A stretch of 53,996 nt of DNA from Candidatus Nealsoniibacteriota bacterium. GTDB lineage: Bacteria; Patescibacteriota; Minisyncoccia; Minisyncoccales; PWPS01. The stretch spans positions 1-53,996 of the forward strand of contig PUNQ01000040.1 in assembly GCA_003551845.1 (NCBI GenBank). Direction: 5' to 3'. Shown one piece after another: positions 1 through 53,996 of the stretch. Position 1 is the stretch's first letter. Every line of letters begins with the position of its first letter. The notes beneath the pieces are model-generated. The model saw only the letters and a program-made list of their open reading frames with translations, was not told where the DNA came from and did no database searches. The position numbers and the translations under genes were made by a program.

Positions 1-383
1 GCCAAGAAAGGGGACAGCTTGGAGAGGACTCCGAAAGTTTTGTAATACGGAGTACAAAATGAAAAAAACAGAGCCAAAGAAGCGGCACTGAAAGCTCTGA
101 GTATAATTAATGCTCCAAAATAAAAATCAGCTTGACTGACTGCGAAGATGAGTGCAAAAAAAGTCGGATAAAGTGCCCATTTAAAAATTTTGGTGATCGG
201 TAATGATCCGGCAAAACCCAAAAGATAAACCGAAAAGAGAACAATCAGTAAAACCGATGGATTTTCAGTAAATACTATTGAAGCTAAAACAAAAAAGAAA
301 AATGCCAGCTTAAAGTAAACTGACATCTTCTGAAAATCTCCTTCTCTATTTGCAAAATCGTCCATCAAATAGATTGAACTCAT
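1..383 (-). CDS. cbiQ: Energy-coupling factor transporter transmembrane protein, CbiQ-like (truncated by window start)
   Basis: Minus-strand reading from ATG at 383: MSSIYLMDDFANREGDFQKMSVYFKLAFFFLVLASIVF..., hydrophobic and running off the window. Its ATG overlaps the cbiM stop (ATGA). Confidence 0.65.
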   Translation of the reverse strand, partial: MSSIYLMDDFANREGDFQKMSVYFKLAFFFFVLASIVFTENPSVLLIVLFSVYLLGFAGSLPITKIFKWALYPTFFALIFAVSQADFYFGALIILRAFSAASLALFFSFCTPYYKTFGVLSKLSPFL

Positions 384-1348
384 AAAAGATCCGGCTTTCC
401 TTTGGATATGAAGCTGATAGCCATTCCGACTACGATCGATTCTATTATCGCCGCATACAGAAATATCGGTAAGGCGATAGCAAAAAATCTCTTTAACGAA
501 ATCTCATCATCATAATAGTCTTCCGGATCATGACTATGGCTGTGGTCATGGTCATTCTCGTGATCGTGATCTTCTACATCTCCTTCATGATGGTCATTTC
601 CATGATATTCTTCATGGTGGTGGCCGTCCTCATCATTTTCATATTCTTGGTCATTATCTTCTTCGTGACCGTCTCCATGATCTCCATGGTGAACTTCTTC
701 GTGCCCATGATCTTCTTCATCTTCTTTATAATGACTTTCTTCGTGTCCGTCACTTTCATATTCATGATCTCCGTGGTGATCTTCTTCGTGCCCATGATCT
801 TCTTCGTGATGATAATGGCCGTGATCGTGACTGTGGTCATGAATCAAGACTTCTTCCGGATTCAGATTGATGGCAAAAACCATCCCTCCCAAAAGAAGAA
901 AAGAAGCCATAAGACTTAAAAAGGTGACTACTCCACCGACAACCCCTTTCAATGCGGATCCCTTTTCGGAAATAATACTTTTAGCTAAACCGAAAAGATA
1001 AAAACCGAAAAGGGCTTGTGACCATAAAAGCAAGGTGTTTAATCCTATAACCGTAACTCCGCCGTGACCAATCGAGGACAAAAGCGAATTAACGATAAAA
1101 GAGACTATCAACGCCCACCACGGACCGACTATGATTCCCACCAAAACCATCAGGTTGATATGGGCCGGCAGCCCCAAGGGAACCGACATAACTATCAGCG
1201 ACAGAGCGGCAAACAGAGCCGCCAGAGGCATCTTTTCTTCCTGTTTTTTTGCAAAGTAAATTGCCACTACGAGCAAACCGACAACCAGTATCAATCCGGC
1301 TATCCAGAGCCAAGGTGGCAATACTCCGTCGGGTATTTCTATATGCAT
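380..1348 (-). CDS. cbiM: CbiM-family ECF transporter substrate-capture protein (Co/Ni type) with a long His/Asp/Glu-rich insertion
   Basis: N-terminus MHIEIPDGVLPPWLW resembles the CbiM MHIPDGFL motif; multi-TM; about 110-aa His-rich loop before the last TM; adjacent to a CbiQ-like gene. Confidence 0.8.
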   Translation of the reverse strand: MHIEIPDGVLPPWLWIAGLILVVGLLVVAIYFAKKQEEKMPLAALFAALSLIVMSVPLGLPAHINLMVLVGIIVGPWWALIVSFIVNSLLSSIGHGGVTVIGLNTLLLWSQALFGFYLFGLAKSIISEKGSALKGVVGGVVTFLSLMASFLLLGGMVFAINLNPEEVLIHDHSHDHGHYHHEEDHGHEEDHHGDHEYESDGHEESHYKEDEEDHGHEEVHHGDHGDGHEEDNDQEYENDEDGHHHEEYHGNDHHEGDVEDHDHENDHDHSHSHDPEDYYDDEISLKRFFAIALPIFLYAAIIESIVVGMAISFISKGKPDLL

Positions 1349-1349
1349 A

Positions 1350-2879
1350 TTATTTTGCGTATTCGATTACTCTTTTTTCTCTTATAACGTTAACCTTTAT
1401 TTCTCCGGGATAGTTGAGTTCTTTTTCTATTTTATTGGCAATATCCTTGGATAACTTTTTAGCTTCCAGATCATTAATTTCATCCGGCTTGACAAAAACC
1501 CTGACTTCTCTTCCCGCCTGCACCGCATACACTTTTTTAACTCCCGAAAATGCGGAGGCCACTTCTTCCAATTCTTTCAATCTTTTTAAATAATTTTCCA
1601 AAGTGTCTTTTCTCGCTCCCGGCCTGGCTCCGGAAATCGCATCCGCCGTTTGCACTATCACCGATTCTATAGTTTCATATTCATAATCTTCATGATGTGA
1701 CTTCATTGCGTCTATTACTTCTTGTCTGACACCGAATTTTTCCAAAACCCTTATTCCTATATCGACATGAGACCCTTCCACCTTGTGATCCAAGGCTTTT
1801 CCGATATCATGAAGGAGTCCCGCTTTTTTACAAACGAATTGATCCGCACCTATTTCCGCAGCCAAGGCTTCAGCCAAATAACTGACTTCTCTGGAATGCA
1901 GTAATACGTTTTGGCCGTAACTCGACCTGTAATAAAGCCTTCCCAAAAGTCTTATTATCTTCGGGTCAAGTTCAACTATACCCGTATCGTAAACGGCCTG
2001 TTCTCCCGCCTTTTTAATTTGATCGGAGACCTCTTCTTCCGCCTTTTCAACCATCTCTTCAATTCTGGCCGGTTGGATCCGCCCGTCGAAGATCAGTTTT
2101 TCCAAAGCGGTTTTTGCAATCTGTCTTCTTATCGGATCAAAGCTTGATATTAAAACCGTTTCCGGCGTATCGTCAACCACGACTTCCACTCCGGTCAGCT
2201 TTTCCAATGTTTTTATATTTCTTCCTTCTTTCCCGATAATTCTTCCCTTTATATCGTCATCAGGAAGAGAGACATTGGTTGTGGTCAAGTCTTGTGCTTG
2301 GGAGTGACTGTATTTTTGAATTACCGTAGCTAAAATTTCCTTGGCTTTTCTTTCATACCTTTCTTTTCCCTGTTCCTCCAATTTTCTTATCTTTTCCAAA
2401 ATATCGGCTTCCATTTCTTTTTCTATTCTTTTCATTATTTCCTCCTCGGCTTCTTCCTTGCTCAATTCGGATATTCTTTTCAGTTCTTGATCGGCTTCTT
2501 CCCGAAGCTCTTCAATTCTTTTTTTTACTTTTTGGAGTTTTTTTACTCTTTCTTCAAAATTCCTTTCCTTTTCCTCGAAGTCGGCGATCTTTTTGTCTAT
2601 ATTGTTCTCTCTTCTGAGTAAAAACTTTTCTTTTTTTCTTAATTTTTCACTTTTTTCCTCCGCTTCACTTCTGGCTTCTTCAAGAAGGCTTTCCGCTTTT
2701 TCGCGCGCCCTTTCAACCATTTTTCTGCTTTTCTCTCGGGCGGCGTTCATTCTATTTTGTACTTTCGTCTCTATCGCTTCATAGTCTCTTTTCGCTACTT
2801 TTTGACGAGCATGATAACCCAAAACGGACCCTGCCATCAGGGCTACCGCACCCACCAAGAGAGTGATTAAATTTTCCAT
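1350..2879 (-). CDS. rny: Ribonuclease Y (TM, coiled coil, KH, HD)
   Basis: N-terminal TM, long coiled coil, KH motif GRIIGKEGRNIKTLEKLTGVEVVVDDTPETV, HD motif LLHDIGKALDH. Confidence 0.93.
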   Translation of the reverse strand: MENLITLLVGAVALMAGSVLGYHARQKVAKRDYEAIETKVQNRMNAAREKSRKMVERAREKAESLLEEARSEAEEKSEKLRKKEKFLLRRENNIDKKIADFEEKERNFEERVKKLQKVKKRIEELREEADQELKRISELSKEEAEEEIMKRIEKEMEADILEKIRKLEEQGKERYERKAKEILATVIQKYSHSQAQDLTTTNVSLPDDDIKGRIIGKEGRNIKTLEKLTGVEVVVDDTPETVLISSFDPIRRQIAKTALEKLIFDGRIQPARIEEMVEKAEEEVSDQIKKAGEQAVYDTGIVELDPKIIRLLGRLYYRSSYGQNVLLHSREVSYLAEALAAEIGADQFVCKKAGLLHDIGKALDHKVEGSHVDIGIRVLEKFGVRQEVIDAMKSHHEDYEYETIESVIVQTADAISGARPGARKDTLENYLKRLKELEEVASAFSGVKKVYAVQAGREVRVFVKPDEINDLEAKKLSKDIANKIEKELNYPGEIKVNVIREKRVIEYAK

Positions 2880-3065
2880 ATTCTATTGTTTTTGGCATTT
2901 TATACACGCTTAAAATTGATACCAAATCAGGCTAAGCCGGATTAAATCGATTTTTGCAGTAATTCTATATGCTTTTTGATTTTCAATCGGATCGAGTGAA
3001 AATAATCCGGTATTTTTTAATAATTTATATTAAAAATATATCAGAGAAGCGGTTTTATGTCAACG

Positions 3066-3092
3066 AAAAAACCCGCTTTGAACGGGTTTTCG
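3066..3092 (-). terminator. Intrinsic terminator downstream of clpP
   Basis: aaaacccg-ctttgaa-cgggtttt hairpin 3' of the minus-strand clpP stop (3107), with T-rich sequence on the minus strand. Confidence 0.7.
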
Positions 3093-3106
3093 CTTTTTCT
3101 CTTTTA

Positions 3107-3706
3107 CTACTCTTTTTTCAGTTTTTGTTCCTTGGATATCACTTTGTCTATCAGTCCGTATTCCTTGGCTTCCTCGGCACTCATATAAAAATCTCTGTCG
3201 GTGTCCTTTTCTATTTTTTTCAAGGTTTGGCCGGTGTGAGAAGAAAGAATTTCGTTTAATTTTTTTCTGATCTTCAAAATATGATCGGCGGCAATCTCTA
3301 TCTTGGCCGCTTCACCTTCCACTCCTCCCATTACCTGATGAAGCATAACTTCCGAGTTGGGAAGTCCGAATCGTTTACCTTCGGCTCCCGATCCCAAAAG
3401 TACAGCTCCCATGGACGCCGCTATTCCGACACAAACGGTCGATACGTCCGATTCGACGTATTGCATGGTATCGTAAACGGCCATTCCGGCGGTAACCGAT
3501 CCTCCGGGGCTGTTTATATAAAGTTGAATATCCTTTTGAGAATTCTCACTCGCCAAAAAGAGCAGTTGAGCGATAATTGAATTGGCTACCTGATCATTAA
3601 TCGGACCCCCCAAAAAGATTATTCTTTCTTTTAGAAGACGGGAATAGATATCGTAAGCTCTTTCTCCCCGTGGACTTTTTTCGATTACTGTCGGTATTAA
3701 ATTCAT
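3107..3706 (-). CDS. clpP: ATP-dependent Clp protease proteolytic subunit
   Basis: [36 protein letters not shown]..., [31 protein letters not shown] typical ClpP motifs. Confidence 0.95.
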
Positions 3707-3730
3707 AATTTTTAAATTTTTATGACTTTA

Positions 3731-4912
3731 TTAATTTTTATCCTCTTTTTCCGTTTTAGCATCATCCTTCTCATCTTCTTCATTCTCCCCATTCTCCTCA
3801 TTTTCTTCTTCTGAGGATTTTTCACCCAGAGCTTTTACGTCTATTTTCCATCCGGTTAAATTTGCCGCCAAACGGACATTCTGTCCGTCCTTGCCGATAG
3901 CCAAAGAAAGCTCATCTTCCGAGACTACGGCTACCGCTTTATTTTCTTCCAGAACTTCTACTCTGTGAACATTTGCCGGAGACAGTGCGTTGGAGATGAA
4001 TTCCTCTTCATCTTCGGACCATTCAATTATATCTATCTTCTCTCCATCCAATTCCGAAATTATCGCCCCCACCCTGGTTCCTCTTTGCCCTACCGCCGTT
4101 CCGACCGGATCCACGCCCTCTTCTTCTGAAAAAACAGCTACCTTGCTTCTCGATCCGGCCTCGCGGGCAATCGCTTTTATCTCCACCACTCCGGTCGATA
4201 TTTCCGGAACTTCCAGCTCGAAAAGCTTGGAAACCAGCTTGGGAAAGCTTCTTGAAAGATGAACTTTGGGGCCTTTGGAGCTTTTTTCCACTTTTAAAAC
4301 ATACATCTTGTACCGCTGCCCCGACTTGTAAAACTCACCCGGAATCTGTTCTTCTTTGGATAAAATTCCCAAAACCTTTCCTATATCGACCAAAATATTT
4401 CTTCCTTCTATTCTTTGAACCACTCCCGAAACCACCTCTCCTTCTTTTTCTTTGTATTCTTCATAAGTCAAGTTTCTCTCCGTTTCTTTTATCTTCTGAA
4501 GAACTACCTGTTTTGCCGTTTGAGCCGCAATCCTCCCGAAATCTTCCTTGCTTTCCAACTCTTCTTTGATTTCTTCTCCCGGCTCCGCATCATCGATTTC
4601 GTCGGCCATTACGTGACGCTTCGGATTGAATCTAACTTTTTCTCCGGCGCTTTTCATCTCTCCCTTTTTCAGCTTTTCCAACTCCTCGTCAGTTAAAATC
4701 ATATCTTCATCGACGACTTTTTTAACTTTCCAGAACTTCACTTCTCCGTTTTTCGGGTTGAAGTCGGCTTTTATCAAATCTCCCTTTTCTCCGTATTCTT
4801 TTTTATAGGCCGTGGCTATGGCCTGTTCGACAACATCGAGAATCCTGTCTTCCGGAATCTCTTTTTCGGCCGCTATTTGTGACATGGCCGCTGCAAATGA
4901 TTTCAAATCCAT
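3731..4912 (-). CDS. nusA: Transcription termination/antitermination factor NusA
   Basis: NusA N-domain, S1 (GEVVSGVVQRIEGRNILVDIGK), KH motifs (VGQRGTRVGAIISELDGEKIDII; LAIGKDGQNVRLAANLTGWKIDV). Confidence 0.95.
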   Translation of the reverse strand: MDLKSFAAAMSQIAAEKEIPEDRILDVVEQAIATAYKKEYGEKGDLIKADFNPKNGEVKFWKVKKVVDEDMILTDEELEKLKKGEMKSAGEKVRFNPKRHVMADEIDDAEPGEEIKEELESKEDFGRIAAQTAKQVVLQKIKETERNLTYEEYKEKEGEVVSGVVQRIEGRNILVDIGKVLGILSKEEQIPGEFYKSGQRYKMYVLKVEKSSKGPKVHLSRSFPKLVSKLFELEVPEISTGVVEIKAIAREAGSRSKVAVFSEEEGVDPVGTAVGQRGTRVGAIISELDGEKIDIIEWSEDEEEFISNALSPANVHRVEVLEENKAVAVVSEDELSLAIGKDGQNVRLAANLTGWKIDVKALGEKSSEEENEENGENEEDEKDDAKTEKEDKN

Positions 4913-4954
4913 AATGGTTTCGGTTACGTGAATAATAAATTACTTTTAAAAAGA

Positions 4955-4972
4955 GTCCGCTTTAATGCGGAC
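4955..4972. terminator. GC-rich hairpin between the cca/small-ORF region and nusA; terminator-like on the minus strand
   Basis: gtccgc-tttaat-gcggac; on the minus strand followed by TCTTTTTAAAA. Confidence 0.4.
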
Positions 4973-5098
4973 ATCTTTCATATCTTTACCGTCTTTACTT
5001 CAAGATAATTGAATTTCCCTTAATTGTCAAATAGTCGAAGACTTGAAAAACACCACTTTATGTTTTAGACTTCAAGCAGATTAGATAATCAAATTATT

Positions 5099-5266
5099 AT
5101 GACTGAAAGAGCTAAAAAATTACTGGTGGTTTTATTCATCTCAATTATAATATTCATTTTGGCTTGGATCTTCAGACCTTTCGAGCCCGAAGAAGAAACC
5201 TTTAATCAAGAAGATGAGGAGCAAGAAGACGTAATGCCCTCTCCCGGAGAAATTCCCGAGTTTTAA
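5099..5266 (+). CDS. Small single-TM acidic-tailed protein (55 aa)
   Basis: ATG at 5099 to TAA at 5264-5266: MTERAKKLLVVLFISIIIFILAWIFRPFEPEEETFNQEDEEQEDVMPSPGEIPEF. Below the ORF-track size cutoff; one hydrophobic helix. Confidence 0.5.
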   Translation: MTERAKKLLVVLFISIIIFILAWIFRPFEPEEETFNQEDEEQEDVMPSPGEIPEF

Positions 5267-6718
5267 TCAGAGCCAATACTTTTTTTTGGTCATTTCGTCA
5301 CGCTTGCTTTCCACTCTTTCAATGCTTTCACGGCTCGCATCTGCGAGCTTTTTCAGCTTTTTATCTTCCATATCTCCCAAACTTTTAATTCTACCGATCA
5401 AAAGATCTCTCTTGTTTTTTTTGGGATCGGACAAAACTTCGGCTAAAAGAATATTCAAAATATCTCCGACTTTGGGTCCGGGATCAATTTTCAAAACTTC
5501 CATCACGTCATCTCCGTCAACTTCCAACATATTGGTAGTTATCGGATCCCGTGAAACTTTCTCCACTACATATTGAAGGTGTCTCAGCTTATACGGCTCG
5601 GCCTTGGGAACTCCGGACCCTATTCGATCCGCTTTTCTCACTTTGATCAAATCATCCATATTTTCTTTTCCGACCTTTCTGACCAGTCTCCTCACGGAAG
5701 ATTCCGATACTTCCCCCACGTTATAATAAAAGAGGTGATATCTGACCAGTTTGGTTATTTTCTCGATATCCTTTTTGGAAAATTTCAATCGCTTCAATAT
5801 TTTTTCAGCCAGCCTTTCACCGACCACTTCATGATTATAGAAGGTAGCCTCCTCTCCTTTTCCCTCTTTTACTTCCGGCTTGGCTATATCATGAAGAAGA
5901 GCCGCCATCCTGACATGCATATTGTAGTCCTGCTCGGCGGCATATTTCAAAGATAAAATAGAATGCTCATAACAGTCGTAAATGTGATGCTTGTTTTGGT
6001 CCATTCCGTATCCCCTCTCCAATTCCGGAATTATATGTTTTAACAACTTCAACCTTCTCAATATCTCAATTCCCGTGGCGGCATTCTTGCTCATTATTAT
6101 CTTCAACAACTCATCCCTTATTCTTTCATTGGATATTTCGGCTAAAAGAGAGGAGTTTTCAATTATCGCCTTCTCGGTCTTTTTTTCTATTTTGAACTCC
6201 AAAGTTGTTGCGAAGCGAGCCGCTCTCATCATTCTCAGTCCGTCTTCGGCGAATCTTTCTTCCGGATCTCCGACCGCTCTTATTACCTTCTTTTCGAGAT
6301 CCTTTCGCCCTTCAAAAAGATCTATCAGCTGTGAGTCTTTTCCTATTTTCATCGCCAAAGCATTTATGGTGAAGTCTCTTCGAGAAAGATCTTCTTCTAT
6401 ACTTTGAGCCCATTCCACTTCTTCCGGATGCCTGCCGTCCTTATAATCTCTCTCCGTCCGGTAGGGTGTAATTTCAACCTCTCTTAGCGATTCTTTCTCA
6501 CTGCCGGTAATTACCGTTACCGTGCCGAATCTGTTGTTCGAATAACTGTTTTCAAATATTTCTTCTATTTTTTTCGGATCGGCATTCGTGGCTATATCCC
6601 AATCATCGGGTACTTCTTTCAAAAGAATATCCCTGACACATCCGCCCACCGCGTAGGCTTCATACCCCGCTTTTTCCAATTTTTCGGATATTTTTTTTAT
6701 CTCTTCGGGTATTCTCAT
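5267..6718 (-). CDS. cca: CCA tRNA nucleotidyltransferase / poly(A) polymerase family with HD domain
   Basis: YAVGGCVRDILLKEVPDDWDIATNA; RRDFTINALAM; HD motif LLHDIAKPE. Confidence 0.92.
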   Translation of the reverse strand: MRIPEEIKKISEKLEKAGYEAYAVGGCVRDILLKEVPDDWDIATNADPKKIEEIFENSYSNNRFGTVTVITGSEKESLREVEITPYRTERDYKDGRHPEEVEWAQSIEEDLSRRDFTINALAMKIGKDSQLIDLFEGRKDLEKKVIRAVGDPEERFAEDGLRMMRAARFATTLEFKIEKKTEKAIIENSSLLAEISNERIRDELLKIIMSKNAATGIEILRRLKLLKHIIPELERGYGMDQNKHHIYDCYEHSILSLKYAAEQDYNMHVRMAALLHDIAKPEVKEGKGEEATFYNHEVVGERLAEKILKRLKFSKKDIEKITKLVRYHLFYYNVGEVSESSVRRLVRKVGKENMDDLIKVRKADRIGSGVPKAEPYKLRHLQYVVEKVSRDPITTNMLEVDGDDVMEVLKIDPGPKVGDILNILLAEVLSDPKKNKRDLLIGRIKSLGDMEDKKLKKLADASRESIERVESKRDEMTKKKYWL

Positions 6719-6809
6719 GGAGAAGTTTTTTTATTTTGACAATAAGCCATATTATTCTATCTTAAAAACTTGTTTTTTTCAATGATTTAATCTAAAATAA
6801 ACCATAAAG

Positions 6810-6883
6810 GCCCCCGTAGCTCAACCGGATAGAGCGTCCGGCTTCGGACCGGAAGGTTGAGGGTTCGAATCCTTCCGGGGGTA
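6810..6883 (+). tRNA. tRNA-Arg (anticodon TCG)
   Basis: Cloverleaf: acceptor GCCCCCG/CGGGGGT, anticodon stem TCCGG-CTTCGGA-CCGGA, T-loop TTCGAAT. Confidence 0.92.
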
Positions 6884-6922
6884 CAAACTTTATTTTTTCA
6901 AAAAATATTTTATAATTGGGAA

Positions 6923-8434
6923 ATGAAAAATAGCTTTCTTTTTTTGTTGGCGATCCTTTTTGTTATCCTCGCGGGCCCCTTACCCGTTTTCGCTAATGAT
7001 ATGGATGCGGACTCTTACGATATGGTGATAGTCGATGATGAAGGAGATATTCAGAGGATATTACAAATAGAATATGACGGCCTCGTACCTTGCGGAAGAT
7101 GCTTGAAAGCCGAGGTTTCCAACGGAGCACATCCCGTTTTCAACGTCGATTTGGACAGAATCCACGGATGCGACTCTGCAGCCTGGGGCTCGGGAAGTGA
7201 AACCTTCGTTCCCTGCACTCTTTGTCATGGCTTTATCGTTTTCGATCGTGTGGTAAGTTTTTTTCTGGGAGTCTTGATTCCCGCCCTGGCACTCCTTTTT
7301 ATCGTAATTTCGGGTTTGATAATGATTACTTCGACCGGCAACCCGGACAGGATAGAGACGGCTAAAAAGGCCTTCATAGCTTCCATAACCGGTGTATTTT
7401 TGGCTTACGCCTCTTGGGCAATAGTAACTTTGGTCATCTCCACTTTCATGGAATGGGATGAAGTGGAATGGTCCGTCGGAGGAATAGAAGTTCAACACAT
7501 GTGCAACGTAGTTGCCGAAGAAATCGATTTTCACACGGAGGATGAAGAAAATGGAGAAGAAAACGGGCCGGAGAACGGTAATGGAAATGGTCCCGTAAAT
7601 GGAAACGGGCCGGAGAACGGTAATGGAAACGGGTCGGAGAACGGTAATGATTATTTCGAACTGATTATTAATTGCGAAGACGGAGGAAATACTACTGCAG
7701 GCTGTGGAGATATGGATGTTGAGAGCGGAAGAACTCTTAATATTGAAGCTGTGCCCGAAGACGAATATGAATTTGCAGGCTGGAGTGATTGTGATAATGT
7801 TACCGAGAGGTTCTGTGAATTGGAAATGTCGGGAGATAGAAGTATTACTGCTCATTTTTCTGAAGAGTCAGCCACCGACCCCTCATATATGTGTCCGAGC
7901 GGAGAAGAGCAATGTGATAATTGGAGATCGGGAGCAGAGTTGGTGGAAGCCGAAGTTTGTGAACCTCCGCCCTTGCATGAAAAATATATCTGTTGCGAAT
8001 ATAATGACGATACTCATCGAGAAGGTTGTGAGGCTGCCTATTACTCTTTCAACTTTCAACACACTGAATATGGAGACGGCAGTGTTCTAATTCAGTGGTC
8101 ATATGGAGGTAATATAGAATGTGAGGGAGAAAATTTTGAAATAGAAGAAAATCCCGGCGAAATCATAGTTGCTCCGGAAGAAGAAACCACATACGCCATA
8201 AATTGCGAAAGGCCGGGTGGTCTGGAAAATATAAGAGAAGAAATAACAGTTTCTCCGGTAGAAGAGGAGTCAAAGGCGGAGTGGGTGTGTATGCAGGAAG
8301 AAGAAGAGTGTGAAAATAAAGAAGGGTTTGTGGAAGAAGACGAAGAAGGAGAGAAGTGTTCCGCTGATTTTGATGAATTCCCTTTTTGTGATGTCGCAGG
8401 GGGAGAAATGGCAAAATGTTGTATAAAAGAATAA
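6923..8434 (+). CDS. VirB2/TrbC-pilin-like two-TM protein fused to a GN/PEN-rich linker, an InlB-B-repeat-like domain and a Cys-rich C-terminus
   Basis: Refined start at 6923 because the ORF-track start lies inside the tRNA. Signal MKNSFLFLLAILFVILAGPLPVFA; TM pair FFLGVLIPALALLFIVISGLIMITSTGNPDRIETAKKAFIASITGVFLAYASWAIVTLVISTF; later FAGWSDCDNVTERFCELEMSGDRSITAHF. Confidence 0.7.
   Translation: MKNSFLFLLAILFVILAGPLPVFANDMDADSYDMVIVDDEGDIQRILQIEYDGLVPCGRCLKAEVSNGAHPVFNVDLDRIHGCDSAAWGSGSETFVPCTLCHGFIVFDRVVSFFLGVLIPALALLFIVISGLIMITSTGNPDRIETAKKAFIASITGVFLAYASWAIVTLVISTFMEWDEVEWSVGGIEVQHMCNVVAEEIDFHTEDEENGEENGPENGNGNGPVNGNGPENGNGNGSENGNDYFELIINCEDGGNTTAGCGDMDVESGRTLNIEAVPEDEYEFAGWSDCDNVTERFCELEMSGDRSITAHFSEESATDPSYMCPSGEEQCDNWRSGAELVEAEVCEPPPLHEKYICCEYNDDTHREGCEAAYYSFNFQHTEYGDGSVLIQWSYGGNIECEGENFEIEENPGEIIVAPEEETTYAINCERPGGLENIREEITVSPVEEESKAEWVCMQEEEECENKEGFVEEDEEGEKCSADFDEFPFCDVAGGEMAKCCIKE
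7561..7649 (+). repeat. Imperfect tandem minisatellite encoding the NGPENGNGNG linker
   Basis: aaacgggccggagaacggtaatggaaa at 7561-7587 and 7603-7629; third copy aaacgggtcggagaacggtaatg at 7627-7649. Confidence 0.8.
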
Positions 8435-8440
8435 CCAAAA

Positions 8441-8513
8441 GCCTCCGTAGCTCAACCGGCAGAGCAGGTCCCTCTTAAGGACAAGGTTCCGGGTTCGATC
8501 CCTGGCGGGGGCA
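8441..8513 (+). tRNA. tRNA-Lys (anticodon CTT)
   Basis: GCCTCCG/CGGGGGC acceptor, anticodon loop CTCTTAA, T-arm CCGGG-TTCGATC-CCTGG. Confidence 0.9.
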
Positions 8514-8569
8514 CAAAAAAAGGTTTAAAATTCAAAGAATTTGTAGTATAGTTAATCAAGAAAAAATAA

Positions 8570-8851
8570 ATGACAAATACAATGAAAACGGAAAAAGAAA
8601 AAGCGGAAATACTTAACGAGTACGGTTTGGACGAAAACGACACCGGTTCTCCGGAAGCTCAAATCGCAATCCTTACCGCAGAGATAAATAATCTTTTCGA
8701 GCATCTCGAAGACCATCCCAAAGACAAGCACTCCAGAAAGGGGCTGGTCGGAATGGTAAACAAAAGAAAAAAACTTCTCAAATACTTGAAAAGAGAAGAT
8801 GAAGGCAGGTACGAGGAAATTATTAAAAAAACCGGACTTAAAAGTAAATGA
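8570..8851 (+). CDS. rpsO: 30S ribosomal protein S15
   Basis: [52 protein letters not shown]. Confidence 0.96.
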
Positions 8852-9351
8852 CAATAAAGCACAAGGGCCAAAGAGTGGTCGTTTTGATGGATGTTCAAAA
8901 TCTTTACCACTCGGCCAAACATTTATATCAGTCGAGAGTCGACTTCAAGCAAGTTTTAAATCTCGGCGTAAGTAAAAGAACCCTGATTCGTTCTTTCGCC
9001 TACGTCATAAGAACGAAAAGCGGGGAAGAAAAATCTTTTTTTGACGCTTTAACCAACCTGGGTATAGAGACCAGGATTAAGGACCTTCAAGAATATCAGG
9101 GAGGATTCAAGAAAGGAGATTGGGATGTCGGCCTGGTGGTGGATGCAATCAGGCTTTCCGGAAGTGTCGATTCCATAGTTTTGGTCACCGGTGACGGTGA
9201 CTTTGTTCCTTTGGTGGAATATCTACAAAATAAAGGAATAAGAGTTGAAGTTATCGCCTTCAAGCGGTCAGCTTCTTCAAAACTGATAGAAGCCGCCGAT
9301 GAATTCATGGACCTGGAAGAAAACCCCAAAAAATATCTACTTAAAAAATAA
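8848..9351 (+). CDS. NYN domain (LabA/DUF88-type, PIN-like) putative ribonuclease
   Basis: [15 protein letters not shown]...[72 protein letters not shown] overlap with rpsO. Confidence 0.85.
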
Positions 9352-9352
9352 T

Positions 9353-11479
9353 ATGGAAGAAGATAAATACGAAATACAAATCGGAGGAAGAAAATTAACG
9401 GCCAGCTTTAAAAAGATGGCCGAACAAGCCAACGGCAGTGTAGTTCTCCGCTACGGCGATACCGTCGTTTTGGCGACGGCGACGATGTCGGAAAAGGATA
9501 AAAAAGATGAACTCGGCTATTTTCCCCTGATGGTTTTTTATGAAGAAAAGTTTTATGCAGCGGGAAAGATAGGCGGCTCCAGATATACTCGCAGAGAAGG
9601 TAAGCCTTCCGACAGGGCGACTCTCATATCCAGAATGATAGACAGATCGATCAGGCCCCTTTTTCCGGACAACCTGAAGAGAGAAGTGGAAATAATCGTC
9701 ACCTGTCTTTCTTGGGATGAAGAAAACGATCCCGCCGTTTTGGGTGGATTGGCTTCTTCCATAGCTCTTTCAATCTCCGACATACCCTGGAACGGTCCCG
9801 TATCGATGATAAGGGTCGGGAAAGAAAAATCCGGAGAACTGATACTCAACCCGGATTATCAGGAAAGAGAAGAAGGGCCCATAGAAGCCGTTTACAGCGG
9901 ATTTTTCAACGACAACGGAGAATACGTAATAAATATGATTGAGAGCTTCTTCGAAGAAGCTTCCGATGAAGAAATTATAAAATCGGTTCAAGTAGCCGAA
10001 AAAGCAACAAAAAAACTGGAGGAATTTCAAAAAAAGATAATTGAAAAAAAAGGTGAAGAAAAGATATCTTTACCGGAAGAAAAATCCGATCCGGAGATTA
10101 AAAAGATGGTTGAGGATTTCAGAGACGATATTGAAAAAGCGATTTTCGAGAATGACGATGATGATCATTTGAACAAAATTGAAGAAGAAATAAAGGAAAA
10201 AGTCTCCGAAGAAGATGAAAAAGAAGCCTTAAATTATTTTAATGATCTTAAAAAGAGTATCGTCAGGGAAAAGATATTGAAAGAAAATAAAAGACCGGAC
10301 GGAAGAAAAGCGGATCAGATCAGAGAACTATCGACGAAAGTTAAAATTCTGCCCAGAACTCACGGAAGCGGACTCTTCTCAAGGGGGCGCACAAGATCAC
10401 TTTCAATAATAACTCTCGGCCCTCCCGGTGATAAAAAGCTATTTGACAATATGGAAGAAGAAGGTAAGAAAAGGTTCATGCATCACTATAATTTTCCTCC
10501 TTATTCCGTAGGTGAGTCCTGGCCTCTCAGAGGTCCGGGCAGGAGAGAAATCGGGCACGGAATGCTCGGAGAAAAAGCTATTCGACCGGTTCTTCCGAAA
10601 ATAGACGATTTTCCCTACACGATAAGATCGGTTTCGGAAATACTTTCTTCCAACGGATCGACTTCTCAAGCGGCGATAACCAGCACCTCCTTGGCCCTGA
10701 TGGACGCCGGAGTTCCCATAAAAGCTCCCGTAACCGGGATATCGGTAGGTATGGTTTCAACAAGCAAAGACGATTATCGCCTTTTGGCGGATATTCAGGG
10801 ACTTGAAGATCATGCCGGAGATATGGATTTCAAGGTGGCGGGAACTAAAAACGGCGTGACCGCTATCCAGATGGACGTCAAAATAGATGGAATTACGATC
10901 GATATCATGAAAGAAGCCCTAAAGAAAGGTGAAAAATACAGAAGTGTGATACTGGATAAAATCAATGAAGCGATAGAAAAGCCCAGAGAAGATCTTTCTC
11001 CCTATGCTCCCCGAATAATAACGATGAAAATCGACCCCGACAAGATAAGAGAAGTAATCGGTCCGGGAGGAAAAGTAATAAATGAAATCATAGATGAAAC
11101 CGAAGTTTCAATAGATATAGAAGACTCCGGTGACATCTTCATAACTTCCGAGGATAGACAATCCGCGGAAAAAGCTGTAGAATGGATAAAGAACATAGTT
11201 CGAGAACCGGAAAAGGGAGAAATATTCAAAGGAAAAGTTAAAAAAATAATGAATTTCGGCTGCTTCGTAGAGATTATGCCCGGCACCGAAGGACTGGTTC
11301 ATATATCCGAACTGGAATCGGGTCACGTAAACAAAGTGGAGGATGTGGTTAAGGTCGGTGACGTAATTCCGGTTAAAGTCTTGAAGGTGGCCAACGACGG
11401 AAAAATTGATCTTTCATTAAAAGATGCTAAAAAAGAGATAAAAAAGAACCGTCAAAGGAGGGATGACAAAAATAAATAA
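9353..11479 (+). CDS. pnp: Polyribonucleotide nucleotidyltransferase (PNPase)
   Basis: Refined start MEEDKYEIQIGGRKL at 9353; two RNase PH cores, KH (IREVIGPGGKVINEIIDETEVSIDIEDSG), S1 domain. Confidence 0.95.
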   Translation: MEEDKYEIQIGGRKLTASFKKMAEQANGSVVLRYGDTVVLATATMSEKDKKDELGYFPLMVFYEEKFYAAGKIGGSRYTRREGKPSDRATLISRMIDRSIRPLFPDNLKREVEIIVTCLSWDEENDPAVLGGLASSIALSISDIPWNGPVSMIRVGKEKSGELILNPDYQEREEGPIEAVYSGFFNDNGEYVINMIESFFEEASDEEIIKSVQVAEKATKKLEEFQKKIIEKKGEEKISLPEEKSDPEIKKMVEDFRDDIEKAIFENDDDDHLNKIEEEIKEKVSEEDEKEALNYFNDLKKSIVREKILKENKRPDGRKADQIRELSTKVKILPRTHGSGLFSRGRTRSLSIITLGPPGDKKLFDNMEEEGKKRFMHHYNFPPYSVGESWPLRGPGRREIGHGMLGEKAIRPVLPKIDDFPYTIRSVSEILSSNGSTSQAAITSTSLALMDAGVPIKAPVTGISVGMVSTSKDDYRLLADIQGLEDHAGDMDFKVAGTKNGVTAIQMDVKIDGITIDIMKEALKKGEKYRSVILDKINEAIEKPREDLSPYAPRIITMKIDPDKIREVIGPGGKVINEIIDETEVSIDIEDSGDIFITSEDRQSAEKAVEWIKNIVREPEKGEIFKGKVKKIMNFGCFVEIMPGTEGLVHISELESGHVNKVEDVVKVGDVIPVKVLKVANDGKIDLSLKDAKKEIKKNRQRRDDKNK

Positions 11480-12077
11480 AAAGGTGAGGACGATGAAGGG
11501 AGATATCGCTCTGATAAAGAGCGGAGAATTGACTTTTTCCGAAAAAGAAGAACTTTCCGCCGGACCTCCTCCCTCTCCCGAAGCTCAGCCGATTACACCG
11601 CCTCCTCCACCCGAACCCCCCTCGGCAACCGAAAAGCCGTCTCCTCCCGAACCCGAGCCCGTTACCACTCCTCCTCCCTCTCCCGAAACCGATAAGCAAT
11701 CTACTAAAAAAGAAAGTGTGTTATCCGAAGAGCTTAAAAAGGAGCTTACCGATTTCGGTGTTCAAAGTTTGCAAGAGCTTGAGTCGCATGAAAAGAAGAC
11801 GAGAGAAAAGCTGGGAAAGATAGAAAGAATAATGGGAGAAACGGATCAAAAAATAGAAGACATATCTCAAGAGATAAGAAGCCTTTCTCAACAAATAGAT
11901 GAAAGTGACGAAGGGGTCACCGAAAGAAAATTAAGAAAAAAGAGAGCCGGCCTATTCAAAGAAAGAAAAGAGTTGGAAAAAAATAAGCTCGAAATAATTC
12001 GAAGAAAAAGAGAGACCAAAGAAAGTTTAAAAAAAATAAGCGTTTTTAAAGATAAATTAACCGATTCTTCCCATTAG
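11463..12077 (+). CDS. Proline-rich plus coiled-coil protein of unknown function
   Basis: GPPPSPEAQPITPPPPPEPPS...PEPEPVTTPPPSPET followed by a charged coiled coil; immediately upstream of the giant coiled-coil ORF. Confidence 0.6.
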   Translation: MTKINKKVRTMKGDIALIKSGELTFSEKEELSAGPPPSPEAQPITPPPPPEPPSATEKPSPPEPEPVTTPPPSPETDKQSTKKESVLSEELKKELTDFGVQSLQELESHEKKTREKLGKIERIMGETDQKIEDISQEIRSLSQQIDESDEGVTERKLRKKRAGLFKERKELEKNKLEIIRRKRETKESLKKISVFKDKLTDSSH

Positions 12078-12089
12078 GACTTTTTAAAT

Positions 12090-15000
12090 ATGAATAAAAT
12101 AAAACAAATAAAAGAAAAAATAAAAGAAATCGGGGAAGATATAGAAAAGTTGGAACTGAAAAAAGAACAGATTTCAAAGAGAAAAGAACAATTGAAAGAG
12201 ACCGTTTCCGAAGTAAAAAGCAAGCTTGAAAAAATTGAAGAGGAAAGAAAAAACCTGGAAGAAAAAGGCCAGGAAAGCGAAGAAGAGATGAAAAAAAGAT
12301 GGAAGATGGAAGACAAAATTACCGCATTGGAAGAAGAGCTCTGGAAGTGGGAAGACGAAATGGAAAATCTCCCCGAAAGTAAAAAGGATGATCTGGAAAA
12401 AGAAATTTCCACTTTAAGAAAAGAAAAAAGAACCTTGAAAAGAGAGCTCAGATCCTTGAGAAGACAAGAAGAGGAGCCGGATGAGGAAGAGATAAAGAGA
12501 GAGCTGGCCAACCAGCCGGAAGAACAAAGAAAAGTGAAAGAAGAAGAAATGAGATTGGTTAAGAAGAAGGAAAAATTAGAAAAGAGGTTGAGAGAATTGA
12601 TGGAGGAAGAAAGCAATTTGAAAAAAGAAAAAGATGAATTGGAGCGTGCTCTGGAAGAAGAGAACGACCCCGCAAAGAGACAATCACTTCAATCCGAACG
12701 CTGGGAAGTTGAAGATATGCGTAGAGAAAAAAGAAAAGAAAGGTGGAGACTTGAAGAGGAGATTATGGACACTAAAAAGAAGATCAAGGAAAAAGAGAGT
12801 GAATACGAAGCTCTGGAAAGAAGGAGAAGGAAACTGGAAAAAATAAAAATCCGAAACGAAGCTTTCAAGGACTTGCCCGATGATGAAAAGGCAATTGAAG
12901 AAAAAGTGGAAGAAATAAAGGCGAGCCTGGAGAAGAAGATTGAGCAAAAAGAAAAGCTTTCGGAAGAAAGAGGAAGATTGGAGTCAAAGCTTGAAAAAAT
13001 AATTCCCAAAGAAGAAAAAATTGAAGAACAGGAAAAAGAGATAGAGAAAAAAGAAGAATTGGAAAATGACCCTCAAAAATCAAAAGAGCTGAAGGAAAAG
13101 AGATGGGAACTGGAAGATATGCGCAGAGAAATAGAAGACAAAAGGTGGCAAGAAGAAAGAAAAATTCAGAAAAAGGATGAAGAAATTGAAAGAGTGGATA
13201 CCGAAATAGCTCAACTTGAAGAGCAAAAAGCACAATTGGAATTGGTTCTGAGTGATTTAAAAGAATTGGAAGAGAGAGAAGCCGTAAGAAAAAAAGATCG
13301 GGAAGACGAACAGCTGGAAGAGATCGAAAAGCTGCAAAGGGAAAGAGTGGAAAAAGAGAAAGAGAAAGACTTCAGCCTGGAAACGGAAATAGAAGAAACC
13401 GAAAATAAAATTCAGGAATTAATCAAGGAGGAAAAGACTCTCGAAGTCGAAAAAGAAAGTTTGGAGCAGCGAAAATCACGAACCAAAGAATTTTTGGAAG
13501 ACATACTCAGAAGAGTTGAGGAGATAAAAGAAAGAGAAAAATCAATAGAAGAAAAGGAAGAAATTGCCGAAGATGCGGAAGAGAAGAGGCGCTTGGAAGA
13601 AAAAAGATGGGATTTGGAAAAAGAACGAAGAGAATGGGAAGAAAAAGAATGGAATATGGAAGAAAAATTGAACAGGATAAAGCAAAGAGAAGAAAAACTT
13701 AATATTGAATACCGGGAAGCCGTAAGTAAAAAGGAAGGGTTGAAAGACAAGGTTCGTGAATTAAGACAAAACAAAAAGAAGCAAGCGGTTAAAAGAGAAA
13801 AGAGAAATGTCAGAAAAGATTTGGCTTTAATAAAAGAAGAAAAGAGAGACTTGAATGAAAAAAGAGCCAAAAAGAGAGAGCAGATCAAGCATCAAGAGAA
13901 AAAGATGGAGCTCGTCGAAGAAAGAGAAAAGAAAGTGGAAGAAGAAAAAGAAAAGATAGAAGAAAAAGAAAAGAATGTGACCGGTCCGGAAGAAAAAAGA
14001 GCCGTCGAAGCTCGCAGATGGCGAGTAGAGCAAAGGAGAAAAGACATCGAAGAGGAACGCTGGGAAGTTGAAGAAAAATTAGAAAAATTAAAAGAAGAAG
14101 GGGGGAAGATAGAGCTTCAATATCAACAAGCGTTAAATAAAGAGCTCGAACTGGAGGAAAAACTCGACTCTTTGGATGAAGAGATCGGTAAAATCGAAGC
14201 GATCAAAGAAAAGGAAGAGTTGGAGGAAAGGTTGGAAAGATTTTCCGAGCTACGAGCGACTCTGAGAGATCAAACCTCCGACATGGAGAAAAGAAAAGAG
14301 GAGATTGAAAAAAAGTTGGAAGAAATAAAAAAAGAAGAAGAAGAAATCGAGGAAGAAGGAGAAGAAGTCGAACGAGATGAAAAATTAGCCGAGGGTGCTG
14401 AAGACAGAAGAAAGGTGGAAGAAAAAAGGTGGAGAATCGGAGAAGAGAGAAGAAGAGTAGAAAAGGAGAGGTGGGATTTGGAAAAAGAACTTGAAGAGCT
14501 GAATAAAAAACAGAGAGAGCTCGATCTCGTTCTGGAAAGAGAAAAAGAGGCAAAAGAGAGATTGAGAGACATAGAGATGATGCTCAGTGGAAAGCCCAAA
14601 AAAGAAGAAAAGGACGTCTCACACGAAAAAAGATCCGAGGCGAAAGAACAAAAAAAAGAAAAAGAGGAAGAAGATGACGACATAAAAAAGGAAGATGCCT
14701 CGGAAGAAGAGGATCAAACAACTCAAAAATCGGAAGACTCGGAAGAGTCCGGAAAAGACGAAGATAGAGAAATGAGCGAAAGAGAAAAATTTTTAAAAAG
14801 TCTTGATGAGAAATTGGAGAGTGAAAGCAGTGACGATATTAAGCCGGAAACAGCTGACGAACCGAAAGGAGGAGCTTTTCCGGATACTGCGGAAATGCAA
14901 AAAGAAGACACTTTCCCCTCTTCGGAAAAAGCTTCCGAACAAACTACGGATAAGGACCCTTATAAAGAAGATTCCTCTTCCGCGGAAATTCCTGATTTCG

Positions 15001-17033
15001 ATTCCGAAGAGCAGAGCTCCGATGTTTTTCAGCGTCCGATTGATTCTCCTTCAAGATCGGCTCAAGAGATACCACAACATCCACAACAGCCGGAAGCACC
15101 ACCCTCCGACCCTTCGTCCTCCTCCACTCCGACTCCACCTACTCCCGATAACATCGCCGAAACTCCTTCGGCGGACGATCTTCCGGAAAGACCCGCCAAA
15201 AAGTCCTCCGTTTTGCCGAAATTGATTATTCTGGTAATCGGACTCGCTTTTCTGGGAGGTGTCACTTTCGCAGTTCGTTCCGTTTTGTTTCCCGGGCCCA
15301 CGTTTGAAATTGTAGAAATAAAGCATGACAATATAGGAGATTATCTTTACAACTTTGAAGTTGAATATGTCGGTGATTTCTCCACTTTCAATTGGTCCCT
15401 TCTTTATCAAGAAGAAGAAATAGATGAATTCGAAGGAACTTCTTCCACAAGAAGCATAAGTTCCGAATATGCGAATGAAGAAATAACAATTTCAATAGAG
15501 GGATATGACCAAGAGGGTCAAAGGGTGGATGAAAAATCAACATCCTTTATAGTGGATGAAGTTCTTAAAATAAATGATCTGACGGTGAATAGATTGGAGA
15601 ATCACGAATATGAATTTCAAGTTGATTACGAAGGAGGGTTTTCACAATTTTTGTGGACTCTTTCCGTAGAAGATGATGATGTCGCCACCATGGAGGGAGA
15701 GAGCGTAACACACAGTTTCGATCCCGAACTCGTCGATGAAGAACCGACCGTCACCGTCACCGTAGAAGGATTGGCGGAAAAAGAAGATGAAGAGGGAGAG
15801 ATGGAGATGAGTGTTGTCAGTAGTCTTTCCGAAGATTTTCAAATTACACTGGAGTTGGAAGCTTACACTCTCTTCGAAATAGATGAAAATCAAGATGAAA
15901 CTATCAGATACGAGCTGAGCCCGGAAGAAATTCCCAGCGTCTTGAAGAGTTTACTTGAAGGAGATACAGGTTACACTTTCAGTGAAACGGTAATAGTGAA
16001 TGATGAAGCAATACCCTCCAGATTAATTCATCTCGGTGAATTTTTAGACGCATTCAATATAAGTCCGATAACTCAAAGTTTTTTACAATTTCTTGAAGAT
16101 GAGTTTACTCTCTTCGTTCATTACGGTGAGATAAACAGTGTCGGCTTCGTTGCAAAAGTTGAAGATGATGTAGCGGTTAGAAGTTTTCTGGATCAGGCTT
16201 TGAGGCCATGGGCAAGAGAAGATATTGTAGGAGACTTTTCCGAACTCATAGAAATTCATGAAAGAAAAGACGGTTCCGAAATCACTATTGATGATATAAA
16301 CCGGGAAAGAAGAAGTACTTATCATTCGGGTCATGAAATCAATTACTTTTCACACGAACCGAAAAGAGAAACTCTTGAGCAAAACGTAAGACGCTGGATT
16401 GAAGAATATCTGCCGACATTCGTACATAAAAACGGTTCCGATCTCACCCATTCGGAAACCGAGGGAGATGAAGTATATGCTGAAATGATATTCGAATTCG
16501 AAACTTCTCAGCCCGGATACGGCAGTCTGGAATCAACCGGTCCGACTTCACACACTACAAAACTGATCATAGAAAATTATGAAGTGATCGAAGCGATAAC
16601 CAATGAAGAGTTCGACGAAATTTCCGGAGAGCTTTTAGAAGTTGATCCGGAGATCGAAACCGTTGTAATTGTCAGTGAAACGGTCGGAAATATGGGATTG
16701 AATGTCAGAGAACGTCCTTCCATACAATCATACAACTTCGCCAGGGCCAGTGGAGGAGATCAGTTCAACCTATTGGACGAAGAAGGAGATTGGTATCTAA
16801 TACAATACAGTGAAGACGAAACCGGATGGATTCACAAAAATTTCGCCCGAGAAGAGGAAGTGGAAGTCGGGCGAGATCCGGAAGCGGGTGAAGGAGTAGC
16901 CGAAACCGTAATCGAATCCCCGGAAGAAGAAGTTGATTTCGGAATCCATTACTCCGTAGTCGATGAAAAACTCATAGTGACTCTCTCCATGGAAGCGATG
17001 GAAGAAGTTATTAATCGTTTGGAAGACAATTAA
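12090..17033 (+). CDS. Giant coiled-coil membrane protein (1647 aa): N-terminal coiled coil, acidic/Ser-Pro linker, one TM, two Ig/PKD-like repeats, C-terminal SH3b-like domain
   Basis: Heptad-rich E/K/R N-terminus; TM LPKLIILVIGLAFLGGVTFAVRSVLF preceded by AKK; paired repeats YNFEVEYVGDFSTFNWSL / YEFQVDYEGGFSQFLWTL; SH3b-like NMGLNVRERPSIQSYNFARASGGDQFNLLDEEGDWYLIQYSEDETGWIHKNF. Confidence 0.8.
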   Translation: MNKIKQIKEKIKEIGEDIEKLELKKEQISKRKEQLKETVSEVKSKLEKIEEERKNLEEKGQESEEEMKKRWKMEDKITALEEELWKWEDEMENLPESKKDDLEKEISTLRKEKRTLKRELRSLRRQEEEPDEEEIKRELANQPEEQRKVKEEEMRLVKKKEKLEKRLRELMEEESNLKKEKDELERALEEENDPAKRQSLQSERWEVEDMRREKRKERWRLEEEIMDTKKKIKEKESEYEALERRRRKLEKIKIRNEAFKDLPDDEKAIEEKVEEIKASLEKKIEQKEKLSEERGRLESKLEKIIPKEEKIEEQEKEIEKKEELENDPQKSKELKEKRWELEDMRREIEDKRWQEERKIQKKDEEIERVDTEIAQLEEQKAQLELVLSDLKELEEREAVRKKDREDEQLEEIEKLQRERVEKEKEKDFSLETEIEETENKIQELIKEEKTLEVEKESLEQRKSRTKEFLEDILRRVEEIKEREKSIEEKEEIAEDAEEKRRLEEKRWDLEKERREWEEKEWNMEEKLNRIKQREEKLNIEYREAVSKKEGLKDKVRELRQNKKKQAVKREKRNVRKDLALIKEEKRDLNEKRAKKREQIKHQEKKMELVEEREKKVEEEKEKIEEKEKNVTGPEEKRAVEARRWRVEQRRKDIEEERWEVEEKLEKLKEEGGKIELQYQQALNKELELEEKLDSLDEEIGKIEAIKEKEELEERLERFSELRATLRDQTSDMEKRKEEIEKKLEEIKKEEEEIEEEGEEVERDEKLAEGAEDRRKVEEKRWRIGEERRRVEKERWDLEKELEELNKKQRELDLVLEREKEAKERLRDIEMMLSGKPKKEEKDVSHEKRSEAKEQKKEKEEEDDDIKKEDASEEEDQTTQKSEDSEESGKDEDREMSEREKFLKSLDEKLESESSDDIKPETADEPKGGAFPDTAEMQKEDTFPSSEKASEQTTDKDPYKEDSSSAEIPDFDSEEQSSDVFQRPIDSPSRSAQEIPQHPQQPEAPPSDPSSSSTPTPPTPDNIAETPSADDLPERPAKKSSVLPKLIILVIGLAFLGGVTFAVRSVLFPGPTFEIVEIKHDNIGDYLYNFEVEYVGDFSTFNWSLLYQEEEIDEFEGTSSTRSISSEYANEEITISIEGYDQEGQRVDEKSTSFIVDEVLKINDLTVNRLENHEYEFQVDYEGGFSQFLWTLSVEDDDVATMEGESVTHSFDPELVDEEPTVTVTVEGLAEKEDEEGEMEMSVVSSLSEDFQITLELEAYTLFEIDENQDETIRYELSPEEIPSVLKSLLEGDTGYTFSETVIVNDEAIPSRLIHLGEFLDAFNISPITQSFLQFLEDEFTLFVHYGEINSVGFVAKVEDDVAVRSFLDQALRPWAREDIVGDFSELIEIHERKDGSEITIDDINRERRSTYHSGHEINYFSHEPKRETLEQNVRRWIEEYLPTFVHKNGSDLTHSETEGDEVYAEMIFEFETSQPGYGSLESTGPTSHTTKLIIENYEVIEAITNEEFDEISGELLEVDPEIETVVIVSETVGNMGLNVRERPSIQSYNFARASGGDQFNLLDEEGDWYLIQYSEDETGWIHKNFAREEEVEVGRDPEAGEGVAETVIESPEEEVDFGIHYSVVDEKLIVTLSMEAMEEVINRLEDN

Positions 17034-17044
17034 AAATTATAAAA

Positions 17045-17392
17045 ATGAATAACAAAAAGAGACGAGAAAAGCTGATAAAGCAAAAAAAGGAGCTCAGATC
17101 AATGCTCGAAAGATTCGCTAAAGAAGATACCAAGCCGAAAGGTGACTGGGACACCAAGTTTCCCAAATTCGACGGAGGCGCACTTGAAGAAGCCGCTGAC
17201 GAAGTTGAAGAATATGAATCTCTACGTTCCGTAGAACACTCTCTGGAATTGAAGCTTAAAAAAACAAATGAAGCTCTTGAAAAAATGGAGGAAGGATCTT
17301 ACGGAAAGTGCTCCGAATGCGGTAATGCGATAAGCGAAAAAAGGCTTTCTCTGATTCCCGAAGCGGACAAATGCAAGGATTGTAACAATTAA
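17045..17392 (+). CDS. DksA/TraR C4 zinc-finger family protein
   Basis: ALEKMEEGSYGKCSECGNAISEKRLSLIPEADKCKDC. Confidence 0.9.
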   Translation: MNNKKRREKLIKQKKELRSMLERFAKEDTKPKGDWDTKFPKFDGGALEEAADEVEEYESLRSVEHSLELKLKKTNEALEKMEEGSYGKCSECGNAISEKRLSLIPEADKCKDCNN

Positions 17393-17410
17393 TTTTTCTT
17401 TCCGACTTTA

Positions 17411-17438
17411 AAAACTCCTCTTTGCCGAGGAGTTTTTT
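17411..17438 (+). terminator. Intrinsic terminator after the dksA-like gene
   Basis: aaaactcctc-tttgcc-gaggagttttttga. Confidence 0.85.
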
Positions 17439-17461
17439 GATTGGCTTTTTTTAAATTTAAA

Positions 17462-17490
17462 TTAAAAAGCCTTCTTTACGAAGGATTGTT
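17462..17490 (-). terminator. Intrinsic terminator of the convergent M23 peptidase gene
   Basis: Minus strand ccttc-gtaaa-gaagg-ctttttaat. Confidence 0.7.
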
Positions 17491-17515
17491 TTGAGCTCTC
17501 TATTTTTACCGATAA

Positions 17516-18442
17516 TCAATTCATAGTCATTCCTCTTTGCATGTGCGAAAAGGGATTGCTCACTCCTCTCGTTTCAAAATGAAGATGACAGCCCGTAGAA
17601 AGGCCCGTATTTCCCATGGTTCCTATCTGCTGCCCGCCACTTACCGTCTCCCCCGATGAAACGTAAATATCCTGCAAATGGGCGTACAAGGCCTCAAAAT
17701 TACCATAATCTATCCAAATGTAATTGCCGGCCGGCCAGCTTCCGTATCCGGTTCTTGAAACGGTTCCCGAACTACCGGAGTAAATCGGAGTTCCGCAGTT
17801 ATTGGCGATATCCACCGCGTTGGCATGGCCCGGATGGTCTCCTTGGGTTACCGTCCCGTGTGTTACCGCCGCAAATCCGGTATAAGTAGTTGTCGGCGCT
17901 CTTTGCGGAACCGGTTCTGCGGGCTTTTCTCCGTCGGGGATAATGAGTTGGTCACCCGGAACTATTCCCGTTTCGTCTTCAATATCGTTAAAGGCGATAA
18001 TATCTTCTCCACTCGCCTTGTGTTTTTCCGCTATATGGCTAAGCGTATCACCCTTTTCCACATAATATAAAACTCCCGTAGTCGGAAGAATCAAAAGATC
18101 ATCACCGGGATTTACTCCGTTAGTAATACTGTTGGCCCACTTGATGGTATCGACACTTATATCGAATCTGTCGGCAATCGAATTCAGACTGTCTCCTTTT
18201 TCAACCTGATAAGATATTATTCTTTCTCTTTCATTTCTCTCTTCCGTTCTCACCGCCAAAACCTGTTCCGAACGGAAAGTGGAGGGTGATTTGGCCAAAA
18301 TGCTGCTTCCGTCCATGAAAGAAAAGCCACGCACATCACCGTTATCAATGTTTTTAGCACTTAAAAATAGGTTGTTATCCGGAATTACGTATTCGTCCGC
18401 TTCACTCGCTTGGCCCCATAATGTAAAAGTCCATACAATCAA
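17516..18442 (-). CDS. Secreted LysM(x2)-M23 peptidoglycan endopeptidase; true 5' end probably upstream of 18442 (see findings)
   Basis: Two LysM (YQVEKGDSLNSIADRFDISVDTIKWANSI; YYVEKGDTLSHIAEKHKASGEDIIAFNDI) and M23 motifs (GHANAVDIANNCGTPIYSG; GNTGLSTGCHLHFET). Confidence 0.85.
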   Translation of the reverse strand: MIVWTFTLWGQASEADEYVIPDNNLFLSAKNIDNGDVRGFSFMDGSSILAKSPSTFRSEQVLAVRTEERNERERIISYQVEKGDSLNSIADRFDISVDTIKWANSITNGVNPGDDLLILPTTGVLYYVEKGDTLSHIAEKHKASGEDIIAFNDIEDETGIVPGDQLIIPDGEKPAEPVPQRAPTTTYTGFAAVTHGTVTQGDHPGHANAVDIANNCGTPIYSGSSGTVSRTGYGSWPAGNYIWIDYGNFEALYAHLQDIYVSSGETVSGGQQIGTMGNTGLSTGCHLHFETRGVSNPFSHMQRGMTMN

Positions 18443-18594
18443 TAAGCAAAAAGCTACACCCGTTCCGGCAATTAGCTTAATTTTTCCTTTTACAATCCGT
18501 TTTTTATCTCTTTCTGAACTTATTTCCCCCTTTCTCCGGAAAGGGTTCTTGGTTTTTCGGGTACGAATATCAGATAGTTTTTACTTCCTTGCCC

Positions 18595-18623
18595 ATTCTA
18601 CCACCGGAATAAAATAAAGTCAA
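18595..18623 (-). promoter_or_regulatory. Putative sigma70-type promoter for the M23 peptidase, divergent from rsmA
   Basis: Minus strand TTGACT (18623-18618), 17 bp, TAGAAT (18600-18595). Confidence 0.5.
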
Positions 18624-18633
18624 GTCAATTAAA

Positions 18634-18662
18634 TTGAACTCTTTTTTCTTTTCAATTATAAT
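18634..18662 (+). promoter_or_regulatory. Putative sigma70-type promoter for rsmA
   Basis: TTGAAC, 17 bp, TATAAT; ATG begins 7 nt after the -10 box. Confidence 0.7.
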
Positions 18663-18668
18663 CGAGTA

Positions 18669-19499
18669 ATGGAACTAACTTCCAAAAAAACGGTTAAAAA
18701 AATCCTGAATGAAAAAGGTGGCTCTCTTAAACGATTGGGGCAAAACTTTCTCATAAATGAAAATACCTTGGATCAAATGACGAAAGCGAGCCGATTGAAT
18801 TTTCAAGATGAGGTCTTGGAAATAGGGCCCGGCCTGGGAGCCTTGACCGAAAAACTGGCACATAACTCAAAAAAAGTAATAGCCGTGGAAAAGGATGATC
18901 GCTTTATTTCTCATTTGAGATCATTTTTTTCTTCTTCTTCAAATGTCCGAATTTTAAATCGAGACATATTATCTTTTTCTCCGAAAGATTTTTTTAAAAA
19001 TGATTATAAGATAATATCAAACCTCCCTTACAACATAGCCGTTCCGACAATAAGAAAATTCATAAATATCCGCGGCCCTTCCGTAATGGTGTTTATAATC
19101 CAAAAGGACGTTGCTTACAGAATAGCTGCAGAAAAAAAGCACAGCTTTCTTTCCGTGTTGGTTCATCTCAGAAGCACTCCCGAAATCGTCTGCACTGTTT
19201 CCAAAAGTTCTTTTTGGCCCGTTCCCGATGTCGAGGGAGCGATAATTAAACTGACTCCGCATCAAAAATATCCCGATGAAAAAAATTTCAATGAAAATTT
19301 TTTTAATGTCGTCGAAACGGGCTTCCGGCATCCCAGAAAACAGATAAAAAATAACTTATCGACTTTTGAGAGCTTTTCCAAAAAGGATATAGAAGATTTT
19401 TTAACCCGAGCAGAGGTCAATCCCAAAGACAGACCCGAAGACCTGACTGTCGAGCAATGGATAAAAATCGCCTCCTTGTTTGACTTTAAAAAAGGATAA
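18669..19499 (+). CDS. rsmA: 16S rRNA (adenine(1518)-N(6)/adenine(1519)-N(6))-dimethyltransferase
   Basis: LKRLGQNFLINENTLDQM; VLEIGPGLGALTEKLA; ISNLPYNIAVPTIRKFI. Confidence 0.95.
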   Translation: MELTSKKTVKKILNEKGGSLKRLGQNFLINENTLDQMTKASRLNFQDEVLEIGPGLGALTEKLAHNSKKVIAVEKDDRFISHLRSFFSSSSNVRILNRDILSFSPKDFFKNDYKIISNLPYNIAVPTIRKFINIRGPSVMVFIIQKDVAYRIAAEKKHSFLSVLVHLRSTPEIVCTVSKSSFWPVPDVEGAIIKLTPHQKYPDEKNFNENFFNVVETGFRHPRKQIKNNLSTFESFSKKDIEDFLTRAEVNPKDRPEDLTVEQWIKIASLFDFKKG

Positions 19500-19508
19500 C
19501 GGTAAAAT
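19480..19508 (+). promoter_or_regulatory. Putative sigma70-type promoter for the LRR/T4SS-like surface locus, inside the 3' end of rsmA
   Basis: TTGACT (19480-19485), 17 bp, TAAAAT (19503-19508); ATG at 19517. Confidence 0.6.
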
Positions 19509-19516
19509 TTGTTAAT

Positions 19517-22363
19517 ATGTCGTTTTATCAATCCAAATATTTTAATGCTTCGGCTTTCGTAATTATTTTTCTTTTTTTAATTTTTACACTGAAGCCGATT
19601 CAAGCTCAAGAAGGCCCGGAAATAAGAGTTTTTACTGATGAAGAGGAGTCCGTTTCTCTCTCCGGAGAATGGAGGGCCGACGGACACGGAGACTGGATAT
19701 TCGTCGGAGAAGGTGAGGGTGGGCAAGATTTAATCATGAAAGAAACGAGAGCGGCAAGTCACTTTTTCGGGAGGGAAGGAGAAAAAGAGATTATTCTTCA
19801 CCCTTACCAGGACAATAGATTGAGCAGGATAATTTTTCCCCGTCAAAATCTTATCAGAAACATCCCTGAAGGTCCGGCTGAATTGGAAGATTTTTTCCGT
19901 TTTGACTTGAGTAAAAATAAGATGGGCGTACTCAGAATATCGGAGGAAGAATTCGATCAATTGTCGGAAGAAGAAATCAGAGAAAGACTTGAAGAAGGAA
20001 TGATTCCGGAATATATAACTGACTTTGAGGATTTGAGAAGATTTTATCTTCATGAAAACAACTTCTGGGGTCCGTTCCCCGACGGGATTGAGAACTTGGA
20101 AGAGCTGGAATATCTCTTTTTGGATAATAATCACCTCCAAACGGTTGAAATGGACGGCGTCTCCATACCGGGCATCCCCCCCGGTCTTACCGAATTGGAC
20201 AGGCTTCAAGAGCTCCGGTTGCATGATAATGAATTATCCACTTTCATATACGGAGAATTTACTCCCGGTTTTTTGGAAAGACTCCGAATTTTAACTCTAA
20301 AAAACAATCACATCTCCTCAAGACCTCAAGAAGAATTTCACCACCTGGAAACCGTAAATGTTTTGAATTTAAAAAATAACCGAATTCCTTACTTTTTCAA
20401 TGCCGAAGACATAAGGCTGGACAGCCTGGAATATTTGAATCTTTCTCACAACAGATTGGGGGCTTATGAGCCGTATATTAATCTTGATGAGCCACTTCTT
20501 CCTCAAATCGGTGATCTGGAAAGCTTACAAGAGCTAAATGACTATCATTTTCGCAGAGTCTGGCATCCCAAGCAGCTCCTAATCGACTTGAGATATAACG
20601 ATTATTGGGGAGCGGTCCCCGAAGAAATAGGGAACTTGGAAGGATTGGAAGCATTGCACTTGGACGGAAACAGATTTACCGGAGAGATTCCCGAAGAAGT
20701 GGAGAATTTCGGAGAATACGATGAAATAGACGGTGAGCCTTTTATGCCCTTTACCATCTTTTCGGCTTACGGCAATCATTTTACTGAAGAAATACCGGAA
20801 GAACTGGGAGTCGGAAGCTTGGACTATTTAAAACAATTAAGACTTCACAATAACTTTTTTACCGGGGAGATTCCTCAAGAAGTTTTAAATCTTTCTCAAA
20901 AGGATATAAACGAACCGCTCTATACTCTCAATCTTTCCCATAATCGTCTGGAAAGCCTTGAAGAACCGGCCGATTCTACCGCCAGAATGTTCTTTCTGGA
21001 TAGAAATGATTTTGAAGACTTGCCCGAAAATGTCAGAGCCGGAGAAGTAAAAGTTTTATCCCTGGAAGAAAATTTGCTTGAAGGCTTGCCGGAAAACTTT
21101 GGTGACAATTTCGCAAATGCCAAAGAGCTGTCTCTTTTTAAAAATCCGGATATAGATGAACTGCCGGATAGTTTTGAAGCTCTGCAAAACCTTTATTTTC
21201 TCGATTTGGGAACCCTTCAACTCGATGAATTTCCCATCGAGGTCACTGAGCTTATAAATCTTGAATACTTGAACTTAGCCAGACAAACCACGGACAAAAT
21301 AACTTGGCCGGGAGAAATAATGGAAAATGAAATTCCGGAAGAGATAGATCAGTTAGTGAATTTGGAAACCTTTTTGATTGAAAATAATTTAATAGATGAG
21401 CTTCCCGAAGACGCCTGGAGTAGTCTTCAAAATTTGCGCTTTTTTTACGGTCACCATAATGAAATAGATAACTTACCGGAGAGCATGGGAGATATGCAAA
21501 ATATAGAAAGAATCTATCTTAATGAAAACAAAATAGAAGAAGAAATTCCGGACAATCTGACCAGAACGAGCCAGCTCAGAAGAATATTTTTACAATACAA
21601 CAGTCCGGACGGGCGTCAAACCGACGGCCGTGGCGGCATTATCGGAGAATTGCCGACCAATCACGCTTGGGGGCAACTGGAATACTTTTTAGCCGACACC
21701 AATGAGATAACGGGAGGCATCCCCGAAAGATTCGTAAGTAATCTCCCCCAATTGGAATGGTTCAGTATGTATAGAAACAAGCTGGATGGAGAGATAGATC
21801 CGGCAATCGGAAATATGGAGAGTTTGGAGTGGTGGGATATAGCTTTAAGTGAAGACTCTTCCAACGACGGAGCGGGATCGGCAGGTGGTCTCATAGGAGA
21901 TATTCCTCCGACGATCGGTAACTTGGAAGATCTGGAAGTTTTCAACTTCAACAACAATCAAATAGAGTTGGTTCCCGACGAGATAAACAATCTCGACAAT
22001 TTGATGATCTTGCACGGCTTTGAAAATATGGTTGAAGAGTTCGCAGAAGACATAGGGGGTATGGATGAACTTTGCCAATTGGATTTTCACAATTCCGAAT
22101 ACGGTGGTAATTGGGTTGAGCAATGGCCCGACGGAGTGGAAGATTTGCCCAATTGGGTCTACTTCAGCTTCGGAGAAAATGAAGTCATGGAAGGAACGGT
22201 TCCTTGGGATGATTGGCTGGGAAATTATCCGGATCATGCCATATGGGTAAACAATAATCAACTGGAGGGAGCTTTCGTCGACGGCATGGCCGAAGAAACA
22301 AGGGATATGGTCTTTTTCAACGCCCGAGATAATGATTTCGACGGCAATTTACCGGCCAACTAA
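19517..22363 (+). CDS. Secreted leucine-rich-repeat protein (948 aa)
   Basis: Signal peptide FVIIFLFLIFTLKPIQAQ; many LRRs such as LEALHLDGNRFTGEIPEEV, LEYLNLSHNRLG, LRFFYGHHNEIDNLPESM. Confidence 0.85.
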   Translation: MSFYQSKYFNASAFVIIFLFLIFTLKPIQAQEGPEIRVFTDEEESVSLSGEWRADGHGDWIFVGEGEGGQDLIMKETRAASHFFGREGEKEIILHPYQDNRLSRIIFPRQNLIRNIPEGPAELEDFFRFDLSKNKMGVLRISEEEFDQLSEEEIRERLEEGMIPEYITDFEDLRRFYLHENNFWGPFPDGIENLEELEYLFLDNNHLQTVEMDGVSIPGIPPGLTELDRLQELRLHDNELSTFIYGEFTPGFLERLRILTLKNNHISSRPQEEFHHLETVNVLNLKNNRIPYFFNAEDIRLDSLEYLNLSHNRLGAYEPYINLDEPLLPQIGDLESLQELNDYHFRRVWHPKQLLIDLRYNDYWGAVPEEIGNLEGLEALHLDGNRFTGEIPEEVENFGEYDEIDGEPFMPFTIFSAYGNHFTEEIPEELGVGSLDYLKQLRLHNNFFTGEIPQEVLNLSQKDINEPLYTLNLSHNRLESLEEPADSTARMFFLDRNDFEDLPENVRAGEVKVLSLEENLLEGLPENFGDNFANAKELSLFKNPDIDELPDSFEALQNLYFLDLGTLQLDEFPIEVTELINLEYLNLARQTTDKITWPGEIMENEIPEEIDQLVNLETFLIENNLIDELPEDAWSSLQNLRFFYGHHNEIDNLPESMGDMQNIERIYLNENKIEEEIPDNLTRTSQLRRIFLQYNSPDGRQTDGRGGIIGELPTNHAWGQLEYFLADTNEITGGIPERFVSNLPQLEWFSMYRNKLDGEIDPAIGNMESLEWWDIALSEDSSNDGAGSAGGLIGDIPPTIGNLEDLEVFNFNNNQIELVPDEINNLDNLMILHGFENMVEEFAEDIGGMDELCQLDFHNSEYGGNWVEQWPDGVEDLPNWVYFSFGENEVMEGTVPWDDWLGNYPDHAIWVNNNQLEGAFVDGMAEETRDMVFFNARDNDFDGNLPAN

Positions 22364-22368
22364 GTTTT

Positions 22369-25300
22369 ATGAATATTAATTCAGATTCAATCAAAAAAAT
22401 ATTATTGATTCTCTCGGTGGCGGCAATAGCCGTTTTTGCTGTTTTCGTTTTAACCGATTTCGATTATTCTTTTTTAACCGCCGATTTAAGTGTTGATGAG
22501 CCCGATGATCCGGAAACGGCGGAAATCGCTCCTCTTTCGGGTGGGGGCACTTTACCACCACCACGAAGCTATTCACAGGAGTTCAATCCGGGTCAATACC
22601 TGACTTATCCGAGCCACCCGGAAGAATTACCCTTTTTCAGAAGATGGGGAGATGAATTCGGAGACCCATCAAAACACTCCGGACAATCCCTGAAAGTCTT
22701 GACTTATGTCGACGGAATACATGTCCCCGGAGCCCAAATAAATCAGGTCAACGTGGATGATATAGAGAGCATTCCTCCCGGGGGAATGGGAGGCTTAACA
22801 CCCTATTATACCGATTGGATGCAGACGGAAATAAAAGATGTCTTTTTGGAAGCTCCCGAAGAGCACGGTGGAGGAAGATTCGTCGGTTGGTCCGGTTGTG
22901 ACGCTCCCGGAGAATTGGATAAAGAGCCCTCTTGTCAGGAGCAAACCGTAGAGGAGCTTCGTTGTCAGGTATCAATAACCAACAAACAAACCAGAAGAAT
23001 AGAAGCTCACTATATGATATCCGAACCCGTATTACCTCTCCAGCTTTGGAGTGTAAGCAATAATGAACTAACCGGTGGAATTCCTCCCACGATTTGGGAA
23101 ATCTTGGAGCCTCAAATCGCTTTCAAGTCCGCCAACCAGGCCGACGGACACCTTCAGGGAGGTATTCCGGACACGATTGCCGAGTTACCCTCTCTGCAAC
23201 TGAATATAGGAAGAAACTACTTGGATGGCGAAATTCCGGAAGCGACAGGTGATATGGAAAATATAGAGTGGCTCGGCTTTTATCTTAACCGGCTCACCGG
23301 AGAAATTCCGGCCGCTCTGGGAAATTTGGGAGATACTCTGCGATACCTGCTTCTTTATGATCAGGTAGGAAAAGGAGGCGGCTTAACGGGAACACTTCCC
23401 AGAGAGCTGGGAGATTTAACTAAATTGGTCCGCTTTGAAATTCACGACAATTTTCTGGAAGGTATTATTCCCAAAGAATTAGCCGATATCAGTTTACTTA
23501 TTCCTTCCGAAATGAGATTTTTCAATAACAGATTTGAAGGAGCGGAAGAAGGACTTATGTCCGATTCGGTTTGGGAAGGGGTTAATTTCAATACCAATCG
23601 AATCGGCCAACAAGCCGGTGAAGACATTCTTTGGGATGCGGCTGAAAGAAGCGGAACCTATATAGATCTTTGCAACAATGACGTAATCGGCGGGCGCGTA
23701 GATTATGAGATAGGTGGCGGATGTAAAGATACGGGCATCATCGATGCCGTTAACGCAGCCGTAGAAGCCGGTTGGGACGTATACATACCTATAGAACTGT
23801 ATCAAGATTACGAATGGTGGGACGGATGTAGCAGTGCTACATGTCAAATAGAGTATGATGACGAGACGGGAGAACCGATAGGTGCCAGTAAAGGAGGTTG
23901 CAGTCCTCAGCAGTCAAGCAATCAAAAACCCTATTGCGAAGGCCGTGCCGAATGTGTAAGAGTGGAAGAGCCGATCGAAACTTGTGATGATATCGCTTCC
24001 AATTCGGAAGGTCTTCCGGAGGAAGTCAAGCACGCTTCAAATTGCCCCGGTTGTGATTATTGGAAGCACGACGAATGTGAACCCAGGTGTGAATTCGAGG
24101 GACAATGCACACAAAATACAGATACTCTCGAATGTGATGAAAGTTACCCTTACGATGGAAGAGATGAAATTGAACCCACCGAGGAAGATCCTCCCAAAAG
24201 TGAAGATTGTATGGATGTTCATAGATACTATGAAGTTCCTCCTCCTTCAGTCAACGCACCATCTTCTTCCGGTAATCGCGACATGATCGACCCCGCAGAA
24301 GAAATTCCGATACCCGTCAATAAGTTGAACGTACCTCTCGACCCTTGCCCCAACCCGCCCAGAGAACCTCGCTTCGTTTACAGAGAAAAGGTAATTCACG
24401 AAGAACGTCAATTCAGACCGGAACACACCGGTTGCGGAGGAGATATACTGGTCAGAAAGTGGCAAAGAGTGGTTATGCAGGCCGGATATTGTACTTCCGC
24501 GGAGTGCAGGGACCCGCAGTGGCTCGATCCCGAAGAGGGTGGCTACGTCCAAATTCACGAACGTTTCGTGCCCGGACCGGAAGGAAAAGTTTTCGAAGAG
24601 GTCGGAAGCTGGCAAAAAGCCTGGCCCTCCAGTGTCGAAGACGGTCACCCAAAACTCAGTGAAACCCACCCGCAAGGAAGAAATCAATGGAAGACGGAAA
24701 AACAGCTCAAGGATGAATTCGGGGAGCCGGTTCCTTTTCCCGTTTGTCAGAGTGATTGTGTTCAGCCACCGCCCGGAGTTCCCGATGAGATTGCCGAATT
24801 CAAGCAAGAAGATCCCTACTACTTCAACAATCCTTGGCTTCCGGAAATAGTGGGAGGAGAAAGATCCGACAATATAGAGCTTTTAAGAGAAAAAAATCTC
24901 TTGGCCGGAATGAGGTCCATTGAAGATTTGATGATTGAAAAAGACTATCTGGACACCGTTTCTTTACCGGTCAAATTATTCTGGTGGAACGTTCCCGGTT
25001 GGCACGAAGGATGGGTGGAAGACGGTGAAGACAGGTTCTGTGAAGGGCCGGAAGATATCGCCTGCGTTCATCATTACATAATACGTTTCGACAACATAAA
25101 CAGGGAGGACAGGCCGGCCGAGTTTCACCGGCATGAAGTAATCTACTGGCTGACCGAAGAACACGGTTTGGATTATAATGAAGCTCAAAATTTATATACA
25201 GAATTAAAACAGCAAAACCATCGAGCTTACGTAAACTGGAGAATAGAGGAAAAAGACAGGACGACCACCGACGTTATGCGCTATGACCGGGACAATATAG

Positions 25301-28300
25301 TAGGATGTGACGATTGCGGAGCCGAAAAAGAAATTTGGCTGGACACCAATACCTTCAACCCGCTGGAATTCGAGCCGGTTTACGAATACGACCGTCCACA
25401 CAGGGATTTCATGAAAGAGTGGCTCCTGGAAAGGTTCGAAAATCACGAACACAGCGAGGCTTTGGAAGAAATAATAGAAGAAGTTTATGACTCTTACGGC
25501 CGACCCGGATTTTTCCGCTCCGGCGCCGAGCATACCTACACCTTACAAGCCGCTTGTAAGCAGCACGACTTTTTGGAAGAAAACATGGACAGATGGGGAA
25601 TATATGAAGACGACAGACGTCTGAATCCCGAAGGTCACCACACTTCCGAAGACAAGGGTAGATGGGGATATGAGGGTTCTTTCTCTTCCCAAGCCAGTGA
25701 CGCACCGGAGCTGATCTCGCCCATAGACCCCAATTGGGTATCTCCCTACGATCCTTTGGAATATGACCCCTATCATGACTACAGCCGCCTGAGAGCGGAC
25801 GCATACGATTATCCGGACGGATACAGATACCCGGCGGAGCTTTACGGCTTACGTGAAGACTATGATCCGGACGATCCGAGTGCCGGACCTCCGGTTGTCG
25901 GTCCTCCCGATACGGGCCCTACCGTACCACCGGAAGATCCACCAACGGATACCGACCCGGAAACGGGCATTACGGAGGGACCTCCGGTTGAAGACAGCAA
26001 CAACCCGGGAATGGAGTGTAGTACGAGTGGATTAGGAAGAACGGATCCGCCTTCGGAAGAAGTTAAGGATATTGCCGGGGTAGACGGCAGAAATCACGGA
26101 GAGGTTTATGAAAACTGGCTTAAAAGTCAAGAAGTGAACTCTACTGTTGCTAACAGAATAGCTTGGGCCGGAGGAAGTTGTCATACCATTCCTCCTCTGT
26201 TCGAAGAAGGCGATCACCTTCATTGTTGGAGAAAAATGCTTTCAACTGCAGATGTCTTGGAAGATCTTCATGTCGGTGGTGAGGCGGATGGATTTATCGT
26301 TACTTCCGCTTATAGAGATTTGGCATGCAATAATGCGGTTGGAAGCACGGCATCAACCAGTTATCACATGAGAAACATGGCTACCGACATTCAAAGCACC
26401 CGGGGAGGGCTCCGTGGTCCGAACAAGGATCTTTATTGGCATCTTGATGCCATTCTTCCTTCCGGAACCGGTCGTTTGGAGTATTATCCGCCAGCTCCGG
26501 GCAGGGGCGCATTCGTACATATCGATACCAGATCGGGAGGATGGAGATCGCATATTAACAATGAACAAAGCCCCATTTACGAAGAAGAAAACCCTCTATT
26601 AAGCTTGGAAGATAACAATTTTTCTTCCCGGTTCAGTCACAGTCAAATTTTGGATGGCGAAAAATCACAAGTCTTGGGCGAATCGGTCTCGGGAACTCAA
26701 ATAAATCCGAACGCATACATGAAAGAAGAGTACGACCTTCAAGAATGGCTTGATGAGCAAGATAATCCTTTCAAGCTTTGGGATCAGGCTTACCCTTTCC
26801 AAAACTTGGTTCTGCAAGATCAAGTCCCCTTCAGAGAAGAGTTGAGATGGATTCAGCAATGGTATCACTTGAGACCGGAAAGAAGACCCGTTCCCGCCTC
26901 GACTTATCAATTAAAATTCGGGTCCGGTTTCAGAGTTAATCTGGAAACGATCTCCAGATTCGGCCAGCCGGTACTTGAAACCTGCCACCCTCAATTTGTC
27001 GATTCTTTTCACGTCGACTTGGGAGAAGAAGAGCTGGTAGACTTACCGGTCTGTATCTATAAAAGAAGGGTGACCGAAGGTCATGAAACTCAACACATTT
27101 ATCCGGAACCCAATTTGCGTGACAGCGAAATGGAATTTTTCACTCTTCCACAAGAAGAAGAGGTTGATATATACTCTTGGAATGTAGCTACCTGCCGGGA
27201 TTCGGGTCAGACCGACTGCACCGATTTCAGTCAGATGTGGAGACTTCAACTGGATGAAAGAGAAGATCCTCAATTTTTCCCTCCCAGAAATGATGAAGAC
27301 GTAATTAAAAACATGAGAAATCCCTGGGTTGACGAAGACGACGCCACAATGGGCTTTCCTTTACGAGTGGCCTGGGAAAGACGCTTCGGAGCCAGAAGCT
27401 ACGTCTACAGAATAGCGAGAGAAGGAGTGGACTGGGAAAGCGATCCCTACGAAGCCATGGATGCCGAAATATTGAGAGGACACTTCGTCAGATACGAAAT
27501 AGATGAGCTCGACGAAGACGGCTTATTCGACCTGGATGAAGAATATGTTTGGGATATAAAAGCTTGCAGAGACGACCATATAGAACATGACAAAGAAACT
27601 CCCCGAGACATACTCGAGTGGGCCGATGAGCATAAAGAGTGTACCGACTGGAGATCCGAAACACACGACGACGCTCCCTTCGAATTCAAGACTACCGGCA
27701 GAGCCCCGACGGAGCTCTACAGCCCGGAACCGATAGGTCTTCTCCAAAGAGCTTCTTATCCTCTTAGATTCGATTGGGAAGAAGTTCCCGGAGCCAAATC
27801 CTACGCCATAAGAATTTATGATCCCGATCTTTCACCCGGATTCGATCCCTTTCCCGGATGGGAATTCGACTTGGTTCACGAGGGTATTTTGGCAATCGTT
27901 CCCGAATCCGAATTTTTCTACTACCGAGAGATATTGCTCAATGAAGAATACGATTATGAAATTTACACCTGTGCCGACAAAGTTCCCGACATTGAATACT
28001 GGTTTTTAACTCAAAGCTGGGAAGAGAGAAAAGAAGACCTTCATTGCGGAGATGAGAGTCTGAACGGAATAATTACCCCCACTCTGTTCGGACCTCCCAA
28101 TCTTTCTCCGGGTGGATCTCCGGAAAGACCGGTGCAACTCCCGATGGAAGAGTCGATCCAGACGATAACCTGGAGCAGTCTCGAAGAGGTCGACTACTAT
28201 TGGATAAACATAGAAAAAGTTGACGAACCCACATCTTTGACTCAAAAAGCTTATGCTCAAAATGAAGAATTTCCGAAAATAGTCGACACCAACAGTTTCG

Positions 28301-28827
28301 TATATGATTTTCCGGAAATCGGAACTTATGAAATAGAGGTAAAGGGATGTCTTATGGTGGAAGACGGTGAATGCTTGGACGGTGCACTCGGTTGGTCGGT
28401 TCCAAAAGAGCATTACACTCCCGGGGTAGAAAACAGACCCAGATACGTTGAATTGGTTTACGACGTCCAAAAGGGAGGAATCGTTCCTTGTGGCAGGGAG
28501 ACCAATATATTTTCACCGGAAGAGCCCGTAGACAGCAGAGACGACTGTCGTCCCGTCCACTTCTTTGTTTTCATCGGTCTCTTCATTGAAGAAATCTTGG
28601 TGAAAATTCTGATTCCCTATTCTCTGATAATTCTTCTCATCTATACCGGCTATCTTTACTACACCGGATTGGGAAAGCCGGAAACCATGAAAAGAGTCTT
28701 CAAAATTTGGAATTATGCCCTCAAGGGATATCTACTGATATTTTTAGCTTGGTTCATTATCGGTATATTTTTAACAATGATCGGTTATCAATTCGGAGTC
28801 TGGTGGCAAATTACCATTAACTTGTAA
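22369..28827 (+). CDS. Giant multidomain surface protein (2152 aa): N-terminal TM/signal, InlB-repeat-like, LRRs, Cys-rich region, M15-type peptidase domain, Fn3-like repeats, C-terminal pilin-like double TM
   Basis: LRRs LTGEIPAALGNL, LTGTLPRELGDL; M15-type motifs IVTSAYRDLACNNAVG...SYHMRNMATDI...FVHIDTR; Fn3-like LRFDWEEVPGAKSYAIRIYDP; C-terminal FVFIGLFIEEILVKILIPYSLIILLIYTGYLYYTGLGKPETMKRVFKIWNYALKGYLLIFLAWFIIGIFL. Confidence 0.75.
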   Translation: MNINSDSIKKILLILSVAAIAVFAVFVLTDFDYSFLTADLSVDEPDDPETAEIAPLSGGGTLPPPRSYSQEFNPGQYLTYPSHPEELPFFRRWGDEFGDPSKHSGQSLKVLTYVDGIHVPGAQINQVNVDDIESIPPGGMGGLTPYYTDWMQTEIKDVFLEAPEEHGGGRFVGWSGCDAPGELDKEPSCQEQTVEELRCQVSITNKQTRRIEAHYMISEPVLPLQLWSVSNNELTGGIPPTIWEILEPQIAFKSANQADGHLQGGIPDTIAELPSLQLNIGRNYLDGEIPEATGDMENIEWLGFYLNRLTGEIPAALGNLGDTLRYLLLYDQVGKGGGLTGTLPRELGDLTKLVRFEIHDNFLEGIIPKELADISLLIPSEMRFFNNRFEGAEEGLMSDSVWEGVNFNTNRIGQQAGEDILWDAAERSGTYIDLCNNDVIGGRVDYEIGGGCKDTGIIDAVNAAVEAGWDVYIPIELYQDYEWWDGCSSATCQIEYDDETGEPIGASKGGCSPQQSSNQKPYCEGRAECVRVEEPIETCDDIASNSEGLPEEVKHASNCPGCDYWKHDECEPRCEFEGQCTQNTDTLECDESYPYDGRDEIEPTEEDPPKSEDCMDVHRYYEVPPPSVNAPSSSGNRDMIDPAEEIPIPVNKLNVPLDPCPNPPREPRFVYREKVIHEERQFRPEHTGCGGDILVRKWQRVVMQAGYCTSAECRDPQWLDPEEGGYVQIHERFVPGPEGKVFEEVGSWQKAWPSSVEDGHPKLSETHPQGRNQWKTEKQLKDEFGEPVPFPVCQSDCVQPPPGVPDEIAEFKQEDPYYFNNPWLPEIVGGERSDNIELLREKNLLAGMRSIEDLMIEKDYLDTVSLPVKLFWWNVPGWHEGWVEDGEDRFCEGPEDIACVHHYIIRFDNINREDRPAEFHRHEVIYWLTEEHGLDYNEAQNLYTELKQQNHRAYVNWRIEEKDRTTTDVMRYDRDNIVGCDDCGAEKEIWLDTNTFNPLEFEPVYEYDRPHRDFMKEWLLERFENHEHSEALEEIIEEVYDSYGRPGFFRSGAEHTYTLQAACKQHDFLEENMDRWGIYEDDRRLNPEGHHTSEDKGRWGYEGSFSSQASDAPELISPIDPNWVSPYDPLEYDPYHDYSRLRADAYDYPDGYRYPAELYGLREDYDPDDPSAGPPVVGPPDTGPTVPPEDPPTDTDPETGITEGPPVEDSNNPGMECSTSGLGRTDPPSEEVKDIAGVDGRNHGEVYENWLKSQEVNSTVANRIAWAGGSCHTIPPLFEEGDHLHCWRKMLSTADVLEDLHVGGEADGFIVTSAYRDLACNNAVGSTASTSYHMRNMATDIQSTRGGLRGPNKDLYWHLDAILPSGTGRLEYYPPAPGRGAFVHIDTRSGGWRSHINNEQSPIYEEENPLLSLEDNNFSSRFSHSQILDGEKSQVLGESVSGTQINPNAYMKEEYDLQEWLDEQDNPFKLWDQAYPFQNLVLQDQVPFREELRWIQQWYHLRPERRPVPASTYQLKFGSGFRVNLETISRFGQPVLETCHPQFVDSFHVDLGEEELVDLPVCIYKRRVTEGHETQHIYPEPNLRDSEMEFFTLPQEEEVDIYSWNVATCRDSGQTDCTDFSQMWRLQLDEREDPQFFPPRNDEDVIKNMRNPWVDEDDATMGFPLRVAWERRFGARSYVYRIAREGVDWESDPYEAMDAEILRGHFVRYEIDELDEDGLFDLDEEYVWDIKACRDDHIEHDKETPRDILEWADEHKECTDWRSETHDDAPFEFKTTGRAPTELYSPEPIGLLQRASYPLRFDWEEVPGAKSYAIRIYDPDLSPGFDPFPGWEFDLVHEGILAIVPESEFFYYREILLNEEYDYEIYTCADKVPDIEYWFLTQSWEERKEDLHCGDESLNGIITPTLFGPPNLSPGGSPERPVQLPMEESIQTITWSSLEEVDYYWINIEKVDEPTSLTQKAYAQNEEFPKIVDTNSFVYDFPEIGTYEIEVKGCLMVEDGECLDGALGWSVPKEHYTPGVENRPRYVELVYDVQKGGIVPCGRETNIFSPEEPVDSRDDCRPVHFFVFIGLFIEEILVKILIPYSLIILLIYTGYLYYTGLGKPETMKRVFKIWNYALKGYLLIFLAWFIIGIFLTMIGYQFGVWWQITINL

Positions 28828-28831
28828 ACAT

Positions 28832-29662
28832 ATGAAAAAGGATAAGCAGGAAAAGCAAAATGGAAAGGAAACCGTCTTCTACTTGGCTATAATCGCAATC
28901 GTTATTTTGGTTTTGGGTGTTCGCATATTTTCACAAGGCAGGAGGATGAGTGATTCCATCGATAGGATTCAAGAAGAAGGGATGGATATAGATTATGAAG
29001 AAGAAGAGCCCGGCTTTTTTGATATTGAAACCCAGCAAAATGACGAAGCCGGTTTTGATAAAAGCTACATCTCTGCGGACGGAAAATTAAGCTTCGATTA
29101 TCCTTCGGATTGGCAAAAAACGGATAATGACGAAATATTGGACCTTTTCAGAGGACTTGACGGCTATCAGTTGCCGGATGATTTCGAGCAAGAGATATCC
29201 GAAATCGATGATTTGGAAGACATCGACCCGGAAGAATTTGCATTTTCCGAACCGGGAAGAGAAGACCACCAAGACCTCTTCTCGGAAATGGATATTGATT
29301 TTATGGCTATAAAAACGACCTTTCCCAATCTTTCCATTGGTATTATTTCGGTTCAAGAGGTACACTTTGACGAAGAAAAAACTTCCGAAACCCTCGCTGA
29401 GACTCTAATTTCCGACCTGGAGCATGAAGACCGGGATACTAAAGTGGAAATATCGGATGTCGAAACCGGAGAATATTATGTCAGAATGAATACTTTAACC
29501 TACACTCAAAATCGCCCCGCTTTCAGGTCAAAAAATCTGGCTCTTATCGGAGAAGATAAAAAAGTTTACATAATTAATTTCAACTCCGATTATAGCGGCT
29601 GGAACGAATTTGAAAATGAATTCAACAGAATAATATCGTCCATAGATTTCGATGGTCGTTAA
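28832..29662 (+). CDS. Membrane-anchored protein with a possible PsbP/Mog1-like lipid-free domain
   Basis: N-terminal TM TVFYLAIIAIVILVLGVRIF; ISADGKLSFDYPSDWQKTDND... and C-terminal KKVYIINFNSDYSGWNEFENEFNRIISSIDF resemble PsbP-like folds. Confidence 0.45.
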   Translation: MKKDKQEKQNGKETVFYLAIIAIVILVLGVRIFSQGRRMSDSIDRIQEEGMDIDYEEEEPGFFDIETQQNDEAGFDKSYISADGKLSFDYPSDWQKTDNDEILDLFRGLDGYQLPDDFEQEISEIDDLEDIDPEEFAFSEPGREDHQDLFSEMDIDFMAIKTTFPNLSIGIISVQEVHFDEEKTSETLAETLISDLEHEDRDTKVEISDVETGEYYVRMNTLTYTQNRPAFRSKNLALIGEDKKVYIINFNSDYSGWNEFENEFNRIISSIDFDGR

Positions 29663-31040
29663 TTTTTTAAAATATCTCTTTTTATCTCTTTTTATTCTTC
29701 TTTTCGGAACGAAGGAGGTTTTTGCGGGTCAAATTCCCTTGGAGATAAACTGGCCCACTTCACCGACGGGGATTTCCCTGGAGGGGGCGACTTTGGCCGA
29801 ATTGACCGCTTATTTTTTCGAATGGGGTATTTTGATCGGAGTAATTTTGGCTTTCGGAATACTTCTTTATGCCAGTTTTTCATATATAACCACATCCGGA
29901 AATGAAGTAAAGCTGAGCAAAGCCAAACAGATGCTGCAATCCGCCTTTTTGGGTCTTTTGCTTCTTCTCGGATCTTGGATTATGATCATTGTTTTAAATC
30001 CGGAATTGACCGTCATTACCGAGGTGGGAGTGTCAAGCCCTTTCTACGACGGAGCCTTTCGCATGGACGCTTTTGAAGAAAAAGACCCCTGTGATTATGC
30101 CATAATCTCCTATACGATAAGAGGTTTGGACGATAAAACAAGACACACCATGATAGAGGTCGGCGACATAACCACCCTGACTCAAAGACAAAGACATGAT
30201 GAAAGAGACTTATCGATGGATCCCTTTTTCGGAGTCGCCTGTCAGGACGGGGGAGAAATAGAAGAACACGACTATGAAGAAGATGTTAGATTCATAGAGG
30301 CGAGAGTGGTAGCCGACAACCAGCAACTTACCCCGGTATGTAATATGGGCTGTGCTCAAGACCCGGGAGAAGAATGCGACTCGGAGATGTTTATTGAAAG
30401 AGAATTCAATATGCCCAAATATTGCTATGACTACAGAACCTTTTATCATCCGGGAGACCCTCGTTTTCCCGGTTATGAGACCACCGGAAGCGTCAAATAC
30501 ATATCACAAAAAAAAGGTCCCATAGAACTAACTTGCCTTGAAGGAGATGTAGCTTTGGATCATGAACAGGGCTGTGCTTTGAATTTGTATGCCGGCAGAT
30601 TCGCCGGCCGCTGTGGAGACATGATAGGCTCACCCGGGATAATGGGTAGCTCTCCTTCCGAGGGCTGGGACAGAAATGTCAATTGTATGGGAGTTACGGT
30701 TCATGAACCCGGGGTGGCCATGCCCAAATTCGATCTCACCGTAATAAATGATTGGCCGGAAGGATCACAAAGCCCGGAGATCCGAATCGTCGAAGACGGA
30801 TCTCGAGTCGGAATCGTAGAGAGAGGAGAAACGAAGACATTCAAAAGGCTCCCTTTCCGTGCCGATTTGGTGGTTGACGTCGCATTGGAAGAAGGTGACG
30901 GTTACGCCCTTTTAACCGACTCCAACATGGTCGGCAAACATTGCGACAGTCGTGCCGAGCTTTCCGACGGAAAAAGACTGAGGTGTGAATTCGAGCTAAT
31001 TCAAAATTTGGAAATAACTCTTGAAAAAAAAGAGTATTAA
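29652..31040 (+). CDS. VirB2/TrbC-pilin-like N-terminal module with a Cys-containing extracellular domain (462 aa)
   Basis: Signal peptide then LTAYFFEWGILIGVILAFGILLYASFSYITTSGNEVKLSKAKQMLQSAFLGLLLLLGSWIMIIVLNPEL. Confidence 0.65.
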   Translation: MVVNFLKYLFLSLFILLFGTKEVFAGQIPLEINWPTSPTGISLEGATLAELTAYFFEWGILIGVILAFGILLYASFSYITTSGNEVKLSKAKQMLQSAFLGLLLLLGSWIMIIVLNPELTVITEVGVSSPFYDGAFRMDAFEEKDPCDYAIISYTIRGLDDKTRHTMIEVGDITTLTQRQRHDERDLSMDPFFGVACQDGGEIEEHDYEEDVRFIEARVVADNQQLTPVCNMGCAQDPGEECDSEMFIEREFNMPKYCYDYRTFYHPGDPRFPGYETTGSVKYISQKKGPIELTCLEGDVALDHEQGCALNLYAGRFAGRCGDMIGSPGIMGSSPSEGWDRNVNCMGVTVHEPGVAMPKFDLTVINDWPEGSQSPEIRIVEDGSRVGIVERGETKTFKRLPFRADLVVDVALEEGDGYALLTDSNMVGKHCDSRAELSDGKRLRCEFELIQNLEITLEKKEY

Positions 31041-31067
31041 TCTTCTTTTATATACTTTATTTTATGC

Positions 31068-31073
31068 TATAAT
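31068..31073 (+). promoter_or_regulatory. Extended -10 promoter element (TGCTATAAT) immediately upstream of the second pilin-like gene
   Basis: atgcTATAATttttcaATG; the ATG starts 7 nt after the box. Confidence 0.55.
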
Positions 31074-31079
31074 TTTTCA

Positions 31080-32789
31080 ATGAATAAATTCGTAAAGAAA
31101 ACTCGACTATTCATATTTTCCCTTTTATTTTTCTTTCTTGTTTCTCTGCAGGTTGCCGCAGAAGGGCTGGAAATAGATTGGCCGGATTCACCCATGAACA
31201 CTTCTTTGGAAATGGGTTCCGGGGTGGCGGAATTGGTCAAATACCTTTACGAATGGGGTATAGCGATAGGAATTATCATCTTTTTCGGAGTCCTTATCTT
31301 TGCCGGATTTGAATTTATTACTTCCGCGGGTTATCCGGACAGACGCAATTCCGCAAAAAAAAGAGTCGTTTCCGGTTTTGCCGGGGTTCTTTTGCTCTTG
31401 GGTTCTTTTCTCCTTTTAAATACGATTAATCCCGAATTGACCACAATAAGAGAGGTGGAGCTCAGAGAAGAAGGTGCCGGATTTCACGAATTTCAATCCG
31501 GAATGGTCGATGATGAAAAAATGTGTGAGTTCGCCTTCATAACGGTTCAGGAAGACGATATTGATACGAGAACGACCCATTTTGCAATTCCCGGAATGGC
31601 GATTAAAACTGAAGAAGTGTTGCCGATGCACAGTTACGCCTGTGTTCCGGAAAGAAATGAAAATCAGGTGCTCGAAGTCAGGAGAAATGAAGACGAGGGA
31701 TATTACAAATTGGTAAGAAGACAGACCGGAAGAGAGGTTAGTCAAGATGACTTTTCAAATTATGAGAGAGTTTATTACCGTGATCAGGATAGTGGTGAAG
31801 AGTTCGACCTGGAGGACGATTATCAAGATGATTTGAATCAGCTTTACGCCATGCGCTATGAGCATATGGGGGATATAAATATAGACGTAGATACACAAGA
31901 ACAACGTGACCTGTTTGCCTTCTGGCTTTCCGCCCGTGAAAGAGGGCTTTACAACACATTTGCTCCGGGAATATGTAGTGATGGTCTTGAGGGTGATGAC
32001 GATGTCGGAATGATTGAAAACCCGGACTTCGAAAGAATTAGATGTCTGGAACTTGATATTGAAGAAGGCGGGGACGGAAGTATAACCGGAGTTACGGTTG
32101 AAGAATGGAGAAAAAGAGGTTATGCGAGCCTGAACAAGGCTTGGGAAGCAATAGGAGAAAAAACGAGCGAAGAGTTGGATGAAGACAGCACCTGTCCCAC
32201 CGCTGAAGAAATGGGAGCGGAGGATGGCTCCAGGCTGGGCTACAGAAGAGATTCGACCGGGGGGGGATGTCCTTTGGCCTTTTATGACGGAACGGAGGTT
32301 GAATACAGATACGTATTTTTCGGAAGAGAAGAGGTTCCGATATGTGAAAAACAGATCTCCAGACCGGCCGCGGATATGGATCACTTTGATGCCATAGTCG
32401 ACAGAGAATCAAATTGCATGGAACTCATAAGGCACGAGCCCGCCCTGGGAGTCGATCCTTCTTCCTACACCCATAGAGTCACTTTGGACAGAAGCGTTGC
32501 CGGCTCGGGTGAGGGGATTATATATTTCTGCAGAGGCGGAGTTAGAGATAATTGTAAAGAAGGATCTTCTTCATTGATGAGAACGCTCAGAGATCCCGAT
32601 CAAGAAGATAGCTTCAATGTGGTTCCCGACCGTTACACAATCTCAATAGCCCCGGCAGGATATAGACATCCCGATGGAAACTTTTGGCATTACGAGTTCG
32701 CTTATCCCGAAGAATGTGAAGGGAAGACAGAGTGCGTCGGAAGAATAAGAAGAGATATGGAATTTATAATCAGAGAAAAAGTAAATTAA
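31080..32789 (+). CDS. VirB2/TrbC-pilin-like N-terminal module with an extracellular domain (569 aa), paralogue of the preceding gene
   Basis: AELVKYLYEWGIAIGIIIFFGVLIFAGFEFITSAGYPDRRNSAKKRVVSGFAGVLLLLGSFLLLNTINPEL aligns by eye with the 29652 ORF. Confidence 0.65.
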   Translation: MNKFVKKTRLFIFSLLFFFLVSLQVAAEGLEIDWPDSPMNTSLEMGSGVAELVKYLYEWGIAIGIIIFFGVLIFAGFEFITSAGYPDRRNSAKKRVVSGFAGVLLLLGSFLLLNTINPELTTIREVELREEGAGFHEFQSGMVDDEKMCEFAFITVQEDDIDTRTTHFAIPGMAIKTEEVLPMHSYACVPERNENQVLEVRRNEDEGYYKLVRRQTGREVSQDDFSNYERVYYRDQDSGEEFDLEDDYQDDLNQLYAMRYEHMGDINIDVDTQEQRDLFAFWLSARERGLYNTFAPGICSDGLEGDDDVGMIENPDFERIRCLELDIEEGGDGSITGVTVEEWRKRGYASLNKAWEAIGEKTSEELDEDSTCPTAEEMGAEDGSRLGYRRDSTGGGCPLAFYDGTEVEYRYVFFGREEVPICEKQISRPAADMDHFDAIVDRESNCMELIRHEPALGVDPSSYTHRVTLDRSVAGSGEGIIYFCRGGVRDNCKEGSSSLMRTLRDPDQEDSFNVVPDRYTISIAPAGYRHPDGNFWHYEFAYPEECEGKTECVGRIRRDMEFIIREKVN

Positions 32790-32790
32790 A

Positions 32791-35064
32791 ATGTATAATT
32801 TTTTAAAAAAGATAAGTAAAAATATATTCCAAAGCCTTTCAGGAGTCGTAACCAAAAAGACTTTTCTTCTTTTTTGTCTTCTCTTTTTAATCATTCCCCT
32901 CTTTTCCGAAGCACTGATCGGAACCGGTATCTTCGACTTTTTTACCGCCTCCTTGGAGGGTATTTCGGAATTGACCGGACCGTTTAAAGGGTTTTTTGTC
33001 GCTCTTTTCTATTTTCTTTTCATATCTATGGCCGCCCTTTATCTGGGTGTCCACCTTTTGGATATCGCCTCCGATCCGACAAATCTGCAAATAATGGAAA
33101 GTGAATTCGTTCAAATAGGATGGCAATTCACTTCCAGCCTGGCGAATACGGCAATAATAATCGCCCTGGTCGTAATCGGAATAGCCACCATACTGAATCG
33201 GGAAGACTACCACGCCAAAAAAACATTACCCAAGCTGATCATCGTTGCCTTGTTGGTGAACTTCAGCCTGGTGCTGGTCGGTATAGTCGTCGATATTTCT
33301 CATATAATCTTGAATACTTTTTACCGGGTTGACTTGGGGGCGGAACTAACCAGCTCCATTTTTACGGTTGCCCAAGATCAAATAACTCAATTTACCGCCT
33401 TTTTCACGGTAACTATAGTGGCTCTCGCCGTTCCGTTTACCGCTCCTTTAAAACAGGTCGCCTTCACCATTTTAATGTTCGGAGTTTTTCTGCCCCAGAT
33501 AATTACCGCTATTTTAACTATCTTTACCAGTATTGTTTTGGGTTCGATAATATACCTTTACACTCTCCTTTTTTATGCCAGAACGTTCATAATTCAAATT
33601 TTGGCCATCCTCTCTCCCTTGGCTTTTGTCGCCTGGGTCTTGCCGAGTACCGAATCTCTTTTTAAAAAGTGGTGGAATGCTCTGGTGGGCTGGTCCTTTT
33701 TGGGTGTCGCTCTTTTCTTTTTCCTCCTTTTGTCAACAATCGCCGTCGCTCCTTTTCGTCCCGATACGCCACCCGACATCTTTGAATACGGAAGCATCGG
33801 CACTATCTTTGTCTATTATTTGACCTTGTCCGTATTTTTGGGTATCGCCGGACTGCTTTCAAAAAGAATGATGCCCGCCGGAGCCAAAGCTATAATTGAC
33901 GGAGTAAAATCAACCGCCACCGGCTTCAAAAAAGTCGCCGCCCCCCAAGCCAAGGCGATGAGAAAAGATTTCAGCGACAAAATGGCACTCGGATCAACTC
34001 AAGAGAATATAGAGGAATTACAAAGGCAATATGACAGTGCCGGCATGCTCGGAAAATTACGGTATGGAGCCGAGCTGAACGCCGCCAAGGGAGGAAGATT
34101 CGTAAGTAGAGATATCGCCGGAAAATCTCCCGAAGCGATCGCATCACAATCCGATATCGCCAAAAAGAGTAAGTCATTAACTAAGGACGCCACCAATGAG
34201 GAACTTGAAAGGATGTCAAAAAATGAGCGCAAAACACCATATGAAAGAAGGGAGGCGGAAAAAGAGCTTTACAAGAGAGCCGGCACCGGAAAATATAAAA
34301 TGTCCGACGAAGAAAAAGAAAGGGCCAAAGACAGGTTCGGCAATCTGGATGAAGGTACACAAAAAATGATGTTGAAAGAAATGAGCAATAAAGAGCTAAA
34401 GAGTAGCGTTTCGGATTTCTCCGGAACATCCGCCCAATTGAAGGCAATAGAAACTTTGATGAGAAGATTCGTTAAGGGAGACGTCTCTCTTGATTCGACC
34501 ACCAGAAAAGCGATCGCCGAAAATCAATCCCGCCTTGACGGAGACGTCCTTAGATCGGCTATAAATGTCGATCCCACACTTAATATAGATTTGGCAGAAA
34601 ATGAAACCGAGGGAAGATCAAAGATGGTTAGAGACATTGAAAACAGATCGGCTTCGCAATTGTCAAAGATAAACCTGAGTCAAGCCAAGTCGGAAGAGGA
34701 CAAGGCCACAATAGCCAGACTGATGATTCAAAATCCGGCCGGAATGGAATCAATCAGTGAAAAAAGTTCTACGCACCAAAAGAGAGCCTTGTTGGAAGGA
34801 GTTGATAACCTAAAAAATATAAGTAAGGACCCGAGATCATACAACGAAACTTTTAAAGACGTCGAAGGTGTCGGAGAGATAAATGAAGAAACTTATAAAA
34901 AGACGGTTGAAGCTCTAAGAGGTGTCGTTGTCAAAAATAAAGAAAATTGGCATGAAGGCATAGTCAAAGTTATTGAAAAAGAAGCCGATAATTTATCGGA
35001 ATCCGAAAATGATTCCCGGTCCGATCATGCGGGTACCGGACAACCCGGTATGGGTACTATTTAA
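32791..35064 (+). CDS. VirB6/TrbL-like multi-TM T4SS protein with a long charged C-terminal tail
   Basis: About 7-8 TMs including YLYTLLFYARTFIIQILAILSPLAFVAWVLPSTESLFKKWWNALVGWSFLGVALFFFLLLS; about 390-aa hydrophilic tail. Confidence 0.65.
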   Translation: MYNFLKKISKNIFQSLSGVVTKKTFLLFCLLFLIIPLFSEALIGTGIFDFFTASLEGISELTGPFKGFFVALFYFLFISMAALYLGVHLLDIASDPTNLQIMESEFVQIGWQFTSSLANTAIIIALVVIGIATILNREDYHAKKTLPKLIIVALLVNFSLVLVGIVVDISHIILNTFYRVDLGAELTSSIFTVAQDQITQFTAFFTVTIVALAVPFTAPLKQVAFTILMFGVFLPQIITAILTIFTSIVLGSIIYLYTLLFYARTFIIQILAILSPLAFVAWVLPSTESLFKKWWNALVGWSFLGVALFFFLLLSTIAVAPFRPDTPPDIFEYGSIGTIFVYYLTLSVFLGIAGLLSKRMMPAGAKAIIDGVKSTATGFKKVAAPQAKAMRKDFSDKMALGSTQENIEELQRQYDSAGMLGKLRYGAELNAAKGGRFVSRDIAGKSPEAIASQSDIAKKSKSLTKDATNEELERMSKNERKTPYERREAEKELYKRAGTGKYKMSDEEKERAKDRFGNLDEGTQKMMLKEMSNKELKSSVSDFSGTSAQLKAIETLMRRFVKGDVSLDSTTRKAIAENQSRLDGDVLRSAINVDPTLNIDLAENETEGRSKMVRDIENRSASQLSKINLSQAKSEEDKATIARLMIQNPAGMESISEKSSTHQKRALLEGVDNLKNISKDPRSYNETFKDVEGVGEINEETYKKTVEALRGVVVKNKENWHEGIVKVIEKEADNLSESENDSRSDHAGTGQPGMGTI

Positions 35065-35076
35065 AAACTTAAAAAA

Positions 35077-35445
35077 ATGACCTTAACGGAAAAAGAAAAA
35101 AATTATTTGATAATTCAAAAGATAGTAAAGAAATTCAACTTGGAGACCGATGCCGATCCCGATAATCTTATTGAATATATATTTGAAAGCCCTTCCGCCA
35201 TCTTGGCCGAACTGATCGTCAGATATAAAAAAAGAGAGATGGAAAAAGAAGACATGGTACCCTTTCTTGTTGAAAAATTGAATATAACTGAAGAAAAGGC
35301 AAAAAATATAAAATCGATAATGGAGGATGTTCTTCTTTCCGATATTGAAAGATCTTCTTTGGGTCCGGGGAAAGACCGAGTCGGATTCAAATCTTCAAAA
35401 AAACAAAACAAGGGTCCGGATAAATACAGGGAGCCGATTGAATAA
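35077..35445 (+). CDS. Small helical protein of unknown function (122 aa) downstream of the VirB6-like gene
   Basis: Complete ORF, charged, same strand, 12 bp after the virB6-like stop. Confidence 0.55.
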   Translation: MTLTEKEKNYLIIQKIVKKFNLETDADPDNLIEYIFESPSAILAELIVRYKKREMEKEDMVPFLVEKLNITEEKAKNIKSIMEDVLLSDIERSSLGPGKDRVGFKSSKKQNKGPDKYREPIE

Positions 35446-35449
35446 AAAA

Positions 35450-35472
35450 TGCCGGCATTTTTCAAGCCGGCA
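35450..35472. terminator. Hairpin between convergent genes (likely bidirectional terminator)
   Basis: tgccggc-atttttcaa-gccggca with A/T tracts on both sides. Confidence 0.65.
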
Positions 35473-35499
35473 AATTTAGTCCATATTATCGATCTGTTT

Positions 35500-36768
35500 C
35501 TATAAAGTAAATTTTTGCCCCTTTGTTCCCGTACACAGGAGAGAAACTTCTTCCGGATTTATATCTTCTTCATCTTCATCTTCCCTTACGAATCCCGCTC
35601 TCGGGGTATCGTTTTCACTTGCTTCTCCTCCTATAATTGTCCTTATTTTTCCGGCTAATTCTCGGCTTATTCCCAATTCTGCAAATATTGAAGATAGCTG
35701 GCTACCCTCAATACTGAACTCTCCCCTGTACAACTGTCCATTTTCCGCAGCCTTTTTCAGTTTAAAGAGTTCTATGGCTCTTTCCAATGGTTTCGGATAT
35801 CCCGCATTTTGAAAAAGATTCGCTATTTTTCTGACCGGCTTCATTTCTTCATATTCACGGTCGCCGAGCCCTTTTCCTTTCTCTTTTTCAGCTAATTTCT
35901 TGATCTCTTCCGCCTCTTTTTTTCTTCTTGCGATTTGAATGTTCCTTCTGGCCTTTTTGGTTTCCGGGTCGAGTCTGTATCCGGAAACGGTTATCCGAAT
36001 TACCTCATAGCCCAGCCTTCTGAGTTGATTTCTCAGTTCTTCGGCCTGAGCCTTGCTCCTTCTGTCTCTCTCTGCATCTCGGACAAGATTAAATCCCCGT
36101 CCTTTCTTTTTTAGAGCATCATCCATAGATTCGAAGTCGGATAGATAATTATAAATGAAACCTTCAGCCGCCATTCTCGCAGTTTTTCTAAAGCTTTCCC
36201 AGTCTTTGTTCTTAAAAGCCGCCCGATAGCTGCCTGTCCTCTTCTTTTCTTCAGCTTGATTAGAGCCGTCCTCTTCTTCTTGTCTTATTTCCACGTCATA
36301 GGGCTGATTCTTTTTGTATATTTCAACTAAAATTTTTGCCCCCAACGGCTTTAAAGATCCGTCGGGAAAATCTATCCACATCTCTTCGTTTCGATCGTCT
36401 TCTTCATCATCTTCTTCTCTCTCTTCGTCCATTTGATAAAGTGGGATGCTGATTTCAGTTGCATCCATCACTATTATCTCTCCCCAAACAGGGAATATGT
36501 GAAGTCCGGGATCCAGAGTTTTCACGTATTTTCCGAAGCGAGTATATACTCCCGCTTTTTTTTCATCAAGTGTCTTTACTCTGAGCAGTGAAAGGATTAA
36601 AATTAATGCGAACGACACGGTCACCAGTCTCCACATCGACGAAAATGTTTCCATTATCTCCATTCCGGTTATTTCTTCAATTTCCATGAGTCCGCCGTAT
36701 AATAAGAACGTCGTTAAGAGAGCTATTACCATTGCCATTATTACTATAAAAACTAAAGTTTTTTTCAT
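35500..36768 (-). CDS. SPFH/stomatin-prohibitin-like membrane protein (422 aa)
   Basis: Two N-terminal TMs then VKTLDEKKAGVYTRFGKYVKTLDPGLHIFPVWGEIIVMDATEISIPL; later RRLGYEVIRITVSGYRLDPETKKARRNIQIARRKKEAEE. Confidence 0.75.
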   Translation of the reverse strand: MKKTLVFIVIMAMVIALLTTFLLYGGLMEIEEITGMEIMETFSSMWRLVTVSFALILILSLLRVKTLDEKKAGVYTRFGKYVKTLDPGLHIFPVWGEIIVMDATEISIPLYQMDEEREEDDEEDDRNEEMWIDFPDGSLKPLGAKILVEIYKKNQPYDVEIRQEEEDGSNQAEEKKRTGSYRAAFKNKDWESFRKTARMAAEGFIYNYLSDFESMDDALKKKGRGFNLVRDAERDRRSKAQAEELRNQLRRLGYEVIRITVSGYRLDPETKKARRNIQIARRKKEAEEIKKLAEKEKGKGLGDREYEEMKPVRKIANLFQNAGYPKPLERAIELFKLKKAAENGQLYRGEFSIEGSQLSSIFAELGISRELAGKIRTIIGGEASENDTPRAGFVREDEDEEDINPEEVSLLCTGTKGQKFTL

Positions 36769-36916
36769 CCGGAATTCTCCTTTCTTCTTATTTCCTTATT
36801 TTTATGTTAATGAACTCTTCCTTTTATTTATAATAAAATAATTTAATGATATTGTCAACCCTTTTACCCTCTCTTTTTTTATGATAAAATGAGTGTACGA
36901 TTCATCCAAGCTCATC

Positions 36917-37327
36917 ATGAAGTTCAAAATACCACGCTATATAGACTATGAGGCTAAAATATTCGGTCCGGCCAGCTTCAAGCAGTTTCTCGTTCTTCTG
37001 GGCGGGATGGCGACCATAGGTTTTCTTTTCGTGGTTATAGAAAGTTTTTTGGGCTTTGTTTTTTCCGCAATGGTTATCGGGGGGCTCGTCTTAACGATAA
37101 CTTTCGGAAAAATAGATGAGCAACCCCTGGTTTCTCTAATCGGTAAATATATAACCTTCAGATTATCCGGAACCAAAACTTATTTTTGGGAAAAGAAAGA
37201 AGTTTACCCGAAGGCGATCAAAATGAAGGAGATGAAAGATGTCGATGATGAGAAAGAAACCAAGTACGAAGTATCGAGAAAAACGGGTAGATTGGATAAA
37301 ATGTCTAAAAATATAGAGCTTTCTTAA
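36917..37327 (+). CDS. PrgI family protein (T4SS-associated)
   Basis: MKFKIPRYIDYEAKIFGPASFKQFLVLLGGM...LVSLIGKYITFRLSGTKTYFWEKKEV; start refined from 36893. Confidence 0.75.
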   Translation: MKFKIPRYIDYEAKIFGPASFKQFLVLLGGMATIGFLFVVIESFLGFVFSAMVIGGLVLTITFGKIDEQPLVSLIGKYITFRLSGTKTYFWEKKEVYPKAIKMKEMKDVDDEKETKYEVSRKTGRLDKMSKNIELS

Positions 37328-37328
37328 T

Positions 37329-37931
37329 ATGAAAAAACAAAGCACTCAAAGCTTTTTGGAAATCAGTCAAATAAGGGAAGGAACCTTAATTCTTAAAAAC
37401 AGATCTTTGCGAGCAATTCTCATGGTTTCTTCGGTAAATTTAGCTCTTAAATCAACCGAAGAGCAAACGGCGATAATAAATCAATTTCAACTCTTTCTAA
37501 ATTCCCTGGATTTTACCTGTCAGATAGTCGTTCAATCCAGAAAGGCGAATTTAACCGGATACATTGATATGATAAGGGGTTGGGAAAAAAAACAAGAAAG
37601 CGAATTATTAAAGCATCAGACCAGAAGTTATATAGAATTCATAGAAAATTTCGTCAGAGAAGAAACCATTTTGACCAAAAGATTCTTCATAGTGGTTCCT
37701 TACAATTTTTATGAAACTCCCACTTCCGAATTAACCGAAGAAAATTTTAATAGGTTGAGAAAACAATTAATGGAAAGAATGCAGTTTGTGGCTCTCGGTC
37801 TCAGGCGCTGTGGTCTTCAAGCCGCGCCCTTGTCCAGCTCGGAGCTGGTAGAGCTCTTTTGGATGCTTCACCATCCGAAAGAGGCGGAAACGGGCTATTA
37901 TCCCGAATTTCCTCAAGAATTAATAAATTGA
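37329..37931 (+). CDS. TraC-like/VirB4 N-terminal-like domain protein (200 aa)
   Basis: FLEISQIREGTLILKNRSLRAILMVSSVNLALKSTEEQTAIINQFQLFLNSLDFTCQIVVQSRKANLTGYID; directly upstream of the VirB4-like ATPase. Confidence 0.65.
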   Translation: MKKQSTQSFLEISQIREGTLILKNRSLRAILMVSSVNLALKSTEEQTAIINQFQLFLNSLDFTCQIVVQSRKANLTGYIDMIRGWEKKQESELLKHQTRSYIEFIENFVREETILTKRFFIVVPYNFYETPTSELTEENFNRLRKQLMERMQFVALGLRRCGLQAAPLSSSELVELFWMLHHPKEAETGYYPEFPQELIN

Positions 37932-37943
37932 TGTCCATAAAAA

Positions 37944-39746
37944 ATGCTTGACGACATAAAAGGTAAAATAGATGATCTTTTGGGAAAAGAAAAAGGGCCC
38001 GATCCGACTACCGATCCTTCGACATTGAGCATAAAAGATATCATTGCCCCTTCTTTCATTGAAGAAGAGCAAAAATATCTGAAATTCGGTGAAAAATTAT
38101 CCAAGTCCTTTTTCGTTTTTTCTTACCCTCATTATCTGACCAGCGGATGGCTTTCTCCGATTGTTAATTTGGACGCTCAAATGGACATATCCTTTTTTAT
38201 TCATCCCGTCGATACCGGAGAAACTTTGAAAAGGCTCAGGAAAAAATTAACCGAAGTGCAAGCACAAATGTCCGAAAACAGGGAAAAGGGATTGGTTAGG
38301 GATCCCATTCTCACTACCGCATATCAAGACTTGGAAGAGCTTCGAGATCGTCTCCAGTCGGCAGAAGAAAGAATGTTCAAGCTGGGTCTTTATATAACCA
38401 TATACGGTGATAATGATAAAGAAATTTCGGATATAGAAACCAGTTTAAGATCAATATTCGAATCGAAAGTGGTTTATGTCAAGCCGGCCCTCTTTCAACA
38501 AAAGGAGGCATTTGTCAGTACCGCTCCCTACGGGCTCGATAAGCTTCAAACTCACACCAGAATGAATACTCGCCCCCTTTCCAGTATTTTTCCTTTCATA
38601 TCGGCCAATTTGAGCTCGGATGAAGGAATTCTCTACGGAGTGAACATGCATAATAATTCTTTGGTCCTTTTTGACAGATTCAGCCTTGAAAACCCCAACC
38701 AGGTGGTCTTCGGAACTTCCGGTTCCGGAAAGTCTTATTTGGTTAAATTGCAATCTATAAGATCCCTGATGGCCGGGACGGAAGTTATCGTCATCGATCC
38801 GGAAAATGAATATAAGACTTTGGCGGAAGAAGTGGGTGGACAGTTTTACAATATTTCTCTCGGATCCGACAGTCATATTAATCCTTTCGACTTACCCAAA
38901 CCGGGACCGGGAGAGCGACCGGGAGATACCTTGAGAACCAACATAGTCAACCTGGTCGGCTTTATACGGATAATGCTCGGAGGGCTTTCCAATGAAGAAG
39001 ATGCCATGATAGATCAAGCCCTGAAAGAAACCTATGCCGCCAAGGATATCACTCCTCAAAGTGATCCCGATACCTGGGATGATAAAATCCCAATTCTTTC
39101 CGACTTGGAAGACGTTTTGGAGTCCATGGAAGGAACCGGATCATTACTTATAAGACTGAGAAGATTTACCAGGGGAGCTTATTCCGAATTCTTCAATAGA
39201 TATTCCAACGTTTCAATGGATAATAAATTAACCGTCTTCGGCATAAGGAATTTGGAAGACGAGTTGAGGCCGATGGCCATGTTCATGATAATGCGCTATA
39301 TCTGGAAAACGATTACTCGCAGTCAAAAGAGAAGAATTCTGATAATAGACGAGGCTTGGTGGATGATGCAAAATGAAGACGGTGCGTCCTTTCTTTTCGG
39401 CCTGGTTAAAAGGTCACGTAAATACGGTTTGGGAGTGACTACCATTACTCAAGATGTTGCCGACTTTATGAAATCCGAATACGGAAAACCGATAATTACC
39501 AATTCGGCACTTCGCTTTCTTCTGAAACAATCTCCCGCGGTAATCGATATGATTCAGAAAACATTCAATCTTACCGACCAAGAAAAATACATCCTCTTGG
39601 AAGGAGAAGTGGGTGAGGGTGTCTTTTTTGCAGGTAAAAAACATGTGGCGATGAAAGTAATCGCTTCTTATACCGAAGATCAGATAATAACCTCCACTCC
39701 GGAAGAAGTACAAAAAATAAGAGAAAGAAAAATTAAAGGGGTTTAA
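37944..39746 (+). CDS. VirB4-family T4SS ATPase
   Basis: Walker A VVFGTSGSGKSYLVKLQS; IVIDPENEYKTLAEEVGGQ; Walker B RRILIIDEAWWMMQ; TQDVADFM. Confidence 0.88.
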   Translation: MLDDIKGKIDDLLGKEKGPDPTTDPSTLSIKDIIAPSFIEEEQKYLKFGEKLSKSFFVFSYPHYLTSGWLSPIVNLDAQMDISFFIHPVDTGETLKRLRKKLTEVQAQMSENREKGLVRDPILTTAYQDLEELRDRLQSAEERMFKLGLYITIYGDNDKEISDIETSLRSIFESKVVYVKPALFQQKEAFVSTAPYGLDKLQTHTRMNTRPLSSIFPFISANLSSDEGILYGVNMHNNSLVLFDRFSLENPNQVVFGTSGSGKSYLVKLQSIRSLMAGTEVIVIDPENEYKTLAEEVGGQFYNISLGSDSHINPFDLPKPGPGERPGDTLRTNIVNLVGFIRIMLGGLSNEEDAMIDQALKETYAAKDITPQSDPDTWDDKIPILSDLEDVLESMEGTGSLLIRLRRFTRGAYSEFFNRYSNVSMDNKLTVFGIRNLEDELRPMAMFMIMRYIWKTITRSQKRRILIIDEAWWMMQNEDGASFLFGLVKRSRKYGLGVTTITQDVADFMKSEYGKPIITNSALRFLLKQSPAVIDMIQKTFNLTDQEKYILLEGEVGEGVFFAGKKHVAMKVIASYTEDQIITSTPEEVQKIRERKIKGV

Positions 39747-40191
39747 TGACGACGTGTCTTTCCGGAGGATCTCCTTCGCTTTCGGTCGTTACGTCTTTTC
39801 TGCTCTCCAATTCAATATGAATTATTCTTCTTTCGGCCGCCGGCAGGGCGGGCATTCTTTTTTCCACTCCGGTTAAAGAAACTTCATCGGCCGCCTCCCT
39901 TGCCTTTTGCTCCAAATACTCTCGCTTCTTTCTTTTATAGTTGTTTATATCCAGGCTCACATAGATTCTTTGTTCTATATTATTTATGAGTGCCAGCCTT
40001 AAAAGTCTTTCCGTTCCTTTCAATGTCTTTCCGTTTTCTCCGATTAAAACCTGTGGATTCTCCATTTCTACATTGACTTTTATATCTCTTTCATTTTCTT
40101 TTTCAAGATCAACTTTGATTTCCGGATCTATTTTGGAAAAAAACTCTTCCGCTATTTTTTTCATCTTTTTAATTTCACTTTCTTCTATCAT
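39733..40191 (-). CDS. jag: Jag/KhpB-like KH-R3H RNA-binding protein
   Basis: KH-like VLIGENGKTLKGTERLLRLALIN; R3H-like LPALPAAERRIIHIELESRKDVTTESEGDPPERHVVIKP; gene order jag-yidC-rnpA-rpmH. Confidence 0.85.
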   Translation of the reverse strand: MIEESEIKKMKKIAEEFFSKIDPEIKVDLEKENERDIKVNVEMENPQVLIGENGKTLKGTERLLRLALINNIEQRIYVSLDINNYKRKKREYLEQKAREAADEVSLTGVEKRMPALPAAERRIIHIELESRKDVTTESEGDPPERHVVIKPL

Positions 40192-40220
40192 TTTTTTATT
40201 TCATTGGTTTAAAAATATAT

Positions 40221-40940
40221 CTAAACTGCTTTTTCCTTCAAATTTTCTTCTTCCGTTTTTATTAATTTGTGCTGGACCAGAGAAAAAATAATGGTAATTA
40301 TCCAATACACACCGACCGCCGAAGGCAGACTGGAAAGAATAAAGACTGTAAAAATAGGTAAGACGAACTTCATTTGTCCTTTCATTATTTCTCCGATTCC
40401 TCCTTTTTTCTTTTCTTCTTCGGAAGAGCTCGGCATGGTAATCCTGACTTGAATAAATTGTCCGAGCCCCGCCAATACGGCTAAAATTATATTCGGCTCG
40501 GATAAATCCAGAATCCCCAATGATAAATACTCAACCACTTCCGGTTTATGAATAAAATTGTAAAGATGAACCAGCTCTCCGGCGCCCAATCCTCGTCTGA
40601 ATATTTGAAAAAGAGCTATTATGACCGGGAATTGAATAAATAGCGGCAAGATTCCCGAAAAGGGGCTTACACCCTCCTTACTATAGAGCTCCATTACTTT
40701 TTCCGCCTGTTTCTCTTTATCTTCCTTATATTCTTCCTGGAGTTTTTTCACTTTCGGCTGAAGGTTTTTCAGTGCCTTTTGTGATTTGGTCGCTTTCGCC
40801 GAGACCGGATACAGAGCCCCCTTCACTATCAAAGTGATAAATATCACCGCTAATCCCAAATCACCCAAATTATTGTAAAGAAAAATTAGAAGGTTAAAAA
40901 GCGGTTGATAAAATACGACGTAAAAAAAATTACCTATCAT
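40221..40940 (-). CDS. yidC: Membrane protein insertase YidC/Oxa1
   Basis: YNNLGDLGLAVIFITLIVKGALYPVSAKATKSQKALKNLQPKVKKLQEEYK. Confidence 0.92.
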   Translation of the reverse strand: MIGNFFYVVFYQPLFNLLIFLYNNLGDLGLAVIFITLIVKGALYPVSAKATKSQKALKNLQPKVKKLQEEYKEDKEKQAEKVMELYSKEGVSPFSGILPLFIQFPVIIALFQIFRRGLGAGELVHLYNFIHKPEVVEYLSLGILDLSEPNIILAVLAGLGQFIQVRITMPSSSEEEKKKGGIGEIMKGQMKFVLPIFTVFILSSLPSAVGVYWIITIIFSLVQHKLIKTEEENLKEKAV

Positions 40941-41281
40941 TCTTTCAAAAATTTAAATTGAACTAATTGCTTTTTAATTGCTTTTTCAAGCTCTTCAATC
41001 GATTTTTTTTCAGCACCGGATCCGGCGATAATTATTATTCTCACACCTTCATCCAAATTTTTCATTAATCCTTTAAAAGCCTCTCTCATCTTTCTCTTCA
41101 TTTTATTGCGCTCCGTCGCTTTTTTAAATGCCTTGACCGGTGCCACAAAGGCGATCTTCTTGTCCTTTTTATTCACTTTTCTGATCCTGATTTCTAAAAA
41201 TTCACTTTTTAATCTTTTTCCTTTCTTGAAAGTTTCTTCAAAATCTTTCTTCTTTTTCAATCTGTTTCTTTTGGGAATCAT
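40937..41281 (-). CDS. rnpA: Ribonuclease P protein component
   Basis: MIPKRNRLKKKKDFEETFKKGKR...FVAPVKAFKKATERNKMKRKMREAFK; between yidC and rpmH. Confidence 0.88.
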   Translation of the reverse strand: MIPKRNRLKKKKDFEETFKKGKRLKSEFLEIRIRKVNKKDKKIAFVAPVKAFKKATERNKMKRKMREAFKGLMKNLDEGVRIIIIAGSGAEKKSIEELEKAIKKQLVQFKFLKE

Positions 41282-41324
41282 TCTTTAATAAAATAATAAG
41301 GAGTTAAAATAACCACCCTTTAAG

Positions 41325-41459
41325 CTAAGCGGAAAGCTTTTTTCTTCCCTTTTTTCTTCTTCTCTTTAAAACTTTCTTTCCCGATTTGCTTTTTTTTCTT
41401 TTTAAAAATCCGTGCTTCTTTTTTCTCTTTTTTTTGCTCGGTTTATAAGTTTTTGACAT
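41325..41459 (-). CDS. rpmH: 50S ribosomal protein L34 (44 aa, absent from ORF track)
   Basis: Minus strand: MSKTYKPSKKKRKKKHGFLKRKKSKSGKKVLKRRRKKGRKKLSA*. Confidence 0.93.
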   Translation of the reverse strand: MSKTYKPSKKKRKKKHGFLKRKKSKSGKKVLKRRRKKGRKKLSA

Positions 41460-41747
41460 TTTCTTTTTTTATTTTACCGAATATTTATTGACTGGTATAG
41501 ATTTTAATTGAAATGAATCAAAAAGTCAAAATAGAAAATTCATAATTTCTTAAAAACTTGTGGATAACTTTTAGAAGAAAAAGTTTATCATCTCTTTTTT
41601 TTTAAATTTAATTAGTAATAATTATTAAGAATTTTTTACTCTTTTTATTTATTTTTCAACAATTTTTCCCCATTTTTTTCCACTTTTTAAGAGTTTTTTT
41701 GATTTTCCATTTATGTTATACTTTTTCCACAGTAATTAAAATAAAAG
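41460..41747. other. Probable oriC region upstream of dnaA (AT-rich, DnaA boxes)
   Basis: Exact DnaA box TTATCCACA on the minus strand (41559-41567), near-match TTTTCCACA (41723-41731), very AT-rich, between rpmH and dnaA. Confidence 0.7.
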
Positions 41748-43100
41748 ATGAAAAAAGAAAAGCTTTGGGAATCAATTTTGGCAGAGGTTCAGCTTGCCAT
41801 TTCACCTACGAAATTCAATACCTGGTTCAAAAATACCGAATTAATGGAGTATGAAAACGGTAAAATAAAAATTGCCGTGCCCAATGCTTTCACTAAAGAG
41901 TGGTTAAAAAATAAGCATAATGAAACCATAATTGAAGCGGTTAAAAGTGTCGGAGAAAAAGTTGATCGTGTCGATTACATAATAGAACAAAATACTCGCC
42001 GAAAGAAAAAAAAGAAAAAGGAAGAAATCAAAAAAGAAGACAATGAAGGGCAGATGGAATTTGAAGAATTTCAGATTGATAAAAAGTCCAATTTGAACCC
42101 AAAATATACTTTTGAAAATTTTATTGTCGGACCATTTAATGAGCTCTCACACGCGGCCGCTTATGCGGTAGCCGAAAATCCCGGAAAAGTTTATAATCCA
42201 CTTTTTATATACGGTAAGGTGGGACTGGGAAAAACTCATCTTTTACAATCCATAGGAAACGAAGTTAAAAAATCTTCAAAAAAAGTAAAATATATTCCCG
42301 CTCAAAAATTCATTACCGGGGTCGTTAACGGTATAAAAAACGGCCAAATGGAACATTTTAAATCAAAATATAAGGATATAGATGTTCTGATAATTGATGA
42401 TATTCAATTTTTATCGGGAAAAGAAAAAACTCAAGAAGAATTTTTTCATACTTTCAACGACCTTTACGAAAAAAATAAACAAATCATTCTTTCTTCGGAC
42501 AGACCTCCCAAATCAATAAGATCTTTAACCGAAAGACTGAGATCGCGTTTTGAAGGTGGAATGATAGCCGATATAAATTTTCCCGATCTGGAAACCAGAT
42601 TGGCCATATTAAAAACCAAAGCTCAAGAAAAAAAATTCAATATATCCGAAGAAGTATCTTCTTATATAGCTGAAAATATCCAAAAAAACATTCGCGAATT
42701 GGAAGGAGCTCTTAATAAACTCGTCGCTCATCATAAGCTGACCGGAAAAAAAATAACAAAAAAAGAAGCTGAAAAAATATTGAAAAATATTCTCGAATCT
42801 CCTACAAAAAATGTTTCTTCTTCTCAAATAACAAAAGCCGTAAGTAAATTTTATGATATTTCCGAAAATGATCTGAAAGGAAGCTCCAGAAAAAAAGAGA
42901 TTGTTAAACCGAGACAAGTGGCCATGTATCTTTTAAGAGAAGAGTTGGAATATTCATTTCCTTTTATCGGTAAAAAAATGGGTGGTAAAGATCATACTAC
43001 CGTTATGTATTCTTATAAAAAAATCAAAAAGAAATTGGATACAGATGAAGATATAAAAGAAGAAATTTCTTTAATCAAACAGATGATGCTTTCCGTTTAA
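41748..43100 (+). CDS. dnaA: Chromosomal replication initiator protein DnaA
   Basis: NPLFIYGKVGLGKTHLLQSIGNEV; VLIIDDIQFLSGKEKTQEEFFHTFNDL; C-terminal GGKDHTTVMYSYKKI. Confidence 0.97.
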   Translation: MKKEKLWESILAEVQLAISPTKFNTWFKNTELMEYENGKIKIAVPNAFTKEWLKNKHNETIIEAVKSVGEKVDRVDYIIEQNTRRKKKKKKEEIKKEDNEGQMEFEEFQIDKKSNLNPKYTFENFIVGPFNELSHAAAYAVAENPGKVYNPLFIYGKVGLGKTHLLQSIGNEVKKSSKKVKYIPAQKFITGVVNGIKNGQMEHFKSKYKDIDVLIIDDIQFLSGKEKTQEEFFHTFNDLYEKNKQIILSSDRPPKSIRSLTERLRSRFEGGMIADINFPDLETRLAILKTKAQEKKFNISEEVSSYIAENIQKNIRELEGALNKLVAHHKLTGKKITKKEAEKILKNILESPTKNVSSSQITKAVSKFYDISENDLKGSSRKKEIVKPRQVAMYLLREELEYSFPFIGKKMGGKDHTTVMYSYKKIKKKLDTDEDIKEEISLIKQMMLSV

Positions 43101-43332
43101 TTTTGAAGCCTGTGGAAAAGATGTTAAAAAAGAAGTTAAATACCTATTGAAAAAAAGTTAATAAAAAGAGATTAAAAAAAATTATAAAATTATTAACAAC
43201 TTATCAATACTATCGGCATATCTTTTCCATACCCTTTTATTGACTTAAAAATCAACTTAAAAATAAAGTTTTCCAAAACACTAATAAAAACAATAACCTT
43301 TTAAAAAAATAATTAATTAATAATTAAAATTT
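43101..43332. other. AT-rich dnaA-dnaN intergenic region, possible second oriC subregion
   Basis: TGTGGAAAA (43111-43119, reverse of TTTTCCACA) and long A/T-only stretches. Confidence 0.4.
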
Positions 43333-44457
43333 ATGAAATTTAAAATCCGTCAAGATAAAATAAAAAAAGGATTGGCTATTGCCGGTAGAATCGCTACCAA
43401 ATCCGTTTCTTTGCCCATATTAAAGAATATACATATAAAAACTGAAAATAATTTTTTATCCCTTTCCGCTACCGATCTGGAAGTCGGGGTTAAATGGTGG
43501 TCTTTATCCAAAATAGGAGAAGATGGTGAAACCACGGTTCCTCTTGACCTTTTTTCTAATTTTATAGGTCTTTTACCCGGAGAAGAAAAAGTTGAAGTGG
43601 AAAGTGATAATAATGATTTAAAAGTTGTTTGTGAAGATTATAAAACGGAGATAAAAGGGTTGAGTGCGGATGATTTTCCAATAATTCCGGAAGTTGAAGC
43701 TGAAAAAGTATTGAAAATAAAAAATGACAAATTAATGGAAGGCTTAAAACAAGTCGTCGATATACCTTCAAGTACTAAAGTTAAACCGGAAATATCGGGG
43801 GTCTATTTTCAATTTAAGGGAAAAACTTTAAAATTAGCCGCTACGGACAGCTATAGGTTGGCCGAAAAAATATTATTTTTAGAAGAAAAGATAAAGAATG
43901 ATTTTTCTTTCATATTACCTCAGAAAGCGGCTAAAGAATTATTGAATATTTTTATTGAAGAAGATGAAATTGAAATAAAATTCGATTCGAACCAAGTTTT
44001 ATTTGAATCTTCAATGGATGAAACGGACCATCCAAAAATTCAATTGGTTTCTAAGCTTATAGAAGGAGATTATCCCGATTATGAAGCTATTATTCCGGAA
44101 AAAACGGATACTCAAGTATTGCTTGAAAAAGAGGAATTTTTAAATAAAATAAAAGCCGCCAGTTTATTTAGCGGAAAAGTTAATGAAGTTACTATTGATG
44201 CCGATGAGAAGGAGGATAAAGTTTTAATATCCAGTGAAGATAATGATCTCGGAAAATATGAAACCGAAATGAAAGCTAAAGTGGAAGGAGAAGAAGTTAA
44301 AATTTCATTCAATCATCGCTTTTTAAAGGATGGTTTGGAACAAATAAAAGCGGCTGAAATAGTTTTTTCCATGAGTGGAGAAGATGGTCCGGGAAAGATT
44401 GTTCCGGTGGGAAATGACGATTTTTTATACGTGGTTATGCCTATTAAGAATAGGTAA
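43333..44457 (+). CDS. dnaN: DNA polymerase III subunit beta (sliding clamp)
   Basis: MKFKIRQDKIKKGLAIAGRIATKSVSLPILKNIHIKTENNFLSLSATDLEVGV; ends VVMPIKNR. Confidence 0.95.
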   Translation: MKFKIRQDKIKKGLAIAGRIATKSVSLPILKNIHIKTENNFLSLSATDLEVGVKWWSLSKIGEDGETTVPLDLFSNFIGLLPGEEKVEVESDNNDLKVVCEDYKTEIKGLSADDFPIIPEVEAEKVLKIKNDKLMEGLKQVVDIPSSTKVKPEISGVYFQFKGKTLKLAATDSYRLAEKILFLEEKIKNDFSFILPQKAAKELLNIFIEEDEIEIKFDSNQVLFESSMDETDHPKIQLVSKLIEGDYPDYEAIIPEKTDTQVLLEKEEFLNKIKAASLFSGKVNEVTIDADEKEDKVLISSEDNDLGKYETEMKAKVEGEEVKISFNHRFLKDGLEQIKAAEIVFSMSGEDGPGKIVPVGNDDFLYVVMPIKNR

Positions 44458-46341
44458 TCAGTTTCTAACGTAATCTTCCATTAATACTCTCCAGGCCGGT
44501 CCGGCTACCGATACTCCGGGAGAATTCAACATTCTTTCATTATTATTATTTCCGGCCCATACTCCGATTGCTATATCCGGAGTATAACCGACTATCCAAC
44601 CGTCTCTGAAATTTTGAGTCGTCCCCGTTTTAACGGCTACTTTTTCATTTTCAAAATGGAGTATGGAATTGCTTCCGAAAATGGGTGCTCTTGCTTCGTT
44701 ATCACTTAATATATCGGTTATTTCTTGCGCTACGGAAGAGCTTACCACTCTTCTTTGAGTTGAATTTTTTTGTTGTATTATATTACCCGATCCGTCTTCT
44801 ATTTTTAAAATTGATGCGGTTGGTGATTTCATTCCGTCAGCGGCAAAAACGGAATATGCCGAGGTTAATTCCAAAAGGTTGACTTCTCCTCCTCCCAGCA
44901 CCAAAGAAAGCCCGTAATGATAAGGATCTTCGGTAAAAGTGGTTATTCCGAATCTTTCCGCCCACTCTATACCCTGTCTTAATCCTACCATTTCATCCAA
45001 AACTTTTACTGCCGGAACATTCAAGGATTGAGCCAATGAATCTCTTAGACTCACTTCACCACGAAAGCGATTATCGTAATTTCTCGGAATATAAGGATTG
45101 GCCAGGGTTCCGAAGTTTGTTCTTTCGTCTATTACCGTAGTTTCTCCACTGTATCCGTTTTCAAAAGCTTTTGCATAAATGAAAGGTTTGAATGCCGATC
45201 CGGGCTGTCTTCCTCTCAAAGCTACATTCGTATAAGGATCAAAAAGACAAGATCTACCGGGAACACAATCTTCCGGATATTTTTCTCCGAAATAGTCCGC
45301 TGAACCGACCAATGCTAAAATTTCACCGGTATTCGGATCAGTCATGACTATGGACATATTGTGAGCATTGAATTGAGCGCTGTTTTGTTCTGCCATTATT
45401 CTGGCCACGTTTTCAGCTTTTCTTTGTAGTTCGAAATCTATGGTGGTATATATTTTTAATCCTCTTTCATTTAAAAATTCAGCTCCGTAATGATTTTCCA
45501 GTTGTTGTTTTATATGTAAAACAAAATGAGGAGCTCTCAAATAGTTTCTGAATCTTGAAAATTCGGGTTCTTCATCTATAGCTTCTTCTCGCTCTTTTTC
45601 GTTTAAATAACCGAGATGTGCCATCCTGTTTATGACATAGTTTCTTCTTCCCATTAAAGCGTCCAAATTGTCTCCGTAGGGAGAAAGTGAAGAAGGTGAT
45701 CTTATCATGGCTACGAGAGTTGCCGATTCGGCAACCGTCAATTCGGAAGCTGATTTATTGAAAAATGATTGAGCGGCGGTTTCGATTCCGTAAATATTAT
45801 GACCGAAAGGAATTTGATTAAAATAAAACTCCAAAATTTCTTCTTTGGAATATTTTCTTTCCAATTCGATGGTTAAGATTACCTCTCTTATTTTTCGCAT
45901 GAAAGTTTTTTCATGAGTCAAAAGAGCTGACCTGACTAATTGTTGAGATATCGTTGACCCTCCGGCTGAAAGACTCCTTTCTCGTAAATTTATTAGTACT
46001 GATCGACCTATTCCTTCCAAATCTATACCGTAATGATCATAATAGTTGGAGTCCTCGGCTGAAAGTAATGCTTCTATCAAATGATCCGGAACGTCTTCTA
46101 TCGATATGAGCTCTCTTCTTTCTTCTCCGTGAACCGTATAAAGTAAATTTTCTCCGCTTCTGTCGTAAATTCTGGTCGGCCTACTTATTGTTCTGTCAAC
46201 GAAGTTATCCGGTCGGGGAAGATCTCTGGCAAAATAAATAAAACTGATTGCTCCCAAGAAGATGGAAGAAAAAACCAAAATAACCACTATATAAAATAGG
46301 GTCGGGATTATTTTTTTAATTTTTTTGATTAATTTTCTCAT
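44458..46341 (-). CDS. PBP1A-family bifunctional penicillin-binding protein
   Basis: Glycosyltransferase motifs (EDSNYYDHYGIDLEGIGRS; GGSTISQQLVRS) and transpeptidase motifs (GSAFKPFIYA; VKTGTTQNFRDGWIVGYTP). Start refined to MRKLIKKIKK at 46341. Confidence 0.93.
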   Translation of the reverse strand: MRKLIKKIKKIIPTLFYIVVILVFSSIFLGAISFIYFARDLPRPDNFVDRTISRPTRIYDRSGENLLYTVHGEERRELISIEDVPDHLIEALLSAEDSNYYDHYGIDLEGIGRSVLINLRERSLSAGGSTISQQLVRSALLTHEKTFMRKIREVILTIELERKYSKEEILEFYFNQIPFGHNIYGIETAAQSFFNKSASELTVAESATLVAMIRSPSSLSPYGDNLDALMGRRNYVINRMAHLGYLNEKEREEAIDEEPEFSRFRNYLRAPHFVLHIKQQLENHYGAEFLNERGLKIYTTIDFELQRKAENVARIMAEQNSAQFNAHNMSIVMTDPNTGEILALVGSADYFGEKYPEDCVPGRSCLFDPYTNVALRGRQPGSAFKPFIYAKAFENGYSGETTVIDERTNFGTLANPYIPRNYDNRFRGEVSLRDSLAQSLNVPAVKVLDEMVGLRQGIEWAERFGITTFTEDPYHYGLSLVLGGGEVNLLELTSAYSVFAADGMKSPTASILKIEDGSGNIIQQKNSTQRRVVSSSVAQEITDILSDNEARAPIFGSNSILHFENEKVAVKTGTTQNFRDGWIVGYTPDIAIGVWAGNNNNERMLNSPGVSVAGPAWRVLMEDYVRN

Positions 46342-46351
46342 TGCAGCAATC

Positions 46352-46379
46352 ATTATACCATTTATATCTTTATAATCAA
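46352..46379 (-). promoter_or_regulatory. Putative promoter of the PBP1A gene
   Basis: Minus strand TTGATT, 16 bp, TATAAT with TGG upstream of the -10; ATG 11 nt downstream. Confidence 0.5.
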
Positions 46380-46483
46380 TTATGATAAAATTGTCCAATT
46401 TAAATAAAAAATTTGGAATTTAATGATTTAATTATTTATGTTAAAATTACCCCATTACACACTGTATATCTAAAAATAAAAAT

Positions 46484-47668
46484 ATGAAAAAAGAAGAAAT
46501 AATAAAAAATATTTTGGAACGGGGAGTGGAAGATATTATTGATAAAAAAGAACTTGAGAAAAAATTGAAGTCCGGGGAAAAATTAAGAATTAAACTGGGA
46601 GTTGATCCTACGGGGCCCAAAATACATTTGGGAAGAGCATCTCAATTTTGGAAGTTGCAAAGCTTTCAAAAGTTGGGTCATCAAGTGGTTTTAATAATAG
46701 GTGATTTTACTGCTCGTATAGGAGATGCTTCCGATAAACAAGCGATGAGAACCCCTCTTACCGAAGAAGAGGTGAAAAAAAATATGGAAGGCTACATAGA
46801 TCAAATAGGAAAAATATTGGATATGGATAAGGTGGAAGTCAGACATAACAGTGAGTGGCTGGGAAAAATGAAAGTGGAAGACTTTTTATCCTTGGGAATG
46901 AATTTTACTGCACAACAGATGATAAGGAGAAGAAACTTCAAGGAAAGGTGGGATGAAGATAAGCCGATAGGAATTCATGAATTGGCATATCCTCTTCTTC
47001 AAGGGTATGATTCGGTAATGGTTGAAGCTGATGTGGAGATAGGTGGATTCGATCAGTTATTCAATTTAAAAACGGGTAGAAAAATACAGAAGATTTTTAA
47101 TCAAGAACCTCAACAAATAATGACCTCTCAAATGCTGTACGGTCTCGATGGAAGAAAGATGTCGACCAGTTGGGGTAATGTGGTTACCATAGTGGATGAA
47201 CCGGCCGATATGTACGGAAAAATAATGTCTCTCAATGATGATTTAATTTTTGATTATTTTAAGCTTTGTGCTTTCTATCCCGAAAAGGAGTTGAAGCGGG
47301 TGAAAAAGGAATTGGAAGAAAAAAATCCAAAAGAATTAAAAAAAGAATTGGCTCGGGCGATAGTCCAAATTTATCACGGAGAGAAAGAGGCTCAAGAGGC
47401 TGAAAAAAGATTTGAGAATATTTTTGAAAAGGGAGATATTCCCGAAGAAATTCCTGAAAAAAAGATTGAAAAAAAGGAAATGGGAGCTCTTAATTTGGTT
47501 TATGCAACGGGACTCGTAAAATCAAAATCGCAGGCAAAAAGATTAATAAAACAGGGGGCCGTATCAATTGATAAAAAAAAGATTGAAAGCTGGAAAAAGG
47601 ATATAGAAATAGAAGACGGAATGGTTATTAAAATAGGAAAGAGAAGATTTATGAGGATAGTCAAGTAG
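46484..47668 (+). CDS. tyrS: Tyrosyl-tRNA synthetase
   Basis: LRIKLGVDPTGPKIHLGRASQFWKL; KMSTSWGN; C-terminal S4 domain. Confidence 0.93.
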   Translation: MKKEEIIKNILERGVEDIIDKKELEKKLKSGEKLRIKLGVDPTGPKIHLGRASQFWKLQSFQKLGHQVVLIIGDFTARIGDASDKQAMRTPLTEEEVKKNMEGYIDQIGKILDMDKVEVRHNSEWLGKMKVEDFLSLGMNFTAQQMIRRRNFKERWDEDKPIGIHELAYPLLQGYDSVMVEADVEIGGFDQLFNLKTGRKIQKIFNQEPQQIMTSQMLYGLDGRKMSTSWGNVVTIVDEPADMYGKIMSLNDDLIFDYFKLCAFYPEKELKRVKKELEEKNPKELKKELARAIVQIYHGEKEAQEAEKRFENIFEKGDIPEEIPEKKIEKKEMGALNLVYATGLVKSKSQAKRLIKQGAVSIDKKKIESWKKDIEIEDGMVIKIGKRRFMRIVK

Positions 47669-48149
47669 TCAAGAGATCTCTGTTTACTTTTTGACCTCCG
47701 CATATGGCGGCCCCCAAGGCGTCGGCGGCATCGTTGGGTCGGGGAATCTCTTTCAATTTCAACTGGGCTTTAATCATTCTTTGAACTTGCATCTTTTTTG
47801 CATTGCCGTGCCCGGTTATGGTCGCTTTTATTTGTGAAGGAGTAAACTCGTAGACCGGAATTTCCTCCTTGGCCGCCTTCAAAAGAATTACTCCTTTGGC
47901 CTGACTTACCACCATGGCCGTTTTTACGTTTTTTCTGAAGTAAACTTTTTCGACCGCCAAAACGGATGGAGAGAAACGTTTAAAAATTTTACAAATTTCT
48001 TCTTCAATTTTCTTTAATCGTTCAGAGTCGGATAATTTTTTGTCCGTCTTTATAATCCCGTATTCCATACAGGTAATGGTGGAGTTTTCTTTTTTTATTA
48101 CTCCGTATCCGGTAGTTGCCGTTCCCGGGTCTATTCCTAAAATTATCAT
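47661..48149 (-). CDS. ruvC: Crossover junction endodeoxyribonuclease RuvC
   Basis: MIILGIDPGTATTGYGVI; LAVEKVYFRKNVKTAMVVSQAKGVILL; NDAADALGAAICG. Start refined to 48149. Confidence 0.93.
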   Translation of the reverse strand: MIILGIDPGTATTGYGVIKKENSTITCMEYGIIKTDKKLSDSERLKKIEEEICKIFKRFSPSVLAVEKVYFRKNVKTAMVVSQAKGVILLKAAKEEIPVYEFTPSQIKATITGHGNAKKMQVQRMIKAQLKLKEIPRPNDAADALGAAICGGQKVNRDLLTT

Positions 48150-48150
48150 T

Positions 48151-48846
48151 CTATTTATGAGTAAAATAAATTTGTTCGATTTCGTCGTGATCTTCCAATT
48201 TTTCCAAAAAACTTTCATCCTTTGGCTCGGTGACTGTTTTTGATTTCGGTTTATAACCCAATACCGCCGACTCTATGGACAGACTTTCTTTGATTTTATT
48301 TTTTACTTCATCGAGTTTGTCGGGAGCGGTATAAACAAGCATCGTTTCTTCATCGTATTTTATGTCTTCCGCTCCCGCTTCTATTGCCAGTAGTTCATTT
48401 TCTTCCGATTTTTCAATTTCGATCACTCCTTTTCTCTCAAAAAGCCAAGTGACCGATCCCGGCTTGGCCAGTTTTCCACCGGCCGGCTTTAAAATTTGAT
48501 TTATCTTGGAAACGGTTCGATTTTTATTATCGGTAACTCCTTGAATAATTACCGCCAGCCCGTTGGGGCCGTAAACTTCCAGCATGAAATCTTCAAGAGC
48601 TCCGGATTGTCCTTCTCCGGCACCTTTTTTGATCGCTTTTTCTATATTTTCCTTGGGCATGTCTTCCGCCTTCGCTTTCTCAATGGCAGTGCTTAAAGCC
48701 GGATTCATATCCGGATTTTTTTCTCCTCCACTTTCTCTTACCGCCGTAATTATCATCTTCGAAAGGCGAGCGAACTTTTTCGCTCTCTTTTTGTCCTTTT
48801 TCTCTTTTTTTCTTTTTATATTACTCCAATGACTGTGTCCCGCCAT
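48151..48846 (-). CDS. yebC: YebC/PmpR family regulator / translation factor
   Basis: MAGHSHWSNIKRKKEKKDKKRAKKFARLSKMI; GPNGLAVIIQGVTDNKNRTVS. Confidence 0.94.
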   Translation of the reverse strand: MAGHSHWSNIKRKKEKKDKKRAKKFARLSKMIITAVRESGGEKNPDMNPALSTAIEKAKAEDMPKENIEKAIKKGAGEGQSGALEDFMLEVYGPNGLAVIIQGVTDNKNRTVSKINQILKPAGGKLAKPGSVTWLFERKGVIEIEKSEENELLAIEAGAEDIKYDEETMLVYTAPDKLDEVKNKIKESLSIESAVLGYKPKSKTVTEPKDESFLEKLEDHDEIEQIYFTHK

Positions 48847-48855
48847 AATTTCAGT

Positions 48856-48888
48856 CCCCTTTTTACACCTCGTAGGTGTAAAAAGGGG
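48856..48888. repeat. Palindromic element copy 1 (ruvB-yebC gap)
   Basis: CCCC-TTTTTACACCT-CGT-AGGTGTAAAAA-GGGG, perfect inverted repeat with 3-nt loop. Confidence 0.9.
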
Positions 48889-48890
48889 AA

Positions 48891-49886
48891 TTAGTCGTAG
48901 CTTTTATTCAAGTGATCATAGGCCTTTTTTGTTGCCACCCTGCCACGAGAAGTTCTTTTTATGAAGTCTATTTGAACCAAATAAGGCTCATATATTTCTA
49001 AAATGGTGTCTTGTCTTTCGTTGGATGCCGCCGCCAGTGCCTTCAATCCGGCGGGGCCACCGTCGAATTTTTCTATCAAGGTGTTTAAAATATTTATATC
49101 TCCGGACTCCAATCCTTTTTTGTCCACGTTCAAGTTTTTAAAAGCGGTGTCGGTAATCTCCGGAGTCACTTTCCCATCTTTTTTTACCTGTGCAAAATCT
49201 CTCACTCTTTTTAAAAGCCGGTTTGCCACTCTCGGAGTAAAACGAGATCGTTCCGCTATCTTTTTTATCGATTCTTTATCTATTTCAACTCCCAAAAGGT
49301 CGGCTGATCTTTTTACTATTTTTTCTATCTCTTTTTGACTGTAGGGTTCCAATCTGAAAGTTGCTCCGAAGCGGTTTCTCAGCGGACCGGAAAGCAGAGC
49401 TAATTGTGTGGTCGCTCCTATCAAAGTGAATTGAGGAATTTTTAAGTCGACTGTTCTCGCCATCGGACCGTTGCCGACAACCAGGTTGAGATTGAATTCT
49501 TCCAAAACCGGATATATCATTTCTTCACAAACCTTGTTCAGTCGGTGAATTTCATCTATAAAAAGAATATCTCCTTCCGAGAGATTGGTCAGTATGGCCG
49601 CTAATTCGCCCGCTTTTTTGACGGCCGGACCGGAAGTGATTCTTATCCCCGTCTTCATCTCCTTGGCCATTAGATAGGCCAAGGTGGTCTTTCCCAGTCC
49701 GGAATTACCGTGAAAAAGCATATGTTCCGGAGCTTTATCACCTCTTTTTTCCGCTGCCTCTATTATTATTCGGATGTTTCTTTTTACCTTTTCTTGACCT
49801 ATGTATTCTTCCCACCTTTTCGGTCTTAGTGCCAAGTCAAGAGTTTGGTCCTCATCCATTTGTTCCGGAGTTGTTTTTTTAGTCAT
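48891..49886 (-). CDS. ruvB: Holliday junction branch migration helicase RuvB
   Basis: LRPKRWEEYIGQEKVKRNI; HMLFHGNSGLGKTTLA; ILFIDEIHRLNKVCEEMIYPVLE. Confidence 0.95.
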   Translation of the reverse strand: MTKKTTPEQMDEDQTLDLALRPKRWEEYIGQEKVKRNIRIIIEAAEKRGDKAPEHMLFHGNSGLGKTTLAYLMAKEMKTGIRITSGPAVKKAGELAAILTNLSEGDILFIDEIHRLNKVCEEMIYPVLEEFNLNLVVGNGPMARTVDLKIPQFTLIGATTQLALLSGPLRNRFGATFRLEPYSQKEIEKIVKRSADLLGVEIDKESIKKIAERSRFTPRVANRLLKRVRDFAQVKKDGKVTPEITDTAFKNLNVDKKGLESGDINILNTLIEKFDGGPAGLKALAAASNERQDTILEIYEPYLVQIDFIKRTSRGRVATKKAYDHLNKSYD

Positions 49887-51211
49887 AATCCCAATACACG
49901 TTCTATTTCTTCTACCGTAGTTTTTCCGTCCAAGAGCTTTATGATGCCGTCTTGTAGCAGAGTAACCATTCCTTTTTCAAGAGCTTTTTTCCTTATTTCC
50001 GCCGCTGAAGGATTTTTGAATATTAAATTTTCTATCTCTTCATCTACTACCAAAGCTTCAAAAACACCTATTCTGCCACTGTATCCGGTCATGTGGCAGC
50101 TTTTACACCCTTTGGCATTGTATATTTCGGTTACTTCCGAACAATGTGGATTTATGTCATCGGGAACATCTTCCATTACCTTTTTTATTTTTTCCAATAA
50201 ATTTTCGTCTTCGTAATCTTTTATTCTTATCTTTTCGCTACATCTGTCACAAAGTCTTCTGACCAATCTTTGGGCTATTATTATATTCAAAGCGGGGGCT
50301 ATGTTTACCGGCTCTTCTCCCAAAGCTTGCATTCTGGGGATTGTTCCGGCAGCGTCATTGGTATGCAATGTGCTGAAAACGGTGTGCCCGGTCAGAGCGG
50401 CTTGTAGCCCTATGCTTACGGTCTCCAGATCTCTCATCTCACCGACTAAAATTGCATCCGGGTCCTGCCTTACTATTGACCTCAGACCGCTGGCAAAATC
50501 ATAACCCTTTGAGGGATTTACTTCCGTTTGAGATATTCCTTCCAAATGATATTCGATTGGATCTTCGATGGTAATTATCTTTACCTCCGAACTTCTGATA
50601 TATCTTAAAAAAGCATAAAGGGTAGTCGTCTTACCGGAGCCGGTGGGACCGGTCAGTATAATCATTCCATTCGGCTTTTTTATCTCCCTTTTGAAGATGG
50701 TTTCCAAGTCATCACGAAGTCCCAACTTGCTCAAAGTTATCAATTTTCGAGGATCCAAAATTCTCATCACTATCGTTTCTCCGTATTCCGAAGGTAGGGT
50801 GGACGTTCTTATCTCAATTGATCTTTCCTCTTCTTTTCCCGGATATAATACTGAAAATCTTCCGTCTTGAGGCTTATTTTCAATATTTAATTTTACTCCG
50901 GAAAGAAGCTTTGCTCTTGAAAGGATGCTTTTGTAAATACTTTTTTCTATGTTGAGCACATCTTGTAAGACACCGTCTATTCTTATCCTTATTTTTGCTT
51001 TTTCTTCCGAGGGCTCGACATGAATATCCGAACTTTTAAGATTTATGGCTCCACCCATAATCAAGTTGAAAAGATCAGAAGTGTCTTCACTCAATCTATT
51101 TTCTATCTCTTTTTTGAAAGAAGGGATATTATTCGCCTCGGTCTTTAATTTTTCCGCTAACGGCTTCGATATCGTTATTTCGTCGGTAATTTTTCTTCTA
51201 TCACTTTCCAT
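49883..51211 (-). CDS. GspE/PilB-type secretion/type IV pilus assembly ATPase
   Basis: IILTGPTGSGKTTTLYAFLRYI; EDPIEYHLEGISQTEVN; CxxC pairs LCDRCSEKI...GCKSCHMTGYSGRIGVFE. Confidence 0.92.
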   Translation of the reverse strand: MESDRRKITDEITISKPLAEKLKTEANNIPSFKKEIENRLSEDTSDLFNLIMGGAINLKSSDIHVEPSEEKAKIRIRIDGVLQDVLNIEKSIYKSILSRAKLLSGVKLNIENKPQDGRFSVLYPGKEEERSIEIRTSTLPSEYGETIVMRILDPRKLITLSKLGLRDDLETIFKREIKKPNGMIILTGPTGSGKTTTLYAFLRYIRSSEVKIITIEDPIEYHLEGISQTEVNPSKGYDFASGLRSIVRQDPDAILVGEMRDLETVSIGLQAALTGHTVFSTLHTNDAAGTIPRMQALGEEPVNIAPALNIIIAQRLVRRLCDRCSEKIRIKDYEDENLLEKIKKVMEDVPDDINPHCSEVTEIYNAKGCKSCHMTGYSGRIGVFEALVVDEEIENLIFKNPSAAEIRKKALEKGMVTLLQDGIIKLLDGKTTVEEIERVLGL

Positions 51212-51253
51212 GTTGAATATATGTTATGAAGTTATGGTAAAATTTTCTTTACT

Positions 51254-51757
51254 ATGTTAAAGTTTAACTTAAATGAAAAGTCAAGTCAATTTATGAAAAT
51301 AATTACGACCGATGAAAAAGAGACCGAAAAATTGGGAAAAAAGACGGCAAAAAAAATAACCGAAAAAGAAGACAAAAAAAATGATGCTACGGTCATTGCT
51401 TTAACCGGAGAGCTTGGATCGGGAAAGACGGTTTTTGCAAGAGGGATCGCCGCTTATTTCAAAATATTGGAGATTACCAGCCCCACCTTCGTTATAATGA
51501 AAAAATATGAAATTAACGGAGAAAGATTTTTTCATCTTTATCATATCGACCTTTACAGAATAAAAGAGGGGGATTGCCTTTCCGAAATGGGTTTTGAAAA
51601 GCTTCTTCGAGACCCCCGAAATCTGATCGTGATTGAATGGCCGGAGAGATTGAATAAGTTACCGGAAAATAGAATTTTAATAAAATTTGAAAACATATCT
51701 CTCGATAAAAGAAGGGTGATTTTTCCTGAAAATTTTACTCTTGAAGAAAGTTGGTAA
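51254..51757 (+). CDS. tsaE: tRNA threonylcarbamoyladenosine biosynthesis protein TsaE
   Basis: VIALTGELGSGKTVFARGIAAYF; ITSPTFVIMKKYE; FHLYHIDLYRI; VIEWPERL. Confidence 0.92.
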   Translation: MLKFNLNEKSSQFMKIITTDEKETEKLGKKTAKKITEKEDKKNDATVIALTGELGSGKTVFARGIAAYFKILEITSPTFVIMKKYEINGERFFHLYHIDLYRIKEGDCLSEMGFEKLLRDPRNLIVIEWPERLNKLPENRILIKFENISLDKRRVIFPENFTLEESW

Positions 51758-51787
51758 TTTAGTTATAATAAAGAATGTGCCAAAAAA

Positions 51788-51860
51788 GGGCCCGTAGCTC
51801 AGCGGCCAGAGCGCATGCGTGGCACGCATGAGGTCGAGAGTTCGATTCTCTCCGGGTCCA
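51788..51860 (+). tRNA. tRNA-Ala (anticodon GGC)
   Basis: GGGCCCG/CGGGTCC acceptor; anticodon loop GTGGCAC; T-arm GAGAG-TTCGATT-CTCTC. Confidence 0.93.
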
Positions 51861-51925
51861 CAGCTTTCAAGTTTATAAGGTGAAGCAGTGAATTTTCGAC
51901 GTAGAACTATCATGATGTGAGTTCG

Positions 51926-52010
51926 GGTGGGGTGGCCGAGTGGCTTAAGGCGGCGGTTTCGAAAACCGTTAATCCTCACGGATTCGTGGGTTCGAATCCC
52001 TCCCCCACCG
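51926..52010 (+). tRNA. tRNA-Ser (anticodon CGA)
   Basis: GGTGGGG/CCCCACC acceptor; GCGGT-TTCGAAA-ACCGT; long variable arm; G73. Confidence 0.92.
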
Positions 52011-52112
52011 CACAAATTCGGATGTGGAAACTTGAAAAATTGGTAAAAATGAAAAGAAACGACAGGTAGGACTCGAATCTTTAAAGATTAATAAAATTTA
52101 ATTCAAAAAAAT

Positions 52113-53594
52113 ATGAGCAAAAAAACAAAAAAAAGACCTCCGGTAGTGGCCGTTTTGGGTCATGTTGACCATGGGAAAAGCTCTCTTTTGGAGGCGATAA
52201 AAAATCTCAAGATAACCGATAAAGAATCGGGTGGGATAACCCAGCACACCGGAGCTTATATGGTTGAGGAAAAAGGAGAAAAAATAACATTCATAGATAC
52301 ACCCGGACATGAAGCGTTTTCCGCTATGAGATCCAGGGGAGCGGAAGTTGCGGATATAGGAATATTGGTAATTGCCGCTGATGAAGGTGTTAAAAAGCAG
52401 ACCAAAGAAGCGATAAAGCATTTAAAAGAAGCCGGAATTCCCTTTATAGTCGCGTTGAATAAAATGGATAAAGCTGACGCCAATTGTTGTGAAAAAGCAA
52501 AAAAAGAACTCTCTTTGGAAGACGTCTTTGTCGAGTCTTACGGAGGAAAAGTTCCTTGTGTTCAAGTTTCGGCAAAAGAAAAGAGCGGAATCAAAGAACT
52601 GCTGGAAATGATTGTTCTTATTGCAGAGATGGAAGAAATTGAGGCCGATTATGAAAAGCCGGCTGAAGGAGTCGTAATAGAAACTCATATCGATCCCAAA
52701 AAAGGAGTCAGTGCAACGTTGCTCGTCAAAGAAGGAACACTGGAAAAAGGTGACATTATAGGAACCGATTGTTGCTTCGGAACGGTCAGAGAAATAAAAA
52801 ACTTCAAGAAAGAGGAATTAAAGAAAGCGCCCCCATCCACTCCGGCACGAACTTCGGGCTTAAAGATGAATCCGCATGTCGGTGAAGAGTTCAGGGTTTT
52901 TGAGACCAAAAAAGAAGCCAGGGACGCCAGAGTGAGTGAAGGAGGAATGATTGATTTTTCGGAAGAATTCAATCCGGAAGGAAAAGCGGTTAATTTGGTA
53001 ATAAAAGCGGACGTATTGGGTTCTTTGGAGGCAATTAAAAATGTTTTGAAAAAACTTCCTCGGGAAAAAGTGGGAATAAATGTTTTGGATTGTGGAATTG
53101 GGGAAGTCTCGGAAAATGATGTTGATCGAGCGAAGACCTGGAATGGGAAAATTTTAGCTTACAGAGTAAAGGTGAATAATACCGCCAAAGAATTAGCCAG
53201 ACAAAATGAAATTGATATTTTTAATTACGACGTGATATATAACTTGACGGAGGGAGTGAGAAAAGAGATGGAAAAGCTTCTGGAAGCGGAAGAAGTGGAA
53301 GAAGAAACCGGAACCGCCAAGATTTTGGAAGTCTTTAAAACGGATAAAAAAAGACAAATTTTGGGTGGAAAAGTCATAAATGGAAAAGTTGAAAAAGGAA
53401 CACCGGTTAAAATTATTAAAGAAAAAGAGATAATCGGTGAAGGAAAATTGATAAATATAAAGAAAGGAGAAAAAGATGTTGACAGAATACCGGAAAGAGA
53501 GGAGTTCGGAATGCTTTACGAAGGAGAAGAAGAAGTAAAGGAGGGGGACTTTTTAAAGGCTTACAGAAAAAAGAAAGTAACTCCGGAACTTTAA
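52113..53594 (+). CDS. infB: Translation initiation factor IF-2 (short form, 493 aa)
   Basis: VVAVLGHVDHGKSSLLEAI; GGITQHTGAYMV; FIDTPGHEAFSAMRSRGAEVADIGILVIAADEGVKKQT; NKMDK. Confidence 0.95.
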   Translation: MSKKTKKRPPVVAVLGHVDHGKSSLLEAIKNLKITDKESGGITQHTGAYMVEEKGEKITFIDTPGHEAFSAMRSRGAEVADIGILVIAADEGVKKQTKEAIKHLKEAGIPFIVALNKMDKADANCCEKAKKELSLEDVFVESYGGKVPCVQVSAKEKSGIKELLEMIVLIAEMEEIEADYEKPAEGVVIETHIDPKKGVSATLLVKEGTLEKGDIIGTDCCFGTVREIKNFKKEELKKAPPSTPARTSGLKMNPHVGEEFRVFETKKEARDARVSEGGMIDFSEEFNPEGKAVNLVIKADVLGSLEAIKNVLKKLPREKVGINVLDCGIGEVSENDVDRAKTWNGKILAYRVKVNNTAKELARQNEIDIFNYDVIYNLTEGVRKEMEKLLEAEEVEEETGTAKILEVFKTDKKRQILGGKVINGKVEKGTPVKIIKEKEIIGEGKLINIKKGEKDVDRIPEREEFGMLYEGEEEVKEGDFLKAYRKKKVTPEL

Positions 53595-53610
53595 CTTTTG
53601 AATTTCAATT

Positions 53611-53683
53611 GGCCTGGTAGCCAAGTGGCTAAGGCGACGGTTTGCAAAACCGTTATACGCGGGTTCGAATCCCGCCCAGGCCT
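53611..53683 (+). tRNA. tRNA-Cys (anticodon GCA)
   Basis: GGCCTGG/CCAGGCC acceptor; ACGGT-TTGCAAA-ACCGT; U73. Confidence 0.93.
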
Positions 53684-53686
53684 CAT

Positions 53687-53721
53687 CCCTCTTTTTTACA
53701 CCTCGTAGGTGTAAAAAGGGG
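53687..53721. repeat. Palindromic element copy 2 (between tRNA-Cys and tRNA-Leu)
   Basis: CCCTCTTTTTTACACCT-CGT-AGGTGTAAAAAGGGG. Confidence 0.9.
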
Positions 53722-53730
53722 ATTGTTATT

Positions 53731-53815
53731 GCCGCGGTGCTGGAATCCGGTATACAGGGCGGACTTAAAATCCGCTGAGCGCAAGCTCTTGTGGGTTCGA
53801 TTCCCACCCGCGGCA
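53731..53815 (+). tRNA. tRNA-Leu (anticodon TAA)
   Basis: GCCGCGG/CCGCGGC acceptor; GCGGA-CTTAAAA-TCCGC; long variable arm TGAGCGCAAGCTCTT. Confidence 0.93.
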
Positions 53816-53817
53816 CA

Positions 53818-53846
53818 CCCCATTTTTACACCTCGTAGGTGTAAAA
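53818..53846. repeat. Palindromic element copy 3
   Basis: CCCCATTTTTACACCT-CGT-AGGTGTAAAA. Confidence 0.88.
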
Positions 53847-53859
53847 TTTTTAACCTATT

Positions 53860-53896
53860 CCCCATTTTTACACCTACGAGGTGTAAAAATCTGGGG
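53860..53896. repeat. Palindromic element copy 4 (inverted orientation)
   Basis: CCCCATTTTTACACCT-ACG-AGGTGTAAAAATCTGGGG. Confidence 0.88.
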
Positions 53897-53910
53897 AGAG
53901 GGATTTAGCA

Positions 53911-53939
53911 TTGAATAGATAGTCTTTTTAATATATAAT
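53911..53939 (+). promoter_or_regulatory. Putative sigma70-type promoter for a gene running off the window
   Basis: TTGAAT, 17 bp, TATAAT; candidate ATG at 53981 (MEILI...). Confidence 0.5.
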
Positions 53940-53996
53940 TGAAAAAGATTATAAAATGATAAATATAATAAATATAATAATATGGAGATATTAATA

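Follow-up and report, generated by a model that had tools for sequence, protein, structure and literature searches.

A pilin-family protein with leucine-rich repeats and a predicted M15 peptidase domain at the type IV secretion locus of a Candidatus Nealsoniibacteriota bacterium

A single open reading frame at a type IV secretion system (T4SS) locus of a Candidatus Nealsoniibacteriota bacterium encodes a 2152-aa protein in which an adhesin-like leucine-rich repeat (LRR) head, a predicted M15 peptidase and a T4SS-pilin-family hairpin are joined in one chain. The window analysed here is the whole 53,996-nt stretch of contig PUNQ01000040.1 (assembly GCA_003551845.1), from a genome of 864 kb. We propose, with a probability of roughly 0.55, that the protein is a VirB1-like hydrolase, tethered to the T4SS and bearing an adhesive head, which would open murein at the contact site. 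The frame starts with ATG, runs without interruption and has homologues in 48 of 60 relatives, confirming it as a real gene. The combination of adhesin-like head, M15 murein peptidase and pilin-like anchor, which had been proposed in an initial annotation made from the sequence, was supported by Pfam, by homologues and by hhalign. The relatives compared included the MAGs T1Sed10_186 and CSSed10_436R1 (Candidatus Nealsonbacteria). The features of the protein and its locus are listed in Table 1.

Table 1. Coordinates in the window of the 2152-aa protein, its parts and the surrounding locus.
Feature	Coordinates	Strand	Basis
Whole frame: fused LRR protein and long T4SS-pilin-family protein with M15 peptidase	22369..28827	+	
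N-terminal hydrophobic signal/anchor, residues 6-33	22384..22467	+	
InlB-B-repeat-like segment, ~residues 105-216, FVGWSGCD...AHY	22681..23016	+	sequence motif
Leucine-rich repeats, ~residues 228-420	23050..23628	+	
Cys-rich end of first (LRR) half, ~residues 435-620; homologous gene of relatives stops here	23671..24228	+	
Fusion junction, residues 621-657; lacks the second gene's signal peptide and the preceding stop codon	24229..24339	+	
Cys-rich N-terminal segment of second half	24340..24948	+	
Fn3-like repeat 1 and genus-specific insert, ~residues 868-1140	24970..25788	+	
Peptidase M15 domain, ~residues 1225-1395	26041..26553	+	
M15 zinc ligands H1333, D1340, H1384	26365-26367, 26386-26388, 26518-26520	+	
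Fn3-like repeats 2 to 5, ~residues 1480-2030, paired cysteines	26806..28458	+	
GIVPCGR motif and two-TM T4SS-pilin-family hairpin, residues 2036-2152, K/R-rich inter-TM loop	28474..28824	+	
LysM + M23 endopeptidase, separate gene between dksA and ksgA, divergent	17516..18442	-	
ksgA (rRNA adenine dimethylase), syntenic marker	18669..19499	+	
Secreted 948-aa LRR protein; among loci examined, same genus only	19517..22363	+	
PsbP-like protein, one N-terminal hydrophobic segment	28832..29662	+	
Pilin-type protein: signal peptide, two TMs, C-terminal ectodomain	29652..31040	+	
Second pilin-type protein, layout as 29652..31040	31080..32789	+	
VirB6-like polytopic membrane protein	32791..35064	+	TM pattern and position; no Pfam match
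PrgI (VirB3-like)	36893..37327	+	PF12666, just below cut-off
TrsD-like gene	37329..37931	+	position and published locus; no Pfam match
VirB4 ATPase	37944..39746	+	

The hairpin proper (residues 2063-2142) matched the Pfam T4SS_pilin model PF18895 at E 1.9e-3, below the cut-off. When a family profile of the C-terminal ~117 residues (A1) was compared with short T4SS pilins by hhalign, the match reached 99.9% (E 1e-31), which places the hairpin, on profile evidence, in the Patescibacteria T4SS-pilin family PF18895. This comparison ruled out the reading of the C-terminal helices as a generic anchor. Of the 246 genomes of the order, 232 had A1 matches at E<=1e-5, ordinary short pilins included. In the phylum sample, long frames with strong matches fell almost entirely within this order. 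The window protein was aligned with 52 long relatives (420-1481 aa; set A2), most of them in the same locus slot. The layout of the set comprises a signal peptide and a Cys-rich segment, then Fn3-like repeats (about five, with their cysteines in pairs), and finally the motif GLVPCGR and two terminal TM helices; the short T4SS pilins have this layout minus the ectodomain. The size of the 2152-aa protein argues against a role as the major pilin. Most of the long relatives carry no attached peptidase.

The gene order around the frame was dksA-M23-ksgA-[2152-aa gene]-pilins-virB6-band7-prgI-trsD-virB4, with dnaA shortly after, corresponding to the chromosomal Patescibacteria T4SS locus surveyed previously (PMC12102498). 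Comparison across the order recovered dksA-ksgA-[long protein]-pilin-virB6-prgI-trsD-virB4 in most loci examined, and the separate LysM + M23 gene was also retained in most of them.

M15 enzymes cut the stem peptides of peptidoglycan. The window domain contains the SxH-x6-D and HxD ligand pattern and matched Peptidase_M15_3 by hmmscan at E 2e-4 (21.9 bits, just below the gathering cut-off of 23.2); in the genome search it scored above the cut-off for the same model (26.8 bits). Same-genus homologues were clearly above the cut-off (E 2.3e-13, 5e-11, and 3.7e-6). H1333-x6-D1340, H1384, SAYR, N, and HxDTR were invariant in all four aligned proteins, so that the zinc ligands picked out in the initial annotation are conserved among homologues. 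PF13539 (M15_4) was rejected as the identity of the domain: it had no match in the genome, and M15_3 fits. Compared by sequence with solved structures, the M15 profile had its best hit in the zinc muramoyl-pentapeptide carboxypeptidase 1LBU (E 0.06, not significant by itself). The two structure models, predicted from shallow alignments of 4-5 rows, were both of low confidence (pLDDT 56.5, and 50.6 for the C-terminal region). A Foldseek search with the weak M15 model returned Hedgehog-domain structures at the top and 1LBU at rank 25 (E 0.4); the best hits belong to the class of fold to which M15_3 has been assigned (PMC3927764), but at E > 0.06.

The M15 domain looks like a genus-level insertion acquired late in the genus, because M15_3 occurs in just two genomes (G000 and G003) out of 246 in the order and in three out of 288 in the phylum sample; the same counts rule out M15 as an ancient component of the family. 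It occupies the linker between Fn3-like repeats 1 and 2, and the same-genus genome G001 is without it. Between the window protein and its closest non-identical relative (L140), dN/dS was 0.05 for the hairpin, 0.06 for the region before the M15 domain, 0.11 for the Fn3 repeats, and 0.35 for the M15 domain, ratios that are rough since dS was near saturation in some regions. The M15 domain is constrained yet fast-evolving, as would be expected if its target were changing or if its use were relaxed. The domain might also be catalytically idle, a module that binds or recognizes peptidoglycan on an otherwise plain adhesin, as its fast evolution and the low score of the window copy in Pfam would allow. 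We consider this improbable, however, because neither the three zinc ligands nor the flanking motif varies, dN/dS is below 1, and M23 and SLT domains occur on comparable proteins in other lineages.

The Fn3-like repeats, of which at least three had been noticed initially, number about five by our count. Their assignment to Fn3 comes from the Pfam matches of relatives and from Foldseek. Among the 53 A2 proteins, Pfam fn3 was matched in 4 and Ig_Rha78A_N in 15, and the predicted C-terminal region (a weak model with pLDDT 50.6, used for the Fn3 assignment only) matched fibronectin Fn3 7-10 at E 1.3e-5 with a probability of 1.0. The LRRs gave a weak Pfam match in the frame itself (E 0.019) and a clear one (5e-6) in L036, a separate-gene homologue of the first half. 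The InlB-like segment had no Pfam match and was assigned by its motif; a similar motif, FAGWSDCD...AHF, is present in another protein of the window (6857-8434), which matches PF18998 at 2.9e-8.

Comparison with relatives points to a merger of two genes in the window with loss of the internal signal peptide. On two contigs of G003 and in G001, the InlB-like/LRR/Cys-rich half is a separate upstream gene of ~563-574 aa with its own stop, and the downstream gene begins with its own signal peptide; this two-gene state was found in every informative same-genus relative (3/3 contigs). The window lacks both this stop and the signal peptide of the second gene, while the frame and the mature parts run on. 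The fused state comes from a single assembly, and in two close contigs (L031/L140 and L137) the sequence ends ahead of the junction, as would also be expected if the assembly had artificially joined two adjacent genes. Such an artefact is very unlikely, since two elements, the stop and the second signal peptide, are missing from a frame that is intact, which a single base error is insufficient to produce. Even if it had occurred, the M15-Fn3-pilin half stands alone as a gene in relatives.

Pilin-type proteins of other lineages carry other hydrolases. In genus g4 of the same family, M23 lies inside Fn3-1 (E 3.4e-21 and 2e-16), and in genus g2 it is carried by a hairpin-first pilin-type protein adjoining jag-yidC-dnaA. 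Between ksgA and virB6, G076 encodes a hairpin+M23+SLT_3-like protein (SLT_3 E 0.0027, below cut-off) and G171 a hairpin+SLT_3 protein, and a separate secreted SLT_3 protein directly precedes the pilin-type protein of G069. Besides M15, the matches listed contain at least two attachments of M23, at least one of M23+SLT, and at least one of SLT. The presence of M15, M23, M23+SLT_3, and SLT_3 on pilin-type proteins of different lineages argues that non-homologous murein hydrolases joined the pilin-type proteins of the T4SS locus more than once. M15 and M23 as a single inherited insertion were ruled out because their positions differ (the linker after Fn3-1 and the inside of Fn3-1, respectively). 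More speculatively, the T4SS of this order may use exchangeable M15, M23 or SLT hydrolases, mounted on the pilin family and directed at the partner wall, with a pilin-family protein opening the wall of the partner at contact.

Hydrolases associated with T4SSs open murein. For the 2152-aa protein, the export signal would carry the chain out of the cell, and the PF18895-type hairpin would anchor it in the membrane beside the VirB3/VirB4/VirB6 machine. From established knowledge we infer that the K/R-rich loop lies inside and that the N-terminus and ectodomain are outside. About four Fn3 repeats would form a stalk, and above it the M15 zinc domain is predicted to cleave peptidoglycan in its stem peptides, at the site of contact or of the channel, while the LRR/InlB head may bind a surface or polymer of the partner. 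In this way a VirB1-like function would be provided by an enzyme tethered to a pilin-type protein. This role is favored by the order-wide T4SS synteny, the match of the hairpin family to pilins (E 1e-31), the above-cut-off M15_3 scores of the homologues, and the invariance of the M15 ligands. It is also favored by the contrast between a constant separate M23+LysM gene and a changing attached enzyme, of which M15 evolves fast (0.35 versus 0.05-0.11). The contact-dependent wall remodelling suggested by the initial annotation is therefore plausible and gains comparative support from the repeated hydrolase attachments, with activity and target wall as predictions.

Several observations count against this role. 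The peptidase is optional, as seen in G001 and most long relatives, and its fast evolution could mean relaxed use; the activity is predicted, VirB6 was assigned by position and TM pattern, and confidence in the two structure models is low. Methanogens are reported to carry Nealsonbacteria (PMC10936435), and a methanogen host, if it were that of the window organism, would offer no ordinary murein target. A different role is that M15 opens the cell's own thin peptidoglycan for T4SS or pilus assembly, with the LRR and Fn3 parts as spacers. The known T4SS hydrolases VirB1 and PrgK work so (PMC12102498, PMC12857230), and a tethered enzyme meets its own wall first. The need for such an enzyme should, however, be constant, whereas the attached enzyme varies among related genera and is often absent, the separate M23+LysM enzyme is the constant one, and the M15 domain sits above about four Fn3 repeats. 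We regard an own-wall role as possible but distinctly less probable than murein opening at the contact site, and as to the target we lean modestly toward the wall of the partner.

The T4SS locus, its pilins and VirB1-like genes have been described. The protein shares the hairpin family, the GLVPCG motif and a locus with PrgI/TrsD/VirB4 with the VirB2-like pilins (PF18895, PMC12102498); those are ~130-230 aa, whereas here ~2000 residues with a peptidase and an LRR head precede the hairpin. Like the VirB1-type hydrolases (VirB1, PrgK of pCF10, and TraG of pIP501), it brings a peptidoglycan hydrolase domain to a monoderm-type T4SS, but those are SLT, muramidase, LytM or CHAP enzymes not described as pilin-hairpin fusions in the publications consulted, whereas here M15 is carried by a pilin-family protein. 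In the Pfam scan, M15 was the sole hydrolase domain of the 2152-aa protein, with no SLT/lysozyme-type or CHAP domain; the protein may work like VirB1, though it is not classed as VirB1-type. The ligand pattern and family profile are common to M15_3/DUF882 enzymes (YcbK type) and the zinc D-Ala-D-Ala carboxypeptidase (1LBU), which are small soluble or periplasmic proteins, in contrast to a module in a tethered surface protein. Like the PrgB-type conjugation adhesins, it is a large surface protein that is encoded alongside a monoderm-type T4SS and is proposed to act in contact; no homology to them was seen, and the anchor here is a pilin hairpin. The survey in PMC12102498 recorded no PrgB-like adhesin in Patescibacteria. 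The open-access literature searched contained no description of hydrolase-pilin fusions or of a pilin-family protein of such size with an M15 peptidase, and no Patescibacteria pilins with Fn3 were found in it. The initial statement that no described family has this layout thus holds for the exact layout within that literature, but not for the scaffold, which is an order-wide family in a described locus (PMC12102498), nor for the LRR half, which is a separate gene in relatives.

Host attachment and material exchange are a central open question for Patescibacteria, and in the one genetically tractable case the T4SS is essential (Wang et al. 2023, as cited in PMC12857230). A peptidase-bearing pilin-family protein, with varied hydrolases across lineages, is a testable candidate for the wall-opening step, and hydrolases carried on pilins could help explain the scarcity of classical VirB1 genes near virB4 in most of the phylum.

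The bin of a congeneric genome (G003) contained several divergent copies or pieces of the T4SS-pilin locus (on contigs L031, L032, L033, L034, L035, and L137), and one copy was identical to the 2152-aa window protein across residues 1109-2152. These multiple copies probably represent mixed strains.

A second member of the pilin family is encoded in the window itself (PF18895, E 1.7e-9); at its C-terminus lies an InlB-B-repeat-like domain (PF18998, 2.9e-8). Its gene precedes the NYN-pnp genes, a place taken by short pilins in relatives. With TTG as the listed start codon, this gene would overlap tRNA-Arg, and translation therefore probably begins at the ATG lying 22 codons downstream. The window also encodes a coiled-coil protein that is highly charged and contains an SH3_3 domain; several further genomes from the order encode shorter relatives of it between pnp and dksA.

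As listed in the table, murein hydrolase domains were found with pilin-type hairpins in other genomes. The secreted lysozyme-like protein of G069 has a Cys-rich N-terminus and is encoded by a separate gene, directly followed by that of the pilin-type protein. In the sister genus, proteins of 820-1083 aa carried the hairpin first, followed by M23 and a Cys-rich tail; their genes were paired with a second pilin-type gene, and the pair adjoined jag-yidC-dnaA. The pilin-type hairpin of the G045 protein, which has a long C-terminal extension, was located near the N-terminus; this layout is reversed relative to that of the 2152-aa window protein, whose hairpin is C-terminal.

Coordinates of pilin-type, hydrolase, and coiled-coil proteins
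Source	Protein	Coordinates	Slot
Window	second pilin-family	6857-8434 (+)	
Window	coiled-coil, 1647 aa	12090-17033 (+)	
G076	hairpin, M23 + SLT-like	L134:8878-10965	ksgA-virB6
G171	hairpin, SLT_3	L159:4724-6271	ksgA-virB6
G069	SLT_3	L090:5273-6334	
Sister genus	hairpin + M23	L130:212-3460	
Sister genus	hairpin + M23	L131:3026-5914	
Sister genus	hairpin + M23	L132:3-2780	
Sister genus	hairpin + M23	L133:1987-4452	
G045	hairpin, 837 aa	L049:6446-8956
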